Part shown: positions 1 to 64,000 of the stretch, one piece after another
Numbering within the stretch: position 1 is the first letter of the stretch
Layout: each line of letters starts with the position of its first letter
From: Gemmatimonadaceae bacterium
GTDB lineage: Bacteria > Gemmatimonadota > Gemmatimonadetes > Gemmatimonadales > Gemmatimonadaceae
Length of the DNA: 64,000 nucleotides
Direction of reading: 5' to 3'
Assembly: GCA_036496605.1 (NCBI GenBank)
Contig: DASXKV010000046.1
Span: 1-64,000 of the forward strand
Notes under the pieces: generated by a model
The model's database searches: none
Told to the model about the DNA's origin: nothing
The model's input: the letters and a program-made list of their open reading frames with translations, nothing else
Program-made: the position numbers and the translations under genes

Positions 1-434
1 CAAGAGAATGCTGTACTCGATGCGCTGCTCCGCGCGCAACCGTTTCTCGACGAGAATGCCGCATCGCTCACGGGCGTCGATCTCACCGCCGCCCGCAAGC
101 GACTCGACGACGTCGTGGTGACGTTTACCGCGCACGCGTTCCATCAGGACGTGGGCAGTCGCGGCGCGAAAGGGGAGACCGCGAAGCAGCGCCAGCTTCG
201 TCTCGAGCTGCGCCGACACCCAGATGGAGCCCGTCGCCGTCATTGCACGACGGAATCTCCGAACGACTCCGGAGTTCGTCTCACTGAATCGCTGTTGCAT
301 GCGTGGCAGGCCGTGCGAGACGCCGGAGAACCGGTGCTGCAAAGGCACCGGCAGTAGCACCGACGCCTACGGGAGTAGAAGCATCAGCTGTAACGCTTCC
401 GGTGAGCGAAAGCACGCCGGCTGCGGCGGCCTAA
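1..434 (+). pseudogene. Decayed 3' end of a hypothetical gene, frameshifted and cut by the window edge
   Basis: Frame 1 is open from base 1 and reads like the tail of a helical protein (DDVVVTFTAHAFHQDVGSRG, then GETAKQRQLRLEL). Near base 210 the sensible reading moves to frame 2 (ADTQMEPVAVIARRNL, TTPEF). From about 330 it moves to frame 3, where an Ala/Pro/Thr-rich tail (GAAKAPAVAPTPTGVEAS) runs to a TAA at 432-434. Three frames in 430 bases, each protein-like only in part, suggest a broken gene that has lost a middle section. The family is not identified; from memory only, the frame 1 and frame 2 pieces resemble adjacent parts of one conserved hypothetical protein. Alternatively the frame 1 protein simply ends at 357 and the rest is noise. 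Confidence 0.4.
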
Positions 435-435
435 C

Positions 436-595
436 CGCGGTAGAGGGTAGAGGGTAGAGGGTAGAGGGTAGAGGGTAGAGGGTAGAGGGTAGAGGGTAGA
501 GGGTAGACGGCCACTCTGTACACTCTACACTCTGCCCTCTACCCAATACTCTCCACCCTCTACCCTCTGCCCAATACTTTCTACACTCTACTGGT
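436..595. repeat. TAGAGGG tandem heptad array followed by a degenerate inverted copy
   Basis: Bases 441-507 contain about nine and a half copies of TAGAGGG. Bases 511-592 are C/T-rich with degenerate CCCTCTA units, the inverted complement, so the region can form a long imperfect hairpin. The G-rich half also fits the G-quadruplex pattern (GGG tracts, 4-nt loops). It lies between the decayed gene and the hexosaminidase gene, within about 15 bases of the latter's start. Similar arrays occur at 15860, 24672 and 51005. Confidence 0.9.
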
Positions 596-606
596 GCGAG
601 TCTCTC

Positions 607-2706
607 ATGACGCTACGAAGCCCTTTCTTTCTTCTGAGTTTCGTCGCCACCACGGCGCTGAATGCTCAATTGGCTCTCATTCCGAAGCCACGCGAAATCA
701 CGCCGCTCGGCACGACCGCGCTGCGTAACGGCCTCACGATCGACGCTCCCGCCAACGCCGACGACCGCTTCGCCGCGAACGACCTCGCGACGACCCTCCG
801 CGACCGCGGCGTCAATGCCCGCGTCGCAACTGGAGCGGCAAGTGCGCGCATCACTCTTCTCCGCGCCAGCTCGCCAACTGCCCAGAGGCTCCTCGTCGCC
901 CAGAAGCTGACCCTCACCGGCCCCGCCCGCGACGAAGGCTACGTCATTATCAGCGAGGGCACGCACCTCACGGTGATCGGTGCGACGAGCGCCGGCGTCT
1001 TCTACGGCGCGCAGACGGTCAAGCAACTGGTCGAAGGCAGTGGTCCGAGCGCGACGCTCCACCGGGTCCGCATCCGCGACTGGCCCGCGCTTCGCTACCG
1101 CGGCCTCCACGACGACTTGTCACGCGGACCTGTGCCAACCCTGGAGTTCCAAAAAAAACAGGTCCGTACCTTCGCCGAGTACAAAATCAACGTTTACTCA
1201 CCCTACTTCGAGCAAACGCTCACCTACGCCTCGAACCCCCTTGCCGCGCCGCCGGGCGGGGCGATGTCGGCGAGCGACGTCCGCGCACTCGTCGCCTACG
1301 CCAACCTATACCATATAGATGTGATCCCCGAGCAGGAGGCCTTCGGGCACCTCCACCATCTGCTCAAGTACGAGATCTACTCGCCGCTCGCCGAGACGCC
1401 CCACGGGCACGTGCTCGCGCCGGGACAGCCGGGGTCGATGGACCTGATCAAGCAGATGTTCGCCGAAATTGATACCCTCTTTCCGAGCCGCTTCATCCAC
1501 CTCGGCGCCGACGAGACCTTCGAGCTCGGCCGCGGCCAGACGATGGATAGCGTCCGCGCCAAGGGACTCGGCGCCGTCTACATCGGCTTTCTCCAGCAGA
1601 TCGAGCAGGCGCTCCGGCCGACCGGCAAGCGGTTCCTCTTCTGGGGCGACATCGCGCAGAATAGCCCGGATCTCGTAAAGACGCTGCCCAAGGACATGAT
1701 CGCCGTCGCGTGGGAGTACGATCCCGCGCCAAAGTTCGATCGCCTGATCACGCCATTCACCGACGCGGGTCTGGAGACGTGGGTGGCGCCCGGCGTCAAC
1801 AACTGGAGCCGCGTCTGGCCCAACTTCGCCAACGCCCTCGCCAACATCCAGGGATTCATTCGCGACGGCCAACGGCTTGGCGTTACGGGCGCTCTCAACA
1901 CGAGCTGGGACGACGACGGTGAGGCGCTCTTCAATCAGACCTGGTACGCGGTACTCTTCGGCGCCGCGGCAAGCTGGCAGCAGGGAGAGAGCAGCATCGA
2001 TGACTTCCAGCGTTCGTTCGGCCGCGTCTTCCATGGCGATACCACCGGCCTCATCGACGCCGCGCAGCGGGAACTGATCGCCGCGCACACGGTGCTGCAG
2101 CGCCAGGGCGTCGGCGACGCGAACGATTTCCTCTACTGGCTCGATCCATACACCGATGAGGGAATGCTAACGGCCGATCGCATTCGGCCGGCGCTTCACG
2201 ATTTGCGAGTACTTGCCGAATCCGCGCTCGTGAACGTCGCCAGGGCGCGCCAGGCTCAACCCGGACTCCGCGAGGCCGATGCGCTCGACGCGCTGGAGCT
2301 CGGTGCCCGTCGGGTCGACTTCATCGGTATGAAATTCCAGTTCGCGGACGAGATTTCGGCGATGTACGCCCGAGCCGCCGCGGCGGACACGTCGCGGGAG
2401 GGCCGGACCAACGCTGGCCGAGACCTCTCGGACATCAGCGGGACAAACGGACGGACACAGGACTTGCGCGACGGGTACACGCTCGGCCGAGAGCTCTATG
2501 ACAAAGCATGGGGACGTGAGAACAAGCCGTATTGGGAAGGGAATGTGCTTGCCCGTTACGACAAGGCGACCCAGCTCTGGATCGATCGCATGGATCGGCT
2601 GACGCAAGCACGCCGCGAGTGGTCGCGGACGCGTCGGCTTCCGCCGCCCGATTCGGTGGGAATTCGATTGCCGAAATCGGGTTCAACAGTGTCGAGTTTG
2701 CGCTAG
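607..2706 (+). CDS. Beta-N-acetylhexosaminidase, glycoside hydrolase family 20
   Basis: A 699-residue exported glycosidase expected to release terminal N-acetylhexosamine from chitin oligosaccharides, peptidoglycan fragments or glycans. Residues 1-20 form a signal peptide ending in NAQ. The N-terminal domain (to about 155) contains GVFYGAQTVKQL, typical of the GH20b domain. The TIM barrel opens with YRGLHDDLSRGPVP and carries the family signature HLGADETFELG with the Asp302-Glu303 catalytic pair, where Asp orients the substrate acetamido group and Glu is the acid/base. Later the tryptophan-rich NTSWDDDGE lines the pocket. The C-terminal 200 residues are helical. The ATG follows the heptad repeat directly with no clear Shine-Dalgarno. 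The family assignment is firm; the natural substrate is not deducible. Confidence 0.93.
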   Translation: MTLRSPFFLLSFVATTALNAQLALIPKPREITPLGTTALRNGLTIDAPANADDRFAANDLATTLRDRGVNARVATGAASARITLLRASSPTAQRLLVAQKLTLTGPARDEGYVIISEGTHLTVIGATSAGVFYGAQTVKQLVEGSGPSATLHRVRIRDWPALRYRGLHDDLSRGPVPTLEFQKKQVRTFAEYKINVYSPYFEQTLTYASNPLAAPPGGAMSASDVRALVAYANLYHIDVIPEQEAFGHLHHLLKYEIYSPLAETPHGHVLAPGQPGSMDLIKQMFAEIDTLFPSRFIHLGADETFELGRGQTMDSVRAKGLGAVYIGFLQQIEQALRPTGKRFLFWGDIAQNSPDLVKTLPKDMIAVAWEYDPAPKFDRLITPFTDAGLETWVAPGVNNWSRVWPNFANALANIQGFIRDGQRLGVTGALNTSWDDDGEALFNQTWYAVLFGAAASWQQGESSIDDFQRSFGRVFHGDTTGLIDAAQRELIAAHTVLQRQGVGDANDFLYWLDPYTDEGMLTADRIRPALHDLRVLAESALVNVARARQAQPGLREADALDALELGARRVDFIGMKFQFADEISAMYARAAAADTSREGRTNAGRDLSDISGTNGRTQDLRDGYTLGRELYDKAWGRENKPYWEGNVLARYDKATQLWIDRMDRLTQARREWSRTRRLPPPDSVGIRLPKSGSTVSSLR

Positions 2707-2858
2707 CTCCTGTAGCGGATTCGCGACAAACGTCCGCTCGCAAAAGGCACGGTTAGCCCCACGCAGCAACGATTTCGCTGGGCGATCGCGCTTTCGTGAC
2801 TGCGGTCACACCGCGCATGAACTTTGCCTTGGCGTGCATCACCGATTTGGGGGTGCAC

Positions 2859-3077
2859 ATGAAGCCAGGTTCGCTGCGAGTAGTTACAATCGACGATCAA
2901 CGATGGGTCGTCCGCACCGTGTTCCGAGTTCGCACGGGTCCTGATCCGCGCGAATCATCGCTTCGGTTCTTCAACGGCGCCGAGTCGCGCTACGTCCGGA
3001 ATTATCCGGAGGACTGGCCTGCGCTGCCGGAAAGCGAGCTGACCTCCATCTTCGAGCGCGCCGAGCCGCGGTCGTAG
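2859..3077 (+). CDS. Small hypothetical protein, about 72 residues
   Basis: A short soluble protein with a beta-rich start (SLRVVTIDDQRWVVRTVFRV) and an acidic end containing NYPEDWPALPESELTSIFE. The spacing of the W-x-V strand, the RYVRNYP segment and the W..L...EL ending resembles small conserved proteins that I associate with Gemmatimonadota; that is from memory and unverified. I chose ATG 2859, preceded by a run of five G, rather than the ATG at 2796 or 2817, because residues upstream look unlike the rest. No signal peptide or membrane segment. Function unknown. It stands alone between the hexosaminidase and the kinase. Confidence 0.55.
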   Translation: MKPGSLRVVTIDDQRWVVRTVFRVRTGPDPRESSLRFFNGAESRYVRNYPEDWPALPESELTSIFERAEPRS

Positions 3078-3241
3078 TCAAACTACACACGACAGACCCA
3101 GGACCGGGATGTGACCCCAATGTCATGTCCCGGCCGTATCATTTACTGGGCCTGCGGCGGCGGATAACATCGCTCTGGCGCCTTGCCCAAACACCTGTAC
3201 GTTAGAGCGCGTTAACCTTTCTTCGTTCAGGTGTCGCGACT

Positions 3242-5779
3242 GTGTCGTCGCAATTACTCGAAGAGCTTCGCGAAGCACTGCAGGAGCATTACGCCGTGGA
3301 GTCCGAGGTCGGGCGCGGCGGGATGGCTACGGTATTTCTGGCCGAAGATCTCAAGCACGGCCGGCGCGTCGCGATCAAGGTTCTGAGCCCGGAGCTGTCG
3401 TCGTCGATCGACAGCGATCGCTTCAAACGCGAAATCCAGATCGCCGCCCGGCTCAACCATCCGCACATTCTGCCGGTCTTCGATTCGGGCGACGCGAACG
3501 GACTGCTCTACTACGTAATGCCGTTCGTCGAGGGCGAGTCGCTCCGCGGACGGCTCAAGCGCGAGATGCAACTGCCGATCGACGACGCGATAGCGATCTC
3601 GTGCGAGGTCGCGGACGCGCTTTCGTATGCGCACTCGTTTGGCGTCGTCCATCGAGACATCAAGCCCGAGAACATCCTCCTGCACGGTGGGCACGCCGTC
3701 GTTGCCGACTATGGAATCGCGCGAGTGATCCAGGATGCCGGCGGGGAAAAGCTGACGCAGACCGGTATGTCGGTGGGCACCGCGGCGTACATGAGCCCCG
3801 AGCAGTTCAGCGGCGAGAACATCGACGGGCGGAGCGATCTGTATAGCCTCGCCTGCGTGTTGTACGAGATGTTGGTGGGCGAGGTGCCGTTCACGGGCCC
3901 TAACGCGATCGCGATCATGGCGCGGCACACGATGGAGCTGCCGCCGTCGATCCAGATCGTCCGTGGGACAGTGCCTGACGAGTTGGAGGGCGCGATCATG
4001 CACGCCCTCGAGAAGGTACCGGCGGACCGTTTCGCGACCGTTGCACAGTTCAAGGACGCGTTGCTGGGGCAGGGCGCGACGAGCACGTACGCGCGGCGGA
4101 CGCGCGCACAGACGAGGCAGCACGAAGCGCAGACCGCAAGAATCAAAGTCGTGAGGCGACGCCGTCGCACGCTGGCGTACGGTGCGGCGGCGATGCTGCT
4201 ACTGGCGGCTGGAAGCCTTGCCGCGAGGTACTATTTGTGGCCGCCGAAGCCGAAGACCGGCCACGTCCTTTCCGGCGACGTCGATCTCCGCCGCTTGGCC
4301 GTGTTATATGTGGAAGATCTGAGCCGCGACTCGTCGCTCCATGATGTCGCGACTGGATTGACCAAGTCCCTCATCGATCGCCTCGGGGAGGTAGAGGGGC
4401 TTCAGGTGATATCGGTTGAGGGCGTGGCACCGTTTGCCAAAACGTCCATTGCGACCGACAGCATTGCGCGTGCACTGCATGTGGGAACGCTCGTGCGGGC
4501 CAGCATCGAACCGGCTGGCAATCAATTGCACGTCGCCGTTAGGCTCGTCGATGGATCGAGTGGCGTTGATCTGGACCGTTCGGGATTCGACGTGCCCAAG
4601 GGAGCATTTCTGAGTGCGCGCGATTCGCTGGTGCAACGGGTGTCGGACCTGTTGCGCCAGCGGTTAGGCGAAGAAGTACGGATGCGCGAGTTGCGGAGCG
4701 GCACGACGAATGTCGAGGCGTGGGCGCTGGTGCAGCGCGTCGATAATAGTCGACGCCAAGCCGAACAATTGAGCGAGGTTGGTGACAGCGTCGGCGCCGC
4801 GCGACAGTACGCCATCTCCGATTCGCTTGCCGCACGAGCCGCGGAACTCGATGCACAGTGGTCGGAGCCGCTCGTCCAACGCGCCACGATCGCTCATATC
4901 AGAGCGCGTTTGACGAGGGATCCAGTTGAGATTCGTGCCCACGCCGATACCGGTCTGCGGTATGTGGCCCGGGCGCTGGAGCTCGATCCCCGCGATGCGA
5001 GCGCGCTCGAGATGCGCGCTCGGCTCATCTATGATCCCGTGTCTCTTGGACTGGTTCGAAACCAGCAAGATATCGACGCGATTCTCGACAAATCGGAACG
5101 CGACCTTCGTGACGCGGTGACGTTCGCGCCCCGGCGTGCCACTGCATGGCAGGCGCTCAGCGTCATCGAAGACGCAAAGAAGAATGTGTCGGAGGCAATG
5201 GTAGCTGCGCGCAAGGCGTACGAGACCGATGCCTACCTCCGCGCCGCGCCCACCATTCTCTGGTCGATGTTCCAGACGTCGTACAATCTCGAGCAGTTCT
5301 CCGACGCCCTTCACTGGTGCGATGAAGGGCACCGCCGGTTCCCCGCGACTCCGGCGTTCGTCCGCTGCCGGTTGTATTTGTCCTTCACTAAAGCAGTCAC
5401 GCCGGATCCAGATGAGGCCTGGCACCTCGTTCGTGAGCTGGAGCAGATCACACCGAAGCCGATGTGGGAGTATCAGAAGCGTGAGGCGGAGATCCTCACG
5501 TCAATCGTTCTCTATCGCGCGAACTTGAGTGACAGCGCGCACCACGTTCTCGAGCGAACGGCAGCGGGTCCAGACATCGATCCGCGTGGAGAGCTGGTTG
5601 CGTTGCGGGCTCTCGCCCACGAAAACTTCGGCGAAACCGACCAGGCAATCACGCTCATCGAACAAGCTTTCGCGACACACCCAGAGCACCGCGCCGGCTT
5701 CGGCCGGATGAATGCTTGGTGGTGGCGCGATCTGCAGAAGAGTCCCCGCTTCAAGACGCTGATCGCATCCGGCCGCTGA
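3242..5779 (+). CDS. Transmembrane Ser/Thr protein kinase with TPR-like C-terminal domain
   Basis: An 845-residue eukaryotic-type (Hanks) kinase starting at GTG. Residues 1-280 are the kinase domain: glycine loop GRGGMA at 24-29, ATP lysine in VAIKVL (Lys46), catalytic loop HRDIKPEN (Asp139), metal-binding DYG at 156-158 in place of the usual DFG, and a GTAAYMSPEQ activation-loop end. A basic stretch and one membrane helix (about 308-327) follow. The periplasmic side begins with a domain like those in adenylate cyclase/TPR signalling proteins (RLAVLYVEDLSRD, VGTLVRASIEP). It continues with helical TPR-like repeats to the end. The design suggests a membrane sensor that phosphorylates cytoplasmic targets. 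It is transcribed alone. Targets and ligand are not evident. Confidence 0.9.
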   Translation: MSSQLLEELREALQEHYAVESEVGRGGMATVFLAEDLKHGRRVAIKVLSPELSSSIDSDRFKREIQIAARLNHPHILPVFDSGDANGLLYYVMPFVEGESLRGRLKREMQLPIDDAIAISCEVADALSYAHSFGVVHRDIKPENILLHGGHAVVADYGIARVIQDAGGEKLTQTGMSVGTAAYMSPEQFSGENIDGRSDLYSLACVLYEMLVGEVPFTGPNAIAIMARHTMELPPSIQIVRGTVPDELEGAIMHALEKVPADRFATVAQFKDALLGQGATSTYARRTRAQTRQHEAQTARIKVVRRRRRTLAYGAAAMLLLAAGSLAARYYLWPPKPKTGHVLSGDVDLRRLAVLYVEDLSRDSSLHDVATGLTKSLIDRLGEVEGLQVISVEGVAPFAKTSIATDSIARALHVGTLVRASIEPAGNQLHVAVRLVDGSSGVDLDRSGFDVPKGAFLSARDSLVQRVSDLLRQRLGEEVRMRELRSGTTNVEAWALVQRVDNSRRQAEQLSEVGDSVGAARQYAISDSLAARAAELDAQWSEPLVQRATIAHIRARLTRDPVEIRAHADTGLRYVARALELDPRDASALEMRARLIYDPVSLGLVRNQQDIDAILDKSERDLRDAVTFAPRRATAWQALSVIEDAKKNVSEAMVAARKAYETDAYLRAAPTILWSMFQTSYNLEQFSDALHWCDEGHRRFPATPAFVRCRLYLSFTKAVTPDPDEAWHLVRELEQITPKPMWEYQKREAEILTSIVLYRANLSDSAHHVLERTAAGPDIDPRGELVALRALAHENFGETDQAITLIEQAFATHPEHRAGFGRMNAWWWRDLQKSPRFKTLIASGR

Positions 5780-5893
5780 GTAAGCGGAGTTCCACGCGAA
5801 GCGCCAGCATCAGCAACAGAATTTCTGCGCTCTACCGACGGCTAACATCTTCCGTCGCCTTTCATTTGCTTTCACTAACCGAGGATGGTTGCT

Positions 5894-8251
5894 ATGAACT
5901 CTTTAACGCGAAGATACTTCCCGCTCCTTTTGCTGCTGGTAACTCTCGGAGTCTCGGCCTGCTCGGACCGCATGACCGATCCGCGGCAGCTGCGTCCGGG
6001 ACAAGCGGGGAAAGAGATCGTTGACGGCAATCACGGCGGTAATACCGACGTGTTCTTCCTGCCTCCGATTGTCGGCAACCCGAACAAGGCACCGGGCTAC
6101 GGTGATCCGTTCCAGGCCGGACTGCCCGTTTCGTTTGTTATCACGGACCAGAGCACGAACGCCGTCGTGAAGACATTTCCGCCATCGGGCGTTCAGGTCG
6201 ACCTAACGAACCAGTTCTATTCTGCAAATTGGAACACCAAAGGGACTCCGATCGACCTCACACACCAATACCGTATTCAGGTGGCCGTCGGGACGAAGAA
6301 CATTGCGCACGCCGACGTGGTGTTCGGTGCCGACGCGCGCAGTTTGAAGAATGTCGATACTGACGACTTCATCACGCTCGTAGATGGCCAGACGCTTCCC
6401 ATCAAGGTGCGCATCGAGCAGGGCTGGGATTGTCTGGACAAAACGAGCTGCGTAACGGCGGTCGTACCGACGACCATTCCTTCGGGTCAGACCGTGACCG
6501 TGACCACGGGAGGCACGTTACCCAACTCTGTCCGATTCACATCAAACAGCAGTGGGATCTGGGCGACCAATGTCGATGGATCTCCCCTGACTGGCCCCGT
6601 AACCGTAACCGTTCAGGACATCTCGAGCCTCCATTCCGAGTCGTCGGGTGGTTGCGCGAGTGGCCTCGGCATTCGGCTCAGCCAGAATCATTGCGTGCAG
6701 ATCACGACCGATCCGGTAATCAAGCTCGCCTCGCCGGCGACCGTCGGCACCTGCTTGGCGAATCCTGGTGACGATCGACAGCTGCTCGTCAAGTACAGCA
6801 CCAATCCGAATCATCCGGAGCCAACCCGATTCTTGGCGGATGCGCCGCCGCCCAGCAACTGTCCTCCGCCGCAGATCGGCTCGGCGATTCATTCATCCAA
6901 TCCGCTAGTGCGATTTGCCGCGAGCACGCTGTCGTATTTGGGTCGCGGTCTGAGCTGGGTTGCTGGAGTGCGTACCGTGTACGCGTTCGATACGGGCGTG
7001 GGTGGGATCGTCCAGAGCGGCGACGGCTTCAGCTCAATCTCCCCGGCTTTCCCCGAGCAGATGGCGATTTTCAGCGGCGACGCGCAGCAAGCGGTTGCCG
7101 GCACCCAAACAGGCAGTGACCTCGTCGTGCACCTTGCGTATGTGCACGATGTTGGCGAAGGGGGACTCAGTCCGGATGTTCTGGGTGCGAGCCTAACGTG
7201 TACGGCCCTCACCGCGGGAGCCAATTTTACAGCCGCTCACATCAGCAGCGTTGCCGCGACCGAACTGGGTAATGGTAGATACTCCTGCGGTAGTCCCTTC
7301 CTCTCTCAAACCGTAGGCCCGAATCAGTTCAAGGTCACCGCCGCGGGTCTCCTCGACGCGGTGCTGTTCGATACCGGCGACGAACCTGTTCTGCTGCAGG
7401 GAAGCGTCACGTTCACGGAGCAAGGCATTGTATCGCCAATCGCCAGCGTGTCGATCGATCAGCCTTCGCTGAACCTTCAGGTGGATGACGAGCCCGTACT
7501 GAATGCAACCGTGGCGCTGACACAGGGTACCCAAGCCTCGACCGCGGTGAACTGGACGATCTTGAGCAGCAATCCAAGTGGCGCGATCGGTATTAAGCCC
7601 GCCGGCAACGCCGTGGAATTGATCGCAAACGCACTCGGTACGGCGACGGTCCGCGCGACATCGGTTGCCGATCCGTCCAAGCATGCCGACGCGACAATAA
7701 CCATCACGCAAAGTTTCTCTGGCGAGGTGGGCGACTCCACCGGAGATGCGGCGCAGCCTCCGGAACAAATCCCGGCTCCGGACCTCATCTCTGCGTCGCT
7801 GACAGCAGCCAGAGGCAATCTGAGCATAGTGATCCGATTTGCGCCCGGCTCCCGTGTCAGTAGCACGATAGGTCGCATCTCGTTCGACACCGATAAAGAC
7901 ATTACGACGGGACTTTCCGGTCTCGATGCCGCCCACACCGATGCCGACAAGATCGGCGTCGATTATGTCATGCTCGTCGGTTCGGGCTTCAATAGCGGCA
8001 ATGCACAGCTGATCGAGATTCAAGGGACTTCATCGGTCAGCGTCGGCAACTTCGCCGCCGAGTACGTGGGTGACGAGATCCACGTCACGATTCCACTGTC
8101 TGCTCTGGGCAGCAACGGGAGCCTGAATTTCAAGGCGGAGTCCGAAGTGCTCCTCAGCACTGGGCAAATCACTCCATTCCTTGATATCGCGCCCGATGCT
8201 GGGCTGCCGGTGGGTACCACATTCCCAACTGTTCCCGCGCCGATCGGCTGA
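5894..8251 (+). CDS. Secreted lipoprotein with bacterial Ig-like domain
   Basis: A 785-residue exported protein. The signal peptide MNSLTRRYFPLLLLLVTLG ends in a lipobox (VSAC), so Cys23 should be lipidated. ATG 5894 is preferred over 5885 because a GAGG motif lies about 10 bases upstream and the signal peptide then begins with a normal basic n-region. The middle is beta-rich and Thr/Ser/Gly-rich. A BIG2-like Ig repeat starts near SIDQPSLNLQVDDEPVL. The last 150 residues form a separate beta domain (GRISFDTDKDITTG, DKIGVDYVMLVG) resembling surface-protein C-terminal domains. No enzyme motif is visible. A surface adhesion or matrix role is an inference from the fold type. The gene ends at the strong terminator hairpin shared with the convergent peptidase gene. 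Confidence 0.8.
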   Translation: MNSLTRRYFPLLLLLVTLGVSACSDRMTDPRQLRPGQAGKEIVDGNHGGNTDVFFLPPIVGNPNKAPGYGDPFQAGLPVSFVITDQSTNAVVKTFPPSGVQVDLTNQFYSANWNTKGTPIDLTHQYRIQVAVGTKNIAHADVVFGADARSLKNVDTDDFITLVDGQTLPIKVRIEQGWDCLDKTSCVTAVVPTTIPSGQTVTVTTGGTLPNSVRFTSNSSGIWATNVDGSPLTGPVTVTVQDISSLHSESSGGCASGLGIRLSQNHCVQITTDPVIKLASPATVGTCLANPGDDRQLLVKYSTNPNHPEPTRFLADAPPPSNCPPPQIGSAIHSSNPLVRFAASTLSYLGRGLSWVAGVRTVYAFDTGVGGIVQSGDGFSSISPAFPEQMAIFSGDAQQAVAGTQTGSDLVVHLAYVHDVGEGGLSPDVLGASLTCTALTAGANFTAAHISSVAATELGNGRYSCGSPFLSQTVGPNQFKVTAAGLLDAVLFDTGDEPVLLQGSVTFTEQGIVSPIASVSIDQPSLNLQVDDEPVLNATVALTQGTQASTAVNWTILSSNPSGAIGIKPAGNAVELIANALGTATVRATSVADPSKHADATITITQSFSGEVGDSTGDAAQPPEQIPAPDLISASLTAARGNLSIVIRFAPGSRVSSTIGRISFDTDKDITTGLSGLDAAHTDADKIGVDYVMLVGSGFNSGNAQLIEIQGTSSVSVGNFAAEYVGDEIHVTIPLSALGSNGSLNFKAESEVLLSTGQITPFLDIAPDAGLPVGTTFPTVPAPIG

Positions 8252-8270
8252 TCAGCATGGCGGTTGCTGA

Positions 8271-8309
8271 AACGTGAACGGCGGCTCGCACGGAGCCGCC
8301 GTTCACGTT
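8271..8309. terminator. Perfect 17-bp hairpin between convergent genes
   Basis: AACGTGAACGGCGGCTC (8271-8287) and its exact complement (8293-8309) flank a 5-base loop. The hairpin sits between the stop codons of the lipoprotein gene (+) and the S9 peptidase gene (-), so it should terminate transcription from both sides. A long U-tract is absent. The right arm ends in CGTTAGG, one of the repeated genome motifs. Confidence 0.8.
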
Positions 8310-8328
8310 AGGTAGCGGCTCGCGACGC

Positions 8329-10683
8329 TTACGGGGTCATCGACACCGTCGGTCTCCCGTTAGGCGCATCCTCCACGGACTTCAGCACGTCGCGCCACTG
8401 GAACTTGCGACCGCTGTGACGCACCCAATAATCCATCCACGCCATCTCGCCAACCGACTTGAGATACTGATTCCGCGGATCGGGTATCCCATGGGAATTT
8501 CCCGGATACACCCAGAACTCGGTCGGCACGCCTAACCGCTTGAGCGCCATGTGGAGCTCCTCGCTCTGCGGGCGCGGCACGCGCGGATCGCCGTCGACGA
8601 CGTGAATGAACGTCGGCGTCTTCGCGTTCTTGATATACGCCGCCGGCGATTGGCGCCACCAGTGCTCCATGTCGTCGTACCAGAGCTTGTCGCCGAGGTA
8701 CCACTGACGCAGACGTTGCGTGTCGCTCTCGCCGTACATCGAGATCCAGTTGAAGGTGCCCGCGCCGGTGCTGATCGCCTTGAACCGGTTCGTGTGCGTG
8801 AGAATCCAGTCCGAGTAGTGTCCGCCGGCGCTCCAGCCTAACGCGCCCATCTGCGTGCTGTCGACGATCCCCTGCCCGATGAGGTAGTCGACGCCGGTCA
8901 TGATGTCGTCGAATCCCTTCGTGAAGTAATCGCCCTGACTCTCGATTTTGAAACGCTGACCGTAGTTCGTCGACTCACGGTAGTTGGGCATGAGCACGGC
9001 GTAGCCCGCGCCCGCGTACACCTGCGAGCCGTAGCCTCCATTGAAGCCCAGTACGTCTGCCGCGGCAGGGCCTCCGTGAATGGCGACGATGAGCGGATAG
9101 CGCTTCCCCGGTTGATAACCGACTGGCTTGACCAGCACGCCGCCGACCATGCGGCCGTCTCGTGACTTCCAGGTTACCTCCTCTTCCTCGCCGAGATCGA
9201 TCGAGTTGCGGACCCACGGATTGGCATCCGTCAATTGCACCCACTTCGAACGATCGGCGATGCCCCCAACCGACGCGACCGTGAAGAGCGTCGTCGGCGT
9301 CTTCGGGTCGGAGTAGGTGATCGTTATGCGGCCGCTCTCCCCATCTTCCGCGGCGCGTAGCGCCGCCTTTTCGTGCGTGAGCTGCTTCACCTCGCCGGAC
9401 GCGACGTCGATGGAGCACAGCTGATCCGTCGCCTTGATCCCTTCGTTGAAGTAGATGGTCCTGCCGTCCTTGGACCACCAGCCAATAGTCACGTCCCCAT
9501 CGAAGCTTCCGCCGATCTTCCTGAACTGACCGCCGCGATTCGAGAGCTCACGAACATAGATCTTGTTGAGATGCATGAACTGGAAGTCGTCGGGCGCGCT
9601 AAAGGCAACCAAACGTCCATCAGGCGAGAAGCTCACCGGCCCCTCGCCGATGTCCTTGTTGTTCGTTAGGCGTTCGATCTTGCCCGTCCCGACTTCGAGC
9701 AGATACAGGTCGGCGTTGTCGTTCTGCTCGAGGATGTTGCGCTCATAGCGATTGGGCGACATGCCATGAAAGCCGATCCACTTGCCATCGTCCGAAATCG
9801 TGAAATTGCCGACGCTATACGACGTGTCGTGCGTCAGACGCGTCGTCTGCTTACTGTCGAGATCGACCATCCAGAGGCTCGAGATCGGCGTCTCCGGATT
9901 GCGGACGCGAACATCGAAGCGTTTGTCGAAGCGCGCGCGTTCGTCCTTGTCGACCGTATCGGAAGTAACGAAGTAGATGCGCCGAGAATCGGGGGCGAGT
10001 TGCCAGAGGCCAACGCCCGTCGGGTGATGCGTGATCTGCACCGGCTTGAGCGAGTCGCCGCTCGCGATCGCCGAAGCGGACAACGCGTACAGCTGCTCCT
10101 CCTCCGCGCGGCCCGAGCGATAGACGAGCCATTTGCCGTCTTTAGCGAATGCGAACGTCGAGACGCCGTCGCGCGCGTCGGTGATCTTGCGCGCTTCGCC
10201 GCCATCCGGCCGAATGACGTAGAGTTGGTTGCCTGATCCACCGCCGCCCGCGGCAGCGAACGCGCCACCCGCGGGCAGGTTCGGCGCGGCGACCGCGCGC
10301 GGCGCGACCGATCCGCCGGGCGCATTCTCGCGCGCCGTCGCATCGCGGTCGGAGGCGAAAACGAGGTAGCTCCCATCGTGCGACCAGCGCGGCGTCGTCT
10401 CCGTCTTTTCTTTTGTGTACGTGAGCTGGCGCGTGCTCGCGATGCCGCGCTCGGTGTTCACGATGTAGACGTCGGACTGCCGACGGGCTTCTCTCCAGTC
10501 GGGGACGCTGATGGTGTAAGCGAGCCATCGACCGTCGGTGCTCAGGTCCGGCGTGGCGACCTGCCGCATATTCTGGACATCGAGAAACGTCATCGGACGC
10601 CTGGACTGGGCGGAGGCCGCGGTCCCAATGAGCGTCGTTGCGCCGATCAGTGTCCACGCGCGCCAGGCGCGAATGTTAGGCAC
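8329..10683 (-). CDS. Exported S9-family (prolyl oligopeptidase type) peptidase
   Basis: A 784-residue serine peptidase with an N-terminal signal peptide ending in ASAQ. The first 480 residues form a WD40/TolB-like beta-propeller (repeated motifs such as PDGRLVAFSAPDDFQ, SKDGRTIYFNEG) that gates access to the active site. The C-terminal alpha/beta hydrolase domain contains the oxyanion region LIVAIHGGPAA, the nucleophile in GALGWSAGGH (Ser in GWSAGG), the acid in HVVDGDPRVP and the His in YPGNSHGIPDP. This is the S9C/acylaminoacyl-peptidase and dipeptidyl-peptidase arrangement. It probably degrades short peptides in the periplasm. The start is GTG at 10683. The motif CCTAAC lies in codons 2-3. 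It is single-gene and divergent from the sigma factor operon. Confidence 0.92.
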   Translation of the reverse strand: MPNIRAWRAWTLIGATTLIGTAASAQSRRPMTFLDVQNMRQVATPDLSTDGRWLAYTISVPDWREARRQSDVYIVNTERGIASTRQLTYTKEKTETTPRWSHDGSYLVFASDRDATARENAPGGSVAPRAVAAPNLPAGGAFAAAGGGGSGNQLYVIRPDGGEARKITDARDGVSTFAFAKDGKWLVYRSGRAEEEQLYALSASAIASGDSLKPVQITHHPTGVGLWQLAPDSRRIYFVTSDTVDKDERARFDKRFDVRVRNPETPISSLWMVDLDSKQTTRLTHDTSYSVGNFTISDDGKWIGFHGMSPNRYERNILEQNDNADLYLLEVGTGKIERLTNNKDIGEGPVSFSPDGRLVAFSAPDDFQFMHLNKIYVRELSNRGGQFRKIGGSFDGDVTIGWWSKDGRTIYFNEGIKATDQLCSIDVASGEVKQLTHEKAALRAAEDGESGRITITYSDPKTPTTLFTVASVGGIADRSKWVQLTDANPWVRNSIDLGEEEEVTWKSRDGRMVGGVLVKPVGYQPGKRYPLIVAIHGGPAAADVLGFNGGYGSQVYAGAGYAVLMPNYRESTNYGQRFKIESQGDYFTKGFDDIMTGVDYLIGQGIVDSTQMGALGWSAGGHYSDWILTHTNRFKAISTGAGTFNWISMYGESDTQRLRQWYLGDKLWYDDMEHWWRQSPAAYIKNAKTPTFIHVVDGDPRVPRPQSEELHMALKRLGVPTEFWVYPGNSHGIPDPRNQYLKSVGEMAWMDYWVRHSGRKFQWRDVLKSVEDAPNGRPTVSMTP

Positions 10684-10841
10684 GGGGGTACGGGCTAGAG
10701 GTTAAGGACTGACGGACGGGGGCATCGGAATCTGATGTCCGGTGCGCGGTCCGTCGAGTAATACGCGCACCCAATGACCTCTCGTTGTCAGAGAGCGGTG
10801 ACGGGAGGCGGTGGGCCCCGGTTTAGCTTATCGGTGACCGC

Positions 10842-11438
10842 ATGAACGCTCTGTCCGCTTCCCAATTGCCCGATCCCGAACCGGCACGGCCAGCCGTCGA
10901 CTCTGCCCTCGTCGATCGGGCAAAGCTCGGCGACATCCAGGCCTTCGAGGCGATCGTCGCGCGTTTCTACGCGCGCTGCATGCGCTTCGCGCAGGGGATG
11001 CTCCGCGATTCCGCGGATGCGGACGACGTCGTGCAGGAAACCTTTGTCCGACTCTATCGAGCCCTGCCCCGCTACGAGGAACGACAGCGTTTCGACTCCT
11101 GGCTTTTCCGTATCCTTGGCAACTGCTGCCGAACCGCGAACCTGCTGCAGCAGCGGCGTGAATCCTTCGACCGGCTGGACGAAGGCGCGTTGCTCGACGT
11201 CCCGTCGACCGACCGTCCCGATGCGTCGTTCGATCATGAATGGGGTGCCGAGGTCCGTCGCGCGCTGGCCGAAGTGCCGGAGTACAATCGCGAGATCTTT
11301 TTGCTGCATTACGTGGAAGGCTTCTCCTATCAGGAAATCGAGCGCATCACTGGCGTCAGGCAATCGGCGCTCAAGATGCGTGTGAAGCGCGCGAGCGATT
11401 ATCTACGCACGCGTCTCGCAGGGGTGCACCGTGACTGA
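10842..11438 (+). CDS. ECF-type RNA polymerase sigma factor
   Basis: A 198-residue sigma-70 family regulator of extracytoplasmic function type. Region 2 spans about residues 26-95 (ARCMRFAQGMLRDSADADDV, VQETFVRLYRALPRY). Region 4 is at about 140-195 (EYNREIFLLHYVEGFSYQEI, GVRQSALKMRVKRA) with a helix-turn-helix. Region 1 and 3 are missing, as usual for ECF factors. The next gene starts 8 bases before this stop, so the pair is translationally coupled. The downstream protein has a single membrane helix and could be the cognate anti-sigma factor. The 158-base gap to the divergent peptidase gene should hold its promoter; I could not pick out convincing -35/-10 boxes. Confidence 0.92.
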   Translation: MNALSASQLPDPEPARPAVDSALVDRAKLGDIQAFEAIVARFYARCMRFAQGMLRDSADADDVVQETFVRLYRALPRYEERQRFDSWLFRILGNCCRTANLLQQRRESFDRLDEGALLDVPSTDRPDASFDHEWGAEVRRALAEVPEYNREIFLLHYVEGFSYQEIERITGVRQSALKMRVKRASDYLRTRLAGVHRD

Positions 11439-12033
11439 CCGCGGCGAGCCAGGCCCGATTGTCGATCGTGCGCTCGAGACGCTGCGCGAACTCCCCGCGG
11501 TCGACGACGACGCCGTCGCGCGCGTCGTGGCAGCGGCGGCGCGAACACGTGCGCAGGATATCGCGCCTAACGAAGACGATCTCCTCCGGCCGCCTCGGCT
11601 CGGGCGCCGCTACTGGCCAGTTGTTGTGACGGCGGCGGCGGTCGTTGTCATGCTCGGCGGCGCGATCGCGGTGAGCCTCGTGCGATCACGATCCGGCCGC
11701 GAGGACGTACCGATCGTTGCCGCTCCCATTGTGCCCGCGAGCAATCCGGCGCTCGGCGCGGATGCGGTTCCGGTGCCGACGCAGTTCGTCTACGACGGGC
11801 GCGCACGTCACGTCGTGCTCGTCGGCGATTTCAATAACTGGGACGCGCATGCGACGACGCTCGAGCGAGAACCTGGGAGCACGCTCTGGTCGGTGACCGT
11901 GCCGATCCAGCGCGGCCGGCATGTATATGCGTTTCTCGTCGATTCCGTGTGGACTGTCGACAAGCATGCGCCAGTCGCCAGCGATCCCGACTTCGGCGTC
12001 ATCGGATCGGTGATTCTCGTCGGCCGGCCATGA
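11431..12033 (+). CDS. Single-pass membrane protein with CBM48/AMPK-like domain, possible anti-sigma factor
   Basis: A 200-residue protein starting at GTG inside the end of the sigma factor gene. Residues 1-62 are cytoplasmic and acidic/helical. Residues 65-88 form a membrane helix (WPVVVTAAAVVVMLGGAIAV). Residues 110-200 form a periplasmic carbohydrate-binding-module-48-like domain: HVVLVGDFNNWDA is the hallmark strand-turn, followed by TLWSVTVPIQRGRHVYAFL. The order sigma factor then membrane protein is typical of sigma/anti-sigma pairs, but no zinc anti-sigma motif (HxxxCxxC) is present, so the anti-sigma role is inferred from context only. The CBM48 fold may sense a glycan or serve as a scaffold. 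Confidence 0.75.
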   Translation: MTDRGEPGPIVDRALETLRELPAVDDDAVARVVAAAARTRAQDIAPNEDDLLRPPRLGRRYWPVVVTAAAVVVMLGGAIAVSLVRSRSGREDVPIVAAPIVPASNPALGADAVPVPTQFVYDGRARHVVLVGDFNNWDAHATTLEREPGSTLWSVTVPIQRGRHVYAFLVDSVWTVDKHAPVASDPDFGVIGSVILVGRP

Positions 12034-12698
12034 TGCGCGCTCTCGTCTTCGTCGTAGCCGTCGGTTTGCCGCTGCGCCTCGCCGCGCAGGAGTCGCCGAG
12101 TGCACGTCTCGACGGAAAGCTCGACGTCGAGACGCAAACCGCCGTGCTGCGCACAATCGACAGCGCTCGCACGCGCGGGCTGCCGACCGAGCCAATCTTC
12201 GACAAGGCGCTCGAGGGAGCGACGAAGCGCGCCGCTGGTCCACGCATTCAAGCTGCCGTGGCCGCGCTCATGCAGCGCCTCGAAGTCGCCCGCGACGCAC
12301 TCGCGCCCAACCCGGGGCCGCGCGACATCGCTGCGGGCGCCGATGCTCTCGCCTACGGCGCGACGCGTGAAGCGCTCGCGGCAATGCGCGCCATCCGGCC
12401 TAACGAATCGGTTGCCGTCCCGCTCGGCGTGCTCACGCAACTGGTTGCCAGCGGTGTGCCCGTGGCTCGCGCCACGCGCGTCGTCGCGGATCTCTTACGC
12501 CGCGGCGCGCGCGACGAGCAGCTCATCGCGCTGAATAACGACGTTCGCACCTTTGTCGCCGCTGGTGCTTCGCCTCAGGCAGCGCTGGATGTTCGGATGC
12601 GCGGGCTGAATGCCGTGCTCCCGCCGGGCGGTGGCATCGCGACGGGCGACGCCGCGGCGCCAGGCCAAATGACGGCGGGGAGCGGCAAGAAGCCCTGA
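12030..12698 (+). CDS. Exported hypothetical protein of the sigma factor operon
   Basis: A 222-residue protein whose ATG overlaps the previous stop (ATGA). A signal peptide (MMRALVFVVAVGLPLRLAAQ) precedes a wholly alpha-helical, alanine- and arginine-rich mature protein with no cysteine and no recognisable catalytic motif. The tail is Gly/Ala-rich and probably disordered. Tight coupling to the sigma factor/CBM48 pair suggests a shared periplasmic process. Family not recognised. Confidence 0.7.
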   Translation: MMRALVFVVAVGLPLRLAAQESPSARLDGKLDVETQTAVLRTIDSARTRGLPTEPIFDKALEGATKRAAGPRIQAAVAALMQRLEVARDALAPNPGPRDIAAGADALAYGATREALAAMRAIRPNESVAVPLGVLTQLVASGVPVARATRVVADLLRRGARDEQLIALNNDVRTFVAAGASPQAALDVRMRGLNAVLPPGGGIATGDAAAPGQMTAGSGKKP

Positions 12699-12785
12699 TT
12701 GGCGCCTGCCGGGGCCGCGTGACACCGATCGCGACGGCTGCGCAACCGCCTTTTCGGCCCGTGTTCCCGGCTGTACGCTTAGCCG

Positions 12786-13928
12786 GTGCATCGGCTTGCG
12801 CTCACCGGCTTTCTCCTCGTCGCTATGGCGGTCCGCGGACGCTGTCAGGCGGCGGGTGTCGCCGATGGCTTTCTGGACCTTGGCGGAGCGCTTCTCAGCC
12901 AGTCGAACCTCTCGAACGGCGTCCTGACTGCCTCCGGACAGCTCCGCTATTTGACGCCGCAGTTTGCCTTGACGATGAACGGCATCGCGGCCCGCACGCC
13001 CAACGATCTCTACAGCGGGCAGGGCGTCCTTTCTGCGTCACGGTATGCCGCGCCATCGCAACGGCTGCGCTGGGAGCTTGGCGGAATGGCGAGTGCCTTT
13101 GGTCTCAGCAATGCCGCGCCGTCGCTGGGCTGGCAGCTGCTGGCACGTGAGCACTTCACTGGCTCGTTAGGCGGTGTCTTTCTCGGCGCAGCTGGTGGCG
13201 CGGTCACCCAGAGCAATGTCAGCAGGCGAGTGCTGAATGCACACACCGGTGGTTACGTCTTCCTCGACCCGTTGGGGCACGACGAGCTGTCCATCGCGCT
13301 CGCGTTCACAGATGCCGGCATGCGTGCCGACACTGGTCTGCTCGATCGATACGGTGACGCGATTGGGTACTGGACGCACCGAAACGGGCCCGTGGAGCTC
13401 CTCCTCGGCGGTGGCCTCCGCGCCGTCTCGATCAGGCAATCGCAGTACCAGAGTTGGGGTTCGGCCAGCATCGTCCTCTGGTTCGCGAGGGGCGCGGCCC
13501 TTGTCTTCGCTGGCGGCCAAGCGCTGGAGGATGCTTCTCGAGGCGTGCCGACCACCCGCTATCTATCGGTGGCAATGCGTTTCGGGACCTCGAGCGCCCG
13601 GCCAGGGCTTGTGACGAGCCCTGTACGTGACCGTCCGGACATGGATGGCGGCCGCATCGACGTCAACGTTAGGGGTGACTCGGTGCGTATCGTTACGGTG
13701 CGTCTTCGGTCGGCCAAGATGGTCGAACTGATGGCTGACTTCACCGACTGGGAGCCCGTCAACATGTCACAAGTGCCTAACGGTGACTGGACCATCGAGC
13801 GGATCATCGCACGGGGGACGCATCGCGTCGCGATTCGCGTCGATGGCGGCGCGTGGGGCGTTCCGCCGAATTTGCCTCGTGTCTCGGATGAATTTGGCGG
13901 CGACGTTGGCCTGCTCGTCGTGCCGTAG
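12786..13928 (+). CDS. Exported beta-barrel-like protein with C-terminal CBM48-like domain
   Basis: A 380-residue protein beginning with GTG and a short signal peptide (LALTGFLLVAMAVRGRCQA). Residues 25-270 are alternating beta-strand pattern rich in Gly, Ser and aromatic residues, like an outer-membrane barrel. Residues 290-378 repeat the CBM48/isoamylase early-set style (VELMADFTDWEPVNM, GDWTIERIIARGTHRVAIRV), parallel to the domain at the end of the membrane protein two genes upstream. The two related domains in one operon suggest the pair act on the same ligand. No catalytic residues seen. The barrel prediction is by pattern only. Confidence 0.65.
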   Translation: MHRLALTGFLLVAMAVRGRCQAAGVADGFLDLGGALLSQSNLSNGVLTASGQLRYLTPQFALTMNGIAARTPNDLYSGQGVLSASRYAAPSQRLRWELGGMASAFGLSNAAPSLGWQLLAREHFTGSLGGVFLGAAGGAVTQSNVSRRVLNAHTGGYVFLDPLGHDELSIALAFTDAGMRADTGLLDRYGDAIGYWTHRNGPVELLLGGGLRAVSIRQSQYQSWGSASIVLWFARGAALVFAGGQALEDASRGVPTTRYLSVAMRFGTSSARPGLVTSPVRDRPDMDGGRIDVNVRGDSVRIVTVRLRSAKMVELMADFTDWEPVNMSQVPNGDWTIERIIARGTHRVAIRVDGGAWGVPPNLPRVSDEFGGDVGLLVVP

Positions 13929-14032
13929 CACGGCTCGTTATCGACAGTTCGGCCCTGGCTGCTGGCGAGCTTCCGTCTCGCCGGCGACATTCGATGGATG
14001 CTCGTGATGCACGGTTTTCGGAGAAAGAACGC

Positions 14033-15856
14033 GTGAAATCGATCCTGCGCGCCAACGGCGGCGCTGCAATCGCCAACTTCGCTTTGACCCTCCTGCTCGG
14101 CGCGCTTCTCGTCGCTCCGGCGGAGGCGCAAAAGAAGACTCCCGAGTTCACCCGTCAGGGTTTACTCATCACGACCTTCGTCCCGCGCGGCACGGCCGAC
14201 TTCGGCTTTGGCAACAAGGCCGCGGACGAGATTCGTGGACGCGTCGCGAAGTTCTCGAACAAGCGTGAGGTCGACGTCATTTCCGGCGGTGACATTGGCT
14301 GGCAGCTCACCAAGGCCGGCATGCCGGAAGACACGCTGCTCGACGAGCCGACGATCCGCACGTTGGGTAAGCTCATGCGCGCCGACGAGTATGTCGTCGG
14401 CAGCGTCGAGCGAGCGCCGCACCGCGTGCGGCTTTCGGGACGCCTCGTGCTCATGCGGGACCAGCGCATGTCGGAACCGCTGCCGGCGGCCACCGCGGAA
14501 AATCTCGGCCTCGCCGCCGACCAGTTCGGGCGCGCGCTCGCGGCGGCGAGGGGCGAGCTCGTACCGCAGCGCCGGTGCGAGAACGCGCTCCGCGACCTGC
14601 AGCCGGAACGCGCGCTCCAGTCCGCGCGCGAGGCCGTCGCGGCCTATCCGCCAGGCGTCCTCGCGCACGTCTGCCTAACGTGGGCGCTCCGCGCGACGGG
14701 CGCACCGTCGACGGAGGTGCTGACCGCGGCCAAGGAGGTGCTCGCGGGCGATTCGTTGAATCCGCACGGCCTCGAGAATGCCGCGATCGCACTCGACTCG
14801 TTGCATCGGCGCGACGAGTCGGCGAGCTACTGGCTGCGGCTCGCCGCGTCCGACACTGCCGATCTCGAGCTGACGCAACGTGTCGTATTCGCCATGGTGC
14901 TGGGCGGCAGCTCGCGACGCGCCGAGCCGTTGATCGTTCGCGCTGCGGACGCGCATCCGGACAGTCTCGGGCTGCGGCGACTCGAGTGGCGCGTCGCCTA
15001 CGAGAATCGACATTGGCCTGTCGCCATCAAGGCAGGCGAGGCCCTCCTCGCTACCGATTCGGCCACGGCGAAGGATTCCGTCTTCACCCTGCGTCTCGCT
15101 TCGGCATACCGTGCGAATGGGGATACGTACCATGCCCTGGCACTCGCCGCGCGCGGCGTCGTCGCTTTCCCAGGTGACGTGAAGTTGTACACCCTTTACA
15201 CCCAGTTCGTACGGAGCGAGGCGGACACCGTCGTCCCACGCGGGATCGCGCTCTTCCCACGGAGTGCCGAACTGCTCGCGATGCAGTCGCGCGATCTCCG
15301 GGCGAAGGGTCAGCTCGCCGAAGCGCTTGCCGCATCGCGCCAGGCGCTCGCGGTGGACTCGACGCTTGAGCGCGGTGAGCTGATGATTGCTCAGGGCGAG
15401 ATCGAGCTCGGCCGTCCGGACAGCGCGCTCGCCGCGCTTCGGCGGGCCCTCGGGCGCGGCGAGGACACCGCACTCGTCGCCCAATTCGCGCTCGGCCGAG
15501 GAAACGCTCTGCTCAAGGCGGCCAACGGTACCAAGTCGCGCGACGATTTCCAGCTTTCGATGCGATTCCTCGCGCTCGCCGATACGCTGCGCCGGACTCC
15601 GCAGTCGGCGTTTCTCCTCGGCGTGGCGGCGTACAGCATCACGCAGTCGGCGGTGGCCGACGCCCCGAAGATGACCGAGAAGACCCAGAGTTGCGAGCTC
15701 TCTCATCTCGGCGCGGAGACGCTTCCCGTCGCGCGTGCCGGGCTGGAGGCTGGCCAAGAGGTCTCACCGGACGCGGCCAAGCAGTTCCTGGACTACCTCG
15801 GACAACTCGAGCCGTACGTCCAGCGACAGATCGACGCCTTCTGTCCAAAGAGCTGA
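14033..15856 (+). CDS. Exported TPR-type repeat protein
   Basis: A 607-residue exported protein. I chose GTG 14033, which gives a signal peptide ending in APAEAQ, over the upstream ATG 13994 that would add 13 polar residues. The first 150 mature residues form a compact alpha/beta domain (VPRGTADFGFGNKAADEIRG, DEYVVGSVERAPHRVRLSGR) similar to the N-domain of TolB-like/CsgG-like regulators found with TPR proteins. The rest is helical repeats with TPR character (ASRQALAVDSTLERGELMIA). Such proteins usually assemble periplasmic complexes. It follows the sigma operon by 104 bases on the same strand and may belong to it. The partner is unknown. Confidence 0.75.
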   Translation: MKSILRANGGAAIANFALTLLLGALLVAPAEAQKKTPEFTRQGLLITTFVPRGTADFGFGNKAADEIRGRVAKFSNKREVDVISGGDIGWQLTKAGMPEDTLLDEPTIRTLGKLMRADEYVVGSVERAPHRVRLSGRLVLMRDQRMSEPLPAATAENLGLAADQFGRALAAARGELVPQRRCENALRDLQPERALQSAREAVAAYPPGVLAHVCLTWALRATGAPSTEVLTAAKEVLAGDSLNPHGLENAAIALDSLHRRDESASYWLRLAASDTADLELTQRVVFAMVLGGSSRRAEPLIVRAADAHPDSLGLRRLEWRVAYENRHWPVAIKAGEALLATDSATAKDSVFTLRLASAYRANGDTYHALALAARGVVAFPGDVKLYTLYTQFVRSEADTVVPRGIALFPRSAELLAMQSRDLRAKGQLAEALAASRQALAVDSTLERGELMIAQGEIELGRPDSALAALRRALGRGEDTALVAQFALGRGNALLKAANGTKSRDDFQLSMRFLALADTLRRTPQSAFLLGVAAYSITQSAVADAPKMTEKTQSCELSHLGAETLPVARAGLEAGQEVSPDAAKQFLDYLGQLEPYVQRQIDAFCPKS

Positions 15857-15859
15857 TGC

Positions 15860-15967
15860 TGGTAGTTGGTCGTTGGTGATTGGTGATCGGTGGTTGGTGA
15901 TTGATGTTTGGTGATTGGTGGTTGGTTGCTGACAACCACGAGCAACCAACAACCAACAACCAACCAC
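15860..15967. repeat. G/T-rich and C/A-rich heptad-like inverted repeat
   Basis: The first 70 bases are built of TTGGTGA/TTGGTCG-like units (GGTAGTTGGTCGTTGGTGAT and similar). The rest is the complementary AACCAAC-type sequence. GTTGGTTGCT (15921-15930) pairs exactly with AGCAACCAAC (15941-15950) over a 10-base loop. It begins just after the stop of the TPR gene and ends just before the candidate metK promoter, so it may terminate the upstream transcript. Confidence 0.8.
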
Positions 15968-15971
15968 CCAC

Positions 15972-16101
15972 TTGACACTGCGAGACCGTCGCTCCTAGCT
16001 TCCAACCGCGCACGGTGATTTCTCCCGATTTGACGGGCCGCGCGCCGGGCTCCTGCCAAGACTGGTGCCCGCCAATCCCGTCTAAGTCGTGGCAATGGCC
16101 C
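15972..16101 (+). promoter_or_regulatory. Candidate metK promoter and leader start
   Basis: A perfect TTGACA (15972-15977) is followed after 17-18 bases by CTAGCT/TAGCTT, a weak -10. Initiation near 16008 would give a leader of about 135 nt before metK. The leader contains a nested hairpin: GACGGG (16033-16038) pairs with CCCGTC (16077-16082), and CGGGC pairs with GCCCG inside it. The -35 match is clear; the -10 is poor, so the promoter call is moderate. Confidence 0.45.
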
Positions 16102-16129
16102 CGACGAGAGTCGGGGCTGTTTCTTTTTT
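16098..16129 (+). terminator. Intrinsic terminator inside the metK leader
   Basis: GCCCCGAC (16098-16105), a GAGA tetraloop and GTCGGGGC (16110-16117) form an 8-bp GC-rich stem followed by the U-rich run TGTTTCTTTTTT. It ends only 13 bases before the metK ATG. There is no room for a promoter between terminator and gene, so transcripts must read through it. That placement is typical of attenuation or riboswitch control. An alternative is that it simply terminates upstream transcription and metK depends on leaky read-through. Confidence 0.8.
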
Positions 16130-16142
16130 CTATAGACTTCAA

Positions 16143-17228
16143 ATGAGCAACTACATCTTCACCTCCGAGTCGGTCAGCGAAGGCCACCCGGACAAGGTTT
16201 GCGATTACATCGCCGACTCCATTCTCGACGCACATATCACCGCGGATCCACGCAGCCGCGTTGCATGCGAAGTCCTGTGCAAGAGCGGACAGGTCGTCCT
16301 CGCGGGGGAGATCACCTCGAGCGCGTCGGTGGATTACGAGAAGATCGCTCGTGACGCGATTCGCGAGATCGGGTACGTCGATCCTAACGAGCCATTCAAT
16401 GCCGGCGGCGTACAGGTCACGCAATTCATTTCGCGGCAGTCACCCGACATCGCGATGGGTGTCGACACGGGCGGCGCGGGCGATCAGGGCCTCATGTTCG
16501 GCTTCGCGACGGACGAGACGTCGGAGCTGATGCCGCTGCCCGTGCAACTCGCGCACAAACTCTCGCATCGCCTCGCGGTCGCGCGGAAGCGCGGTGAGCG
16601 CGACTGGCTTCGCCCCGACGCAAAGACACAGGTGTCGGTTCTGTACGAGGATCACCTGCCAGTGCGAGTGACGACGGTGCTCGTGTCGACGCAGCACACT
16701 GCCGACGTGTCGCAGCAGGAGATTCGTGATTACGTCTCCGGCTGCGTCTGTCCCGAGGTCCTTGGCAGTTGGTTCGATCCGAGCGTCGAAGTGCTCGTGA
16801 ATCCGACTGGCCAGTTCATCGAGGGTGGTCCGTCGGCCGACTGCGGCGTCACGGGCCGGAAGATCATCGTCGACACGTACGGAGGCATGGGTCGTCACGG
16901 CGGCGGCGCGTTCAGCGGGAAGGACCCGAGCAAGGTCGACCGCAGCGGCGCGTACTTCGGTCGTTTTGTTGCACGCCAGGTAGTGAAGCAGGGGATCGCA
17001 AAGCGCGCCGAGGTGCAGGTGGCGTACGCGATCGGCCGCGCCGAGCCGGTATCGGTTCGCGTCGACACCTTCGGCACCGGCGATTGGCGTGCGGCGGAGC
17101 AACTGGTTCAGACGTTCGACTTCCGTCCGTCAGCGATGATCGAGAGGCTGCAGCTGCGCCAGCCGATGTACAAGCAGACGACGAATTACGGTCACTTCGG
17201 GCGGCAGGGATTGGCCTGGGAAGCCTAA
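16143..17228 (+). CDS. metK: S-adenosylmethionine synthase
   Basis: A 361-residue methionine adenosyltransferase making SAM from methionine and ATP. Family landmarks are all present: SESVSEGHPDKVCDYIAD at the N-terminus (ATP and metal contacts), the signature GAGDQGLMFGFA, the second signature GGGAFSGKDPSKVDRSGAY, and GRKIIVDTYGG. It is slightly shorter than the common 380-400 residues, mostly in the loops after residue 150. ATG 16143 starts the conserved MSNYIFTSES. The short spacer after the leader terminator has no Shine-Dalgarno. SAM from this enzyme would also feed the two methyltransferases of the nearby T6SS locus, though that is general metabolism and not evidence of linkage. Confidence 0.97.
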   Translation: MSNYIFTSESVSEGHPDKVCDYIADSILDAHITADPRSRVACEVLCKSGQVVLAGEITSSASVDYEKIARDAIREIGYVDPNEPFNAGGVQVTQFISRQSPDIAMGVDTGGAGDQGLMFGFATDETSELMPLPVQLAHKLSHRLAVARKRGERDWLRPDAKTQVSVLYEDHLPVRVTTVLVSTQHTADVSQQEIRDYVSGCVCPEVLGSWFDPSVEVLVNPTGQFIEGGPSADCGVTGRKIIVDTYGGMGRHGGGAFSGKDPSKVDRSGAYFGRFVARQVVKQGIAKRAEVQVAYAIGRAEPVSVRVDTFGTGDWRAAEQLVQTFDFRPSAMIERLQLRQPMYKQTTNYGHFGRQGLAWEA

Positions 17229-17277
17229 CGATCGAACGGCGGACGGCTCATAAGTCTCGCCTTTCCAGGCCGCCCGT

Positions 17278-20200
17278 CTATCGGGCAGCCTCGCCACACG
17301 AGATGCCCGAGAAGTAGCTCCTGTGCAATACGTTCGCTGCGTTTGTCGGGGTCACGTCTACCGACACCTTGAGCGTAGCGCCATTGGGGAGCGAGACGCC
17401 CTGCGTTCCGGAGCGCAGAATCCATTCGGCACGACTGACTTGCCCGATCTGCTGCCATGAATCGGCGGCGTAGAAGACCTGGAACACCGTCCAGGGACTG
17501 CTGAACGGCCCGACAACGTTGTACGGAAGCTGTCCGAGCAGCACCGAGACACGCCCGTCGTGGTTCGTCGCGGGCCAGTCGATGGTCTGGGTCAGCGTGT
17601 TGCCGCCTCGCGTCTCGACCAGTGTCCCCTCCAGCATCACCTGCACGCCATTCGTGCCCGGGGTAAAGATGGGCGCGACTCGGAACTCCAGTTTGGGATC
17701 CGGCGTGCCTCCGGCGAAGAGCAGATCCGAAAACGCCGCCAGCCGGTTGAACATGTCGACGAATCCGGGCAGGAGCTTCACGTCGCTCGGTACTTGTTGA
17801 TACGAATTTCCCTGCTTCTGCAGAGAGCTCTGGAGTACTTCCGAGTACATCGTCCAGAGGGACCCAGATCCCGGCCGGAGCATCGAAGTTACTTCAGAGA
17901 TCGACGCCTGAATCGTGCTCGCCGGATTGAAGGGGAACTTGTTCAGCGTTAGGCGTGTGCCTGCGCAGAAGTTGCGCGCGCGCGCGTTGACCTGATCGGC
18001 GCCGAAGTGCGCGAGCAACGGATCGGCGTTGTTGATCGGGTCTTCCATCAGCTTCTGAACGGTGCTCTGGATCTGGCCTTGTTGATCGATCGTGAACGAC
18101 GCCGCGATCGTGCGCACCGCCGACTTCGCGTTACCGCCTGCCGACGCGGCGGTCTGGACTTGCGCCGGACCGCTCGCCTGGTCGAGCGCTGTCTGGAACG
18201 CGACGAGCGCGCTCATGTACGCCTGATTCCCCGGACCGATCAGCTTCGTCGTATCGGCTGCCGGAGTTACCGCCTGCACCGGCTGGAATACCGTGGCGAT
18301 GTCGGGCGCGACGTTCGTGTTGCGAGATGCAATCGAAAAAAGCGTCAGCAAGGGCGACTGATTGCCACTCAGCGCCGTCAGCTTCTGCGACGCGTCGCGC
18401 ACGCTGGCATAATGCGCGATCGACGACGAGCGCAGGAAGCGCCGCCAGTTCTCGATGTAGTCGCTCGTGTACTGCGCGCGCAGATCCGCGACGAGCTTTG
18501 TCTCGTTTGGCTGCGGCGCGCCTTCGCCGACGACCCAGCTCTCGCCCTGCAAGTAGCGATCGACGCCTTTGAACGCGCCCTGCATGAACGTATAACCAGC
18601 CTTCGTGAACGCTCCCGGCACTTCGTATGAGCTTACTAAATACTGCGCCGAGCCGGGATAGCGCCGATTGAACTGCACTGACTGGCTCGCCTTGTTTGCC
18701 TCAGCGAGCATGAACTGATAGATGCGCTCCGAGCCCGAGCCCTGCCGCAGGATGGCACGCCCGCGCGTGACCGCGAGGTTGTCCGCCTTTTGCGGCAGCG
18801 GATTGTGGAACGGGAGCTCGCGGGCGTAGGTGTCGAACTGCCGTTGCGCGATCTGCACTCGCGCGGAATCGAGCGTGTGGCCATTCAACCACTGCGTCAT
18901 CAATACCGGCGACAGGAAATCGACCGTGCTCTTTTCCGGATATGTCGTCGTGATGAGGTAGCCCTTGAGCAAACTGTAACTCGTCCCATAATCCTCGCCG
19001 GTCCGTGCCGAGTCTGGCAAGCTGCGAAGCGACTGCAGGAGATTCGCGCGGGCGTTCGCGAACATCAGCCGATTGAAGGCGGCGAAGTACGCGTCGCGCA
19101 CCTCGGAAAAAATCGACGATCCGCTGTAGAGTCCCCAACGGAGCGACAGCGGAGCACCATGATGCTCGTACTCGCTGAGCGTGTCGATCTGCGCACGCAG
19201 CGTGTCGAGCTTTCGCATCGCGTCGAGAGGAGGGAAATCGACGTTGTTCGGCGAGATCGCAGCAATCCCGCGCGCGGCGTCCCCCACCTGCCGCTCGAGC
19301 TGGCGGTTGCCGCTGTACGAAATCGCAAACGCCATCGAGAGCAATAGCGCCAATGCGGCGCCGCCGGCGAGCGTGGCGCGCCGCAGGAATCCAACGCGCT
19401 CACCGCCTTGCGTTAGGCGTATTGCGGCATCGTCGGCGAGAATGACCTCACGGAACAGCCGCGGCAGGAAGTCCCAGCGCGGCACTTTGCGCGTCCGTGG
19501 CGTGCTCGGCGCCGCGGCAGCGCCTGCCGTCGCCGCAAGCTGCTGCACCGAGAAGACGCCGGTCGCCGAGCGCGCGCCGACGATCTCGCGCGCTTGCTGC
19601 AGTGCCGGAGTGTACTCCGGCGTGGTGTCGCTCACGAACACCGCCTGGACGCCAGTGAAATAGAAGCCCCGCAACACCGGGCTTCCTTTCAGCGCACTCG
19701 GCTTTCCGATCTCGCGAAGGAACTCGACGATGAGCGGCGCGACCTTCCGCACTTCACGCGGGAACTCGTACGCGCCTGGCTTCCACTCAGCGGCGTGCTC
19801 GCGCGACAGCACCGGCAGCCTCCGGCGAGCCAGCGAGCGATAAATGTCCTGCATCGCCCGCTCCAGGCGAGGCGTTATGCGCTCGGCGTAGGTTCCGCCG
19901 GTTTCGGTGTCCGGAGGGAGCGACGCGCCTAACGGCTCGCGAGCCTCGTCCGCCGAGAAGTTGCGGACGAATGCCTCGAAGTTCGGAATCGCGTCCGCTT
20001 TCGTGAAGAGCACGTAGGTCGGAAGCTGGACGCCGAGCTCACTCGATGCCTCGCCGAGGCGCTCGCGCAGCGTCCGCGCGGCGGCGGCGGCCGCTTCGCC
20101 GTTTCCGGCCTTGAGCAGCTCGTCGCAACCGTAACAGACGACGGCGAGTCGCGGCGCCTGCGGCTTGCCCGTGAGTGCTGCGACCAGGCTGCGCGGGCGT

Positions 20201-20739
20201 AGCGCACGCACGAATTTCTTCCAGTTCTCCGGTGCGGCCAGCACTGATCCACCGGCTTCAGCGAACACCGTTCCATGCGCGAACCACACGTTCGCGGTCT
20301 TTGTCGGCGCAACGGTGTCACCGCGCATCGTCTCGCCGCCGAGGACCTCGGGCTCCAGGCCGGAGCGGACGACAACGGTCGTCTTCGTGCTCCCCTGCGG
20401 CCCGAGGATGAGCACGACAGGCAGCTTGGCGAAGCGCGCGTCCTTGTTGCCGCCAGGCTTCGCCGCGACGAGCTGAGCACGGGCCGTGTTGAATACTTGC
20501 TCAACTTCACCCGCCAGCTTCGCTTCCGGCGTCGCCGGACCAGCCGGCGTCTGATCGCGGAAGAACCAGAGGATGAGAGCCGCGGAGATGAGTCCGAGCA
20601 GCGGCAGACCACCACGCAGCAGCCAGGCGCCGCCACCCGTCGGATGCAGTAGTCGCACCGCCACGATCGCCGCGACGACGTACACCAGCAGCACCGCGGC
20701 GGCAATGATCCAGATCTTGATACGTCGCGTCATGATCAC
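17278..20739 (-). CDS. tssM: Type VI secretion membrane complex protein TssM (IcmF)
   Basis: A 1153-residue inner-membrane protein that, with TssL, anchors the T6SS baseplate to the envelope. Two membrane helices lie at about 9-30 and 41-60, and a third near 455-480. Between the second and third is the cytoplasmic domain with a Walker A motif GPQGSTKTT (about 113-121). After it come the large periplasmic IcmF-related and C-terminal beta domains. Length is normal for the family. It is 36 bases from tssL and both are on the minus strand. Its end converges with metK. The usual outer-membrane lipoprotein partner TssJ is not encoded in the window. Starts M1 and M3 are equally possible. Confidence 0.95.
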   Translation of the reverse strand: MIMTRRIKIWIIAAAVLLVYVVAAIVAVRLLHPTGGGAWLLRGGLPLLGLISAALILWFFRDQTPAGPATPEAKLAGEVEQVFNTARAQLVAAKPGGNKDARFAKLPVVLILGPQGSTKTTVVVRSGLEPEVLGGETMRGDTVAPTKTANVWFAHGTVFAEAGGSVLAAPENWKKFVRALRPRSLVAALTGKPQAPRLAVVCYGCDELLKAGNGEAAAAAARTLRERLGEASSELGVQLPTYVLFTKADAIPNFEAFVRNFSADEAREPLGASLPPDTETGGTYAERITPRLERAMQDIYRSLARRRLPVLSREHAAEWKPGAYEFPREVRKVAPLIVEFLREIGKPSALKGSPVLRGFYFTGVQAVFVSDTTPEYTPALQQAREIVGARSATGVFSVQQLAATAGAAAAPSTPRTRKVPRWDFLPRLFREVILADDAAIRLTQGGERVGFLRRATLAGGAALALLLSMAFAISYSGNRQLERQVGDAARGIAAISPNNVDFPPLDAMRKLDTLRAQIDTLSEYEHHGAPLSLRWGLYSGSSIFSEVRDAYFAAFNRLMFANARANLLQSLRSLPDSARTGEDYGTSYSLLKGYLITTTYPEKSTVDFLSPVLMTQWLNGHTLDSARVQIAQRQFDTYARELPFHNPLPQKADNLAVTRGRAILRQGSGSERIYQFMLAEANKASQSVQFNRRYPGSAQYLVSSYEVPGAFTKAGYTFMQGAFKGVDRYLQGESWVVGEGAPQPNETKLVADLRAQYTSDYIENWRRFLRSSSIAHYASVRDASQKLTALSGNQSPLLTLFSIASRNTNVAPDIATVFQPVQAVTPAADTTKLIGPGNQAYMSALVAFQTALDQASGPAQVQTAASAGGNAKSAVRTIAASFTIDQQGQIQSTVQKLMEDPINNADPLLAHFGADQVNARARNFCAGTRLTLNKFPFNPASTIQASISEVTSMLRPGSGSLWTMYSEVLQSSLQKQGNSYQQVPSDVKLLPGFVDMFNRLAAFSDLLFAGGTPDPKLEFRVAPIFTPGTNGVQVMLEGTLVETRGGNTLTQTIDWPATNHDGRVSVLLGQLPYNVVGPFSSPWTVFQVFYAADSWQQIGQVSRAEWILRSGTQGVSLPNGATLKVSVDVTPTNAANVLHRSYFSGISCGEAAR

Positions 20740-20775
20740 TCCAAATGCTTCGACGATCCGCCAGTCAACTCGACG

Positions 20776-21504
20776 TCAGCGAACGAGCTGCGTCGCGACC
20801 GCGAGATCGGATTTACCTGAATGCAACGAGATCGCAAAACCGACATAGAGCACCAGAGCGAGGACGCCAGCCGCGGCGGCCGTCGCGATGAGGCGTGGTA
20901 CCCATACATCGCGTGGCTGCCCAATCTCGGTCGACGACGGACGCCACTCCGGTGAGAGCTCGCCAACTCCCCCGTGCACCCGATCGATCTTCTCCGAGAG
21001 TTGTCCGGCTAGCACCTGTAGCTCCGAACCTTGCGACGCGCTGTAGCGTCCCTTGTAGCCGAGGAGCAGACAGAGCTCGTAGACCTCGAGCACATCGGCG
21101 AGATCCTCGGAATCCTGCCGCCCGAGCAGTTGCTGCAGGTACTGGAAGAACAACTCGCCGGCCATGTGAACGCCGAACACTTCCTGCTGGAGTGGCCGGC
21201 GGGGCCAATCGGCGAACATGGCCTGCCCCGAGTTGAGTACCGTCTCATCGAGAAAGGCGATGACGGCGAAAAGGCCGAGCCGGATGTCGTCCGCCGCGTA
21301 GCCCGCCTGTCTCGCCTCCTGCTCGGCGCCCGCGAGGACCTGCTTGATGCGCGCGCGGAAGGACTCGCCGTCGGCCGCGACCTGCCGGTTCGCGCGCAGG
21401 CGAGCGATCGTCGTGAACGGCTCCTGGAGAGAAAGCGCCAACAGACCTCGACGCGTCGCGTCGGAACCGACGCCGCGCGGTCTTTCGGTTGCCACTGCTG
21501 TCAT
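20776..21504 (-). CDS. tssL: Type VI secretion membrane protein TssL (DotU family)
   Basis: A 242-residue tail-anchored inner-membrane protein linking TssM to the baseplate via TssK. The DotU domain shows the conserved LGLFAVIAFLDETVLNS and the AGELFFQYLQQLL segment followed by the YELCLLLGYKGRY motif. One membrane helix near the C-terminus (about 206-230, LIATAAAAGVLALVLYVGFA). No peptidoglycan-binding OmpA-like extension is present, unlike some TssL. It sits directly upstream of tssM. A terminator hairpin separates it from tssK, so tssL-tssM probably have their own promoter within 21505-21570. Confidence 0.94.
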   Translation of the reverse strand: MTAVATERPRGVGSDATRRGLLALSLQEPFTTIARLRANRQVAADGESFRARIKQVLAGAEQEARQAGYAADDIRLGLFAVIAFLDETVLNSGQAMFADWPRRPLQQEVFGVHMAGELFFQYLQQLLGRQDSEDLADVLEVYELCLLLGYKGRYSASQGSELQVLAGQLSEKIDRVHGGVGELSPEWRPSSTEIGQPRDVWVPRLIATAAAAGVLALVLYVGFAISLHSGKSDLAVATQLVR

Positions 21505-21570
21505 GAAACCACCCCGTCCTGCAACTGTGATCGTGAGGCAAGTCGACTGAATCGCGGGCTAACATAAGGA

Positions 21571-21602
21571 AAGGGCCGGCATCGCGGGAGGAGCCGGCCC
21601 TT
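21571..21602 (-). terminator. Terminator after tssK on the minus strand
   Basis: AAGGGCCGGC (21571-21580) pairs with GCCGGCCCTT (21593-21602) over a 12-base loop. Read on the minus strand, the stem is followed by TTTCCTTATG, a moderately U-rich tail. It lies 38 bases beyond the tssK stop and 66 bases before the tssL start, and so splits the minus-strand genes into tssK and tssL-tssM units. Confidence 0.7.
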
Positions 21603-21639
21603 GTTGCATCGAGCGCCCAAGCGCACGAGGCAGCCAGTG

Positions 21640-22986
21640 TCAATCTTCGGCGACGATCACCAGTTCCACTTGCGCGTTCGGGATGGCGTCCGGCAGGTAA
21701 ACCCCGATCTCGTGCGTCGTGTTGAGCGTCTCCCAGCACGGTCCCGCGCGGTCGATGGAGAAGTACTGCGTATCGGAGCGCGGAGCGATCGCGGCCGGCG
21801 GAAACTGAATGTGCTGTATGCGCAGTCCGGGGAATGCGCGGCGCACCAGCTCGAGCGTGAACTTGGCCGAGCACACCTTTGCCAGCTGGGGAACGCGCGC
21901 GGCGAGCTCCACGCCGGTGAGCGACGACCGCACTCCGAGAATCCAGCGCGACCGGCCGAACGCTCGCTGATCGGCAATCGCGCCCGTATGCAGGAAGGCA
22001 GTCGTCGCCTTCAGTTGTACGACGGTTCGCGCCGCAGGAGTCACGACTTCGAGGTTCGCGCGAATATGCTTGTCGAGCGCGTCGAAGGATTCCTGCGGAT
22101 GATCGTGATCGTAGAGCGGCAGCGCCCTCGGGTGCGCATCGAGCGCGAAAGTGCACAGGGCGCCCGCCAGTCGAGAGAGCTCGACATAGAGCTGCTCCGG
22201 ATGGACGCGCTTCACCTGAGCGATGTGCCGAAGGGCAGGGAGCGTCGAGTCGATCGCGTGGAGAAGCCAGAAGCTGGCGACTTCCTGCCGCGCAAATTCT
22301 TCCGCGCTGCCGCGGCGGCCACGCGCCATCGAATCGCTCTTGGCGTCTAGAATGTCGATGAGACGTCCGAGTAGATGCATGAGCCGCGTACTCGCGCCGA
22401 CCTGGACGCACGGGGGCACGTACTCAGGGTCGTATATGAAGTGACCGGCGCCATCTCGTTTGACGCGAGCGATCGGAATCGAGACAACGTCATCGAGGGG
22501 CTCGATATCCAGAGCGAGACGCAGATTCTTGCGTCCGATGCTCACCGGTTTTTCGTCGCGGCCGGTGGTGTCATCGAGCATCGGAGCGGCCTCAGCTCGG
22601 TATCGGGCGCCCGAGCCGTTCGTCTCCCCATTCTGACCAAAGTTGGGTTGATCGGCGCGATACGCGGGGATCGTGAGAAGAACGAGGTGTGACTGCTGCG
22701 TCGGGGAGAAGAGCTCGCGGACGTCGAGTGGGCCAGGCGCGGCATCGCTCGCGGGAATGTCGAACGGCAGGCCATCCGGCATCATTCCGCGGGCGTGAAT
22801 GAGGGAAACCGCATCGTTTCGGATTGCTTCGGTGTCGAGCTCGCAGCCAGCCAGCCCATATGGCGCAAAGAAAAGACTCGAGATCGCGAACTGAATCGCG
22901 TCCTCGAAATACCGGCTCTGCGCCTGGAAATGATGCTGGGCCAGGTGCATACCTTCGTTCCATACCACGCGCGAAAGCTGCTTCAT
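21640..22986 (-). CDS. tssK: Type VI secretion baseplate protein TssK (first copy)
   Basis: A 448-residue baseplate connector that binds the sheath/baseplate through its N-terminal shell and the TssL/TssM complex through its C-terminal domain. The N-terminal family pattern is clear: VVWNEGMHLAQHHFQAQSRY, followed by the APYGLAGCELD and MMPDGLPFDIP segments. VIVAED ends the protein. It shares overall layout with the second tssK at 24843-26204 but differs in most residues, so it is an old paralogue and not a recent duplicate. It diverges from the proline-rich gene at 23174, with a shared 187-base promoter region. Confidence 0.94.
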   Translation of the reverse strand: MKQLSRVVWNEGMHLAQHHFQAQSRYFEDAIQFAISSLFFAPYGLAGCELDTEAIRNDAVSLIHARGMMPDGLPFDIPASDAAPGPLDVRELFSPTQQSHLVLLTIPAYRADQPNFGQNGETNGSGARYRAEAAPMLDDTTGRDEKPVSIGRKNLRLALDIEPLDDVVSIPIARVKRDGAGHFIYDPEYVPPCVQVGASTRLMHLLGRLIDILDAKSDSMARGRRGSAEEFARQEVASFWLLHAIDSTLPALRHIAQVKRVHPEQLYVELSRLAGALCTFALDAHPRALPLYDHDHPQESFDALDKHIRANLEVVTPAARTVVQLKATTAFLHTGAIADQRAFGRSRWILGVRSSLTGVELAARVPQLAKVCSAKFTLELVRRAFPGLRIQHIQFPPAAIAPRSDTQYFSIDRAGPCWETLNTTHEIGVYLPDAIPNAQVELVIVAED

Positions 22987-23173
22987 CTCCGCTCCGTCCT
23001 TCGATCTATTGGCACTGCCGGCGATGTGAGGCGCTCGGCGAGCACCGGCACTATATTGCGTGCCCCTGCCCCCGTGGGAAACTGCTGGGGGATTTTCGGT
23101 TCGTCATTGCCCGGATGGACATCGCTGGCTCGCGTCAGCCGCTGGGCGTTAACGTACCCCCTGCGGGTCGCCG

Positions 23174-24671
23174 ATGACAAGCACTGAATTCGCTGCCAGA
23201 TACCGACTACTGAAGAACGTCGCCACGCGTGGCGCGCGGAGTTTTCTTGCCCAGCAGGTCGCGCTCGGGCGGATGGTCATGGTGCACTATCTGGACTCCG
23301 AGACTCCCGAGCAGCGATCGGCGACGGTCGCTCGTCTGGACTCGCTAAAGCCCCCCGCGCGCGAGAAGATGCTCGAGATCATCGATGTCGACGGCTCGCC
23401 TGTCGCCGTCACGTTGTTCATTAGCTCGTTCGCCGACTTTTCGACCTGGCTCGATCAGGTCAGTGTGCCTGCCACCTCGGTACCTCTCGCGTCACCGGTC
23501 AAGGCCCCCGGTGACTTCACGCGCGCGTTCAACAAGATCGAAACGCCGGCTGCACCGCCGGTCATGGCGCACCGAGTCGAGCACGAGCCCGCGCGAAAAG
23601 CATCGATCCCGGCTGCGCCTTCACCTGCGCCAGCCAGACCAGTACAGAAATCAGCGGGCGAGTTCACGGGCATCTTCGGTAACATGGGCGCCGCGGCTTC
23701 GGCTCCTGCTCCCGCGCACAAGGAGCCAGCCTCGAAGGCCCCATCCCCGGACCAACTGAATTCACCGACACTGATTATCGCCGCACCGAAGCCTTCGCCA
23801 CGTCCGGCGTCTCCGGTCGCGCAGCCTCCGTCTCCGGCCCCAGCTCCGGTTCCGGCGCCGGCTGAGGGCGCGGGATTCACCGCGATCTTCGGTCGTATCG
23901 GTGAGACGCGTCTTCCAGACGAGCTACCAGCGGAAACGCCGAAGCCCTCGGCGCCGGCGGCGGGAGCTGGACGCGTGATGCAACCGGCCCCAAATCCCAC
24001 ATTCGATCGATCGTCGGCACCGCCGGCGAATGCACCACCGCAGCCGAGCGGCGGCGAGTTCACGCAGCTGTTTCAGCGACTGTCGGCGACGACAGCGCCC
24101 TCGTCGGCACCTTCTCCTGCAGCGCCCCAGGCAGCGCCGCCGATGATGCCGCCGCCCGCGTTCGGGTCGCCGGCAAACGCGGCAGGCCCGCTCGATCCAT
24201 CGCCACGGATCGATCTGATGCCACCCGCGATGGCGGCGATCCCGTCCACGATCCTGCCCCCACCTTCGTTAGGTGGCGCCGCGCCGCCGGCGCCTTCCTT
24301 CGGGAGCGTCCTTCCTGCTCCGTCGTTCGGTATGACGCCGCCGCCAAGTTCGCCGACGGCCTCGCGCCTTCCCGACACGCCGGCAATGCCTAACGCGCCG
24401 CCATCGGCGCCTAACGCCCCAATGATACCGCCGTCGCCGTGGGGCGTCGCGCCGGCCGCCGGCATGTTCGGCAGCCCGGCACCGCAGAGCGATTACACAC
24501 GAATAATGGGGCGAGTGGTGGTGCCGCCACCGCCTCCGATCGCGATCCAACCTCCCACCGCGAGCCCGGCCGCGCCGGCTCCGAAGGCGTCGAAGTCGAT
24601 GTTGCCACTCGTCATCGCTTTCAGTGTCGTGATCCTCGCGACGGTCGCGATCGTCGCGTGGATGGTCTTGC

Positions 24672-24682
<11 letters not shown>
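23174..24682 (+). CDS. Proline-rich tail-anchored protein with repeated GEFTxxF-type motifs
   Basis: A 502-residue protein of unknown function. Residues 1-100 form a small alpha/beta domain (YRLLKNVATRGARSFLAQQV, GRMVMVHYLD) that looks like a degenerate kinase N-lobe. Residues 105-475 are an Ala/Pro-rich linker containing a repeated short motif: GDFTRAFNK (113-121), GEFTGIFGN (162-170), GFTAIFGR (234-241), GEFTQLFQR (294-302), with a weaker SDYTRIMGR (439-447). A single membrane helix ends the protein (about 478-497, MLPLVIAFSVVILATVAIVA). The last codons and TAG stop lie inside the flanking TAGAGGG repeat. It sits between the two tssK genes, so a T6SS envelope role is inferred, possibly as a flexible tether whose motifs bind a partner. 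Confidence 0.8.
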
Positions 24683-24842
<160 letters not shown>

Positions 24843-24850
<8 letters not shown>

Positions 24851-26204
24851 TAGCCCCTAGCAACACCACCAGCTCCAGCTGCACGTCCCCAAGTCCCGCC
24901 GGTACGTACGCGGCAATGTTGCGGGCGCGCGAAACGGCCTCCCACTCTGGTCCTGCCTTCTGGAGCAGGAAGTAGTGGTAGTTCAGCTTCACGGGGACGG
25001 CCGTCGGCGGCGTCGGAACGTAGGTGAGCGCGATCCCGGCGAGTGCCTGACGAATGAGGTGATCCAGCTGACCGGCGGCGCTCACCTTCAGCAAACTCGG
25101 TACGCGCTGGACCAGTTCGTTCGCGGGAACCGTGGACGACGACGAGACCGCGAGGAAGATCTGCGGTGCCGCAAGATATTTGTCCTGATCCAGCGCGGCT
25201 GCGTGCACGGACGGCTGCACGACGCGCAGCGGAATCGACACGGTGCTCGCCGGCACGACGGTCTCGAGGAGCTCACGGAGTTGCTCGTCGAGCTTCGTGA
25301 AGCAGGCGCCGAGCTCGTCGTGCTCGTACGCCGGCAGATCGCGCGGATGAATGCGCATCGAGAACGTCGTCAGCGCACCCGCCAGCTCGAGCATCATCTC
25401 GAAGAGCGCGACCGGATGTCCTCGCCGAGTCTCGTAGAGATGCCGCAGCAGCGGGAGATGACTGTTGACCGTATAGAGTAGCCAGAAGCTCGCCACGTCC
25501 GCGATCCCAAAGTCGGCGAGGCTCTGATTCTTCTGACGCCTCATGCCGGAAAGCTGGGTGCTCTTCGCGGACAGGATCTCGATGAGCCGGCGAGCGATCG
25601 CCATGACGTACTCGCTCGCCTCCACGTCTATGAGTGGCGGGACGAACGCCGACGACAACTGGTAATCGCCGGTGGTGGTTCGCGTTAGGCGTGCGGCCCG
25701 AAGTATGGTGCTGCCTTCGGCCGATTCCCCCTCGAAGAGGATGCGGAAGTTCTTCCGGGCAACTTGAATCGGCCGTTCGGATCGCCCGGTCGTCTCGTCG
25801 CGGCGCAGCAGCTCCTCGGCGCGATACCGCGTGTCGCGCTCACGTTGCGCCGCGGAAACGTTGTGTCCACCGTAACGGTATTCAGGGATCGAGAGGTAGA
25901 CGTCGAGCGTTTCCTGATCCTGAGCAAACGCACCCTCGAGCTGCTTTGGAGGCGGCGTCGGGTCCGAGAGGGGCATGTCGAACAGGAGGCCGTCCGGAAA
26001 GATCCCGGAGGCGGACGCGATGGCGAAGCTGCCGCCCGCGAGTGCCTCGCGATCGATCTCCAGCCGGCGAAATCCCCACGGACTGAAAACCAGCGACGAG
26101 AGCTGGAACTCGAGGAGGTCCTCGAGGAATCGGTCCTGGGTCTGGAAGTGCTGAGGACTGAGCAGGACGCCCTTCGTCCAGAGCACGGGCTGCATCTGCC
26201 GCAT
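24843..26204 (-). CDS. tssK: Second TssK-family baseplate protein
   Basis: A 453-residue TssK paralogue. The N-terminus has the family pattern (PVLWTKGVLLSPQHFQTQDR, FSPWGFRRLEIDREAL, GIFPDGLLFDMP). The middle contains the TssK shoulder region with the conserved SIPEYRYGG, and the C-terminal domain that would contact TssL is complete (YVPAGLGDVQLELVVLLGAK). Full length argues against decay. A single locus with two distinct full-length TssK proteins is unusual. The gene diverges from the first methyltransferase gene (142 bases between starts), which groups it with the methyltransferase/TssBC-fusion module. Either the two TssK form mixed assemblies or each serves a separate sheath set. Confidence 0.92.
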
Positions 26205-26214
26205 GGGCCCTAAG

Positions 26215-26290
26215 GTAGGCGAGCGAAGGGGCTCGGTGCTAGAGGCCAGGGGCTAGGGCAACACACCACCAATCACCAACTACCAACCGT
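26215..26290. repeat. Short degenerate heptad-like repeat in the tssK2/methyltransferase gap
   Basis: A G-rich part (GGTGCTAGAGGCCAGGGGCT) is followed by a CCACCAATCACCAACTACC-type part. This is the same style as the larger intergenic arrays but short and degenerate. It lies in a divergent promoter region, so it is not simply a terminator here. Confidence 0.5.
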
Positions 26291-26347
26291 TGCACTTCGA
26301 GCGTCCCGTTCCCCATACTGGCTCCCCGCATTCTCCCCCCAAATCGC

Positions 26348-27901
26348 ATGTGCGCTCACGTCGCCGATTCGCCCTCAGCTGCTCTTCTCGCCAGTTACGA
26401 CGCCGTGCCGTATGGCGGAGGCGCGATTGCGGGGACGCGGCCCGACTACCTCGCCGCGGTCGCTCGCTTCCGCGGACTCTCGACGCCAGACGTTAGGCGG
26501 TGCCGCGTGCTCGACGTCGGCTGCGCCACTGGTGGCAATCTGCTATCGATGGCGCTCGCATTCCCCGAGAGCAACTTCGTGGGCATCGATCTGTCGCCGC
26601 GACAGATCGAGAGCGCGCGAGCCGCGGCGCGAACCATCGGCCTCGAGAACGTTCGCTTCGAGGCGATGAGTGTCATGGATGTCGACGAGGATTTCGGCAC
26701 CTTCGAGTACATCGTGAGCCACGGCGTCTACTCGTGGGTTCCACCCGACGTCCAGCACGCGATTCTGAGTGTTTGCTCACGCAATCTCGTTCCTGACGGC
26801 ATCGCGTACGTCAGCTACAACACATATCCCGGCTGGCACGCGCGTGGGCTCGTGCGCGAGATGATGCTCTTTCATGATCGGCCGCAGCTGAGTCCCTCGG
26901 AACGCGTGCAGCGCGCCCGTGATCTGCTCGAGTCCGTCGCGAAGGCGGTGCCGAAATCCGACGAGGTGTACGCCGCCGTTCTGCAGGAGGAGATTCACAC
27001 GCTCAGCGACGCGAGCGAGTCCTATTTCATGCACGAGGAGCTCGAGTCGGAGAACCATCCAGTCTACTTCATCGATTTCGCGCGTCGCGCGGCGGCGGTC
27101 GGGCTTCAGTACGTCACCGAGGCAACAGCGTCATTGACCGATACGCAACTCAGTCCGGAGCTCCGGGCCAAACTGCGCTCCTGGTCTACCGATAATCTCC
27201 AGTACGAGCAGTACTTCGATTACGTCAGAAATCGCACGTTCCGTCGCTCGGTGCTCTGCCACGCCGGCCGAGGCGTCGAGAGCGAGCCGGTGCCGACGTG
27301 GGTGCCGGAGATGGTCACGCGAGCCCGCTGCTATGTCGACGCGGAGGCACCAGAGGCGAAGCAACCAGGAGTCGAGGTCTTTCGCACGCACGAAGGCGTC
27401 GCTGCAACGATGGCCCATCCGCTCGCGCGCGCTGCATTGCACTCGCTCATCGATGCGCGTCCAAGCGGTTTGTCCTTCGAGGCGCTCGCCGCCCGGACGC
27501 AGGAGCGCATGGAGGGCGGGGACGGGTTTTCCCGCGAGACACTCGCCGACGCGATGCTCCGTTGCGCGCTGGTCCGACTCGTGGACCTAACGATGGCTCC
27601 GACGCCATGCTGCTCGACGCTCAGCCTGCAACCAGTCGCGAGTCCGCTCGCCCGCCTCGAATCGCGCAACGAGTCTCTCGTGACGTCGCTCCTGCACGTG
27701 GCCGTCGAGCTCTCTCCATTCGATCGATTTGTGCTCCAGCAACTGAACGGAACACGAGATCATGGAAAGGTCGTCGACGAAGTCATGGCAGCGATTGCCC
27801 GACGCGAGCTCGATCTGGGACCGGCGGAGCGCGGCGCCGTCGCCTTGGCCGTGGACCACGCGTTTCAGCAATTTCGACTGTCGGGATTACTCATCGCCTA
27901 G
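26348..27901 (+). CDS. SAM-dependent methyltransferase with methyltransferase regulatory domain (PKMT type)
   Basis: A 517-residue class I methyltransferase. Residues 45-180 are the Rossmann fold: motif I VLDVGCATGG (54-63), acidic Asp81 ending strand 2 (VGIDLSPRQ), and GTFEYIVSHGVYSWV as motif IV region. Residues 200-310 match the regulatory domain found in protein lysine methyltransferases such as the rickettsial outer-membrane PKMTs (YFMHEELESENHPVYFIDF, VRNRTFRRSVLCH). The last 150 residues are a winged-helix-like C-terminal domain. No Shine-Dalgarno is seen. The gene is followed 83 bases later by the TssB/C-like fusion. The known family and the position suggest it methylates lysines of a T6SS protein; the target is inferred. 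Confidence 0.88.
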   Translation: MCAHVADSPSAALLASYDAVPYGGGAIAGTRPDYLAAVARFRGLSTPDVRRCRVLDVGCATGGNLLSMALAFPESNFVGIDLSPRQIESARAAARTIGLENVRFEAMSVMDVDEDFGTFEYIVSHGVYSWVPPDVQHAILSVCSRNLVPDGIAYVSYNTYPGWHARGLVREMMLFHDRPQLSPSERVQRARDLLESVAKAVPKSDEVYAAVLQEEIHTLSDASESYFMHEELESENHPVYFIDFARRAAAVGLQYVTEATASLTDTQLSPELRAKLRSWSTDNLQYEQYFDYVRNRTFRRSVLCHAGRGVESEPVPTWVPEMVTRARCYVDAEAPEAKQPGVEVFRTHEGVAATMAHPLARAALHSLIDARPSGLSFEALAARTQERMEGGDGFSRETLADAMLRCALVRLVDLTMAPTPCCSTLSLQPVASPLARLESRNESLVTSLLHVAVELSPFDRFVLQQLNGTRDHGKVVDEVMAAIARRELDLGPAERGAVALAVDHAFQQFRLSGLLIA

Positions 27902-27984
27902 TGTTTCGCTGGTGCGCCGGTTGAAACGGGGTGCTATCGTAGCAGAATGGCTCGTGCAGCATCCTTCGGCCTACGAGGTGTACC

Positions 27985-29439
27985 GTGCAGCCGCCGGCCT
28001 ATGGTCCTTTTCGCATTGCGCTGATCGGTGACTTCAGCGGTCGTGCGAATCGCGGCATTCTCGAAAAGGGGAAGGCGCTCGCTGCGCGTCGATCCGTGCG
28101 CGTGGATCGCGACTCGATCGACGATGCCATCGCGCACTTTGCTCCACGACTGCAACTCAACGTCGGCAGCGAAGGAGACCGTGTCGAGATCGGGTTCACC
28201 GCACTCGACGATTTTCATCCGGATGGTCTCTATGAGCGGCTTCCGCGCTTTCGCGCTCTTCGCGACGCGGGCGCGCGCGCGCTCGCGTCGGCGTCGTTCC
28301 TGTCTTCGCGGATGCCAACGCCGCCGACGCCAGCCGGCGCTCTCGACGCAATTCTTGGCGACGCCCCAATGCCACCCGGCGGTGCCGCCCTCGCAAAGGC
28401 GCCGGCGCGACCAACGCTCCAACCTTCGGACAGCGCCCTGTCGGAGTTTGTCCAACGCGCCGTGGCGCCTCATCTCGTTCGCACTCCGGACCCTACCGCC
28501 CAGGAGATCAAGGCCGGCGTCGACGCCGCGGTGACGGCCGAGTTGCGCGCGATCCTGCATGATGCGGATTATCAGGCGCTCGAGGCTGCATGGCGAGAAG
28601 CCGCCTTCCTCGTTAGGCGACTGGATACCGATTCGGCTCTTCAGGTTCACGTCGTCGATATCTCTCGCGAGGAGCTCGCCGCCGATCTCGCCACGGACGA
28701 CATCGAGCGCTCGGGTCTACATCGTCTCCTCGTCGAGCAGAGCGTCGGAACACCCGGGAGCGATCCGTGGGCGCTGCTCGTCGCTTTGTCCACGTTAGGT
28801 CGCGACGAGAACGATCTCGCGCTCCTCGGCCGTCTGGGACGCGTCGCTCGTGATGCAGGGGCCCCCTTTGTGTCCGGTGGCTCGTCTGCGCTCGTCGGCA
28901 CCGAATCGATCGCGGCGACGCCCGATTGCGATGATTGGATGGCCGAGGCACCGAACGGCTGGCCAGCCCTGCGCGCCTCGAGCATCGCGCCGTACGTGTC
29001 TCTCATCGCACCGCGCATTCTATTGAGGCTTCCGTACGGGAAGCGCACCGACGAATGCGAGCTCATTCAGTTCGAGGAAAACGTGCCGGACACACGTCCC
29101 GAGCACGAGAGTTATCTCTGGGGCAGCGGCGGCGTCGCGGCCGCGTTGCTCATCGGCGAGGGGTTCAGCGAATACGGCTGGAACCTCCGGCCCGGACGCG
29201 AGATCTCGAATCTCCCGCTCCACGTTTATCGCGCCGACGGCGAAACGATCGCGACACCATGCGCGGAGGCGGTGTTGAGTGAGCGCGCCGCGGAACGGCT
29301 GCTGGAAAGCGGACTGTCGCCGCTGCTCACGGTGCGCGACAGCGACGCCGTGATCTTCCCGCGCCTGCAATCGATCGCGGAGCCATTGACTCGGCTGCGC
29401 GGTCGTTGGAACACATCGAACGATGCCGACGGCGACTGA
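27985..29439 (+). CDS. TssB-TssC-like fused sheath protein
   Basis: A 484-residue protein starting at GTG. Residues 1-105 resemble TssB (RIALIGDFSGRANRG aligns with the VGVLGDFSG-type start; IGFTALDDFHPDGLYERLPR with TssB FESLDDFNPE). An Ala/Pro-rich linker follows (106-150). Residues 155-475 are TssC-like (DADYQALEAAWREAAFLVRR corresponds to TssC DFQKLEGTWRGLKYL; APRILLRLPYGKRT to LPRILIRQPYGRD; SYLWGSGGVAAALLIGEGFS to YAWAGASWALASRI). It is shorter than TssC alone plus TssB. Separate tssB and tssC exist downstream, so this is an additional sheath-type subunit. It overlaps the second methyltransferase by 17 bases, tying the two together. It may cap or vary the sheath, or build a separate short tube. 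Confidence 0.87.
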   Translation: MQPPAYGPFRIALIGDFSGRANRGILEKGKALAARRSVRVDRDSIDDAIAHFAPRLQLNVGSEGDRVEIGFTALDDFHPDGLYERLPRFRALRDAGARALASASFLSSRMPTPPTPAGALDAILGDAPMPPGGAALAKAPARPTLQPSDSALSEFVQRAVAPHLVRTPDPTAQEIKAGVDAAVTAELRAILHDADYQALEAAWREAAFLVRRLDTDSALQVHVVDISREELAADLATDDIERSGLHRLLVEQSVGTPGSDPWALLVALSTLGRDENDLALLGRLGRVARDAGAPFVSGGSSALVGTESIAATPDCDDWMAEAPNGWPALRASSIAPYVSLIAPRILLRLPYGKRTDECELIQFEENVPDTRPEHESYLWGSGGVAAALLIGEGFSEYGWNLRPGREISNLPLHVYRADGETIATPCAEAVLSERAAERLLESGLSPLLTVRDSDAVIFPRLQSIAEPLTRLRGRWNTSNDADGD

Positions 29440-31030
29440 CAGCCGTTGGACGTCTGAACCTTTTCGGCCCGGCAATTCGGGCCAGTTCGCGCGCGTCCGC
29501 GAGCTCTTCCTCCGGAGCGGATTCGAGGAGACCCCCGTTTGCGCTCGCGCCGGGGTTGATTCGATTTATGAGTTTCCTCGTCCAGAGGGGCGGAGCGCGT
29601 TCAAGGACGTTTCTGACGCGCAATCGTTGTTCGTGAGGCTCTTCGTGGACGGGGATCGCGTCGCGCGGAGCGTTGCCGAATCGATGCTCTCGCCGGGCGA
29701 CGTCACAGTGCTCGAGGATCTCGGGCTCCTCCACGCCGTGCTCGAGGAGCCTTCACTCTGTACGGCGACGGTCGCGATCTACCCCGTCGAGGAGCTCTAC
29801 ATCGCGTCCGACCGTCGTCACGGCTTCGAGAGCACGCAGGAGGTCCCGCCGTCGGATCTTGTCTTCTCGCCGATGACGCGCGAAACCCAGCGCTTTCTTC
29901 GACTCATGCCGCGCGAGTCGTGCGAGCACCTATTGGATCTGTGCACGGGTACGGGCATCGCGGGACTGGTCGCCGCGGCGCGCTTTGCCCGGCGCGCCAC
30001 GCTCGTCGATATCGCCGAGCGGTCGGTTCGATTCGCCGAATTCAACGTGGCGCTGAACGGTCTCGCGAATGTGCGCGTGCTGCGGGGCGACGTCTACTCC
30101 GCGTTAGGCGACCAGCGCTGCGACGTCATCATCGCGCATCCGCCTTATGTGCCGGCGCTCCAGACAGAATTCGTGTTTCGTGACGCGGGTGAGGACGGCG
30201 AGCAGGTGACACGCCAGATTATCGCAGGGCTAGCCGAGCATCTCACGCCGGGCGGGCAGTTCTTCTGCGAGTGCATGCTCACCGAGCGCGAAGGGGACAC
30301 GCTCGAGCAGCGGCTGCGATCCATGCTTGCCGAGTCGAGCGACGACTTCGACGTCGTTCTGGTTCAGGGACGCGGTCTTGATCCGATGCACTTTTTCGCG
30401 GATCAGGCAAAGGCGGGATATGCGCCGTTCGAACGACTCGCGGAGATGAGTGAGACGCTCGAGCGATTGCGCATTCAGCAGCTGGTGTTCTGCTCGATCC
30501 TTTTCCAGCGTCGGGCGACGGACCGTGCGGTGATTACCACGCGGCGCGCCTTGTCGCCTCTCACCAGCTCGCCCGATCTGCAGTGGGTGCTGCGCTGGAT
30601 GGTCGGTACGGCCAATTGGGACGCGGCGCTGTCCCGCCGGTTGCTGGCGAGTCGTCCGCGCACGCTGCCGCACACCGAGCTGCGATCGCGCTCGATGCTG
30701 CACGATGGCCAGTGGTCGGTGGACGAGTGTCAGTTGGTGACGCTCGCGCCGTTCGCGGTAGAGGCGGCGTGCCCGAACTGGTACGCGACGTTGTTGCAGT
30801 TCTGCGATGGGCGAATGACCGCCCGCGAGCACCTCCAGTACCTGCGGGACACCCGGGCGGTGCCGGATGCGGCGCCGGAGGACATGTTCGCGATGATGAT
30901 TCGCCAGCTGGTGGACGCGGGGTTGATCGAGATCGACGAGTTTCGGCTGCCGGATTCGACGGCAATGCGGGAGAGTGCCGGGGTTCGAGAGCGGCCTACC
31001 GGAAGCCGCCCGGTCGAACGAGCCGACTAG
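29423..31030 (+). CDS. HemK/PrmC-like SAM-dependent methyltransferase with extra domains
   Basis: A 535-residue protein. Residues 1-150 are an alpha-rich N-domain. Residues 165-305 form a class I methyltransferase with motif I LLDLCTGTGIAGL (170-182), acidic Asp196 region (ATLVDIAERS), and motif IV AHPPYVPA (238-245). The latter replaces the Asn of the NPPY motif of HemK/PrmC glutamine and DNA adenine methyltransferases with His; N-to-H variants may alter the substrate. Residues 310-535 include a helical segment and a winged-helix-like end (SMLHDGQWSVDECQLVTL, LLQFCDGRMTAREHLQYL) resembling the C-terminal domain of the first methyltransferase. ATG overlaps the preceding stop by 17 bases. Probable protein methyltransferase for a T6SS component; substrate unknown. 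Confidence 0.85.
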   Translation: MPTATDSRWTSEPFRPGNSGQFARVRELFLRSGFEETPVCARAGVDSIYEFPRPEGRSAFKDVSDAQSLFVRLFVDGDRVARSVAESMLSPGDVTVLEDLGLLHAVLEEPSLCTATVAIYPVEELYIASDRRHGFESTQEVPPSDLVFSPMTRETQRFLRLMPRESCEHLLDLCTGTGIAGLVAAARFARRATLVDIAERSVRFAEFNVALNGLANVRVLRGDVYSALGDQRCDVIIAHPPYVPALQTEFVFRDAGEDGEQVTRQIIAGLAEHLTPGGQFFCECMLTEREGDTLEQRLRSMLAESSDDFDVVLVQGRGLDPMHFFADQAKAGYAPFERLAEMSETLERLRIQQLVFCSILFQRRATDRAVITTRRALSPLTSSPDLQWVLRWMVGTANWDAALSRRLLASRPRTLPHTELRSRSMLHDGQWSVDECQLVTLAPFAVEAACPNWYATLLQFCDGRMTAREHLQYLRDTRAVPDAAPEDMFAMMIRQLVDAGLIEIDEFRLPDSTAMRESAGVRERPTGSRPVERAD

Positions 31031-31084
31031 CGGTTCTGTTGCACAGGCGCCGCAGGGGCAACGACTTCGCCCTTGTCAACTCGC

Positions 31085-31113
31085 TTGACGATGGGCCGCA
31101 ACGAGTGCATGAT
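31085..31113 (+). promoter_or_regulatory. Candidate promoter of the tssB operon
   Basis: TTGACG (31085-31090) and CATGAT (31108-31113) are separated by 17 bases, a 5/6 and 4/6 match to the sigma-70 consensus. The gap between the second methyltransferase and tssB (259 bases) holds no other gene. The predicted start near 31120 would leave a leader of about 170 nt. Unproven. Confidence 0.35.
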
Positions 31114-31289
31114 AGGCCCCACTGACGACCGCTTAGTCACCAATGCGGTCGACATCAGTGTGCGGCCGCGCACGATCACCGGCGAGTGTGTTAGCACCCC
31201 TCGATGGCATTACGCGGCGCAGACATCAAGCACGTTGCGCCCCCTCGAGCGTGACGCTGCAACTTTTTTCCCAAGACCCGGAGCACCAT

Positions 31290-31808
31290 ATGGCACGCGA
31301 GGGCACACAGAAAAAGCTGGAGCGTGTCCGGCCGCCACGCGTCAACATCAGCTACGATGTGGAGACCGGCGGCGCGGTCGAGACGAAGGAGCTTCCTTTC
31401 TTGATGGGCGTTCTCGCTGATCTCAGCGGGAATCCGGCGGAGGCACTGCCGCGGCTCAAGGATCGGAAGTTCGTCGAGGTCAACCCGGACAACTTCGATT
31501 CGGTCCTCAAGAGCATGAGGCCGCGCGTCCAGTTCACCGTCGCGAACAAGCTGAACCCGGAGTCGGGCGGGAAGATCGGCGTCGACCTCACGTTCGAGTC
31601 GCTCGACGACTTCAATCCGGAATCAGTGGCAAAGAACGTCGGTCCGCTCAAACAGCTGCTCGAGCTGAGGACTAAGCTTGCGGATCTCCGCGGCAGTCTC
31701 CAGGGCAATGACAAGCTCGAGGAGATTCTTCAGAGTACGCTCAACAACGCCGACGCGATGAAGAAGCTCGAGTCGGAGGTCGGACTCCAGGGAGGCTCCG
31801 ATGCCTGA
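31290..31808 (+). CDS. tssB: Type VI secretion sheath small subunit TssB
   Basis: A 172-residue sheath protomer partner of TssC. Family features: RPPRVNISYDVETGGAVETK, ELPFLMGVLADLSGNPAE, RKFVEVNPDNFDSVLKSM, FESLDDFNPESVAKNVGP, and the C-terminal helix LEEILQSTLNNADAMKKL. ATG 31290 begins the conserved MAREGTQKKLERV; upstream extension in the same frame to 31143 is not TssB-like. The stop overlaps the tssC ATG by 8 bases, typical of this pair. The TssB C-terminal helix can interact with ClpV in some systems. Confidence 0.96.
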   Translation: MAREGTQKKLERVRPPRVNISYDVETGGAVETKELPFLMGVLADLSGNPAEALPRLKDRKFVEVNPDNFDSVLKSMRPRVQFTVANKLNPESGGKIGVDLTFESLDDFNPESVAKNVGPLKQLLELRTKLADLRGSLQGNDKLEEILQSTLNNADAMKKLESEVGLQGGSDA

Positions 31809-33288
31809 GATGCAGGCGCAAGGCCAGCAACAGACCACCTTCGACGCCGCGGCGGAAGGCAGTCTTCTCGACAAAATTGTCGACCAGGGGCGGCTCGGCC
31901 GTGACGCTGCCGCCAAAGAACGGGGCAAGGATCTGGTCAAGAACTTCGTCACCGAGGTGCTCAAGGGCACGGTGACGATCGCCGCCGATACGGAGGCGAT
32001 GATCAACGCCCGCATTGCGCAGATCGACGACCTGATCTCGACGCAGCTCAACGAGGTCATGCACCACCCCGATTTTCAGAAGCTGGAAGGGACGTGGCGC
32101 GGTCTCAAGTACCTGCTCGGCAATACCGAGACGGGCGAGAAGCTGAAGATCAAGGTCTTCAACGTCTCGAAGAAGGATCTGCTCAAGGACCTCCAGAAGG
32201 CGCCGGAGTTCGATCAGAGCGCGCTCTTCAAGAAGGTCTACGAGGAGGAGTTCGGCGTGTTCGGCGGCACGCCCTTCGGTGCGCTCGTCGGAGATTACGA
32301 GTTTGGTAGGGGCGGGCAGGACGTGGAGCTGTTGGAGAAGATCTCGCAGGTGGCGGCGGCGGCGCACGCGCCATTCATCGCCAATACCAATCCCGACATG
32401 TTCAACATGGAGAGCTACACCCAGTTGGACGCTCCCCGGGACATGGCGAAGATCTTCGACACGACCGAGTACGCGAAGTGGAAGAGCTTCCGGTCGAGTG
32501 AGGATTCCCGGTACGTCGCCCTCACCCTGCCGCGCATCCTGATTCGCCAGCCCTACGGCCGCGACACGGTGCCGGTGGAGGACTTCGATTTCGAGGAGAA
32601 GGTCGACGGCACGGATCACTCGAAGTACGCCTGGGCCGGTGCGTCGTGGGCGCTCGCGTCGCGCATTACGCAGTCGTTCGCGCTCTACGGCTGGTGCGCC
32701 ACGATCCGTGGGGTGGAGAGCGGCGGCCTCGTCGAGGGGCTGCCTGTCCACAACTTCAAGACGGAGTCGGGCGACGTCGCCATGAAGTGCCCGACGGAGT
32801 CTCCGATCTCCGATCGTCGCGAGAAGGAGCTGGCCGATCTTGGCTTCGTTCCGCTCGTGCACTGCAAGGGAACGGACTACGCCGCCTTCTTCAGCGTGCA
32901 GTCGGCGCAGAAGGCGAAGACCTACGACTCCGACGCGGCAACGGCCAACGCGCGCATCTCGGCGCAGCTGCCGTACATCTTCGCCGTGTCTCGGTTCGCG
33001 CACTATCTGAAGGCGATGATGCGCGACAAGATCGGCGGCTACACGTCGCGGTCCGAAGTCGAGCGTTTCCTCAACAACTGGATCAACAACTACACGGTAG
33101 CGAACGACGACGTCGGCTTCGAGATGAAGGCAAAGAATCCGCTGAAGGAAGCGCGCATCGAGGTGGTGGAGATTCCCGGGAAACCGGGCTGCTACCGCGC
33201 GGTGGCGTTCCTCCGGCCGCACTTCCAGCTGGACGAGCTGACGATGTCGATGCGTCTGGTCGCCGATCTGCCGGCACCAGCGAAGTAG
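31801..33288 (+). CDS. tssC: Type VI secretion sheath large subunit TssC
   Basis: A 495-residue contractile-sheath protein of normal length. Landmarks: AEGSLLDKIVDQGRLG near the start, the EAMINARIAQIDDLISTQLN helix, DFQKLEGTWRGLKYL, YEFGRGGQDVELLEKISQ, TLPRILIRQPYGRDT, and the C-terminal EVVEIPGKPGCYRAVAFLRP and HFQLDELTMSMRLVA. Together with TssB it forms helical rings around the Hcp tube; contraction drives the tube out. The gene overlaps tssB by 8 bases. Expression is likely matched with hcp, which starts 171 bases downstream. Confidence 0.97.
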   Translation: MPEMQAQGQQQTTFDAAAEGSLLDKIVDQGRLGRDAAAKERGKDLVKNFVTEVLKGTVTIAADTEAMINARIAQIDDLISTQLNEVMHHPDFQKLEGTWRGLKYLLGNTETGEKLKIKVFNVSKKDLLKDLQKAPEFDQSALFKKVYEEEFGVFGGTPFGALVGDYEFGRGGQDVELLEKISQVAAAAHAPFIANTNPDMFNMESYTQLDAPRDMAKIFDTTEYAKWKSFRSSEDSRYVALTLPRILIRQPYGRDTVPVEDFDFEEKVDGTDHSKYAWAGASWALASRITQSFALYGWCATIRGVESGGLVEGLPVHNFKTESGDVAMKCPTESPISDRREKELADLGFVPLVHCKGTDYAAFFSVQSAQKAKTYDSDAATANARISAQLPYIFAVSRFAHYLKAMMRDKIGGYTSRSEVERFLNNWINNYTVANDDVGFEMKAKNPLKEARIEVVEIPGKPGCYRAVAFLRPHFQLDELTMSMRLVADLPAPAK

Positions 33289-33459
33289 CAGTCGCTGTCG
33301 CGGTGTGTCACGAGCGCATCACTGAAATTCACAACGCGCTCGTGACCGCCGATACGGCACGCGCGAGGACGCAGTGTTACTGTGTTCGCGCGCAAAGCAC
33401 AGAGGGCCCTCGCGAAGACTCCCGGTTCATCACCTCATCACGTTTGGCGGAGAACTCCC

Positions 33460-33948
33460 ATGGCTTCGGTTGACTATTTCCTCAAGATCGACGGCATTGC
33501 CGGCGAATCTCAGGACCACAAGCATAAGGACGAGATCGAGATTTCGAGCTGGAGCTGGGGTGAGGCGAATTCGGGCTCGCACGCGGTCGGTGCTGGCGGC
33601 GGCGCCGGGAAAGTCCAGATGCAGGACTTCCACTTCACGATGTCCGAGAACAAGGCCTCGCCCCTTCTGATGCTGGCGTGCGCCGGCGGCGATCATATCA
33701 AGAAGGCGCAGCTCACCTGCCGCAAGGCGGGCAAGGATCAGCAGGAGTTCCTCGTCATCAAGTTCTCGGATCTCCTCGTCAGCTCGTATCAGACGGGCGG
33801 TAGCGCGGGCGCCGAGATCATCCCGGTCAATTCGATTTCGCTCAACTTCAGCAAGATCGAATACGAGTATAAGCCACAGAAGGCGGATGGCACGCTCGAT
33901 TCGCCGGCGAAAGCTGGCTGGGACATCAAGGCCAACAAGAAGGTCTGA
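33460..33948 (+). CDS. hcp: Type VI secretion tube protein Hcp (TssD)
   Basis: A 162-residue tube protein that stacks as hexameric rings and carries or caps effectors. Family hallmarks: MASVDYFLKIDGIAGESQDH, EIEISSWSWGEAN, the VQMQDFHFTMSENKASPLLM segment, and the beta strands LISL-type NSISLNFSKIEYEYKPQ. Upstream in-frame ATG 33382 was rejected; ATG 33460 has a TTGGCGGAG Shine-Dalgarno-like region and starts the canonical MA-x-DYFLKIDG. A very stable hairpin lies just after the stop, which would allow hcp to be expressed above the genes downstream. No C-terminal extension effector domain is present. Confidence 0.97.
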   Translation: MASVDYFLKIDGIAGESQDHKHKDEIEISSWSWGEANSGSHAVGAGGGAGKVQMQDFHFTMSENKASPLLMLACAGGDHIKKAQLTCRKAGKDQQEFLVIKFSDLLVSSYQTGGSAGAEIIPVNSISLNFSKIEYEYKPQKADGTLDSPAKAGWDIKANKKV

Positions 33949-33968
33949 GCAGCTTCGCTTCGCTGCTG

Positions 33969-34010
33969 AAGGCAAACGGCCGGCCGCCAGGGGCGGCCGG
34001 CCGTTGCCTT
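33969..34010 (+). terminator. Very stable hairpin after hcp
   Basis: AACGGCCGGCCGCC (33975-33988) pairs exactly with GGCGGCCGGCCGTT (33992-34005) over a 3-base loop, and AAGGC/GCCTT extend the stem after one bulged A. There is no U-run, so it may act as an mRNA stabiliser or partial terminator that makes hcp mRNA more abundant than the tagJ-tssA genes behind it. Confidence 0.7.
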
Positions 34011-34124
34011 CCCAGGCTGCTCGCTGGCGCTCGCGCCAAGTCTATTCGAAGTCGCTCGTGCTTCGCACTCGCTCCTGCTCCTTGGCACGCGTAATTAGCT
34101 CCTTCGTTCATGGGTACGACAATG

Positions 34125-34841
34125 ACTCCTCGCGATCTTCTGCAGGCCGGTAGGCTGGACGAAGCCATCGACGCGCTCAGTGCCGAGCTGCGCGACAATC
34201 CCACTGACTCGCGCCGGCGCACGTTCCTCTTCGAGCTCCTCTGCTTCGCCGGCAAGTACGATCGCGCCGAGAAGCAGCTCGACGTCGTCGGCCAGGGAGG
34301 CAAGGAAGCCGAGATGGGCGCGCTCCTCTATCACAGCGCGCTTCACGCGGAACGGCTCCGCCAGCAAATGTTCGAGCAGAACGCCTTCCCGCTCAGCACG
34401 CCTCCAAAGCCAGTTTCGGGAACGCTAAACGGGCAGCCCTTCGAATCGCTCACCGACGCCGATCCTCGCATCGGAGCGCGTCTCGAGCTCTTCGCCGCCG
34501 GCCAGTATACCTGGCTTCCCTTCGAGCACGTCGAAACGGTCCAGATGCTGCCGCCGAAGCGCTTGCGCGACATGCTCTGGGCGCCCGCCATCGTTCGGCC
34601 TAACGAACGGTTCTCTGGCATGGAGATGGGCGAGGTCATTGTTCCGGCGATCGCGCCGCTCACCTGGCGTCACGCGGACGGACCGGTGCGGCTCGGTCGC
34701 GTCACGCAGTGGCAGCTGCTCGACGACGATACCGAAGCACCCATCGGCCAGAAGCTGCTGCTCGTGGACGGCGAGGAGTTTCCGATCCTCGAAGTCCGTG
34801 AGCTGACGATTACGTCATCCGCACCAACCACCGCTGATTGA
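34125..34841 (+). CDS. tagJ: TagJ/ImpE-family T6SS accessory protein
   Basis: A 238-residue ImpE-family protein. The N-terminal 100 residues carry short helical repeats (MTPRDLLQAGRLDEAIDALS, LCFAGKYDRAEKQLDVV), and the C-terminal half has the family core (FPLSTPPKPVSGTLNG, LELFAAGQYTWLPFEHVE, PKRLRDMLWAPAIVR, EVIVPAIAPLTW). TagJ proteins modulate sheath/ClpV interplay by binding TssB in some T6SS. I chose ATG 34125 over 34110 because family members begin directly with the LLxAGxLxxA repeat. It stands between hcp and tssA, whose ATG follows 8 bases after its stop. Confidence 0.85.
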   Translation, partial: TPRDLLQAGRLDEAIDALSAELRDNPTDSRRRTFLFELLCFAGKYDRAEKQLDVVGQGGKEAEMGALLYHSALHAERLRQQMFEQNAFPLSTPPKPVSGTLNGQPFESLTDADPRIGARLELFAAGQYTWLPFEHVETVQMLPPKRLRDMLWAPAIVRPNERFSGMEMGEVIVPAIAPLTWRHADGPVRLGRVTQWQLLDDDTEAPIGQKLLLVDGEEFPILEVRELTITSSAPTTAD

Positions 34842-34849
34842 GTATCACC

Positions 34850-36640
34850 ATGTCGCTGCGTGACGAACTCCTGACGCCAATTCCAGGCGGGAATCCTGCC
34901 GGGATCGAGCTGCGCTCCGATCCTGTCTACGACAAGATCAAATTTGCGCGGCGCGAAGACGACGACATGCCGCAAGGCGGCTGGGAGACCGAACGCAAGA
35001 CGGCAGACTGGTCGCAAGTCATAAAGCTGACAAAAGACGCGATCGCCAATAAATCAAAGGACCTTCAGCTCGCTGTGTGGATGGCCGAGGCGATCCTCGT
35101 CCGCGAAGGGTTCGCGGGCTTCCGCCATGCACTCGACACCATCGTCGGCCTGCTCGAGCAACACTGGGAACACCTCTACCCGGAGATCGACGACGGCGAT
35201 GCCGAGGCACGCGCCAACACCCTCGGTTCGTTAGGCGGCGAAAAAATGGCCGTGCGCGTCCGTCGCCTGCCGCTCAACAAGGCTGGACACGACGTGGGTC
35301 AGATTCAGCAAGCGAACCGCGTCCCGACCGAGGCCGATGCCGCCAACGACTCCACAAAGGCGGAGCTTCGTCAGACGCTCGTCGCCGAAGGGAGGGCGAC
35401 GCCCGAGGATGTCGAGAGTGGTTTCCGGGCGACGCCAAAGCCCTGGTTCAAGGCGCTCGTATCTGACATCGATGGGTGTCTCCAGCTCCTTCAGAATTTG
35501 GACGAGGTCTGTGCCGAGCGCTTCAAGAATGACGGTCCAAGTTACGAACCAGTCCGCAAGGCGCTCGAGGAGGTGCAGCGCACCTCGAAGCAACTACTCA
35601 AGCGGAAGCTCGAGGTCGAGCCGGATCCAGTTGGGACGACGGCGACTGAAGCGGATGCTCCAGTCGTCGTGCCCGAGGGCATGCTCTTGCCGGGGTCCGT
35701 CGGCGCGCAGCTGTCTGCCGTCCCCACGTCGCGTGAGGACGCCGCGAGTCGAATTGCGGCGAGCGCCAAGTATCTGCGGCAAACCGATCCGACAAATCCG
35801 GCCGCCTACCTTCTGTTGCGTGGACTCCGCTGGGGTGAGCTACGCGCGTCCGGCAGTTCCCCCGATCCACGACTACTCGAGGCGCCCGCGACCGCGACGC
35901 GCACTCACCTCAAGACGCTCCTTCTCGACTCGAAGTGGGAACAGCTGCTCGAAGCCTGCGAAGGCGTCATGGCCACGCCGCAAGGTCGCGGCTGGCTCGA
36001 CCTCCAGCGTTACGCGCTCACGGCGTGTGAGCAGCTCGGTGCGGAGTTCCAGATCGTCGGCGCGGCGTTGAGAGGCGCGCTCCGATCGCTGCTCGCCGAC
36101 CTCACCGGCCTTGTCGACATGACGCTCATGGACGACACGCCGACGGCGAACGCGGAAACGCGCAAATGGTTAGGCGCGATCGTCGACGCAGAAGTCGCCG
36201 TCCCTGCCGCTGATCAGAGCGCGGACGAAGTCGCGCACGAGCCGTTGCGCCCACGCGGCGGCCGGAGCGCGGCGATGGCGGAGGTGCGCGCGGGCCGCAC
36301 CGATCGCGCCATCGCGCTGCTCATGCGTGAGGCGGCGAGCGAAAAGACAAAACGCGGGCGCTTCCTGGTACAGACCGAGCTCGCGAGCATCATGGTCGAT
36401 GGTGGACATCACGTCGTCGCGCAGCCGATTCTCGAAGAGCTCATCGCGCATGTCGAAGGGCACAAGCTCGAGGATTGGGAGAGCGGAGACGTCGTCGCCA
36501 AACCGCTCGCGCTACTCTATCGCTGTCTCGAGCGGGTCGACGGAGACCCGAGCACTCGTCAGGCACTCTACCTTCGCATCTGCCGGCTCGATCCGGTGCA
36601 GGCAATTGGCTTTGCCAATGGCGGAGGCGCGTCGGCATGA
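34850..36640 (+). CDS. tssA: Type VI secretion baseplate/tail protein TssA (ImpA N-terminal domain)
   Basis: A 596-residue TssA. The ImpA N-terminal domain starts with LLTPIPGGNPAGIELRSDPV and SDPVYDKIKFARREDDDMPQ, followed by WSQVIKLTKDAIANKSKDLQ and LAVWMAEAILVREGFAGF, LLEQHWEHLYPEIDDGD. A middle helical region carries PTNPAAYLLLRGLRWGELR. The C-terminal part resembles the long TssA type (ERVDGDPSTRQALYLRICRL). TssA caps the growing tail and recruits sheath subunits. ATG 34850 is preferred over TTG 34838. Its stop overlaps the tssE start (ATGA). Confidence 0.92.
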   Translation: MSLRDELLTPIPGGNPAGIELRSDPVYDKIKFARREDDDMPQGGWETERKTADWSQVIKLTKDAIANKSKDLQLAVWMAEAILVREGFAGFRHALDTIVGLLEQHWEHLYPEIDDGDAEARANTLGSLGGEKMAVRVRRLPLNKAGHDVGQIQQANRVPTEADAANDSTKAELRQTLVAEGRATPEDVESGFRATPKPWFKALVSDIDGCLQLLQNLDEVCAERFKNDGPSYEPVRKALEEVQRTSKQLLKRKLEVEPDPVGTTATEADAPVVVPEGMLLPGSVGAQLSAVPTSREDAASRIAASAKYLRQTDPTNPAAYLLLRGLRWGELRASGSSPDPRLLEAPATATRTHLKTLLLDSKWEQLLEACEGVMATPQGRGWLDLQRYALTACEQLGAEFQIVGAALRGALRSLLADLTGLVDMTLMDDTPTANAETRKWLGAIVDAEVAVPAADQSADEVAHEPLRPRGGRSAAMAEVRAGRTDRAIALLMREAASEKTKRGRFLVQTELASIMVDGGHHVVAQPILEELIAHVEGHKLEDWESGDVVAKPLALLYRCLERVDGDPSTRQALYLRICRLDPVQAIGFANGGGASA

Positions 36641-37170
36641 CGAAGCGTGAGATCGAGCGCACCGTCCAGCCGTCACTGCTCGACCGTCTGACGGATTACG
36701 AGCCACGCAACAACAGCGAGGGCCGCGTGGGCTATCTCGAGTCCGTTCGACAGTTCAAGATGGGACTGCAGCGTGATCTCGAGTGGTTGCTCAACACACG
36801 GCGCATCCCGGTCACGGCGCCGGAAGAATTCGAGGAGCTAACGCGCTCGGTCTATCACTACGGTCTGCCGGATCTCACGTCGATCAGTCGCGATTCGCAC
36901 GAGGCCCGCGATCGTCTGGTCCGCCGTGTCGAGGACGTGATCGCGCTGTTCGAGCCGCGACTCGACAATGTCGCGATCAACGTTTTCGAAGTGGAGGGCG
37001 AGGAGCATCGTCGCGAGCTGCGCTTCCATGTCGAAGGCACGCTCCTCATGGATCCGACGCCGGAGCAGGTGATCTTCGACACGGTGCTTCATTTCTCGAG
37101 CGGCGAATACGAAGTCGGTGGAGCGGGAGGCGACAAGGCGCCCTCTGCGGGAGCTGGTCGCGGTGCGTGA
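36637..37170 (+). CDS. tssE: Type VI secretion baseplate protein TssE (gp25-like)
   Basis: A 177-residue gp25-like wedge protein. It contains the family core QPSLLDRLTDYEP, FKMGLQRDLEWLLNTRRIP, YHYGLPDLTSIS and ENVAINVF-type strands (DNVAINVFEVEGEEHRRELR), ending in TPEQVIFDTVLHFSSGEYEV. It nucleates sheath assembly on the baseplate. Short acidic/Gly-rich tail. Its ATG overlaps the tssA stop and its TGA overlaps the tssF GTG, so tssA-E-F are tightly coupled. Confidence 0.95.
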   Translation: MTKREIERTVQPSLLDRLTDYEPRNNSEGRVGYLESVRQFKMGLQRDLEWLLNTRRIPVTAPEEFEELTRSVYHYGLPDLTSISRDSHEARDRLVRRVEDVIALFEPRLDNVAINVFEVEGEEHRRELRFHVEGTLLMDPTPEQVIFDTVLHFSSGEYEVGGAGGDKAPSAGAGRGA

Positions 37171-39028
37171 GGAGCTCCTTCACTACTACGAGCGCGAGCT
37201 CGCATACGTCCGCCGCATGGGGGCGGAATTCGCGCAGCGCTATCCGAAGATCGCAAGCCGGCTCCAGCTCGAGCCGACGAAATGCGAGGACCCGCACGTC
37301 GAGCGGCTCATCGAGGCTTTTGCGTTTCTCACCGCGCGCGTTCACCTGAAGATCGACGACGAATTCCCCGAGGTCACGGAGTCGATCCTCAACATCGTGT
37401 ACCCGCACTATGTGCGGCCGATCCCGTCGATGTCGATCGCCGAAATGCGCATCGATGTCGAGCAGGGCGTGCCACCAACGGGCTTCCGCGTGCCGCGCGG
37501 AACGCCGCTCTACTCGCGGCCCGTCGACGGCGTCCCGTGCAAGTTTAGAACTTGCTACGACACGACGCTGTGGCCGTTCACCGTCACCGGCGTGCAATGG
37601 CTCACGCCGGACCGGCTCAAACCGGCGGTGCGATTGGGCGACGCCATCGCTGCGTTGCGCATCGAGCTGCGCTGCTTGCCCGGCGTCACCTTCTCGCAGC
37701 TCGACATCAAGACGCTCCGCTTCTTCCTCAACGGCGAGAGCAATCTCGTATACCCGTTGTACGAGCTGCTCGCCAGCCACCGCCGCGACTTGATCATTCG
37801 TGAAACAGGAGTCGCGAAGCCGAGATCGATCACGATCGACGCCGACGAGCTCGAGCCCACCGGGTTCGGCGCCGAGGAAGGCATGCTGCCCTATCCGGGC
37901 AGGTCGTTTCAAGCCTATCGCCTCCTCCAGGAATATTTTGCGTTCCCGGAGAAGTATCTCTTTTTCGATCTCGGTGGCCTCGAGGCACTGCGCTCGTCCG
38001 GCTTGGGCAGCGCGATCGAGATCATCGTGCCGATTGGCGTCTTCGAGCGAACCGAATGGCGACAGATGCTCGAGGCTGGCATCAGCGAGTCGACGATTCG
38101 GATCGGGTGTACGCCAATCGTCAATCTCTTTCCGCAGGTCGCCGAGCCGGTGCTGCTCACGCAGCGCCGCCATGAGTACACGCTCGTTCCCGACGCACAC
38201 CGCCGCGTCACGACCGAGGTCTTCTCGATCGATGACGTCGTCGCCATCGCCGCGGATTCGGGCACAACACAGCATTTCGAGCCGCTCTATTCGCACCGCC
38301 ACGCGACGAACGGCAACACGGCATTCTGGACGGCGAATCGTCACTTCAGTGGTTGGCGCAGCGACGTCGGAACCGACGTCTCGCTCTCCTTCGTCGATCT
38401 CTCCGGCCGCGTCGTGTATCCCGAGTTCGAGGTCGTCACGGCGCGCCTGACGTGCTTCAATAGCGATCTGCCGAGCCGATTGCCATTCGGGAACGAGCGG
38501 GGCGACTTCGAGCTCGATCGAGGTGGACCGGTGAGCGCGATCGTCGCGCTGGTGAAGCCGACGCGCGTCATTCAGCCGCCGCTGGGATCACCGCAGGTCT
38601 GGCGCCTCGTGTCGCAACTCTCGTTGAATTATCTGTCACTCACCGACACCGAAGCGAGCGTCGGTGAGGACGGCGCCGGACGCGGGACGGAAGCGTTGCG
38701 CGAAGTGCTTCGCCTCCACGACTTCAGCGGGTCGCCAGCCGTTAGGCGGCAAATCGAAGGCGTTCTCGCCGTGCGCAGCGGGCCCGCGTTCGCCCGGATC
38801 GCCACCGAACATGGTCTGAGCTTCGCGCGCGGCCGCCGCGTGGAGCTCGAGCTGGACGAGGAGCAGTTCACAGGCGCTGGCGCCTATCTGTTCGCCAGTG
38901 TGCTCGAACATTTCTTCGGGCTGTACGCCTCGATCAACAGCTTCTCGACGCTCACCGCGCGGTCGCGGCAGCGAAAGGGGGGGATACGCGAATGGCCCGC
39001 GAGAGCAGGCTGGAAACCGCTGCTGTAG
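37163..39028 (+). CDS. tssF: Type VI secretion baseplate protein TssF
   Basis: A 621-residue TssF starting at GTG 37163, which overlaps the tssE stop and has GGGAG about 9 bases upstream. The N-terminal landmark is REELLHYYERELAYVRRMGA, EFAQRYPKIASRLQLEP. Then DPHVERLIEAFAFLTARVHL, KIDDEFPEVTESILNIVYPH, and PSMSIAEMRIDVEQG follow, all diagnostic. The C-terminus has the typical FFGLYASINSFSTLTARSRQ and GGIREWPARAGWKPLL. TssF with TssG and TssE forms the wedge around VgrG. The tssG start lies 37 bases inside its end. Confidence 0.96.
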   Translation: MREELLHYYERELAYVRRMGAEFAQRYPKIASRLQLEPTKCEDPHVERLIEAFAFLTARVHLKIDDEFPEVTESILNIVYPHYVRPIPSMSIAEMRIDVEQGVPPTGFRVPRGTPLYSRPVDGVPCKFRTCYDTTLWPFTVTGVQWLTPDRLKPAVRLGDAIAALRIELRCLPGVTFSQLDIKTLRFFLNGESNLVYPLYELLASHRRDLIIRETGVAKPRSITIDADELEPTGFGAEEGMLPYPGRSFQAYRLLQEYFAFPEKYLFFDLGGLEALRSSGLGSAIEIIVPIGVFERTEWRQMLEAGISESTIRIGCTPIVNLFPQVAEPVLLTQRRHEYTLVPDAHRRVTTEVFSIDDVVAIAADSGTTQHFEPLYSHRHATNGNTAFWTANRHFSGWRSDVGTDVSLSFVDLSGRVVYPEFEVVTARLTCFNSDLPSRLPFGNERGDFELDRGGPVSAIVALVKPTRVIQPPLGSPQVWRLVSQLSLNYLSLTDTEASVGEDGAGRGTEALREVLRLHDFSGSPAVRRQIEGVLAVRSGPAFARIATEHGLSFARGRRVELELDEEQFTGAGAYLFASVLEHFFGLYASINSFSTLTARSRQRKGGIREWPARAGWKPLL

Positions 39029-40098
39029 GCGGCGCGCTCCCCTACGTCCCTCCGGCTTCGGCTGGAGACGACGTGGCGCTCGCTGCCTCCGCCGCGCCGC
39101 GCGCGGCGGAAGAGAGTCGTCTGCTCGAGCGGCTCTACGCCGAGCCGTGGTCGTTCGACTTCTTCCAGGCGTTGCACCTGCTCGAGCGGTTGCAACCGGA
39201 CCGCGCGTCCGTGGGCGAGTTCGCCGATCCGCGGCAGGAGGCGGTGCGCCTAACGGCGAGCCCCAGTGTCGCGTTCCCGGCGAGCGAGATCCAGGCGCTC
39301 AATACGGCAACGACGCCGCCGCGCATGGCCGTGAACTTCCTCGGCCTCACCGGCCCGCAAGGAGCGTTGCCGCTCGCGTACAGCCTGTACGTGGCCGAAC
39401 GTGTCCGCGCCGGCGACCACGCACTCAAGGACTTTCTCGGCATCTTCGACCATCGCGTCTTATCGCTCTTCTATCGCGCATGGGAAAAGACGCACATCAG
39501 CGTCTCGCACGGCGACGAAAAACGCGATTGGTTGACTCGGCATCTGCTCGACATCGTCGGGCTCGGGAACGAGGCGCTTCGCGATCGGTTGCCGCTCGGC
39601 GACCAGGCACTGCTTTTCTACGCGGGCCTGCTCTCGCTGCCGACACGCCCGGCGGGCGCTCTCGAGCAACTGCTCGCTGATTTCTTCGGCGTGCCGGTGA
39701 GCATCGAACAGTTCGTCGGCGCATGGTATCCGCTCGAACGCGCCACCCAGTCCGAGCTCGGCGACGACGACAGCGAGTCGTCGCAGCTGGGGTTCGGTGC
39801 CGTTGCTGGCGACGAAATCTGGGATCAGCAATCGCGCGCTCGCGTCCGCATCGGACCGCTCACGCGAAGGCAATACGATGAATTCTTGCCCGGCGGCAGC
39901 GCGCACGAGCCGCTCCGGGCGTTGACGCGATTGTATACGAACGACCTGATCGATTTCGATATTCAGCTCGTGCTCGCGCAGGACGAAGTGCCGCTGTTCC
40001 GGATCGCCGACGAGACGCCGCTGCCGCTCAGCTGGTGTACCTGGCTGGCGACAAAACCGTTAGGCAAAGATGCAGATGATACCCAGTTCGCCCTCTGA
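38992..40098 (+). CDS. tssG: Type VI secretion baseplate protein TssG
   Basis: A 368-residue TssG. Family core: LYAEPWSFDFFQALHLLERL, VRLTASPSVAFPASEIQAL, VNFLGLTGPQGALPLAYSLY, HALKDFLGIFDHRVLSLFYR, AWEKTHISV. The C-terminal part contains PLTRRQYDEFLPGGSAHEPL and SWCTWLATKPLGKDADDTQF. ATG 38992 overlaps the end of tssF by 37 bases. It is the last gene of the tssA-G run; a short gap with a C-rich, heptad-like sequence leads to clpV. Confidence 0.95.
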   Translation: MARESRLETAAVGGALPYVPPASAGDDVALAASAAPRAAEESRLLERLYAEPWSFDFFQALHLLERLQPDRASVGEFADPRQEAVRLTASPSVAFPASEIQALNTATTPPRMAVNFLGLTGPQGALPLAYSLYVAERVRAGDHALKDFLGIFDHRVLSLFYRAWEKTHISVSHGDEKRDWLTRHLLDIVGLGNEALRDRLPLGDQALLFYAGLLSLPTRPAGALEQLLADFFGVPVSIEQFVGAWYPLERATQSELGDDDSESSQLGFGAVAGDEIWDQQSRARVRIGPLTRRQYDEFLPGGSAHEPLRALTRLYTNDLIDFDIQLVLAQDEVPLFRIADETPLPLSWCTWLATKPLGKDADDTQFAL

Positions 40099-40161
40099 TC
40101 ACCGCGTGCCTGCAACCAGCACCCAGCACCTGACACTTTCCAGCCCCTAGCCCCTCGTCTC

Positions 40162-42978
40162 ATGCCCGTCAACCTTCGTGCACTCATCGCCAAGCTCAAC
40201 CCCACGACGCGCGGCGCTGTGGAAGCGGCGGCAGGGCTCTGCCTCTCGCGGACGCATTACGACGTCGAGGTCGAGCACTACCTCGTGAAGCTCCTCGACG
40301 CGACCGACAGCGACTTCGCGTTCATCCTCAAGCAGTACGCGATCGATCGCTCACGTCTCGCATCGGATCTCGCGAAGAGTCTCGACCACCTGAAAACGGG
40401 CAACGCGCGCACGCCGGCGTTCAGCCCGCACCTCGCGCGCATGCTCACCGAAGCGTGGACGCTGGGGTCTGTCGATTACGGCGCGGGACAGGTCCGGACC
40501 GGCCATACTGTGCTGGCCCTCCTGGCCGATGAGGATCTGGGCAGGATGGTGAAAGAGATCAGCCGCGAGTTTACGAAAATCCCCGTCGAGTCGCTGCGAA
40601 AAGACTTGCCGGCGATCACTGCACACTCTTCCGAAGAGGCGTTCACGCAGCGCGCCGCCGCGGCGGAGGAAGGCGCCGCGCCTAACGCGCAGCGCGCCGG
40701 CGGGAAAACGCCGAATCTGGATTCGTACACGGTCAACCTCACCGAACGCGCGAAGCAGGGGAAGATCGATCAGGTGCTCGGCCGGGATTTCGAGATTCGC
40801 CAGGTAATCGACATTCTTCTTCGCCGTCGGCAGAACAATCCCATTCTTGTCGGGGAAGCCGGCGTGGGAAAGACAGCGGTAATAGAAGGCTTTGCGCTGC
40901 GCATCGCCAACGGCGACGTGCCAACGGTGTTGCGCAACGTCACGCTGCGCACGCTCGACCTCGCGCTGCTCCAGGCGGGCGCGGGCGTCAAAGGCGAGTT
41001 CGAGAACCGGTTGAAGGGATTGATCGAGGAGGTGAAGAACTCGCCAACGCCAATCATTCTCTTTATTGATGAGGCGCATACGATGATCGGGGCGGGTGGC
41101 GCCGCGGGCCAGAATGATGCCGCGAACTTGCTCAAGCCCGCCTTGGCGCGCGGCGAGCTGCGGACGCTCGCGGCGACGACCTGGTCAGAGTACAAGAAGT
41201 ACTTCGAGAAGGATCCGGCGCTCGCGCGGCGTTTCCAACTCGTAAAAGTGGAAGAGCCGAGCGAGGAGGTGTGCGCGCTTATGTTGCGCGGCGTCGTGCC
41301 GTCGCTCGAGGCCCATCACACGGTTCGCATTCTCGACGACGGTCTCGAGGCAGCGGTGCGGCTCTCGCACCGGTATCTGCCCGACCGCCAGCTTCCGGAC
41401 AAGGCGGTGAGCGTTCTCGACACGGCGTGCGCGCGGCTCGCGTTAGGCCAGAATACGACACCGCCGGCGATCGAGGCAGCGCAGCGCCGCCTCGAGGATC
41501 TCGCTGTGCAGCGCCGCGTGCTCGAGCGTGAAGCTGCTGTCGGCGCGAACCACGATGAGCGCCTGGCGTCGATCGCGCAGCAGCGCACAAAGACGGAGAA
41601 CGAGCTCGCCGAGCTCAATGCCCGCTGGGAGCAGGAGAAGGGGCTCGTCGAGCGCATTCGTGAGATCCGCGAGCAGCTCGAGCAGCAGGTGACGAAAAAG
41701 CGTCGCGCGTCGGCGCAGATCGCGGCCGTGACGACCGATGGCGCTGCCACGAACGCCGCGGCGGTGAAGGACGCAGAAACGGCGGAAGCCCAGGCGACGG
41801 CGAGCGCCGACGAGCTCCGCGCGGAGCTCGCTGGCCTGACGATGCAGCTCGAGACCGTGCAGGGCGACGCGCCGCTGATGCGCGTTTGTGTGGACGCGTC
41901 TCTTGTTGGTGAAGTCGTGTCGGGGTGGACGGGCGTTCCCGTCGGCAAGATGCTGCGCGACGACCTGAGCATGGTGTTGCAGCTCGAGCGTCACCTCGAG
42001 CAGCGCGTCATCGGTCAGAACCACGCGTTGGAGTACATCAGCCGCCGCGTGCGCACGACGCGCGCGGGGATCGAGGACCCGAACAAGCCGAAGGGCGTGT
42101 TCATGCTCGTCGGCCCATCCGGCGTCGGCAAAACCGAAACGGCATTGGCGATATCGGACCTGCTCTATGGTGGTGAGCAAAACCTCATCACAATAAACAT
42201 GTCCGAATTCCAGGAGGCACACACCGTCTCGACGCTCAAGGGCTCGCCCCCGGGCTATGTGGGATACGGCGAGGGGGGCGTGCTCACCGAAGCCGTTAGG
42301 CGTCGACCGTATGCGGTCGTGCTGCTCGACGAGGTGGAGAAGGCGCACCCCGACGTGCTCGAGCTGTTCTTCCAGGTCTTCGACAAGGGGCGGATGGAGG
42401 ACGGCGAAGGGCGTCAGATCGACTTCAAGAACACCGTGATCATCCTGACGACGAATGCCGGGACGGACACGATCATGAAGCTCACGGCCGATCCCGAGAC
42501 GCTTCCGTCGCACGATGGGCTGGTGAAGGCGCTCAAGCCCGAGCTCGACAAGACATTCAAGCCGGCATTCCTCGGCCGCATGGTCATCATTCCGTACTTC
42601 CCGGTGCGCGACGAGAACATGAAGAGAATCGTCAGGCTCAAGCTCGCGAAGATCCAGAAGCGGATCGAGCAGACGCACCACGTCCGCTTCAGCTTCGACG
42701 AGGCGCTCGTCGACGCCGTTGCCGCCCGCTGCACCGAAGTCGAGAGCGGCGCGCGCAACGTCGACAACATTCTCACGAACACGTTGCTTCCCGAGGTCTC
42801 GGTCCGCATTCTGGAACAGTTGGCTGCTGGAGACGAGATTCTGGCGATCAGCGTTGGCGTCACGGACGACGGCGCGTTTGCCTATCGAGTCGACGGTCGC
42901 GCAGCCGTGGCGACACCGCCGGCCGTCTCGGCTCCATCTTACACGATGCCGGCGGCGGAGCCGACGGTGCAGGCGTGA
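40162..42978 (+). CDS. clpV: Type VI secretion ATPase TssH (ClpV)
   Basis: A 938-residue AAA+ ClpV that disassembles contracted TssBC sheaths. The N-domain (1-160) contains LCLSRTHYDVEVEHYLVKLL. AAA1 has Walker A GEAGVGKTAV, Walker B ILFIDEAHTMIGAGG, and the arginine finger region PALARRFQLVKVEEP. A coiled-coil middle domain follows (about 460-580, long Glu/Arg/Ala helices). AAA2 has GPSGVGKTETALAISDLLYG, NMSEFQEAHTVSTLKGSPPG, VVLLDEVEKAHPDVLELFFQ. Length and order match ClpV proper, not ClpB, supported by context after tssG and before vgrG. The C-terminal tail is Ala/Pro-rich. Confidence 0.97.
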   Translation: MPVNLRALIAKLNPTTRGAVEAAAGLCLSRTHYDVEVEHYLVKLLDATDSDFAFILKQYAIDRSRLASDLAKSLDHLKTGNARTPAFSPHLARMLTEAWTLGSVDYGAGQVRTGHTVLALLADEDLGRMVKEISREFTKIPVESLRKDLPAITAHSSEEAFTQRAAAAEEGAAPNAQRAGGKTPNLDSYTVNLTERAKQGKIDQVLGRDFEIRQVIDILLRRRQNNPILVGEAGVGKTAVIEGFALRIANGDVPTVLRNVTLRTLDLALLQAGAGVKGEFENRLKGLIEEVKNSPTPIILFIDEAHTMIGAGGAAGQNDAANLLKPALARGELRTLAATTWSEYKKYFEKDPALARRFQLVKVEEPSEEVCALMLRGVVPSLEAHHTVRILDDGLEAAVRLSHRYLPDRQLPDKAVSVLDTACARLALGQNTTPPAIEAAQRRLEDLAVQRRVLEREAAVGANHDERLASIAQQRTKTENELAELNARWEQEKGLVERIREIREQLEQQVTKKRRASAQIAAVTTDGAATNAAAVKDAETAEAQATASADELRAELAGLTMQLETVQGDAPLMRVCVDASLVGEVVSGWTGVPVGKMLRDDLSMVLQLERHLEQRVIGQNHALEYISRRVRTTRAGIEDPNKPKGVFMLVGPSGVGKTETALAISDLLYGGEQNLITINMSEFQEAHTVSTLKGSPPGYVGYGEGGVLTEAVRRRPYAVVLLDEVEKAHPDVLELFFQVFDKGRMEDGEGRQIDFKNTVIILTTNAGTDTIMKLTADPETLPSHDGLVKALKPELDKTFKPAFLGRMVIIPYFPVRDENMKRIVRLKLAKIQKRIEQTHHVRFSFDEALVDAVAARCTEVESGARNVDNILTNTLLPEVSVRILEQLAAGDEILAISVGVTDDGAFAYRVDGRAAVATPPAVSAPSYTMPAAEPTVQA

Positions 42979-43004
42979 TCTCGGAACTTCGGAGGGTGTG
43001 AACG

Positions 43005-45113
43005 ATGCCCACGCAATTGGAAGCCACGTCGAGCCTCACGTACACGCAGAAGGGCCGCGCGATCAGCGTCAAGACGACGCTCGGCCCGGATGCCTTGCTC
43101 CTCGAAAGCATCGAAGGCGAGGAGGAGATCGCGGGCGGTTTCAAATACAGGCTCGGACTGCTCGCGAAGGATCCCGCCATCGGTGCGGCGAAATTGATTC
43201 GCACGCCGATGACCGTGACGATTCATCTCAGCGACGGATCCGATCGCGTGATCACGGGTCTCGTCAGCCGTTTCGTGCAGCTCGATCAGGCCGAAGGGCT
43301 CACCGTGTACGAGGCGGAGATCCGTCCGTGGTTCTGGTTCCTTTCGCTGACGAGCGACTTCTGCATCTGGCAAGACAAATCGGTGCCGGACATCGTCAAA
43401 GCGGTGTGCGGCGAGCAGGGATTCTCCGATCTCGTTCCTCGTCTCACGAAGCCGCACAAGCCTCACGAGTATCGGGTGCAGTACGGCGAGTCGCACCTCG
43501 ACTTCATCGCTCGCTTGATGGAGGAGGAGGGGATCTTCTGGTTTGCCGAGCACGAAGGTGAGAAGTGCAACATGGTGATGGCCGACGACAACAGCGTCGC
43601 GAAGACACCGCTCAAGCTGCGCCTGTCGGGGATCGCGCACGATACTGAAGAGGAGGACGTCCTCCAGTGGTTCAACGTGAGCCAGGACGTGCGTCCGGGA
43701 AAGTACACGCACATCGATTACAACTTCGAAACGCCATCGACACAGCTCAAGGGCCAGCACAGCGGCAAGCACGCGTCGGAGGTCGTGGAGTTTCCCGGCG
43801 GCTTCGACAAGCGCGACGACGCCGATCCCTTGGCGGCCCTGCGATACCAGGAGATCGTCGCCGAGCAGGTGGAGGCCGAGGGTGCGGGTCGTTGTCGTGC
43901 ACTCAAGGCAGGCGGCAAGATCGAGCTCGCGAAGCATCCGAACAAGGCGCTCAACGCAGCCTACTTCGTCACGAGCGTGAAGCAGTCGGCGAAGCTCGGC
44001 GACTTTCGCACCGGAGGCGATTCGGGTCTCGCGTTCATGAGCAGCTTCTCGGCGATTCCCTTCGATACGCCGTATCGGCCGGACCGCACGGCGAAGGCGC
44101 CGCGCGCGTACGGTTACGAGTCAGCGGTCGTCGTGGGGCCGGCGGGCGAGGAGATCTTCACCGACAAGTATGGTCGAGTGAAGGTGCAGTTCTTCTGGGA
44201 TCGTCGCGGCAAGAAGGACGACAAGAGCTCGTGCTGGGTGCGCGTGTCGACGGTGTGGGCAGGAAAGGGGTGGGGTGTGATCAGCACGCCGCGGATCGGT
44301 CAGGAAGTGCTCATCGCGTACGTGAATGGGGATCCCGAGGATCCGATCATCGTTGGGCGCGTGTACAACGCCGAGCAGATGCCGCCGTATGCGTTACCGG
44401 CGAACAAGACGCAGAGCGGGATGAAGACGCGCAGCACGCTGTCGGGTTCGCCGGACAACTTCAACGAGATTCGGTTCGAGGACAAAAAAGGTAGTGAGGA
44501 ACTTTATATCCACGCGGAGAAGGACAAGAAGATCGTTGTGGAAAATGATCGCGCATCATCGGTCGGACATGATAACACTGAGAAGGTCGGTCACGACGAG
44601 ACGATCACAGTTGACAATGATCAATCCCTCGGCGTGAAGGGAAATCAGTCAATCAGCGTCGGGAAGGATCAGACGGTGACGGTGAGTCATGATCGGACAA
44701 AAGCGGTACGCAACAACGAAACGACAAGCGTTGATAAGAATCGCTCGGAGACTGTTGGGGAGAACGAGACTGTGAGCGTCGGGAAAAATCGATCGCACAC
44801 GGTGAGTGAAGGCGACACTCTCGACGTTGGTAAGGACCGAAATGTGACGGTGGCGAAGAATGAAACGATCTCGGTTGGCGAGGACCGCTCGACGACAGTT
44901 GGGAAGAACGACTCTCTCGAGGTATCAAAGAAGCTCGAGATTACCGCAGGCGACGAGATCACCATCACCACGGGCGATGCCTCAATCACAATGAAAAAAA
45001 ACGGAGAGATCCAGATCAAAGGCAAGGACATCACGATCGAGGGTTCGGGTAAAATCAACGTGAAGGCTTCTTCTGATCTAGTGCTGAAAGGAAGCAAGGT
45101 CGCCGCAAACTGA
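43005..45113 (+). CDS. vgrG: Type VI secretion spike protein VgrG (TssI)
   Basis: A 702-residue spike tip. Residues 20-370 form the gp27-like base (LTYTQKGRAISVKTTLGPDA, QDKSVPDIVKAVCGEQGFSD, RVQYGESHLDFIARLMEEEG). The OB fold holds GRVKVQFFWDRRGKKDDKSS and VRVSTVWAGKGWGVISTPRI. From about 500 to 660 the needle consists of repeated 8-residue units of pattern VGKDxTxTV / VGENETVSV. The end is a beta-tip (GDEITITTGDASITMKKNGE). No C-terminal effector domain is attached. The needle-coding DNA is noticeably more AT-rich and repetitive than the base. The DUF2169 gene starts 7 bases after the stop, so VgrG is co-expressed with its payload module. Confidence 0.96.
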   Translation: MPTQLEATSSLTYTQKGRAISVKTTLGPDALLLESIEGEEEIAGGFKYRLGLLAKDPAIGAAKLIRTPMTVTIHLSDGSDRVITGLVSRFVQLDQAEGLTVYEAEIRPWFWFLSLTSDFCIWQDKSVPDIVKAVCGEQGFSDLVPRLTKPHKPHEYRVQYGESHLDFIARLMEEEGIFWFAEHEGEKCNMVMADDNSVAKTPLKLRLSGIAHDTEEEDVLQWFNVSQDVRPGKYTHIDYNFETPSTQLKGQHSGKHASEVVEFPGGFDKRDDADPLAALRYQEIVAEQVEAEGAGRCRALKAGGKIELAKHPNKALNAAYFVTSVKQSAKLGDFRTGGDSGLAFMSSFSAIPFDTPYRPDRTAKAPRAYGYESAVVVGPAGEEIFTDKYGRVKVQFFWDRRGKKDDKSSCWVRVSTVWAGKGWGVISTPRIGQEVLIAYVNGDPEDPIIVGRVYNAEQMPPYALPANKTQSGMKTRSTLSGSPDNFNEIRFEDKKGSEELYIHAEKDKKIVVENDRASSVGHDNTEKVGHDETITVDNDQSLGVKGNQSISVGKDQTVTVSHDRTKAVRNNETTSVDKNRSETVGENETVSVGKNRSHTVSEGDTLDVGKDRNVTVAKNETISVGEDRSTTVGKNDSLEVSKKLEITAGDEITITTGDASITMKKNGEIQIKGKDITIEGSGKINVKASSDLVLKGSKVAAN

Positions 45114-45120
45114 GTTCGCG

Positions 45121-46140
45121 ATGCTTCAGATCAATAACGTGACGCCCTTCAAAACCCAGTTAATGCTATTCGCGAACCGCGAGGGCATCGACACTGTGTA
45201 CGCGATCATCAAGGGCACATTCACCTACCACGACGGAGTGAGGCTCTCGCCTGAGCAGGTGCCGATCGTCGTGGAGGACAAACATCACGGTGACCCGGCA
45301 ACGAGTAGTATTCGGACGCCCTCTGATGTTTCACTCGAGAAGCCCGCGACAGACGTGGTACTCGTTGGGAGCGCCTGGGCGCCTAACGGTGATCCAGCGT
45401 GGCAGTCCGACGCGTCAGTATCCGTCGCATCGGTGACGCGAACTGTTCGTGTGTCTGCCGATCGCGTGTGGGAGTCAGGAGTTGCCGGCACGACGGCAAG
45501 TTGGATTGCACCCTTCGTGCGCATGCCACTGGTGTGGGAGCGTGCATACGGCGGCAGCGACATCGGTGAGAAGGGACTTGTCGCGGACTGGCGCAACCCA
45601 GTGGGCGTTGGATTCCGTGCCAAAGGTAGCTCGAAATCAACCACGGGCTCCCCAATTGCGAACATCGAGGATCCTGGGACGCTCATCTCTTCTGCAACGC
45701 AGACGCCGTCGCCGGCAGGGTTTGGTCCTGTTCCCGCGCACTGGCTGCCGCGCCGAAAATACGCAGGTACATATGACGAGCAGTGGGAGCGCGATCGCGC
45801 CCCCTACCTGCCGGACGACTTCGACCCCCGTTTTTGCCAAATCGCGCCGCTCGGACTCGTTATGCCAGGAATGCTTCAGGGCGGAGAGATCGTTGAACTT
45901 CGCGGGGTGACGCCATCGGGATTCGCGCGGTTCGCTTTACCAAGTATAAGCATTGAGGCGCAGTATCATCTCCCGAACAAGACCGAGACGCGTCCGGCAT
46001 CAATGGATACCGTCATCATCGAGCCCGATAATGCCCGGCTCGTCCTCGTTTGGCGTACCGCGCTACCCTGTGATAAGCAAGCGCTCAAGGTGCGTGAAGT
46101 GGAAATTAATGCCGGTGGCGACGCGGTGGTGGCCGTATGA
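45121..46140 (+). CDS. DUF2169-family T6SS adaptor
   Basis: A 339-residue DUF2169 protein. The N-terminus NVTPFKTQLMLFANREGIDT matches the family start (x-PF-A), followed by VYAIIKGTFTYHDGVRLSPE, and later AYGGSDIG, FRAKGSSKSTTG, PVPAHWLPRRKYAGTYDEQW. Proteins of this family work with DUF4150 PAAR-like tips and effectors in T6SS modules, most likely as adaptors that load the tip/effector on VgrG. Directly follows vgrG, and its stop overlaps the start of the ketosynthase-like gene (ATGA). Confidence 0.9.
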   Translation: MLQINNVTPFKTQLMLFANREGIDTVYAIIKGTFTYHDGVRLSPEQVPIVVEDKHHGDPATSSIRTPSDVSLEKPATDVVLVGSAWAPNGDPAWQSDASVSVASVTRTVRVSADRVWESGVAGTTASWIAPFVRMPLVWERAYGGSDIGEKGLVADWRNPVGVGFRAKGSSKSTTGSPIANIEDPGTLISSATQTPSPAGFGPVPAHWLPRRKYAGTYDEQWERDRAPYLPDDFDPRFCQIAPLGLVMPGMLQGGEIVELRGVTPSGFARFALPSISIEAQYHLPNKTETRPASMDTVIIEPDNARLVLVWRTALPCDKQALKVREVEINAGGDAVVAV

Positions 46141-47198
46141 GTGCCGATTCGGTTGTAATCGTCGGTCTTGGAATGATGACTTCGGTCGGCGTTTCAGCGC
46201 GGGAGACCGCCGCGTCAGTGCGCGCCGCAACGGCCCGATTTATAGCCATTCCTGCACGCGATAAGCAATTCCGACCATTCACGATCGCGGAAGTACCTAA
46301 CGATGCACTGCCGCCGCTTGCTGGGTCGTTGCACGATGTCAACTCGCTTTCCGATCGTGAACGGCGCCTGCTTAGGCTCGCGACGCCTCCTCTGAGGGAA
46401 TGTTTCGGACCTTTGACCGCCTTGCCGGTCACGCTCGCGCTGTGTCTGGCGCTCCCAGAACAGGAGACGATGCGTCGAATCGATTCCGCAGCATTTCTCT
46501 CTCATCTTGCGAATCAGACGGGGGTGCCTTTCGACCCCGCGAAGAGCGACGCGCAGCATGTCGGACGTGCCGGCGGGTTGCTAGCTATCGGTCAAGCCAT
46601 TTTGACAATTCAAGCCGGACTCGCTGACTTTATCATCGCCGGCGGTGTCGACAGCTATCGCGACCTGTTCGTCCTCGGCACGCTCGACAAAGAGCGGCGC
46701 GTGAAGTCCGAATCAAACCTCGATGGATTCATCCCGGGCGAAGCCGCGGGCTTTCTACTGCTCGCCAGCGCTCGCGCCGCAGCTGCTCAGCGCCTACCTG
46801 TGTTAGCGCGCGTCACCCCTATCGTCACGGGATTCGAACCCGGTCACCTCTATAGTTCTGAATTGTATCGAGGGGATGGGCTGGCGATGACCTTTCAACA
46901 CCTAGTCGCGCGTGGTGAGGTCGATGCGCCCATCGCTGAGGTTTATTCGTCGATGACCGGCGAGAGCCACTGGGTGAAGGAATGGGGCGTAGCATTTATG
47001 CGGACCCGCGGCGCTTTTCGTGAAGGACATGGCATGCACCATCCGGCTGACTGCTTCGGTGAGACTGGCGCCGCCAGTGGGCCGCTGATGGTCGGTCTCG
47101 CCGCGTTAGGCATAAATGAGCGTTATCGGCGCAGCCCTGCCCTGGCGTACGGATCATCGGATCGCGGCGCTCGCGCCGCAATGGTCATTACAGCGTAG
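46137..47198 (+). CDS. Ketosynthase-fold protein lacking catalytic residues, T6SS payload module
   Basis: A 353-residue thiolase-fold protein, shorter than a 410-residue beta-ketoacyl synthase. It keeps the fold signature (VIVGLGMMTSVGVSARETAA at the start, LADFIIAGGVDSYRDLFVLG, LDGFIPGEAAGFLLLASARA). The nucleophile position is GRAGGLLAIGQA (143-154) with no cysteine, and the GHT-type histidine region reads CFGETGAASGPLMVGLAAL. It is therefore probably not an enzyme and instead acts as an adaptor or chaperone within the effector module. Similar dead ketosynthases are known alongside DUF2169/DUF4150. The start overlaps the DUF2169 stop. Confidence 0.85.
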   Translation: MSADSVVIVGLGMMTSVGVSARETAASVRAATARFIAIPARDKQFRPFTIAEVPNDALPPLAGSLHDVNSLSDRERRLLRLATPPLRECFGPLTALPVTLALCLALPEQETMRRIDSAAFLSHLANQTGVPFDPAKSDAQHVGRAGGLLAIGQAILTIQAGLADFIIAGGVDSYRDLFVLGTLDKERRVKSESNLDGFIPGEAAGFLLLASARAAAAQRLPVLARVTPIVTGFEPGHLYSSELYRGDGLAMTFQHLVARGEVDAPIAEVYSSMTGESHWVKEWGVAFMRTRGAFREGHGMHHPADCFGETGAASGPLMVGLAALGINERYRRSPALAYGSSDRGARAAMVITA

Positions 47199-47206
47199 GA
47201 GAGCCC

Positions 47207-47590
47207 ATGGGTCAAACCACATTCTGCAACATGCGGGGGATCGCGCACAAAGGCAGCGGAGGGATGAGCATCGCATTTCCCGATGTCTGTAAGACGCCGG
47301 CACCTCCTGCTCCGCCAATCCCGATTCCCTACCCAAACATCGGGCAGGCATCGGACACATCCCAGGGCCCGAGCAGCGTGACGACAGACGGGCAGATGCC
47401 AATGGTTAAAGGTGCTAAGTATTCTCGCTCGTCAGGCGACGAAGCGGGGACGCTCGGCGGAGTTGCGTCAAACGTGAACATGAGCGAATGCGAGTTTATG
47501 CTGTACTCATTCGATGTAAAATTCGAAGGCAATAACGTCTGTCGAATGGGCGATTCGCTGTTTCACAATAAGAAGAACATTGTTGCCTGA
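47207..47590 (+). CDS. DUF4150 PAAR-like tip protein
   Basis: A 127-residue PAAR-like protein of the DUF4150 group: MGQTTFCNMRGIAHKGSGGM, CKTPAPPAPPIPIPYPNIGQ, and DTSQGPSSVTTDGQMPMVKG, ending in VCRMGDSLFHNKKN. It would sharpen the VgrG spike and carry the effector. Shine-Dalgarno AGGAG precedes ATG 47207. There is no effector extension; the effector is encoded separately just downstream. Confidence 0.92.
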   Translation: MGQTTFCNMRGIAHKGSGGMSIAFPDVCKTPAPPAPPIPIPYPNIGQASDTSQGPSSVTTDGQMPMVKGAKYSRSSGDEAGTLGGVASNVNMSECEFMLYSFDVKFEGNNVCRMGDSLFHNKKNIVA

Positions 47591-47648
47591 TTTGCTGTCG
47601 CACGCATTAGCCGCGTTGCGAAACATTGGAGTCTTAGGAGGTCTCAAA

Positions 47649-48638
47649 ATGCCCGAGCTCGGTGAGATAATCACCGCTCCGTCCTTGGACGCCGAATTAG
47701 AACACAGGTGCCCTTTCACGAACGCGCCGAAGGGCGGCAATCCGAAGAAAGGCGAAGATATCGCGAATGACGACCAGGAAGGATTGCCGGAGAACGACGG
47801 CGGCATACTGGGTAAGAACCTTGAAGGTGCGAAGCCAGGCGATGGGACGGAGGGTCCATTTGAGCCAACGAAGTTTCTCGTTAGGGAAGTGCCTAACGAC
47901 TCCAAGCACGGCGTTAGAACTGCGATTCGCTTGGATGAGTTCAAGGACGCCGTAGCTGGGGATTTTCCTTTTACCGTCGCCGCGCATCACCTCATACCGG
48001 GTAATGCATCGTTGTACAAGGATGAGGTAAAGCTCATCAACTACATGGAAGATGGTAGGACAGTGGAAACGGCGGCCGGAAAGAGCTACAAGATCGAGGG
48101 CCACATCGGTTATGACGTTAACGGATCACATAACGGAGTCTGGTTACCAGGAAATTACGCGATCAAAGCGGCCCGTCCCGAGAGAAAAAGGAAGGACGGC
48201 GCCGTAATTCCGGCGCAAGAAGGGACTACGCCGATCGAAGGCAAGCCCTGGTCGCAACTGTACGAAGAGTGGCAGTACCAATACGTTGCTGGAACGTGCA
48301 AGGCAGGCAAAGGGCAGTTCCACGATTCGCACGAAGACCCTTATAGCGCGAGCGTTCGGAAAAATCTCATCAAAGTCGTCACTGCTCTAAGCACGCATCT
48401 TGATGGGCCTTGCGAGGATTGCGCAAAGAAGGAGAAAGTGCTGCCGCCGCCGCACCGCATCAAGCAACGGCTTTATGCTTTGTCGCGCACCCTCAGGGGC
48501 TTCGTTACGGGTCCGCCGCAAGCGTGGATTGCACCGTGGTTCACTTCTCAGAGATGGAAAGCGAAGTACTTCCAGGATGGCGAGATTACAGAGGGCTTTG
48601 TCAAAGCCTACAACGAATCGAAGGTTATTGACCTATGA
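47649..48638 (+). CDS. T6SS effector with AHH nuclease domain
   Basis: A 329-residue toxin. I chose ATG 47649 because it is preceded 6 bases upstream by a perfect AGGAGGT; the longer ORF from TTG 47580 adds 23 residues. Residues 105-290 match the AHH family of the HNH/Endo VII nuclease superfamily: FTVAAHHLIPGNASLY (Ala112-His113-His114), then IEGHIGYDVNGSHNGVWLPG (the GxDxNxxxNGVxLP motif), and GQFHDSHEDPYSASVRKNL. Such proteins cleave DNA or RNA of competitor cells. The N-terminal 80 residues are a low-complexity Gly/Asp/Asn-rich leader without PAAR domain. The gene is AT-richer than its neighbours. It follows a PAAR-like gene and is followed by an Imm11-type immunity gene. Confidence 0.88.
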   Translation: MPELGEIITAPSLDAELEHRCPFTNAPKGGNPKKGEDIANDDQEGLPENDGGILGKNLEGAKPGDGTEGPFEPTKFLVREVPNDSKHGVRTAIRLDEFKDAVAGDFPFTVAAHHLIPGNASLYKDEVKLINYMEDGRTVETAAGKSYKIEGHIGYDVNGSHNGVWLPGNYAIKAARPERKRKDGAVIPAQEGTTPIEGKPWSQLYEEWQYQYVAGTCKAGKGQFHDSHEDPYSASVRKNLIKVVTALSTHLDGPCEDCAKKEKVLPPPHRIKQRLYALSRTLRGFVTGPPQAWIAPWFTSQRWKAKYFQDGEITEGFVKAYNESKVIDL

Positions 48639-48685
48639 TTGCGGAATAACGATTTAATTCGTCGCCAACGGAGTCAGGAATCGCA

Positions 48686-49246
48686 ATGCCATTTTTCGTC
48701 ATGACGTGTGATGGTGAATATCCAAGCGCCGCGCTCGGGAAAGGGCCTCCGATGAACCAGGCACCCTGGTTCCATGGAGGTCGCATAGCAGGGGATTTTC
48801 CGATTCCGGTTGTTTACGCGCTAGACCCAGCGCGCCCAGGAACCCCAAAGGCGATGTATGACGACACCGCCTATCCACTGATGCGCGATGACTTGGTAGA
48901 TGCGCTCAAGGCAGTGGGGGTGGACAATCTTCAATTGTTTCCAGCCACACTAACGGATCCAGCAACGAACAAGGAACATAACAATTACAAGGCCTTCAAC
49001 ATCGTTGGCGTCGTGGCCGCTGCTGACATGGCACGGTCGGTTCGAATGCCGACCACAGACTCTACCATGATCGATGTGGATTTCCAAAGTCTTGCAATTG
49101 ATGAGAGCAAGGCAATGCCCTTTCGACTCTTTCGGTTGGCAGAAAGTGTCAGCGCGATCATCGTTGATGATATCGTGAAAGGTGAAGTTAGGCGTCGCAA
49201 CATCCCGGGGATGGAATTTTACAAGCCTGAAAAGTGGTCAGGTTGA
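48686..49246 (+). CDS. Imm11-type immunity protein (MXAN_0049 / DUF1629 family)
   Basis: A 186-residue protein resembling Imm11 immunity proteins (DUF1629), which pair with AHH and other nuclease toxins. Features that match: PLMRDDLVDALKAVGVDNLQ, LFPATLTDPATNKEHNNYKA, FNIVGVVAAADMA, LFRLAESVSAIIVDDIVKGE and a GMEFYKPEKW end. It starts at ATG 48686 with GGAGTCAGGA upstream, 47 bases after the AHH stop. It would protect the producer from the AHH effector. The pairing is inferred from order and from the known toxin/immunity association; the family call is fairly strong, but the specific neutralisation is not testable from sequence. Confidence 0.8.
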   Translation: MPFFVMTCDGEYPSAALGKGPPMNQAPWFHGGRIAGDFPIPVVYALDPARPGTPKAMYDDTAYPLMRDDLVDALKAVGVDNLQLFPATLTDPATNKEHNNYKAFNIVGVVAAADMARSVRMPTTDSTMIDVDFQSLAIDESKAMPFRLFRLAESVSAIIVDDIVKGEVRRRNIPGMEFYKPEKWSG

Positions 49247-49280
49247 GAATGCGCGAACACCCCAAAGATGGAGTTTTCTT

Positions 49281-49766
49281 ATGATGGAAGATTCACTTCT
49301 GTCTGCGTGGAGCGTTAGCGAGCGGCGGCTTACCCGCGGTATAGTCGTCGAGGCGCGAACCGATGGGAGGTTCGAAATTCAGCTCGGAGACGGTGATCGC
49401 AGCTCTTTGCTGCTTGCCGACCAATTAGTTGCTTCAGAAAATCCAATACTGCTCCGTGTTGGAGATCCAGTCCTCTGCTGGGTCGAAGACGAAGGCGACG
49501 CGCAGGCGCTCATTCTCGGGCGAGTGGGTGCGCCCCCTCTGGAATCGGCCGCTCAGCAAATTGATCGTTCTTCCGCTAACTCCACTCCCCAGACGGTTCC
49601 GCCGGATGCGCTAGTCCTCGAGGCAAAGCACTCCCTGACCCTTCGCGTCGGCGACGGGAGCATAACGATCCGTGAAGACGGCAAGATCCTCATCAAAGGC
49701 AAAGACCTCGTCTCCCACGCCCAACGCATGAACCGCATCAAAGGCGGCGCCGTCTCGATCAATTGA
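49281..49766 (+). CDS. DUF6484-type T6SS protein with VgrG-like tip motif
   Basis: A 161-residue protein. An N-terminal beta domain (RRLTRGIVVEARTDGRFEIQ, GDPVLCWVEDEGDAQALILG) is followed by a linker and a C-terminal strand repeat (KHSLTLRVGDGSITIREDGK, ILIKGKD). The latter copies the tip pattern of the VgrG at 43005 (GDASITMKKNGEIQIKGKDI). It is thus a small candidate spike accessory. Double ATG at 49281 and 49284. Its stop overlaps or is next to the TIGR02270 gene start. The family name is given from memory. Confidence 0.72.
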   Translation: MMEDSLLSAWSVSERRLTRGIVVEARTDGRFEIQLGDGDRSSLLLADQLVASENPILLRVGDPVLCWVEDEGDAQALILGRVGAPPLESAAQQIDRSSANSTPQTVPPDALVLEAKHSLTLRVGDGSITIREDGKILIKGKDLVSHAQRMNRIKGGAVSIN

Positions 49767-49783
49767 CCGTTCCACCTAACGAT

Positions 49784-51004
49784 ATGCTCACCTTCATCCC
49801 CGATATCGCGGAGGAACACTTCGAGGAGCTCCAGTTCCTCTGGTCGCAGCGCCGTAACGCGCTGCGCTCGGCCGCATACACCATGCGCGAGATAGGGATG
49901 CTCGATGAGCGCATTGAAGCGCACACGCAAGGACTGCTCGTCCTCGGTGACCACCTGCTCGAGTTCGTCGGCAAGGCGCTCGACGGCGACGACGCCATGC
50001 CCGCCTTCGCAGCCGCATACGCGCTACTGCGGTTAGGCACACCTGATGCCATTGCGCGCGTGCGCGACGCATTCGCTGGCGCCGAGGGGAAGCGACTGCA
50101 GGGCATCGGCGAAGCGTTGGCGCACGGTCCCGCGCAACCGCTCATTCCACTCCTCCAGTCGCTCTTCATTTCGGCCCCGCCACCAGTCGCCGTCGTCGCT
50201 GGCGAAGCGCTGGCGTTTCATCGCGCGTTGAACGTCACACCGGAGCAACTCGTACCGCTCCTGCGCGACGAGCACCCTGCCGTTAGGCAGGCCGCCTGGC
50301 GCATCGTGACGAACACTGGCCTCGCTGTCGGGGCCACCGCCTACGACGCGGGCATGAGCGACGACGACCCCAATGTGCAGCGAACGGCCCTCGTTGCCGC
50401 CGCGTGGAATGGCCATCAGGGCTGGCTCTCGCACTGCTATCGGATCGCCAAGCAGCCCAACCCCGATGGTGTCGATCTCATCGCCATGCTCGCGGCCGCA
50501 ATGCCGCCGCACGAGTACAAGGCGGTCACCGCCTTTGTGTCGACGACGGCATTCGGGCCGGGTCGCTATCGCATCGCTGCCGCCTTCGCGCATCCGGTGA
50601 TGATCGAGTTTCTCCTCGGCGAGATGGAGAATCCCGATCCCGCTACCGCAGCCGGAGCCGGCGCGGCGTTCAGCAAGATGCTCGGCGTCGCGATCGAATC
50701 AGGAAAACGCGCGACGGTACCGCTACCGAACGGCGGCGAGCCGGACGAGTTCGAGGCCGAGTTCCTCGACGAGGTGCAGCTCCCCGATGTGCCGAAGGCG
50801 CGACAGCATTGGGAGAAGGTCAAGCCGCAGCTCGCCCAGGCGTCTCGTGTCGCTCATGGCGTCGACGTTAGTGCCGGCATCACCCGCGAGACCTTCGGCC
50901 TCCTGGACATGGAGTCACGCCGTGAGCTCTGTCTGCGCGCCCGCCTTACGTCTGGGTGGACGGGTACACCGCTAATGCTCGAGGAATTTCCTCTTCGGGC
51001 GTAG
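49784..51004 (+). CDS. HEAT-repeat T6SS accessory protein (TIGR02270 family)
   Basis: A 406-residue alpha-helical protein, with N-terminus IPDIAEEHFEELQFLWSQRR diagnostic of TIGR02270-type T6SS-associated proteins. HEAT-like repeats follow (AFAAAYALLRLGTPDAIARV; LVPLLRDEHPAVRQAAWRIV). I chose ATG 49784; TTG 49763 overlapping the previous stop (TTGA) is possible. These proteins are found in payload loci with DUF2169, DUF4150 and DUF6484 members. Function unproven, possibly an effector-module scaffold. It ends just before the heptad repeat and is the last gene of the T6SS locus. Confidence 0.8.
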   Translation: MLTFIPDIAEEHFEELQFLWSQRRNALRSAAYTMREIGMLDERIEAHTQGLLVLGDHLLEFVGKALDGDDAMPAFAAAYALLRLGTPDAIARVRDAFAGAEGKRLQGIGEALAHGPAQPLIPLLQSLFISAPPPVAVVAGEALAFHRALNVTPEQLVPLLRDEHPAVRQAAWRIVTNTGLAVGATAYDAGMSDDDPNVQRTALVAAAWNGHQGWLSHCYRIAKQPNPDGVDLIAMLAAAMPPHEYKAVTAFVSTTAFGPGRYRIAAAFAHPVMIEFLLGEMENPDPATAAGAGAAFSKMLGVAIESGKRATVPLPNGGEPDEFEAEFLDEVQLPDVPKARQHWEKVKPQLAQASRVAHGVDVSAGITRETFGLLDMESRRELCLRARLTSGWTGTPLMLEEFPLRA

Positions 51005-51080
51005 CGGTTGAGGGCAGAGTGTCGCGGGCAGAGGGTACGCAGTCACCCTCTACTCGCAACCCTCTACCCTCTGCCCTCTA
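51005..51080. repeat. Heptad inverted repeat between convergent genes
   Basis: Bases 51009-51040 hold degenerate G-rich heptads (GAGGGCAGAG, GCAGAGGGTA) and 51041-51080 the C-rich complement (CAACCCTCTACCCTCTGCCC). The stop codon of the DinB-type gene on the minus strand (TAG, read at 51078-51080) is inside the repeat, and the HEAT-repeat gene stops immediately before it. Likely works as a bidirectional terminator. Confidence 0.8.
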
Positions 51081-51611
51081 GAACCACGGCTCGTCCGCCG
51101 ACGGTCCGTAGATCGACGGCACCTTCCCACCAGCCATGCGTAAGTAAACAGTCATCTGACCACGGTGATGGATCTGGTCGGAGAGAATGAAGTACAGGAA
51201 ATCCATCTTCGGCACGTCACCAATCGCCCCCGGCCCCGTGAAGAACTTCACGGTTCCGAACACGTCGTCGTCGCGCGCCGACTCGAGCGCGTCGATGACG
51301 CCGGCGTGATTCTGCTTGAACGCCGCAACAACGTCGTTCCAGGAATCCGGCGCCTTCGGCAATCCGCCACCGACGTTGAGTGAGTTCGTAAGTGCCTTGA
51401 GGATCAACGCCTCCTCGACTGCGAACGTCCAGGCGAGGTCACGCGCGGCCTTCGATCGCGGATGGGGCTTGAACTCCGATTGATCGGCCGGATAAGCCTC
51501 GACGACTTTGCGCGTCGTCTCGTGCTCCTTCTTCAGAACATCGAGGAATTGCTGCCTCTGGCTCGGAATCGCCGTCGAGCCAACTGGTGGTGTCGCAGTA
51601 GGAGCAGTCAT
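51078..51611 (-). CDS. DinB-like domain protein
   Basis: A 177-residue four-helix DinB/YfiT-type protein. Histidines typical of the metal site occur at LKKEHETTRKVVEAYP and DQIHHRGQMTVYLRMAGGKV; the ending VPSIYGPSADEPW is common in the family. I placed the start at ATG 51611, since the 26 residues upstream are unlike the family and CCATGAAGAGGCCTCG precedes this ATG. Members are thiol- or metal-dependent transferases of mostly unknown substrate. Convergent with the T6SS locus; unrelated to it. Confidence 0.85.
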   Translation of the reverse strand: MTAPTATPPVGSTAIPSQRQQFLDVLKKEHETTRKVVEAYPADQSEFKPHPRSKAARDLAWTFAVEEALILKALTNSLNVGGGLPKAPDSWNDVVAAFKQNHAGVIDALESARDDDVFGTVKFFTGPGAIGDVPKMDFLYFILSDQIHHRGQMTVYLRMAGGKVPSIYGPSADEPWF

Positions 51612-51707
51612 CGAGGCCTCTTCATGGTTGAAGGTTGAACTGGCTCGCTGAACCTCTGAGTTATCCATAGCACGGACACTCGTCAACATGCCGGCGTCGC
51701 CGCGTCC

Positions 51708-52160
51708 TCATCGAGTCATGATCGTGACGAGATTGTCGAGACACGCATTCCACCCGTGCTCGTGACGCCCGCGGCTCTCCGAATCGGTCAAGCCTTCGTG
51801 CCGAAGCACAACTTCCGTCTCCTTGCCGCGTTCGTGGAACTCGACGGTGACGACAGAATCGGGCATCGGACTGTCTTCCCACTTCCACGTATACACGAGC
51901 CTGGATGGCCGATCGATCGTACGGTAAACTCCACCCACGCGATGCTCGGCACCATCGGGTCCACGCATGACAATCCGATAGCGGCCGCCGACACGGAGAT
52001 CCACCTCCGCCGTCGGCGTCATCGGCGACGGCGCGCTCCAACGGTCGAGCTCTTTCGCTTGCGTCCACGCTTCGAAGACGCGCTCGCGGGGCGCGGGGAT
52101 CGTGCGCCGGATCTCGAGCGTGGCTTCGGCGCGCTCTTCTTTCTTTGCGGCGGTGGCCAT
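51708..52160 (-). CDS. SRPBCC/AHSA1-domain protein
   Basis: A 150-residue START-like protein of the Aha1 C-terminal type: TLEIRRTIPAPRERVFEAWT, DLRVGGRYRIVMRGPDG, GVYRTIDRPSRLVYTWKWED, and a final HGWNACLDNL. ATG 52160 begins MATAAKKEERAEATLEIRR. Such proteins follow an ArsR-type repressor and bind hydrophobic ligands or act as stress proteins. Here the upstream ArsR reading frame extends out of phase 142 bases into this gene, an unusually long overlap. Confidence 0.88.
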   Translation of the reverse strand: MATAAKKEERAEATLEIRRTIPAPRERVFEAWTQAKELDRWSAPSPMTPTAEVDLRVGGRYRIVMRGPDGAEHRVGGVYRTIDRPSRLVYTWKWEDSPMPDSVVTVEFHERGKETEVVLRHEGLTDSESRGRHEHGWNACLDNLVTIMTR

Positions 52161-52519
52161 GAGCGTTCCTCCCTTGTCGATGCTTCGCCTGACGCGCCGC
52201 TCGCGGCGAGATACGCCGAGAGCTGATCCAACTGGAATTCCCAGAAGCTGCGATAGCGCTCGATCCACGCCGACGCGTCGCGCATCGGCGCCGCGACGAG
52301 CGTCGTCCGCCTAGCGCGGCCCTCGCGGCGCACACGCGCCAGCCCCGCGCGCTCGAGCACGCGAATATGCTTCGACACCGCGGGGAGCGACATCGCGAAG
52401 CGCGACGCGAGATCGCTGATCGTTCGCTCGCCGGTCGCGAGGCGCGTGATGATCGCACGCCTGGTCGGGTCCGCGAGCGCGGCGAACGTGTGATCGAGGC
52501 TGCTGGCGTGGTAAACCAT
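52019..52519 (-). CDS. ArsR-family transcriptional regulator with out-of-phase overlap
   Basis: A 166-residue ORF from ATG 52519. Residues 1-105 are a normal ArsR winged helix: MVYHASSLDHTFAALADPTR, GERTISDLASRFAMSLPAVS and KHIRVLERAGLARVRREGRA. Normal members end near residue 110. Beyond that the ORF runs through the SRPBCC gene in another frame and yields an Arg/Lys/Pro-rich tail. Either the overlap is genuine or a frameshift has removed the normal stop. No metal-binding cysteines are seen, so the ligand is not a metal of the ArsR type; likely regulates the SRPBCC gene. Confidence 0.8.
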   Translation of the reverse strand: MVYHASSLDHTFAALADPTRRAIITRLATGERTISDLASRFAMSLPAVSKHIRVLERAGLARVRREGRARRTTLVAAPMRDASAWIERYRSFWEFQLDQLSAYLAASGASGEASTREERSWPPPQRKKSAPKPRSRSGARSPRPASASSKRGRKRKSSTVGARRRR

Positions 52520-52585
52520 GCGGTTTAGTATTACGCCGCCGCGGCTTTTTCGCAAGCGCTTCGGTCGCTTCGCACAGGATGACAA

Positions 52586-53917
52586 CTACTTTCCCGCGGC
52601 ACGAGCCGCGTCGGCGAGCATCCGATCGAGGGCCGTGCGGTCGTACACGTGCCCCCGCGTGAACACTGCCGCGATGCGATGAGCGCTCTCGATTCGCACC
52701 AGCGGATCCCCGTCGAGCAAGACGAGATCGGCGAGCTTTCCCGGCGCGACCGTGCCTAACGAATCGAGCGCGCCAAAATACCGCGCCGGCTCGTACGTGG
52801 CGGCGCGAAGCGCGGCAGCCGGTGTGAGTCCGCTGCGCACGAACTCGAGGATCTCCTCGTGCAGCCCGAAGCCCGGCGGACTGTTGCGCATCGGTGCGTC
52901 GGTCCCCGCAAGCAGCGGCACTCCCGCCTCGTGTAGCGCTCGCACCAGCTCGTGCCGCTTCGCGAACATGCGCTGCCCAAGGATCGTCGCGCTCGCCGGT
53001 AGCTCGGGCGGCGGATCGAAGATCGCGACCATGTACCGTTGCAGGCTGTCCGAGAGAAATCGCGCGAGCGAGTCGCCCGGGACGTCGTGGCGCGGCAGCA
53101 CCGCGAACTCCCACGCCGGCGTCATCGTTGGCGTGACCCACGTGCCGTTCCGCGCCAGGTGTTCGTACACCGCGCGCTGATCCCGTGATGTGCAACTATT
53201 GAATACGATCCGTCGCAACGGATCGGCGGCGGCAAATGTCACCGACTCCGCTGGCGTGCACACGTTCACGAAGCCGAGCAGATGCTCCAGACTCCGCTGG
53301 CCGGAGTCGGACGCCTCCTCGACAGTCACGTTGCGCGAAAGATGACCGGCGAGGGCGAGATGTTTTGCTCGCGCTTCGCGCGCGGCGGCAAAGAACGTCT
53401 CGCGCCGCAGCGCGCTGTGCACCTTCACAAAGTCGACGCCGAGCACGGAGAGTGAGTCGACGGCGCGGCGCGCGTCCTCGGGAGTGTGTACCTCGATGTG
53501 CGCGATCGGCGAATCGTGTCCTTCGAGATAAGGACCCGCGGCGACGATGCGCGGTCCAACGAGCGTGCCGGCCGCGATCTGCCGCCGCCAACCATTAATG
53601 AGGGCGAAATCGCCACCCATGTCGCGGACGCCCGTGACTCCGTTGGCGACGTAAAGGCTCAACAAAGCCCGTCCCGTTGGAACGGCCGTGTGGACGTGCA
53701 TGTCCCAGAGGCCGGGGATCAGCCACTTGCCCCGTCCGTCGATCACTCGCGCGCCTACTGGGACGTTGGTCGATGCGGCTGGGCCGACGGCGGTGATCCG
53801 TGGGCCGACGATTACGACCGTGACGTCGCGCCGCGACGTCTCGCGTTCGACATCCACCACCGTCACATGGGTGATGGCGACGATCTGCATGGCGACCACG
53901 AGTGTCGTGAGAATCAC
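52586..53917 (-). CDS. Exported amidohydrolase-family metal-dependent hydrolase
   Basis: A 443-residue amidohydrolase. The metal site motif is HVHT in LIPGLWDMHVHTAVP; further ligands appear in KVHSALRRETFFAAAREARA, LALAGHLSRNV, QRSLEHLLGF and LLAGTDAPMRNSP (Asp). The C-terminal VAPGKLADLVLLDGDPLVRI is the classic end of imidazolonepropionase/prolidase-like enzymes. I chose GTG 53917, giving the hydrophobic leader ILTTLVVAMQIVAITHV; the ORF stays open to 54277 but that overlaps the divergent gene. Substrate probably a cyclic amide or dipeptide; not resolvable. Confidence 0.83.
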   Translation of the reverse strand: MILTTLVVAMQIVAITHVTVVDVERETSRRDVTVVIVGPRITAVGPAASTNVPVGARVIDGRGKWLIPGLWDMHVHTAVPTGRALLSLYVANGVTGVRDMGGDFALINGWRRQIAAGTLVGPRIVAAGPYLEGHDSPIAHIEVHTPEDARRAVDSLSVLGVDFVKVHSALRRETFFAAAREARAKHLALAGHLSRNVTVEEASDSGQRSLEHLLGFVNVCTPAESVTFAAADPLRRIVFNSCTSRDQRAVYEHLARNGTWVTPTMTPAWEFAVLPRHDVPGDSLARFLSDSLQRYMVAIFDPPPELPASATILGQRMFAKRHELVRALHEAGVPLLAGTDAPMRNSPPGFGLHEEILEFVRSGLTPAAALRAATYEPARYFGALDSLGTVAPGKLADLVLLDGDPLVRIESAHRIAAVFTRGHVYDRTALDRMLADAARAAGK

Positions 53918-54062
53918 GGGCAGAATATGCGCTTGGCCTTTTCGCCCCGGAACCAGGGCGTGAGTCGCAACGTAGTGGGCCGAAGCGGTGTCAAACCGAT
54001 CGTGACCGGGATCACGCTCCGCGGGGATCTCCGGCTTTGTTCGTCCCTTAGACCAGACTTGC

Positions 54063-57000
54063 ATGCTGGGTCGACGCCTCCGGATCGTGGCGCTCGCCGC
54101 GATCGCGTTGTTCGTCGTCGCTTCGTTTGTCGACGTCGATGAACCATGGTTCGCGATCTGGGTCGCCTTGCTGGGTGCGGCGGCTGTGTTGCCGGGGCTG
54201 GGAGTGCGAGACCGCGGGAACGAGCGGCCAGCGTACTTTCTCGCGCTCTTCGCCGCAGTCTGGGTCTTCGCGGTCAACAGCTACTACGTCGAGATCCAAC
54301 GGCAGCGGAGTGAGCGCTTCGACGTCGTTGGCGTTCATCTCACTCCGCCGCGCTCGGGTATTTTCCGCATTGGCGCCGGTGATCTCAGCGCCGATGGGAG
54401 CGTCCCGGACTCGCTCGACGTCCGCTTCGAGGCCTCTCCCGACGTCGCGCAGCGTTGGGCGGTGACGCTGCGTCGAGACCGTGCGCGACACGGCGTCGTC
54501 GTCGACAGCATGGAAGGGGTCGAGTCGCTGCAGCAGAAGCGCGACTGGAGTCGATCGCCATCGCGCCAGTTGTGGGACCGTGTCGTGCGCTTCGATCCCG
54601 CGTGGGTGCAGCTCTGGGGCGACGAGCTCAGTCTCTCCTCGCCAGAGGTGAACGCGATGGCGGCGCGTGCCGGCGGGCCGACTCATCATTTCCGTCTCAT
54701 CGAGTCCAGCGACGGCCGCTTTCTCGAATGGAACGGTGAGCGCGCGACCCTCGTTCTTCCCGACTCCTCCCCCGCGCTCGAGGTCCTCGGAAGGCGCCTA
54801 ACGAGAAAGCTCGGCGAGGGGCTGCCACTCCGCGAGCTCTCGTGGACGCACGTCCCCGACACGAGTGCCGCCCGCGACCTCGTGTTGACACTGATCTACG
54901 AGCCGCAGGCGCGACTGAAGCCGCTCGAGCGCTGGGGCCTGGTGCCGCCTCTGCTCTTTCGCCTGGCATCACGTGACGGCGAATGGGTGGTCACGAAAGC
55001 CGACAAGCCAGCAGTCGAGCGACCGTTCCTCACGATGGGCGATACGGTGCGAGTCGTGTCACACGGTCGGCGATGGTCCTTCGTCCTCGCCGATCACTCG
55101 CGCGGACCGAACCGCGATCCGGGCGTGGCCGTGCGCTTCGTTCGCGGCCCCGACCCCCGTCTCGGCTGGCTGCCCTCGGACGAAGTCTGCGGCACGCAAC
55201 GACGCTGCACGCTCGTGTCGTCGTCACGGCTTCCGCCATCCGTGCCGCACTTCTACCTCGGCGCCTTCGGCCTCGACACGACTCGTTATGCATTCCTCGG
55301 CCGCGTGCGCATGGTGAATGACCGAACGGCGCAGGTCATCGCATCCGACAGCGTGTACACGGCACCGGTCGATTCGGTGATGACGGTTTGGGCACGCTCG
55401 GCCGATCCGCGCCGCACGGCGGGATACTTGTTGAGAATTCACAAGGTGGCGACCGGAGAGATCATCAACCTCAATCTCACGTTCGCTGGCCTGGCGCTCC
55501 TGATCACGGGCGCGTTCCTGCTGCTCGGATCCGATCCGCGAATCAGCTCGGCGGCGCTCAGCGCCCGTCCGTCGACGGCGGCCGCGTGGACGCTCGCGAA
55601 CCTCGCGCTCGTCTTCCTCGGCGTCCGGCTCGTGCTCGGTTATCGCATCACGTATGCGACCCCGTATTACGAGCGCGGCGCCGACTCGGCGGTCGGTGCG
55701 TGGATCGCGACGATTGTCGGCACGGTGATGCTACTCGAATGGAGCACGTGGGCGCCGCGCGTCGTCAGGTTCATGCTCCGCGTCGAGGATCGTGCCGCGC
55801 GAATCGTCGCGGGCCTGCGCCGCGAACCGGCGACCGGCTACACCGGCGCGGTCGCCGCCGCGAAGCTCCCCGATCAACGCACGACGGCACTCGGGCTCCT
55901 GTTCATGCTCATCGGGTTCGGTGTGCTTGGCGTGCTCCGGCCGTCAGCGGTGGTCGGCGCGCTGCTCGTCGTGTTCGTGGCGATGCTGGCGTGGATCGGC
56001 GTCGAATACCTGCGGCCACAGCGTCGCGGACGTGAGCCGGCGACCACACCCGCGGAAGTGCTGCGCGCCGACCCCAGCGACGACGATTGGGCTCGCCGCG
56101 CTGCGATCATCATCGCGGCGTGCGGTGTTCCCCTCAGTGTGATCGCCCGACAACTCGCGGTGTTCGCGACGGTCACGCTGGTCGTGCTGTACGCGATCGG
56201 CCTCCTGCTCTGGCGACTGAAGCGTGGTGCACTCGGCCGCAGCGACGTCGCGCCGAGGCTTCGTCTTGGTGCGCCCCTCCTGACGCTGGCGCTTCTCGGT
56301 GCGCTGAATTTCGTCGTGCTCGTTAGGCGACTGGACGGACCGACACTGCTCTTCGCCGCGCTCTTCTTCCTCTTCCTCCTGATCGTTCGCAACGGGCGCG
56401 ACGCCGGTGTCTCGTTCGCGTTGGGCAGGGGCCGGGCGGCGATTGCCGTGCTCGGGATTCCACTCGCGGCCACCCTCCTCGCGACGCGCGCCGACTTTGG
56501 CCTCGGCCTGGTGTTCAGTCTGCCGCTCGTCGTGACGTTGCTGCTGGCGATGGGACTCGCGTACCTGCCGCGTAGCGTGGCGGCGACGTTTGCGGTGATC
56601 ATCGCACTCATCGTGGCGCTCGCCGAGCCTGTGCTCCGTCCCCACCTCACGACGCTGCAGCACGCCGATTCTCCGGCGGCGCGATCCGCGGCGTTCGCCG
56701 ATCTCGGCGGCCCGTTGCGTCACTGGCCGCTCACGGCGGATCCGGTGATCCGGGCAGTGGTGCGCGGGCTTTCAGCAACGCATCCGGAGCTTCTCGAGCG
56801 GGTGCTCGTGAGTGCCGCGCCCTCCCCGGAGCGCGACGAGATCCTGCGCTCGATGGAGCAAGCGTGGGGTGGACGAGCGTACGCAGCCTCTGGACTGTTC
56901 GGCGAAGGGCTCGCTGGCCCGACCGTGATTGGACGCGGCGTACCGGTTCCGATCTCGTACGCCGAGAACACCTTCTCGGTCTACGTGTTGTCCGAGCACG

Positions 57001-57335
57001 GCTTGTTAGGCGGGATCGCTGTGCTCTTGCTCTACGTGTGGGTCGTGCTCGTCGTCGTGCTCTACACGTGGCGAGTGTCGCGTGGTGAGAAAGATGGCGC
57101 CACGCGTCAACCTTCCGACGACAGCCCGCTCGCTGTCGTCGTCGGCGGTGCGTTGATGCTGACGATTCCCGCGGCGTACGTGGCGGCGTCGAATCTGGGC
57201 ATTGTGCCGCTGACGGGACAGAACATGCCCTTCCTTGGACTCAACGCCTGGAGCGACGTGTCGTTCGTCAGCGCGATAATCTCGGCGATGGTTGTTGCCC
57301 TCTGGCGCGCCGAAGGCAAGCAGAGGGACGCATGA
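54063..57335 (+). CDS. Giant SEDS-like (FtsW/RodA-type) membrane protein with a periplasmic domain
   Basis: A 1090-residue protein, over twice the length of FtsW or RodA. Two helices (about 6-25, 28-48) and a third (56-76) lead to a large extracytoplasmic domain (80-460), mostly beta. From 465 to 1085 about ten further helices follow. Near the end are SEDS signatures: RADFGLGLVFSLPLVVTLLL with Asp811 at the position of the catalytic Asp of SEDS glycosyltransferases; SYAENTFSVYVLSEHGLLGG; and VPLTGQNMPFLGLNAWSD, equivalent to the PVTGxxLPFxSYGGSS loop. The next gene is a penicillin-binding transpeptidase, starting in the overlap ATGA. The pairing supports a peptidoglycan polymerase. The large N-terminal domain is unexplained. 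Confidence 0.85.
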   Translation: MLGRRLRIVALAAIALFVVASFVDVDEPWFAIWVALLGAAAVLPGLGVRDRGNERPAYFLALFAAVWVFAVNSYYVEIQRQRSERFDVVGVHLTPPRSGIFRIGAGDLSADGSVPDSLDVRFEASPDVAQRWAVTLRRDRARHGVVVDSMEGVESLQQKRDWSRSPSRQLWDRVVRFDPAWVQLWGDELSLSSPEVNAMAARAGGPTHHFRLIESSDGRFLEWNGERATLVLPDSSPALEVLGRRLTRKLGEGLPLRELSWTHVPDTSAARDLVLTLIYEPQARLKPLERWGLVPPLLFRLASRDGEWVVTKADKPAVERPFLTMGDTVRVVSHGRRWSFVLADHSRGPNRDPGVAVRFVRGPDPRLGWLPSDEVCGTQRRCTLVSSSRLPPSVPHFYLGAFGLDTTRYAFLGRVRMVNDRTAQVIASDSVYTAPVDSVMTVWARSADPRRTAGYLLRIHKVATGEIINLNLTFAGLALLITGAFLLLGSDPRISSAALSARPSTAAAWTLANLALVFLGVRLVLGYRITYATPYYERGADSAVGAWIATIVGTVMLLEWSTWAPRVVRFMLRVEDRAARIVAGLRREPATGYTGAVAAAKLPDQRTTALGLLFMLIGFGVLGVLRPSAVVGALLVVFVAMLAWIGVEYLRPQRRGREPATTPAEVLRADPSDDDWARRAAIIIAACGVPLSVIARQLAVFATVTLVVLYAIGLLLWRLKRGALGRSDVAPRLRLGAPLLTLALLGALNFVVLVRRLDGPTLLFAALFFLFLLIVRNGRDAGVSFALGRGRAAIAVLGIPLAATLLATRADFGLGLVFSLPLVVTLLLAMGLAYLPRSVAATFAVIIALIVALAEPVLRPHLTTLQHADSPAARSAAFADLGGPLRHWPLTADPVIRAVVRGLSATHPELLERVLVSAAPSPERDEILRSMEQAWGGRAYAASGLFGEGLAGPTVIGRGVPVPISYAENTFSVYVLSEHGLLGGIAVLLLYVWVVLVVVLYTWRVSRGEKDGATRQPSDDSPLAVVVGGALMLTIPAAYVAASNLGIVPLTGQNMPFLGLNAWSDVSFVSAIISAMVVALWRAEGKQRDA

Positions 57336-59935
57336 CGACTCCGAAGACACAGTTTCCAATCGCGAGGAGCGAAGCTTTCGCGCCGCTTGTCGAGGTCCAC
57401 CCGGAGGCGCCGGCGAAGCGCGAAGCACGATTGCCGTCGTCGGCACAGGTCGGACTCATCTTTCTGCTGCTCACCGTGGTCGGCTTTGTCGCGTTAGGCG
57501 CGGTGCTCCCGCATTACACGCTCTCGAACACGGCTCGCCACGGCCTCACGTACGACACGCTCTTCGCCGAACTTCACGATGCACTGATCGACGAGCCGGA
57601 TCGTCCGCTCCGTCGTGCGATTCGTGCCGTCCAGGTCGACGCGCTCGTTCCAGCGCCTAACGGGTACACCGTCGTCACGTACGACACGCTCTCGGCGGAT
57701 CCGTCGGTCTATCCGAGCCTCGAGGCAGGTGGGTTCCTCCACGACGAGATCGATCGCTTCAATGGCTATCAGCGCGAGCGCCTCGATGCCGTGCGCCGCG
57801 GACACCTGACCGGCGGCACGGTCATGGATCTGCGCGCCGCCGAGAACCCGTCGATCTTCCGCACCGAGATCCGGTCGCTCGACGATGCACGAGGTGAGCG
57901 GGACAGCATCGTGCTTGCCGAGCGCGCGGTGCCGTACGGTTTGCGCGTTCCTTCGCCATTCGACGCGGCACGGCTCGTCGCCGTGACGACGCGAGAATGG
58001 TCGCGAAGCCTCGGCTGGCTTTCAGCGAAGGGCGCGCAATCCGTGCGGTCGGCCGGCAAGGTGCCTGGAGTTCCGCCTTGTCCATTCCGCGCGGTGAAGG
58101 ATTCCGTGTACGTCGAGTGCACGGCGCCCGGCTCACCATTCGCCCAGCTCGTGTTACGCTTTCCGGATCGCCTTGGCGAAACGGGCACCGCGACGCTCTT
58201 CACGGGCGAGCGGACACTCTACGACGGCAAGCAGCTGCCGTCGCGACGTACCGTGCCGATCGGCACTGGCGGAATGTTCCAGTTTCACTCGCGCGCGCTG
58301 TCCAGCGCGCGTCGGACGCGTCCCGAGCCGGTGATTCTCGAGTGGACGCTCGCCGGCACGTTAGGCGGCACGCAATGGATCAACGGCCGGATCCGCTGGG
58401 AGCCGAGCGTCTCGCGAACGTCGCCGCTCGTGAGGCAGCTTGCCAGCGCGGCTGGCTTCGGCGCCAGCGTCGAGCTCGAGGCGGGGCGGAACATCCCACT
58501 GAGCCTCGACGAAGGCCTCACCGACGACCTCCAGGCCGAGCTCGATGATTTCGCCGGGCATGGGAAGCATGGTCCGTCCCACATGCAGACGAGCGACCTC
58601 GCCTTCGCGACGGTCGTTCTCGCCTCGGCGAAGACCGGAGAGATCCTCGGAGTGGCGGAGTATGGTCCACCAGCAGCGAGTGGCGGCAGCTGGCTCCTCA
58701 AGCCCGTGAACGTTGGCTCGGCGATCAAGCCATTGCTCGCGGCCGCAACGTTGATGGAACGTCCCGAGCTCGCCACGCTCGAGGTGCGGAACGATGCGAT
58801 GACGATGCACGACGTCTGGGGTTTGCCGTTGGGCAAGCCGTTCGAGTCGGGCGCTTCGTGTCCATTGGGTTGGATCGGACTTCGACAGTTTCTCAGCTGC
58901 TCGAGCAATCGATACTCGGCCTCGCTCGTGGCGGCGGCGCTCCAACCAGCGGCAAGCCGGGGTACGCCCGAGCTCGAGAGCGCACCCGGCGTCAGCTTCC
59001 GTCTCGGCGGCCAGACCCACGTCGGACAACGGCTTCATCTTCCGCTCGACCGCAATCATCAGATTCGCGCCGACACTCTCAACGGCAGCGCGCTGGCCGA
59101 GGGTCTTTTCACTCTCGACAGCCTGAACACGAGTCTCGAGCTGGCGGCGCAGCTCGGCCGCGAGGGACGCGACTCCTCCGTTTGGCTGCATCTTCGCGAC
59201 GACCGCTTCAACCCGGTGCGCGTTCCGCTCGGCCTGTGGCCTGAGCAATCACGCCTGGCAATGATGCGTGGCAATCGGCCGGCGACGGCGCGGCAGCTCG
59301 CGATGTTCTCTGTCGGGGCGGCGGAAAACCGAGTGACGACCCTCGATCTCACACAGGCCTTCGCCCGCATCGTCACCGATCGTCGTTTCGCTCTGACGTT
59401 CGTGCCCAACTCCAGCGGCCAGGCATCTTTTCCGTCGCTGGAGCTGTCCAAGTATTCGTGGTACCCGGCCTTCATCGGCGGGCTGCACGACGTCGGTACG
59501 ACTGGAACGGCAAAGGGAACTCAAGCTGCCATCGCGCAGCAGCTCAGCACGAGCCTGCTGTTCTTTGGCAAAAGCGGCACGCTGAATGCGCCGCCACACG
59601 TGCGCGTTCTCCGACGCACCGACACCGTAATGGTGAACGGCGCGCCGGTGACGCGTCCCCTGACGTTCGTGGATACGGTCGTCCCGCCCGTGGTGGCCAA
59701 GACGCTGCTTTTTGCAATCGGTGCGAAGTACTCGCGCTCGGGTAAAACGTTGGACACTGGGAAGGTGAAGCAGCAAGAAGGAAACGGCGGCGCGATCGAT
59801 TGCGGTATCGTCGGAACGATCTACTTCCGGCTCCGTCGCAATCCACCGCACGTCGAGTCGCTGGCGACGGATTTCGCGAACGAGCGCCTCTGGCGCTTGC
59901 TCCGGAAGGACTGGCAACGGCTGAAGGTGTGTTGA
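57332..59935 (+). CDS. Penicillin-binding-protein-like transpeptidase
   Basis: An 867-residue single-pass membrane protein with helix at about 36-60 (QVGLIFLLLTVVGFVALGAV). All three penicillin-binding motifs are present in order: SxxK is S463-A-I-K466 in NVGSAIKPLLAAA; SxN is S524-S-N526 in LSCSSNRYSASL; KSG (for KTG) is K747-S748-G749 in FFGKSGTLNAPP. Before them, ATVVLASAKTGEILGVAEYG is the classic lead-in to the active Ser. The N-terminal 380 residues are beta-rich with no glycosyltransferase domain, so this is class B-like, with the SEDS protein as glycosyltransferase. Unlike FtsI or PBP2 it is longer. Overlaps the SEDS gene by 4 bases. Confidence 0.88.
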   Translation: MTTPKTQFPIARSEAFAPLVEVHPEAPAKREARLPSSAQVGLIFLLLTVVGFVALGAVLPHYTLSNTARHGLTYDTLFAELHDALIDEPDRPLRRAIRAVQVDALVPAPNGYTVVTYDTLSADPSVYPSLEAGGFLHDEIDRFNGYQRERLDAVRRGHLTGGTVMDLRAAENPSIFRTEIRSLDDARGERDSIVLAERAVPYGLRVPSPFDAARLVAVTTREWSRSLGWLSAKGAQSVRSAGKVPGVPPCPFRAVKDSVYVECTAPGSPFAQLVLRFPDRLGETGTATLFTGERTLYDGKQLPSRRTVPIGTGGMFQFHSRALSSARRTRPEPVILEWTLAGTLGGTQWINGRIRWEPSVSRTSPLVRQLASAAGFGASVELEAGRNIPLSLDEGLTDDLQAELDDFAGHGKHGPSHMQTSDLAFATVVLASAKTGEILGVAEYGPPAASGGSWLLKPVNVGSAIKPLLAAATLMERPELATLEVRNDAMTMHDVWGLPLGKPFESGASCPLGWIGLRQFLSCSSNRYSASLVAAALQPAASRGTPELESAPGVSFRLGGQTHVGQRLHLPLDRNHQIRADTLNGSALAEGLFTLDSLNTSLELAAQLGREGRDSSVWLHLRDDRFNPVRVPLGLWPEQSRLAMMRGNRPATARQLAMFSVGAAENRVTTLDLTQAFARIVTDRRFALTFVPNSSGQASFPSLELSKYSWYPAFIGGLHDVGTTGTAKGTQAAIAQQLSTSLLFFGKSGTLNAPPHVRVLRRTDTVMVNGAPVTRPLTFVDTVVPPVVAKTLLFAIGAKYSRSGKTLDTGKVKQQEGNGGAIDCGIVGTIYFRLRRNPPHVESLATDFANERLWRLLRKDWQRLKVC

Positions 59936-59965
59936 GTGTACGGCGGAATACCTCTGAAATCGTTC

Positions 59966-61048
59966 ATGCGCAATCGAGTGTGGCTGCTGCTCGTCGTTGC
60001 TGGTCTGGCCGCATGTAAGGACGGCCATCGCTGGCGCAGTGTGCTTCGTGACTACGCGAGACCGGACACGGTCGAGCGGCTGCACGTCATGCTCGACGGC
60101 GAGCGCGCTCGCGGCGATACGGCGCGCAAGCTGAACCAGGAGCTCGCGCAGAAGAACGAGTACCTCCTCGCGCAGCTCAACGAGCTCTCGAGCATCGTCA
60201 ACGAGATCGACCGAGATCTGGGGGGCCCGCGCGGTGGAGCGGTGCGCCCGCTCGTGCCTAACGGCGAGCTTGGCGACAGCGCCAGCGAGCGCGAGGTGCT
60301 CGAGGCGAAGCGGGAGCGAATCGCCGCGAATCTCGGTCGCCTAACGACGAGGCTGCGAACGAGCGACAGTCTCTGGCACGCCGCGGTCGCGAGCGACAGC
60401 GCCTCGCGGCGCGAGTTGGCATCGTCTGCCGAGACGCTGGCGATGTTTCGGACGCTCGCCGAGAATCGCGCCGTGCAATTCGCCGCGTTCGAGCAGAGCA
60501 TCGACAGCCTGCGGGTCGAGAACCGCGCGCTGGCCGACGATCGCGATCGCATGCGAGACAGTCTCTCGCGACTCTCGGCGCGCGTGGGTCGTGTGTATTA
60601 CGTCGTCGGCACTCGCGACGAGTTGCTTTCTGCCGGCGTGATAAGGGAGGTCACCGTCGCGAAGAAGTCCTGGCGAGGTTGGCAGCGAGAGAAGCAGCTA
60701 CTGCCGTCGCGCGACGCCGACCTTTCGCGTCTCGCGGCGATCCGTTCGGCGTTCGGGTCAATTGCGACGTCGAACGACGACGAGGCGGACGTCGAGCAGC
60801 AGGGCTCGTCGTCGCGCGCTCCGGAGAATGGCGAGTTTCGCGAGCTGGACCGCTATCGCGACACCGTTCTTGCGCTGCCCGCCTTGCGGCACGGACGTCT
60901 GCGCGTGATTTCCGCGCAGGACATGAAGTACGCCGACGGCGTCGGCCGTGATGGACGCCTCAACTCCGACGACAATCGGCTGCACGTCACTGAGCCCGAG
61001 CAATTCTGGGAGGGCGGTCGGTATCTCGTTTTGGTCGTCGAGCGCTAG
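59966..61048 (+). CDS. Coiled-coil lipoprotein of the SEDS/PBP operon
   Basis: A 360-residue lipoprotein. ATG 59966 gives MRNRVWLLLVVAGLAACKDG with lipobox LAAC. Residues 35-240 are heptad coiled coil (ELAQKNEYLLAQLNELSSIV and later RVENRALADDRDRMRDSLSR). A beta domain closes it (GRVYYVVGTRDELLSAGVIR, then YRDTVLALPALRHGRLRVIS). The C-terminal part looks like a compact recognition domain. It starts 31 bases after the PBP stop, so probably in the operon. It could scaffold or regulate the SEDS/PBP complex. Function unknown. Confidence 0.8.
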   Translation: MRNRVWLLLVVAGLAACKDGHRWRSVLRDYARPDTVERLHVMLDGERARGDTARKLNQELAQKNEYLLAQLNELSSIVNEIDRDLGGPRGGAVRPLVPNGELGDSASEREVLEAKRERIAANLGRLTTRLRTSDSLWHAAVASDSASRRELASSAETLAMFRTLAENRAVQFAAFEQSIDSLRVENRALADDRDRMRDSLSRLSARVGRVYYVVGTRDELLSAGVIREVTVAKKSWRGWQREKQLLPSRDADLSRLAAIRSAFGSIATSNDDEADVEQQGSSSRAPENGEFRELDRYRDTVLALPALRHGRLRVISAQDMKYADGVGRDGRLNSDDNRLHVTEPEQFWEGGRYLVLVVER

Positions 61049-61103
61049 CCGGCCTGCGGATTGCGCGTTAGCTACTCAAACCTGCAGAACGGAGTGTCAG
61101 CAC

Positions 61104-61400
61104 ATGTCGGAACGCCGCAAGACTCACAACGGTCGCGATGTAGACGGCCACTTCAAAGTGAAGCAGACGGACGTCGAAGACACACTCGAGGATCCGTCAG
61201 GCGAGGATTTCATTCGCGACGACATTCGACTTGGCGGCGCGGTGGCTGATACCGGCCCGCAGGCGGGCGCGAGCGGTGAGCACGTCGAGCGCCTCATCGA
61301 CGAGAACAATTATGAGGTCGATCACCTTGTCGGGCGGGACCGCGACTCGGCTCCGGATAACACCAAACGGCGACGCCGCAAGCCGAAAGGGAGTCGCTAA
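61104..61400 (+). CDS. Small charged hypothetical protein
   Basis: A 98-residue soluble protein, Asp/Glu-rich with a very basic end (TKRRRRKPKGSR). ATG 61104 has GGAG 10 bases upstream; upstream ORF extension to 60948 reads through the end of the lipoprotein gene in another frame and looks artificial. No domain recognised. It follows the lipoprotein gene by 55 bases and may be part of the operon. Confidence 0.65.
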   Translation: MSERRKTHNGRDVDGHFKVKQTDVEDTLEDPSGEDFIRDDIRLGGAVADTGPQAGASGEHVERLIDENNYEVDHLVGRDRDSAPDNTKRRRRKPKGSR

Positions 61401-61552
61401 TCGGCTCACGGACTCAGTGTTCCCTGTCGCCATGATGCTCCTGAGATGGCGCTTTCGGGGCTGTCCGTAGTTATCCCGAAACGCGCGCGGCGTGGTTGCA
61501 TGGCGCACAAAGATGGGGTACCGTACCAGTTCGTCCATTGGGAATCGGGCCC

Positions 61553-62881
61553 GTGCACTTCTATTCGGCGCCGTGGGAAGTGGTGGAGGGAGACGTCGCG
61601 GGCTGCGGCCCGCGGCTTTTCCTAACGGGCACCAAGCTCCTCACGGGAGTTTGGGACCGTCTCGTGAGCGAGGCCCGACAGAACGTCTTCGGCAACACCG
61701 AACAACTCGACGCCGTTAGCTGGCCCGCCTTCGAGCACGGAATTCGAGCTCTCGCGCCCGTCTCGCTGCGCGAGCGGCTCGTGTGCCTCCTGTCGCTCGA
61801 TACGCTCGCGGATAGCTCCCGGCTCAGGCTCTACTATCGAATAATGCGCAGCGACGGCGAGCCCGTCGCGTGCGCGTTCATGGCGATCGCCTGTGTGCAG
61901 AAGGCCACGGGCAACTCATCGGCCGTGCCGCAGCCGCTGGTCGACCTCCTTGCCAACCGTGGCGATTTTCGCGAACGCGATCGATCGCCGTCGTTTGTCG
62001 AGCGAGCGCTTGTGCTTCCTGATGCCGAAGAATCGCTCTTCCCCGACGACGTCCGTGCCCTCGCCATCGGAGTGGCGATGCAGAGCGCGGCTGCGGTCAC
62101 CCAGCGGCGAACGCCGACGACCCCACTTGCGATTCCGGCACTCGGCGAATTGCCGGTGCCCGAGGGACGCACAGCGTTCTTCTTCCCCGATGCGCCGTCC
62201 TACGACGGGCGATTGCTCTGCGAGTTACGTGCGTACCTACCGTATCTCGCCGACTACTTCGATGAAGCTGAAGAGGTTTCGCGTCGCATCTTCCGGCAGT
62301 CATTTCTGCCGCTAGTCGACATGGACGCGATCGCGCTGCACGATCAACGGCTCGAGCGGTGCCCCGAGCTCGCGCACGTCGGCGTCGTACTCACCGGCGT
62401 ATTGATCGCGGAATCCCTGAAGGAGCACGGCATCCAGCCAGATGCGTTGATTGGCGATGGCTTGGGCGAGCTGGCCGCGTTGGCGGTGGCTGGCGCAGCC
62501 GATCTTTCCACGGCTCTGCGACTCGCGGCTCAACGCGCCCTGGCCGCACGGCCAACGAACGCCGACGGAGAGTCTCCGACGGCAGCCGAGCAGTTCAAGA
62601 CGGCGTTCGAGGAAGTGCGATTCGTGGCGCCGGGGCTGCCGATCGTTACGCTCCGGTCGCGCGGATTATTCGCCGATCGCGCCGAGGACCGGTCTGGGTC
62701 GTTAGGCAATGCGCGGGGCGACGCCGACCTCATTGCCGCCGCGTGGGGCGCGGGGTGCGAGCACGTCATCGAGTGCGGTCCGCGTGGCTTCCTGAGCGCC
62801 GGCGTTCGCGCTCCGGTGCCGGCGCTGACCTTCACGCCCGAGTCACGTTCTGACGCGCGGCGAATCCTGACGAGTGAATAG
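61553..62881 (+). CDS. Acyltransferase-fold protein lacking the catalytic serine
   Basis: A 442-residue protein. The C-terminal half carries a malonyl/acyl-transferase-like core: SLKEHGIQPDALIGDGLGEL is the GHSLGE-type nucleophile elbow with Gly303 replacing Ser and Asp replacing His, followed by AALAVAGAADLSTALRLAAQ. Later HVIECGPRGFLSAGVR matches the IEVGP-type motif. Without Ser it should not transfer acyl groups. The N-terminal half is of unknown type. The start is uncertain: GTG 61553 begins MHFYSAPW; TTG 61496 is also open. Lies head to head with an aminotransferase gene. A structural or regulatory role is likely; alternatively the assignment to the AT fold is wrong. Confidence 0.7.
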   Translation: MHFYSAPWEVVEGDVAGCGPRLFLTGTKLLTGVWDRLVSEARQNVFGNTEQLDAVSWPAFEHGIRALAPVSLRERLVCLLSLDTLADSSRLRLYYRIMRSDGEPVACAFMAIACVQKATGNSSAVPQPLVDLLANRGDFRERDRSPSFVERALVLPDAEESLFPDDVRALAIGVAMQSAAAVTQRRTPTTPLAIPALGELPVPEGRTAFFFPDAPSYDGRLLCELRAYLPYLADYFDEAEEVSRRIFRQSFLPLVDMDAIALHDQRLERCPELAHVGVVLTGVLIAESLKEHGIQPDALIGDGLGELAALAVAGAADLSTALRLAAQRALAARPTNADGESPTAAEQFKTAFEEVRFVAPGLPIVTLRSRGLFADRAEDRSGSLGNARGDADLIAAAWGAGCEHVIECGPRGFLSAGVRAPVPALTFTPESRSDARRILTSE

Positions 62882-62898
62882 TGGCGCGTGGGCGCCAC
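62881..62898. terminator. Short hairpin between convergent genes
   Basis: GTGGCGC (62881-62887) and GCGCCAC (62892-62898) pair perfectly over the 4-base loop GTGG. It begins at the last base of the acyltransferase-like gene stop and lies before the aminotransferase stop. A C-run follows instead of a U-run, so termination strength is uncertain. Confidence 0.55.
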
Positions 62899-62905
62899 CC
62901 CCCAT

Positions 62906-64000
62906 TCACTGGACGAAGGACTCGACGACTTCGACCGCACGTCGCACATCCGCGTCATTGTTCGCCAGACCTAACGACGCTCGCACTGCTCCAACGGCCA
63001 CGCCGGCGTCGCGCGTCATGCATTCGGCGAACTGGGGTATGGTGAATCCGCCTTCCGAAGCAACACGCAGACATCGCGCGGCCGACTCGCCGTCGAAACC
63101 GAACGCCGCTTCCGCAGCGCCCGGATTGCAGAAGCAGCCACCGCGCACGGCGACGCCGCGCGCGCGCGCGCGCTCCTCGACCACCCAGTATGGCACGACG
63201 CGACCATGGCGATCGAGAACGTTGAACGCCACGGTGCCGCCGCGTCCGGCCGATCCCGTTGGCCCATAAATCTGCGCGGCGGGCGCTCCATCGCGGTACG
63301 TGATGCAGCGCAATGCGACGAGCAGCTCGTTCGTTAGGCCTCCAATGTGCGCCGAGAGACGAGCCATGCCAACCTCGGCCAGAAGATCGAAACCCGAAGC
63401 GAGCGCCGCCGCCCCCAGGAAGTGTGGAGTTCCGTCCTCGAAGCCGCCGGCCGCGGGCAGCAACGAGTGCACGTCGTTCTGAACCGAGACGTACTCGATG
63501 GTCCCGCCCGAAAACCAGGGTCGCCGCAGCCGCGCGAGCGCATCACGCCGCGCCACGAGCGCACCAAGGCCAGTGGGGACGCCGAACAGCTTGTAAAACG
63601 ACAGTACGACGAACTCCGGACGATGCGCGCGCAAGCTGAGCCCACAGCTCGGCAAGAAGGCGGCAGCGTCGACGAGGACTTCGAATCCAGCATCCTGCGC
63701 CGTCTCGATCAGCTCTAGCGGATGCCTGACGCCGCTGAAGTTCGACTGCGCAGGGAATGCGAAGAGTCTTGGCCCGCGCGCTGCGCGGAATCGTCCGAGC
63801 ACGTCCGAAGAACCATCGAGCCGCAATTGCGCATCGAGTGGAACGTAGGCAATGCGAGCGCCGGCGCGACGTGCATACTCGCGCACCCCGTTGAGTGAGT
63901 TGTGATTGTCCGCCGAGAGGACGTAGCCGCTTTCGCGCGTGAACGGATAGCTCTCGGCGACTAGCTTGACCGCGCCGGTCGCGTTCGCGCTGAAGCAGAC
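62906..64000 (-). CDS. Class V (NifS-like) PLP-dependent aminotransferase, truncated by window edge
   Basis: The frame stays open to the right edge (64000), so at least 365 residues are visible and the N-terminus is missing. The PLP lysine is in FVVLSFYKLFGVPTGLGALV. ADNHNSLNGVREYARRAGAR holds the His-Asn typical of molybdenum-cofactor-sulfurase-like members. VLVDAAAFLPSCGLS has the PLP Asp, and PWFSGGTIEYVSVQ follows. A cysteine in GGCFCNPG (CFCN) could carry a persulfide. It is closer to moco sulfurase/selenocysteine lyase types than to SufS. Substrate uncertain. Convergent with the acyltransferase-like gene. Confidence 0.85.
   Translation of the reverse strand, partial: VCFSANATGAVKLVAESYPFTRESGYVLSADNHNSLNGVREYARRAGARIAYVPLDAQLRLDGSSDVLGRFRAARGPRLFAFPAQSNFSGVRHPLELIETAQDAGFEVLVDAAAFLPSCGLSLRAHRPEFVVLSFYKLFGVPTGLGALVARRDALARLRRPWFSGGTIEYVSVQNDVHSLLPAAGGFEDGTPHFLGAAALASGFDLLAEVGMARLSAHIGGLTNELLVALRCITYRDGAPAAQIYGPTGSAGRGGTVAFNVLDRHGRVVPYWVVEERARARGVAVRGGCFCNPGAAEAAFGFDGESAARCLRVASEGGFTIPQFAECMTRDAGVAVGAVRASLGLANNDADVRRAVEVVESFVQ

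Follow-up and report, generated by a model that had tools for sequence, protein, structure and literature searches.

T6SS sheath assembly and the ClpV-driven recycling of the sheath are known from a few proteobacterial models. In the VipA/VipB structures, the gp25-like domain of TssC contacts Hcp and interlocks adjoining subunits. The ClpV N-domain is bound in V. cholerae through the TssC motif LLDEII, and TssC of the LLDEII type and TagJ have been reported to be mutually exclusive, Solibacter excepted (PMC4239648). A second TssC-like protein, TssC40 of Agrobacterium, is required for Hcp secretion and, unlike TssC41, is not required for TssB stability (PMC3702570). On the enzyme side, AerE methylates a peptide at the side-chain amides of asparagine residues (PMC11285071). 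No description of a family of TssB-TssC fusions, or of methyltransferases belonging to T6SS, was found in the open-access literature searched, of which coverage was incomplete.

The window analysed here, a stretch of 64,000 nucleotides, is part of contig C46 of a 5.97 Mb Gemmatimonadaceae genome, for which the closest homologues with a name come from Gemmatimonadota. Its T6SS locus runs TssM, TssL, TssK1 (minus strand), X502 (plus strand), TssK2 (minus strand), MT1, FUS and MT2, and continues with TssB, TssC, Hcp, TagJ/ImpE, TssA, TssE, TssF, TssG, ClpV and VgrG; DUF2169, an AHH-nuclease-like protein and Imm11 lie 3' of VgrG. TssJ was not found in the locus, which is otherwise a complete T6SS. 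The features on which the argument depends are the following.

21640-22986, minus strand: TssK1 (PF05936, 421.7 bits)
23174-24682, plus strand: X502, between both tssK genes, with a C-terminal hydrophobic helix and repeated GEFTxxF-like motifs
24843-26204, minus strand: TssK2, second baseplate TssK (PF05936, 452.7 bits; TIGR03353)
26348-27901, plus strand: MT1, homologue of PKMT-family protein lysine methyltransferases (PF10119, MethyTransf_Reg; PF21782, PKMT_2nd)
27985-29439, plus strand: FUS, TssB-TssC-like sheath fusion (Pfam/NCBIfam, AF2, Foldseek, tree and motif statistics)
29423-31030, plus strand: MT2, class I SAM methyltransferase with an MTS domain (PF05175)
31143-31808, plus strand: canonical TssB (PF05591), the real start probably near 31290
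31801-33288, plus strand: canonical TssC (PF05943 and PF18945, VipB and VipB_2)
33382-33948, plus strand: Hcp (PF05638)
34110-34841: TagJ/ImpE
40162-42978, plus strand: ClpV (Pfam AAA/ClpB_D2 domains), predicted partner of the LLDxIL motif

The open reading frames that the original prediction had listed are all where it placed them, and its figures of an 83-base gap between MT1 and FUS and a 17-base overlap between FUS and MT2 are exact. As the best explanation of the locus we propose, tentatively and at a little under even chances, that the T6SS is accompanied by two distinct accessories dedicated to it, FUS and MT2, which have become translationally coupled in this lineage. Three further features of the window are noted here. 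The AHH-nuclease-like protein and Imm11 (47580-49246, after VgrG and DUF2169) form a likely effector-immunity pair, as would fit a T6SS directed against bacteria. Next to tssM is a second S-adenosylmethionine synthetase gene (16089-17228; the other genomic copy is on C37); it was rejected as a part of the system after a check of six relatives had not found it next to their T6SS. A link to defence systems was likewise rejected, the sole matches being those of a methyltransferase domain to PADLOC mad2.

FUS begins with a GTG codon and is composed of a TssB/VipA-like part (residues 8-95), a low-complexity linker and a part resembling the middle domain of TssC/VipB (residues 177-464); its matches cover positions 27-116 of VipA and 5-300 of VipB. 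The VipB middle domain is recognized with E=9e-54 (PF05943), while the score against the TssC equivalog TIGR03355, 181.2 bits, is under the cut-off of 271.5. VipB_2, the C-terminal gpW/gp25-like domain, was absent from FUS in the domain search and present in the canonical TssC of the window. The AF2 model of FUS (pLDDT 89.9, pTM 0.87) finds its best Foldseek matches in T6SS TssC sheath chains over the middle domain (5n8n, 5urw, 3j9g), and it superimposes on M. xanthus TssC over 305 columns at 2.5 Å. FUS would thus be a single-chain sheath-like protein that retains only the middle sheath domain, joining a TssB-like half to the TssC middle domain. Lacking the gp25-like domain, it is unlikely to serve as a normal lattice subunit.

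A search of the GTDB collection with one peptide pattern returned 126 relatives of FUS, of which 80 were kept. The family spans at least six phyla (Gemmatimonadota, Acidobacteriota, Desulfobacterota/Myxococcota, Planctomycetota, Verrucomicrobiota and Proteobacteria), and nine columns are invariant in an alignment of 76 rows. The tree built from the shared domain, for which the tool raised some long-branch warnings, separates FUS from canonical TssC, including rhizobial ImpD, by a branch with SH-aLRT 100; the FUS branches are longer than those of TssC. The association with T6SS, asserted by the original prediction for this locus, is supported by co-occurrence in other genomes. TssK was present in 50 of 50 FUS-bearing genomes tested, and in a sample of 298 Gemmatimonadota genomes FUS occurs in 12 of the 41 that have a clear T6SS, as judged by TssK, versus none of the 257 T6SS-negative ones (p about 1e-11, a value that ignores phylogenetic dependence). 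Four further genomes of the phylum with weak TssK matches only were kept outside the 41. FUS is an orphan gene in several lineages, where it sits beside housekeeping genes away from the T6SS cluster. One genome (G052) has kept a C-terminal remnant of FUS beside MT2. In another (G159), the T6SS locus has MT2 without FUS, and a FUS-like match at C3:344416-345585 falls inside an open frame of 912 residues, possibly a divergent, extended FUS.

The linker of FUS carries a recurrent motif. The pattern hydrophobic-D-x-hydrophobic-hydrophobic (for example LLDQIL or LLDQIV) was found in 47 of the 76 FUS linkers, compared with 2.7 expected by shuffling, and is missing from the other 29. The linker in the window has ALDAILGD at about residues 119-126, in which ALDAIL is a weaker form of the motif. 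A FUS encoded on a plasmid of Leisingera aquaemixtae (L126:12132-15749) has an acidic N-terminal extension of 600 residues with 14 copies of LDx[LI][LI], where 0.5 would be expected; the possibility that this extension is a fused methyltransferase was rejected, as it consists of acidic repeats and no enzyme. The LLDxIL-type motif suggests ClpV as the partner of FUS, and we infer such binding from the linker sequence. The canonical TssC of the window also has an N-terminal ClpV-docking-type motif, SLLDKIV. It is noted that a TssC with LLDKIV (31801-33288) and a TagJ/ImpE (34110-34841) co-occur in this window.

A chain that has only the middle domain would be expected not to lengthen the lattice, which leaves an end of the sheath or free subunits as the most likely sites of FUS action. 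By engaging ClpV through the LLDxIL motif of its linker, FUS may regulate the assembly, length or recycling of the sheath. A narrower alternative makes FUS a structural part of the sheath end whose inability to extend the lattice is put to use, as a terminator or cap, by itself or together with TssA, or as a starter near the baseplate, with ClpV serving only to remove it after contraction. The middle-domain-only architecture, the retained ClpV-type motif and the strict co-occurrence with T6SS would all fit such a part. However, FUS is found in only 12 of the 41 T6SS-positive Gemmatimonadota, which means that it is no obligate part; it also evolves faster than TssC, as seen in its longer branches, and often lies away from the T6SS cluster. 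We consider this alternative rather unlikely, though it survives better than the others discussed below.

The second accessory, MT2, differs from the enzyme that had been predicted. It had been taken, like MT1, for a PKMT-type methyltransferase with a regulatory domain, but it matches neither PF10119 nor PF21782 and was rejected as a PKMT, being a different type of enzyme; by fold, PKMT1 ranks only 25th among the matches to its model. MT2 has extra domains at both its N- and C-termini, and its motif IV is HPPY (H239-Y242), invariant in all 19 aligned MT2 sequences. The closest match to the AF2 model (pLDDT 88.4) in Foldseek is AerE (E=3e-18, TM 0.72 by target length), and GenN is matched too. 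His239 of MT2 aligns with Asn231 in the NPPF motif of AerE (residue numbering counted by hand). MT2 was also rejected as PrmC itself, because its 75.1 bits against the PrmC equivalog lie far under the cut-off of 199.1. With AerE and then the PrmC/HemK group as the nearest structures, an Asn or Gln side-chain amide is the best guess for the methylated group. MT2 would then be a SAM-dependent N-methyltransferase, with a component of the T6SS as its probable substrate.

Full-length MT2 was found in 16 of the 298 Gemmatimonadota genomes, all of them among the 41 with T6SS and none among the 257 T6SS-negative genomes (p = 8e-16, phylogenetic dependence ignored), and a profile search of 20 T6SS-negative genomes of the family found none. 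For MT2 as for FUS, the predicted tie to T6SS has held up. The two genes also co-vary among the 41 genomes, which divide 9/7/3/22 into those with both, MT2 only, FUS only and neither (p=0.004, again ignoring phylogenetic dependence); one of the three genomes with FUS and no detected MT2 (G036) ends at a contig edge. FUS and MT2 overlap by 17 bases in the window; in G200, G143 and the MAGs of L054 and L062 the shared stretch is 4 bases long and reads ATGA or GTGA, the GTG start in G143 being our own reading. Elsewhere MT2 stands between tssK2 and tssB without FUS (G049, G159), and it adjoins a tssK in the acidobacterial G319 and G329. More distant relatives of MT2 in Acidobacteriota, with the architecture DUF7059-MTS-DUF7782, are located beside FUS or inside the T6SS cluster. 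In most MT2-bearing Gemmatimonadota the gene is apart from the T6SS genes, and the neighbours sampled there are unrelated and include no biosynthetic cluster. Two tandem MT2 genes lie far from the T6SS cluster in one genome (G019, L143:8232-11602).

The retention of MT2 without intact FUS in seven genomes means that FUS is not its only target and makes another T6SS protein the more likely substrate. A residue that tracks the presence of MT2 was sought in TssB, TssC, Hcp, both TssKs, TagJ, TssA, TssF, TssG, TssL, TssM, X502 and ClpV, within-genus pairs included; nothing convincing emerged, the best p of about 4e-4 over thousands of columns being regarded as noise. The best PDB sequence match of MT2 is GenN, a small-molecule enzyme, so that a protein substrate is not assured. 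This match and the patchy distribution of MT2 across T6SS-positive genomes would accord with the view that the substrate of MT2 is outside the apparatus, either a small molecule or a T6SS effector or peptide that is secreted; so would the best fold match, AerE, whose own substrate is a secreted peptide. We judge this view unlikely, since MT2 overlaps a sheath-like gene and not the effector genes, adjoins tssK2 in other genomes and, where it is an orphan, has no biosynthetic cluster among its sampled neighbours. An apparatus protein is retained as the putative target in the reading that we prefer.

The original prediction had combined FUS and MT2 with TssK2 and MT1 into one inserted module of four genes. 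The bond of FUS and MT2 with T6SS stands, and the FUS-MT2 pair is conserved beyond this genome (G200, G143 and two further MAGs); the membership of TssK2, that of MT1 and the notion of a single unit fall away, and the full set does not recur elsewhere, MT1 being absent from all other fusion loci examined. Most of the 41 T6SS-positive Gemmatimonadota have two TssKs, typically about 3 kb apart, and in G019 and G039, which have both TssKs and X502, tssB directly follows tssK2 with no FUS there. TssK2 thus belongs to this type of T6SS, and it was rejected as part of an insertion because a second TssK is normal in the phylum with or without FUS. X502 itself has no Pfam or NCBIfam match. Its homologues occupy the same position in the T6SS of relatives, and those of Gemmatimonadota and Acidobacteriota have 1 to 8 copies of GEFTR[LMI]F-like repeats in a Pro/Ala-rich region; systems with two TssKs may possess in X502 a novel component anchored in the membrane.

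The relationship of MT1 to the PKMTs was correctly predicted. In addition to its two Pfam domains, MT1 matches rickettsial PKMT1 (5dnk) with a phmmer E=1.4e-73 over residues 16-491 (476 residues) and PKMT2 (5doo) with 2.5e-64, a homology that marks it as a putative lysine methyltransferase. MT1 occurs in 3 of the 298 Gemmatimonadota genomes, all T6SS-positive (p=0.002, phylogenetic dependence ignored), and adjoins T6SS genes only in the genome of the window. On this evidence MT1 is a local insertion, a PKMT homologue that would have been recruited beside FUS. A third METHYLTRANSFERASE family, of TPR-fused methyltransferases, lies close to FUS in six loci of several phyla and in several orientations (Geobacter and a MAG related to it, Rubrivivax, Pseudoduganella namucuonensis, one alphaproteobacterium and one Gemmatimonadota); identities between its members are mostly 40-48%, one pair reaching 83%. 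Overall, a methyltransferase adjoins FUS in about 14 of 85 FUS loci. The adjacency comes down to few independent events and is suggestive, not proof.

If the four genes formed one module, both methyltransferases would act, as assembly proceeds, on lysine residues in the sheath, Hcp or the fusion. The adjacency and overlap of the genes, the homology of MT1 to PKMTs and the T6SS-positive status of all three MT1 genomes (p=0.002, with the same limit) speak for it; yet TssK2 is general in this T6SS type, MT1 is beside T6SS genes in this genome only, MT2 is no PKMT, and MT2 is retained where an intact FUS is missing, so that we regard the single module as improbable. Mere hitch-hiking, with FUS as a sheath duplicate in decay and methyltransferases that lie nearby by chance, could draw on the presence of MT1 beside T6SS genes in this genome only, the FUS remnant in G052 and the fast evolution of FUS, but is very improbable given that the FUS family is intact across six phyla or more, has invariant residues and is modelled with a confident fold, and given the co-occurrence of MT2 with T6SS (p = 8e-16, phylogenetic dependence ignored).

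The reading with two T6SS-dedicated accessories starts from gene content, domain loss, motif enrichment, co-occurrence and gene overlap, to which ClpV binding, non-polymerization, a protein substrate and amide chemistry would be added as predictions. The near confinement of the FUS and MT2 families to T6SS carriers suggests an undescribed, methylation-linked control step. It is possible, though we would not expect it, that the full scheme applies, in which MT2 methylates side-chain amides of an apparatus protein, this modification is coupled to a ClpV-binding, non-polymerizing sheath mimic, assembly or recycling is controlled in this way, and methyltransferases have been recruited repeatedly (MT2, the TPR-fused family and the PKMT homologue). 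A widespread single-chain sheath mimic that kept a ClpV-docking-type motif but is without the domain that builds the lattice would represent a new type of regulator. The restriction of a methyltransferase to genomes with T6SS suggests that the machine is under covalent control.

We have compared the products of this locus to the known proteins that they most resemble. MT1 is homologous over nearly its whole length to PKMT1 and PKMT2, the rickettsial lysine methyltransferases of outer-membrane proteins, and differs from them in its position in a T6SS locus. For MT2, the closest solved fold is AerE, which together with PoyE represents the asparagine side-chain N-methyltransferases of proteusin RiPPs, and the sequence relation spans the catalytic domain; in contrast to these enzymes, MT2 has HPPY for NPPF, is longer by an extra C-terminal region and is found in a T6SS, not a RiPP, context. 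With the protein glutamine N5-methyltransferases PrmC/HemK, MT2 shares an MTS-type catalytic domain and an (N/H)PPY-like motif IV, whereas its flanking domains differ, His replaces Asn and its score is 75 versus 199 bits. The DUF7059-MTS-DUF7782 methyltransferases have the architecture of the acidobacterial T6SS-locus relatives that align with MT2. However, MT2 of Gemmatimonadota forms an HPPY subgroup in which the DUF matches are weak or absent, and the aligned acidobacterial relatives have NPPF.

FUS resembles TssB/TssC (VipA/VipB) in its homologous TssB-like and TssC-like parts, its TssC fold and, often, a ClpV-docking-type motif. Unlike them, it is one chain that has no gp25-like domain (VipB_2) and forms a separate clade, its disordered linker replaces the C-terminal part of TssB and the N-terminus of canonical TssC, and it scores under the NCBIfam cut-offs of both families. 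Like FUS, ImpD/TssC40 of rhizobia and Agrobacterium gives a T6SS locus a second TssC-like protein, one that is non-redundant. The identity of FUS with this protein was rejected from the domain content of ImpD and from the tree: ImpD of R. etli has complete VipB and VipB_2 and no VipA part, and it groups with TssC. That a second TssC-like protein can be essential nevertheless has a precedent in ImpD/TssC40, though rhizobial ImpD is a complete TssC.

Follow-up and report, generated by a model that had tools for sequence, protein, structure and literature searches.

In the solved TssB1C1 sheath of the type VI secretion system (T6SS), the handshake sheet that joins protomers combines TssC strands 11 and 12 with strand 13 from an adjacent TssC and with strand 1 from a TssB in a different protofilament (Salih 2018, PMC5807055). 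The TssC C-terminal domain supplies three of the four strands and the TssB N-terminal arm the fourth, and the arm is a lateral contact within the disc, not a link from disc to disc (PMC5807055). ClpV of V. cholerae docks on a TssC hexamer of the LLDEII type, at which position another class of TssC has EFASLL (Forster 2014, PMC4239648). The closest described relative of the protein considered here is TssCL, reported from roseobacters in 2022 as a 1,684-aa protein that carries two VipA domains, occurs in Alphaproteobacteria only and is thought to be recent (PMC9515649). TssC40/ImpD of Agrobacterium and Rhizobium is a second, diverged TssC encoded beside the normal pair, and in Agrobacterium it is needed for Hcp secretion and is not redundant with TssC41 (PMC3702570). 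The same account of the solved sheath describes the R2 pyocin as lacking domain 3 (PMC5807055).

The window analysed here, a stretch of 64,000 nucleotides from a Gemmatimonadaceae bacterium, contains a T6SS cluster (Table 1) in which one ORF with a GTG start encodes a TssB-like domain, a disordered linker and a TssC-like core as a single chain. The first-pass annotation had described this arrangement, with an Ala/Pro linker between the two domains, in a gene that is shorter than the full pair and stands beside separate tssB and tssC, and all of this is borne out by the Pfam matches, by the full length of both neighbouring genes, and by the size of the fusion, 484 aa as against 221 + 495 aa. 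TssCL likewise combines VipA and VipB in one chain, is annotated as tssC, and occurs beside normal tssB and tssC (PMC9515649). Compared with TssCL as described there, the window protein has one VipA match and neither a long N-terminal extension nor a second VipA domain, and the family to which it belongs is mostly of ∼500 aa with one VipA part, occurs in several phyla, and appears to be old.

Table 1. Features of the T6SS cluster and of the TssB-TssC fusion in the window, with the evidence for each.
Feature	Coordinates	Strand	Evidence
T6SS cluster: TssM, DotU/TssL, two TssK, fusion, methyltransferases, TssB, TssC, Hcp, TagJ, TssA, TssE, TssF, TssG, ClpV, VgrG	17278..45113		Pfam
MT1, protein lysine methyltransferase 1 (PKMT1) homologue	26348..27901	+	PDB 5dnk, E 1.4e-73, residues 16-491; PKMT_2nd, MethyTransf_Reg
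TssB-TssC fusion (FUS), 484 aa	27985..29439	+	ORF, Pfam; AlphaFold2 pLDDT 89.2, pTM 0.86
TssB-like part, residues 8-109, with long C-terminal helix 87-109, without N-terminal arm	28006..28311	+	PF05591 at 8-95; AlphaFold2; arm lengths
Ala/Pro-rich linker, residues 110-148	28312..28428	+	pLDDT <50 at 119-148; unconserved columns
ClpV-docking-like hexamer within linker, residues 119-124, ALDAIL (family LLDxIL)	28339..28356	+	alignment columns 202-207; pairing with cognate TssC
Helix at place of TssC H1 (outer-layer helix), residues 149-163	28429..28473	+	AlphaFold2; joint TssC alignment; TIGR03355 match from residue 150
TssC-like core, residues 177-464, chain end without PF18945	28513..29376	+	PF05943; VIA-align
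MT2, PrmC/HemK-like methyltransferase, HPPY in place of NPPY	29423..31030	+	family matches; sequence
Canonical tssB, 221 aa	31143..31808	+	PF05591, E 3e-59
Canonical tssC, 495 aa, ClpV motif LLDKIV	31801..33288	+	PF05943, E 3.9e-136; PF18945, E 1.1e-45
tagJ (ImpE)	34110..34841	+	PF07024
tssH/clpV, proposed partner of fusion	40162..42978	+	AAA_2, AAA_lid_9, ClpB_D2-small

In Pfam, T6SS_VipA (PF05591) matches the TssB-like part over profile positions 27–116 of 155 (E 1.8e-10, 41.3 bits against a cut-off of 24), and VipB (PF05943) matches the TssC-like core (E 9.4e-54, 182.9 bits against a cut-off of 27). The scores against the NCBIfam equivalogs for TssC (TIGR03355, 181.2 bits) and TssB (TIGR03358, 38.2 bits) fall below the respective cut-offs of 271.5 and 97.25. 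The fusion is 25% identical to the window's TssB over 92 aa and 29% identical to its TssC over 309 aa, values which, together with the separate clade described below, rule out a recent local fusion of adjoining tssB and tssC. A search of its own genome revealed no further copy, the two matches being the fusion itself and tssC.

The AlphaFold2 model was computed from a 66-row alignment (A2) of the window protein and 65 of the 80 relatives retained from a contig scan; residues 119–148 are disordered, and the helices that border the linker are those listed in Table 1. VIA-align superimposes the model on P. aeruginosa TssC1 (5n8n_B) with a Z of 33.3 and an rmsd of 2.6 over 308 residues, so that the check proposed in the first-pass annotation, a structure prediction for TssB and TssC folds, did find them. 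Among the structures that VIA-align lists, phage, pyocin and eCIS sheath proteins, in which one chain likewise covers both halves, align with most of the model at Z ∼12–17, several of them within the range 1–484 and one, 9qgl_4A, over residues 3–484 at Z 17.3. Such single-chain proteins keep a C-terminal domain that is absent from the fusion. When the PDB was searched with the 66-row profile, TssC chains were matched, three of them from residue 1–6 on, as were TssB chains. A viral origin was considered and rejected, the matches to phage sheaths being only weak. With canonical TssB/TssC the fusion shares the folds of domains 2 and 3, and its linker hexamer resembles the ClpV motif that stands at the N-terminus of TssC; the canonical proteins differ in being two polymerising chains equipped with the handshake domain.

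The fusion chain stops before the TssC C-terminal domain. PF18945, the gpW/gp25-like domain in Pfam that by its position and from the literature we infer to be handshake domain 1, has a match in the window's own TssC and none in the fusion or in the five relatives compared with Pfam. Of the 80 relatives, 79 end 0–10 residues past the aligned core (one of these, L088, being truncated by the end of its contig), the exception being L115 with 60 residues. Only 8 residues precede the TssB core in the window protein, compared with 23–40 in the A2 relatives, and no recognizable TssB arm lies in frame upstream of the window fusion.

The linker contains one conserved element, a finding that goes beyond the first-pass annotation, as does the age and breadth of the family. 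Alignment columns 202–207 read L-L-D/E-x-I/L-L/V, with hydrophobic fractions of 0.94, 0.97, 0.86 and 0.97 at four of the six positions across the 66 rows, and the remaining linker columns are unconserved and have no such hydrophobic preference. A strict LLDEII-like pattern is present in 49 of the 66 linkers, compared with a mean of 0.5 and a maximum of 4 in 1000 shuffles. The hexamer of the window protein begins with Ala and, like those of 16 other linkers of the 66, does not match the strict pattern; the L111 row has no clear hexamer.

The type of this hexamer was compared with the class of the cognate TssC in 48 fusion–TssC pairs of known class, drawn from 37 of 39 tested genomes (L072, with no readable TssC, and G062 lie outside the set), eight more Gemmatimonadota, the window, and two roseobacter plasmids. 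The fifth hexamer residue is Leu in 14 of 14 genomes having an EF.SLL-type TssC, in 2 of 30 of the LLDQIV type, and in none of 4 of the FLEQAI type; in 28 of the 30 LLDQIV-type genomes it is Ile, Ala, Val or Met. The clearest pair is found in Rugamonas, with DFASLL in the fusion and DFSSLL in TssC. On the tree the hexamer type changes twice in the best topology and once as forced by starred branches, that is, in one or two independent shifts, so that the low Fisher value for co-variation is not valid evidence alone, and its use as statistical proof was withdrawn. The finding that the fusion hexamer appears to follow the type of the cognate TssC is consistent with co-evolution and does not prove it, and the motif may simply have been inherited from a TssC ancestor.

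The scan of genome contigs yielded 333 relatives, of which 80 were kept. According to record titles, mostly those of metagenome bins, they belong to Pseudomonadota (32), Acidobacteriota (27), Gemmatimonadota (8), Thermodesulfobacteriota (6), Myxococcota (2), and one each to Nitrospirota, Planctomycetota, Cyanobacteriota and Verrucomicrobiota, with one lacking a phylum; the cyanobacterial bin is probably mis-binned, since its fusion sits among Competibacteraceae on the tree. Fifteen loci with cut, near-identical or doubtful starts were left out of A2 (L038, L045, L069, L075, L076, L082, L086, L087, L095, L098, L099, L105, L106, L113, L115). In a tree of the TssC part made by a quick method with SH-aLRT support only, 31 chosen fusions form one clade against 57 TssC and ImpD-type rows with a support of 100, and 18 alignment columns, the start Met included, are invariant across the 66 fusion sequences. 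Judged from these sequence comparisons, the fusion family is old and widespread over several phyla.

The roseobacter loci L029 and L030, taken to be of the TssCL type by its description and not by its published sequence, lie inside the fusion clade; the roseobacter members are a branch of the family with an acidic N-terminal array. A second TssC of the Agrobacterium type was rejected as an identity for the fusion: the ImpD examined, from Rhizobium, is a complete TssC that has PF18945, lacks a TssB part, and groups with TssC in the tree. Four loci (L143, L146, L148, L153) belong to gammaproteobacterial T6SS with two tandem TssC, the second ImpD-like, plus a fusion, giving three TssC-like proteins per genome. 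Among the papers listed by searches of the PMC library, no other description of such a fusion was recognized, and the combination of 'TssCL' with type VI secretion leads to PMC9515649 only. Relative to TssCL as described in that paper, what appears to be new is that the family is wide and old, that a domain is missing, that the linker carries a motif, and that the genes occur at orphan positions and beside methyltransferase genes. In the database records examined, annotation pipelines count fusions as tssC, so that T6SS surveys typed by TssC may include them.

The family is linked to T6SS by genome content. The full TssC C-terminal domain (PF18945) was found in 39 of 39 fusion-bearing genomes tested from the 80 kept. 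Among Gemmatimonadota it is present in 39 of 298 genomes overall and in 10 of the 11 that encode an uninterrupted full-length fusion (G000, G022, G053, G156, G163, G164, G203, G224, G248, G253, G312); the exception is G053, a fragmented assembly with the fusion at a contig end and no TssC match. The numbers of fusion carriers and PF18945 carriers in this phylum indicate that only a minority of T6SS have the fusion as an accessory. In the 37 scan loci flanked by 4 kb or more on each side, core T6SS genes are present in 13, spike genes only in 8, and neither in 16, and the frequent position of the fusion away from the core cluster fits action in trans. Neighbours at the solo loci belong mostly to unrelated metabolism (ten proteins), several of these loci lying amid housekeeping genes, and a VgrG neighbourhood as a universal link was rejected, only 28 of 88 loci examined falling in that cluster.

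A chain that pairs the protomer core with a conserved ClpV-type hexamer in a flexible linker, and that lacks the knitting domain, is most plausibly interpreted as a non-polymerising mimic of the sheath, directed towards ClpV. We tentatively propose, with somewhat less than even confidence, a dedicated accessory role in T6SS for the fusion, as a single-chain pseudo-protomer that docks ClpV as an adaptor or regulator. In sequence and model it retains the TssB-TssC middle domain (domain 2), together with a helix that corresponds in position to outer-layer helix H1, and has lost domain 1, which knits protomers together; this loss would prevent it from polymerising. The ClpV N-domain would bind the exposed linker hexamer, and the ClpV-bound fusion would act in trans on sheath recycling, where it may recruit, restrain or feed ClpV; contact with the sheath, if any, would be made through the outer layer and not by forming a layer of it. 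In certain lineages, as here with MT1 and MT2, the fusion would recruit the protein methyltransferases encoded next to it or serve as their substrate. The broadest form of the proposal, an ancient and unrecognized T6SS part that in several phyla recruits or restrains ClpV in trans from loci outside the core cluster and in some lineages couples recycling to PKMT- or PrmC-like methylation, is doubtful as a whole. If fusions do dock ClpV, they would offer a handle on the control of sheath recycling in systems outside the usual models and a clue to the retention, by many T6SS carriers, of a sheath-like protein without the sheath-building domain. The idea is open to study in carriers with strain-named records (Rugamonas apoptosis LX47W, Rubrivivax sp. 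A210, Leisingera, Ruegeria).

Alternatively, the fusion could stand at either end of the sheath as its first or last layer, attached on one side only and setting its start or length, as the first-pass annotation had suggested in the form of a terminator or an initiator at the baseplate. The coexistence with normal tssB and tssC would suit such an end factor, as would the absence of the TssC domain that accepts the next layer in a family where most members nevertheless keep the N-terminal arm, which Pfam aligns in two relatives from T6SS_VipA profile positions 6 and 8; in the solved sheath, as described, the TssB arm joins a neighbour's handshake sheet (PMC5807055). However, with domain 1 three of the four handshake strands are gone, the arm contact in that sheath is a within-disc one, and at many loci the gene lies well away from those encoding the sheath. 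The role loses its obvious attachment with the absence of the TssC C-terminal domain and, in the window protein, of the TssB arm as well, and we consider it unlikely overall: possible for the members that keep the arm, and less so for the window member.

As a further alternative, the fusion might belong, as scaffold or as substrate, to a T6SS-linked methylation module, its sheath-like surface allowing methyltransferases of the MT1/MT2 or TPR type to modify the sheath, ClpV or the fusion itself. Here the gene lies between MT1 and MT2 and shares the last 17 bases of its 3' end with the start of MT2, and relatives of MT1 and MT2 are labelled in eight scan loci (L037, L043, L048, L054, L056, L079, L084, L099). 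Immediate neighbours, called by a simple longest-ORF rule and not by a trained gene finder, and with L045 and L088 left out of the sets, number 147, comprising 32 labelled T6SS genes and 92 unlabelled ORFs of 150–700 aa among others. One TPR-methyltransferase neighbour was confirmed by Pfam. Methyltransferase families account for 12 of the 92 unlabelled ORFs, whereas among the 69 ORFs at positions ±4 no methyltransferase occurs in the best 25 of 75 families; with one control hit assumed beyond those 25, Fisher's test gives p 0.007, although one or two such hits are possible. Most loci show no methyltransferase, and the solo loci amid housekeeping genes fit the module poorly; this reading is likewise unlikely.

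A decaying relic of a tssBC duplication would account for the missing domain and, in the window genome, the missing arm; it is very unlikely for a single clade spread over several phyla with its invariant columns and uniform chain ends. Least probable is the second, alternative contractile sheath of the first-pass annotation, for which the protomer fold speaks and against which stand the loss of the C-terminal handshake domain across the family, the missing arm of the window protein, and the absence of a second hcp or baseplate set beside the fusion within the window.

Several further observations concern the neighbouring genes. A TPR family, one member of which is the confirmed TPR-methyltransferase, and a family of 478-aa proteins without a Pfam match often occur together beside the fusion (L039, L040, L042, L052, L074, L076, L087, L100, L116). 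HemK proteins have NPPY where MT2 reads HPPY, a form present also in L003 and L004, which amounts to an altered active-site residue in a conserved T6SS-linked methyltransferase. An S-adenosylmethionine synthetase gene (16089–17228) stands at the edge of the cluster that holds the two methyltransferases. The two TssK genes, at 21640–22986 (−) and 24843–26204 (−), are different and both full length (PF05936, E 3.9e-126 and 1.6e-135), and between them lies an unrelated divergent gene of no known family (23174–24682), a TssK-U23-TssK-like order seen also in L041, L043 and L088. Downstream of vgrG, a DUF2169 protein, a ketoacyl-synthase-like fragment and an AHH-nuclease-like protein are encoded in 45121–48638, which is likely an effector region. 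In the Ruegeria and Leisingera plasmid fusions (L029:13303–16713 and L030:13132–16749), an acidic N-terminal stretch of ∼560 residues with 38–41% Asp+Glu consists of repeated DDLDLDDLL- and ILSDLADA-like units, and there is also an acidic tail that terminates in ELAALL.DL; this is possibly a multivalent docking array.

Follow-up and report, generated by a model that had tools for sequence, protein, structure and literature searches.

A divergent SEDS-like protein and a class B penicillin-binding protein form an accessory gene pair in Gemmatimonadota

Pairs of a SEDS protein and a class B penicillin-binding protein (bPBP) are main wall synthases and are antibiotic targets, and the characterized ones share one aspartate. 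SpoVE-SpoVD is an additional pair with a specialized role in sporulation; SpoVE has the canonical size and the canonical catalytic Asp, and we know of no link between SpoVE-SpoVD and a GTPase. In Escherichia coli RodA, activity depends on Asp262 of periplasmic loop 4, an Asp262Ala variant being inactive, while mutation of Asp159 lowers activity (PMC10449877). PMC10449877 cites the Rhodococcus RHA1 genome for natural SEDS-PBP fusions, and PMC6686043 describes several FtsW/RodA enzymes in Listeria.

Here, we analyzed a 64,000-nucleotide stretch of DNA (the window) from a soil Gemmatimonadaceae bacterium of the phylum Gemmatimonadota (GCA_036496605.1, contig DASXKV010000046.1, positions 1-64,000), whose genome measures 5.97 Mb and is 97% complete. 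Between 54063 and 61400 on the + strand, four genes encode a SEDS-like protein, a class B PBP, a coiled-coil lipoprotein, and a small protein, in this order, and all four open reading frames lie where a preliminary description of this DNA had placed them. The features listed below were assigned using, among others, a profile built from seven SEDS-like relatives (A1) and an alignment of 11 PBP proteins of the family (A2).

54063..57335, +, SEDS-like integral membrane protein, 1090 aa, about 18 predicted transmembrane (TM) segments (open reading frame, PF01098 below cut-off, family profile A1, dN/dS, hydropathy)
54291..55469, +, ectodomain of about 393 residues between TM3 and TM4 (hydropathy, positive-inside rule, alignment A3)
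56493..56495, +, Asp811, a PDxG-type Asp (ADFG), matching E. coli RodA Asp159 and not Asp262
56964..56972, +, Glu968-Asn969-Thr970, in place of the canonical H[TN]D (alignments)
57213..57233, +, TGQNMPF, counterpart of the canonical TG[IL]xLPFxSYGGSS loop (alignments)
57332..59935, +, class B-type PBP, 867 aa, one N-terminal TM segment (alignment A2, FtsI structure matches, TM prediction, dN/dS)
58718..58729, +, PBP SxxK motif, Ser463-Lys466 (invariant in A2)
58901..58909, +, PBP SxN motif, Ser524-Asn526 (invariant in A2)
59570..59578, +, PBP K(S/T)G motif, Lys747-Gly749 (Lys and Gly invariant in A2)
59966..61048, +, lipoprotein with lipobox LAAC and long coiled coil (82% identity to congener; homologs in Gemmatirosa and on contig C67 of the host genome)
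61104..61400, +, small charged protein, about 98 aa (conserved copy found in congener only)
61496..62881, +, acyltransferase-like protein with GDGLG instead of GHSxG (adjoining in congener too)

The start codon of the PBP gene overlaps the stop codon of the SEDS-like gene in an ATGA at 57332-57335. Compared with the locus of a congener (L020), the SEDS-like protein had a dN/dS of 0.06-0.08 and the PBP one of 0.09-0.12, while the lipoprotein gave 0.12 and the small protein 0.08. These low values indicate that the open reading frames of the operon are real genes under purifying selection. For the lipoprotein, 59966 is the most likely start, and the LAAC lipobox and heptad-rich middle agree with the earlier assignment of a lipoprotein with a long coiled coil. 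The small protein was likewise found, its conserved part spanning about 98 aa (from the Met at 61104) and not 150. For the acyltransferase-like protein, dN/dS against the same locus was 0.18; apart from the congener, its gene was seen at none of the other SEDS-like loci, and its membership in the operon is doubtful.

As had been proposed, the pair is separate from the ordinary division and elongation cassettes. Contig C35 encodes canonical FtsW and, 6 kb from it, a canonical class B PBP; canonical RodA lies on C14 and a second canonical class B PBP on C11. Contigs C68, C32, and C3 carry the genes of three class A PBPs. Since this housekeeping set is present, the SEDS-like/PBP pair is an extra one; it proved to be neither the sole FtsW/RodA of its genome nor an artifact. 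Canonical FtsW/RodA are also carried by the 13 other pair-positive genomes, with only one of them showing in G029 (77% complete).

The SEDS-like label rests on profile evidence. In a search of its own genome, the 1090-aa protein matched PF01098 near its C terminus with an E value of 2e-4 and 21.7 bits, below the curated cut-off of 26.4, and relatives scored 19.9-25.3 bits in the same region, also under that cut-off. Whole-protein scans against Pfam and NCBIfam returned nothing convincing (no hmmscan match at E<1), and a PDB profile search using the SEDS core gave no match. Background matches of A1 in the phylum were, as far as classified, canonical FtsW/RodA or a second SEDS-like group, and hhalign to canonical SEDS proteins gave 93%, covering the fourth extracytoplasmic loop through TGxxxPF. 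An ENxF...EHG pattern had raised a Wzy/WaaL-type ligase as a candidate, which was rejected because those secondary matches in the phylum that could be classified were FtsW/RodA or the other SEDS-like group and because the best match of a plasmid tblastn was an annotated FtsW/RodA. By its profile relationships, the protein is thus SEDS-like and of SEDS descent. The catalytic residue that defines SEDS glycosyltransferases was looked for and not found, and for this reason we did not class the protein among them.

Hydropathy and the positive-inside rule predicted 18 TM segments, of which three precede an extracytoplasmic stretch and fifteen follow it. Judged by order and charge, the last ten hydrophobic segments may correspond to the 10-TM SEDS core with its cytoplasmic ends. 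About five further TM segments had been missed in the preliminary description, as had a type VI secretion system (T6SS) neighbor and the fusions and GTPase neighbors in relatives described below. The extracytoplasmic addition itself, reported there as 380 residues, was recovered as about 390 (393) residues between TM3 and TM4. A search with this ectodomain yielded no convincing Pfam or PDB match and no recognized fold, yet it could be aligned across seven relatives, with two Cys conserved in 7/7 (alignment A3). An FHA domain, suspected from an xIGxxxxxDVRL pattern, was rejected for want of Pfam support. AlphaFold models of the core and the ectodomain, made from two- and three-row alignments (window plus L020), had pLDDT values of 33-37 and were discarded.

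The partner PBP was confirmed to have all three catalytic motifs, which are invariant in the 11 aligned proteins; SxxK, SxN, and KSG/KTG are kept in all complete relatives. The family alignment matches solved FtsI structures in the PDB (E 9e-8), and PF00905 matches 5/11 members, although the window PBP by itself gave no such match. With one TM segment (residues 40-58) and no match to a GT51 (Transgly) domain on the window's contig, the protein is of class B type.

The family was sampled in 395 Gemmatimonadota genomes, counting only strong profile matches. The SEDS-like protein was found by profile in 13/395 genomes and additionally in G029, and in all 14 the PBP gene lies directly downstream of the SEDS-like gene or is fused to it. 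Neighbor clustering over all loci found no gene common to all beyond this pair. Single-open-reading-frame fusions occur in a clade of G017, G018 (the cultured species Gemmatirosa kalamazoonensis), G029, and G188, and also in G164, elsewhere in the tree. A single change sufficed in only 4% of bootstrap trees; on these trees, fusion is placed in two lineages separately. Such joining into one polypeptide indicates that the two proteins act together.

In the preliminary description, Asp811 was taken as the catalytic Asp of the SEDS-like protein. This was not borne out, as Asp811 aligns with the PDxG Asp, equivalent to E. coli RodA Asp159. The TGxxxPF loop, by comparison, was correctly identified (TGQNMPF), and the key positions of both the PDxG Asp and the loop are invariant in A1. 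At the position of RodA Asp262 (H[TN]DF), Asp is absent from the 1090-aa protein in every alignment register: HMM and hhalign registers mostly place Glu968 there (the fused clade has Asp), Asn969 falls there when the second SEDS-like group is added to the alignment, and Thr970 does so in three alignments that contain the Rhodococcus ENDF fusion. An [E/D]-N dyad (EN or DN) is invariant across the aligned SEDS-like family members, as are E978-H979-G980 and TGQN. The polymerase chemistry of the SEDS-like core may have been altered or lost. The earlier suggestion of a third, specialized synthase holds in that the pair is additional and fused in relatives, and does not in that the catalytic Asp is not kept.

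In several relatives, GTPase genes adjoin the pair. G018, G017, and G029 have three genes immediately upstream of the fusion, which encode a P-loop GTPase, a protein of 825-965 aa lacking a Pfam match, and a second GTPase with a DPxGE Walker B motif and a TM segment; that of G018 matches DO-GTPase2 in Pfam (E 2e-5), the sole place over the cut-off in a 14-genome search. In G030, two P-loop GTPase genes stand directly downstream of the split pair, where a membrane protein, a protein of 1029 aa, and a TPR-CHAT protease are encoded as well, and in G356 a ZorA-like protein follows the pair. No GTPase genes stand beside the window operon. Elsewhere in the host genome, contig C67 encodes homologs of both GTPases, the second aligned over its full length, and then a lipoprotein of the window's family; this one and the window's own were the only two members detected in the host genome. 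A homolog of the protein between the GTPases (the GAP1 position) was not found in the host genome. In Gemmatirosa, GTPases, fusion, and a lipoprotein of the window's family follow one another in one stretch. The A7 GTPase occurs in 5/395 genomes, four of them pair-positive, and is confined to genera with the SEDS-like/PBP pair (genus-level p about 3e-4, a statistic inflated by related genomes). The fifth, G001 (a congener, 79% complete), has a GTPase-lipoprotein operon and no detected SEDS-like gene. At several SEDS-like loci (e.g., G035, G095, G185, and G214), neither GTPase nor lipoprotein was recognized alongside. The lipoprotein family also occurs apart from both the GTPases and the pair in other genomes, which weakens the lipoprotein as proof of a GTPase link; the tie it makes between the pair and the GTPases is suggestive.

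Collectively, these findings are best explained, with a probability of roughly 0.55, by an accessory, lineage-restricted, conditional SEDS-like/bPBP wall module that is probably controlled by GTPases and the lipoprotein. In the inner membrane, the SEDS-like protein would form one complex with a class B PBP dedicated to it, as one polypeptide in some relatives. Within this complex, the PBP would cross-link peptidoglycan and the SEDS-like core would bind the lipid-linked substrate and probably still polymerize it, the Glu968-Asn969 dyad replacing His-Thr/Asn-Asp. On the periplasmic side, the ectodomain and lipoprotein may position the complex or gate it, and the P-loop/double-GTPase pair, adjoining in several relatives and located elsewhere in the host genome, may turn the module on under particular conditions. 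Complex formation in the host species, catalysis by the SEDS-like protein, GTPase control, and the condition of use are steps that we infer. In favor of this module are the retention of the pair in 14/14 genomes, the two fusion lineages, purifying selection, the invariant PBP motifs, and the GTPase adjacency in relatives; against it are the catalytic position that is not Asp, the GTPases that are not adjacent in the window, and G001 with no SEDS-like gene detected. In a more specific form, which we put forward tentatively and consider somewhat unlikely as a whole, the module would be a GTPase-switched synthase with a new dyad, its own, twice fused transpeptidase, and a double-GTPase/lipoprotein relay, used conditionally, for example for wall repair or reinforcement in conflict or envelope damage.

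A serious but unlikely alternative is a pseudo-SEDS: with its glycosyltransferase activity lost, the SEDS-like protein would be a membrane scaffold and sensor that positions and activates the transpeptidase, which would act on strands from other polymerases. In its favor are the lack of Asp at the catalytic position in any register and the inactivity of the E. coli RodA Asp262Ala variant (PMC10449877); in 3/4 alignments bridged by the Rhodococcus fusion, Thr/Ala/Ser/Val stands at that position. However, the replaced segment, with N969, E978-H979-G980, TGQN, and an acidic residue that is always E/D, is one of the family's most conserved parts, and dN/dS is lowest in the SEDS core of the 1090-aa protein, including this segment, whereas dead domains usually drift. 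An ordinary third FtsW/RodA-PBP pair for elongation or division, merely diverged, would likewise be encoded as a SEDS-like/bPBP operon, and extra pairs exist elsewhere (SpoVE-SpoVD; Listeria, PMC6686043); the doubled size, extra TM segments, ectodomain, sub-cut-off Pfam score, changed motif, and patchy occurrence (13/395) make this improbable. That the pair is part of the adjacent T6SS, serving for instance in local wall openings or anchoring, is very improbable and was rejected, since, despite a cluster at 17.3-49.2 kb of the window, 5 kb upstream of the operon, with all core genes looked for, and a weak co-occurrence (5/8 versus 9/52 genomes, p 0.013), G030, G035, and G056 have the pair and lack TssF, pair and T6SS lie on different contigs or replicons in G017 and G018 (Gemmatirosa, with its T6SS on a plasmid), and opposite-strand genes intervene between cluster and operon. 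We regard the adjacency as incidental.

For the accessory, GTPase-linked module favored here, a conserved family that kept its architecture and changed its catalytic residue is a natural test of catalytic requirements. A GTPase-linked synthase, if true, would add a control principle without description in the literature searched, and the fused form in cultured G. kalamazoonensis makes the module testable.

Among known systems, DO-GTPase systems (Kaur et al. 2020, PMC7159879) share with the relatives a paralogous P-loop GTPase pair, one with a DPxGE Walker B motif, membrane components, and, in one relative genome, a CHAT protease. They differ in that the protein between the relatives' GTPases has no GAP1 match and the GTPases do not adjoin the window operon, and the text of PMC7159879 makes no mention of FtsW, RodA, or penicillin; judged by their predicted proteins, the relatives' GTPase loci resemble these systems incompletely. 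SpoVE-SpoVD is comparable as an extra pair beside the housekeeping ones, kept for a special task (PMC10449877). The Rhodococcus plasmid pLW2 encodes an 883-aa SEDS-PBP fusion, with PP2C and FHA genes as neighbors, and shares with some relatives of the window pair the joining of SEDS and PBP in one polypeptide, the accessory nature, and regulatory genes alongside. This fusion keeps ENDF with Asp, whereas the Gemmatimonadota family has a larger SEDS part, ectodomains, and GTPase neighbors, and the window pair is split. RodA-PBP2 and FtsW-FtsI (PF01098 plus PF00905) share with the window pair a polytopic SEDS core followed by a single-TM class B PBP, an operon with ATGA coupling, the PDxG Asp, the TGxxxPF loop, and all PBP motifs. 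In contrast to RodA/FtsW, the window protein has 1090 aa, about 18 TM segments, a 393-residue ectodomain, and a score below the Pfam cut-off, and its motifs read [E/D]-N-x for H[TN]D, EHG for EExG, and GLNAWSD for SYGGSS.

In the metagenome-assembled genome of a congener, both the SEDS-like gene and the PBP gene (L020, 5329-7340) were found to carry an internal deletion and a frameshift, and the parts flanking the deletion are still under purifying selection. The deletion and frameshift represent either an assembly error or recent damage.

On another contig of the window's own genome (C67, L076 7604-10766), two P-loop/double-GTPase genes share an operon with a gene for a coiled-coil lipoprotein; this operon is also present in G001, a genome of the same genus. 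In G030, a relative with an unfused pair, two GTPases, a membrane protein, a 1029-aa protein and a TPR-CHAT protease lie immediately 3' of the SEDS-PBP pair (L024, 6748-15112).

The window also contains a type VI secretion cluster (17278-49246), within which the following were seen:

two TssK genes
VgrG with Gp5 repeats
DUF2169 and PAAR
AHH-nuclease-like effector
Imm11 immunity protein

In the protein at 27985-29439, the N-terminal part matches VipA (TssB) and the remainder matches VipB (TssC); separate TssB and TssC genes also exist, and the gene for this protein is flanked by two methyltransferase genes. Close to the type VI system are a ketoacyl-synthase-like protein (46137-47198) and an acyltransferase-like protein (61496-62881), the latter of which, judged from its sequence, looks like a pseudoenzyme because GDGLG replaces the expected GHSxG.

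A second divergent SEDS-like group, with open frames of ~600 aa and the motif ADDG..QWG, was found in other Gemmatimonadota genera (L047, L048, L052, L053 and L057). Rhodococcus plasmid pLW2 (L099, 3006-8569) carries consecutive genes for PP2C, FHA, a naturally fused SEDS-PBP protein of 883 aa and a hypothetical protein.
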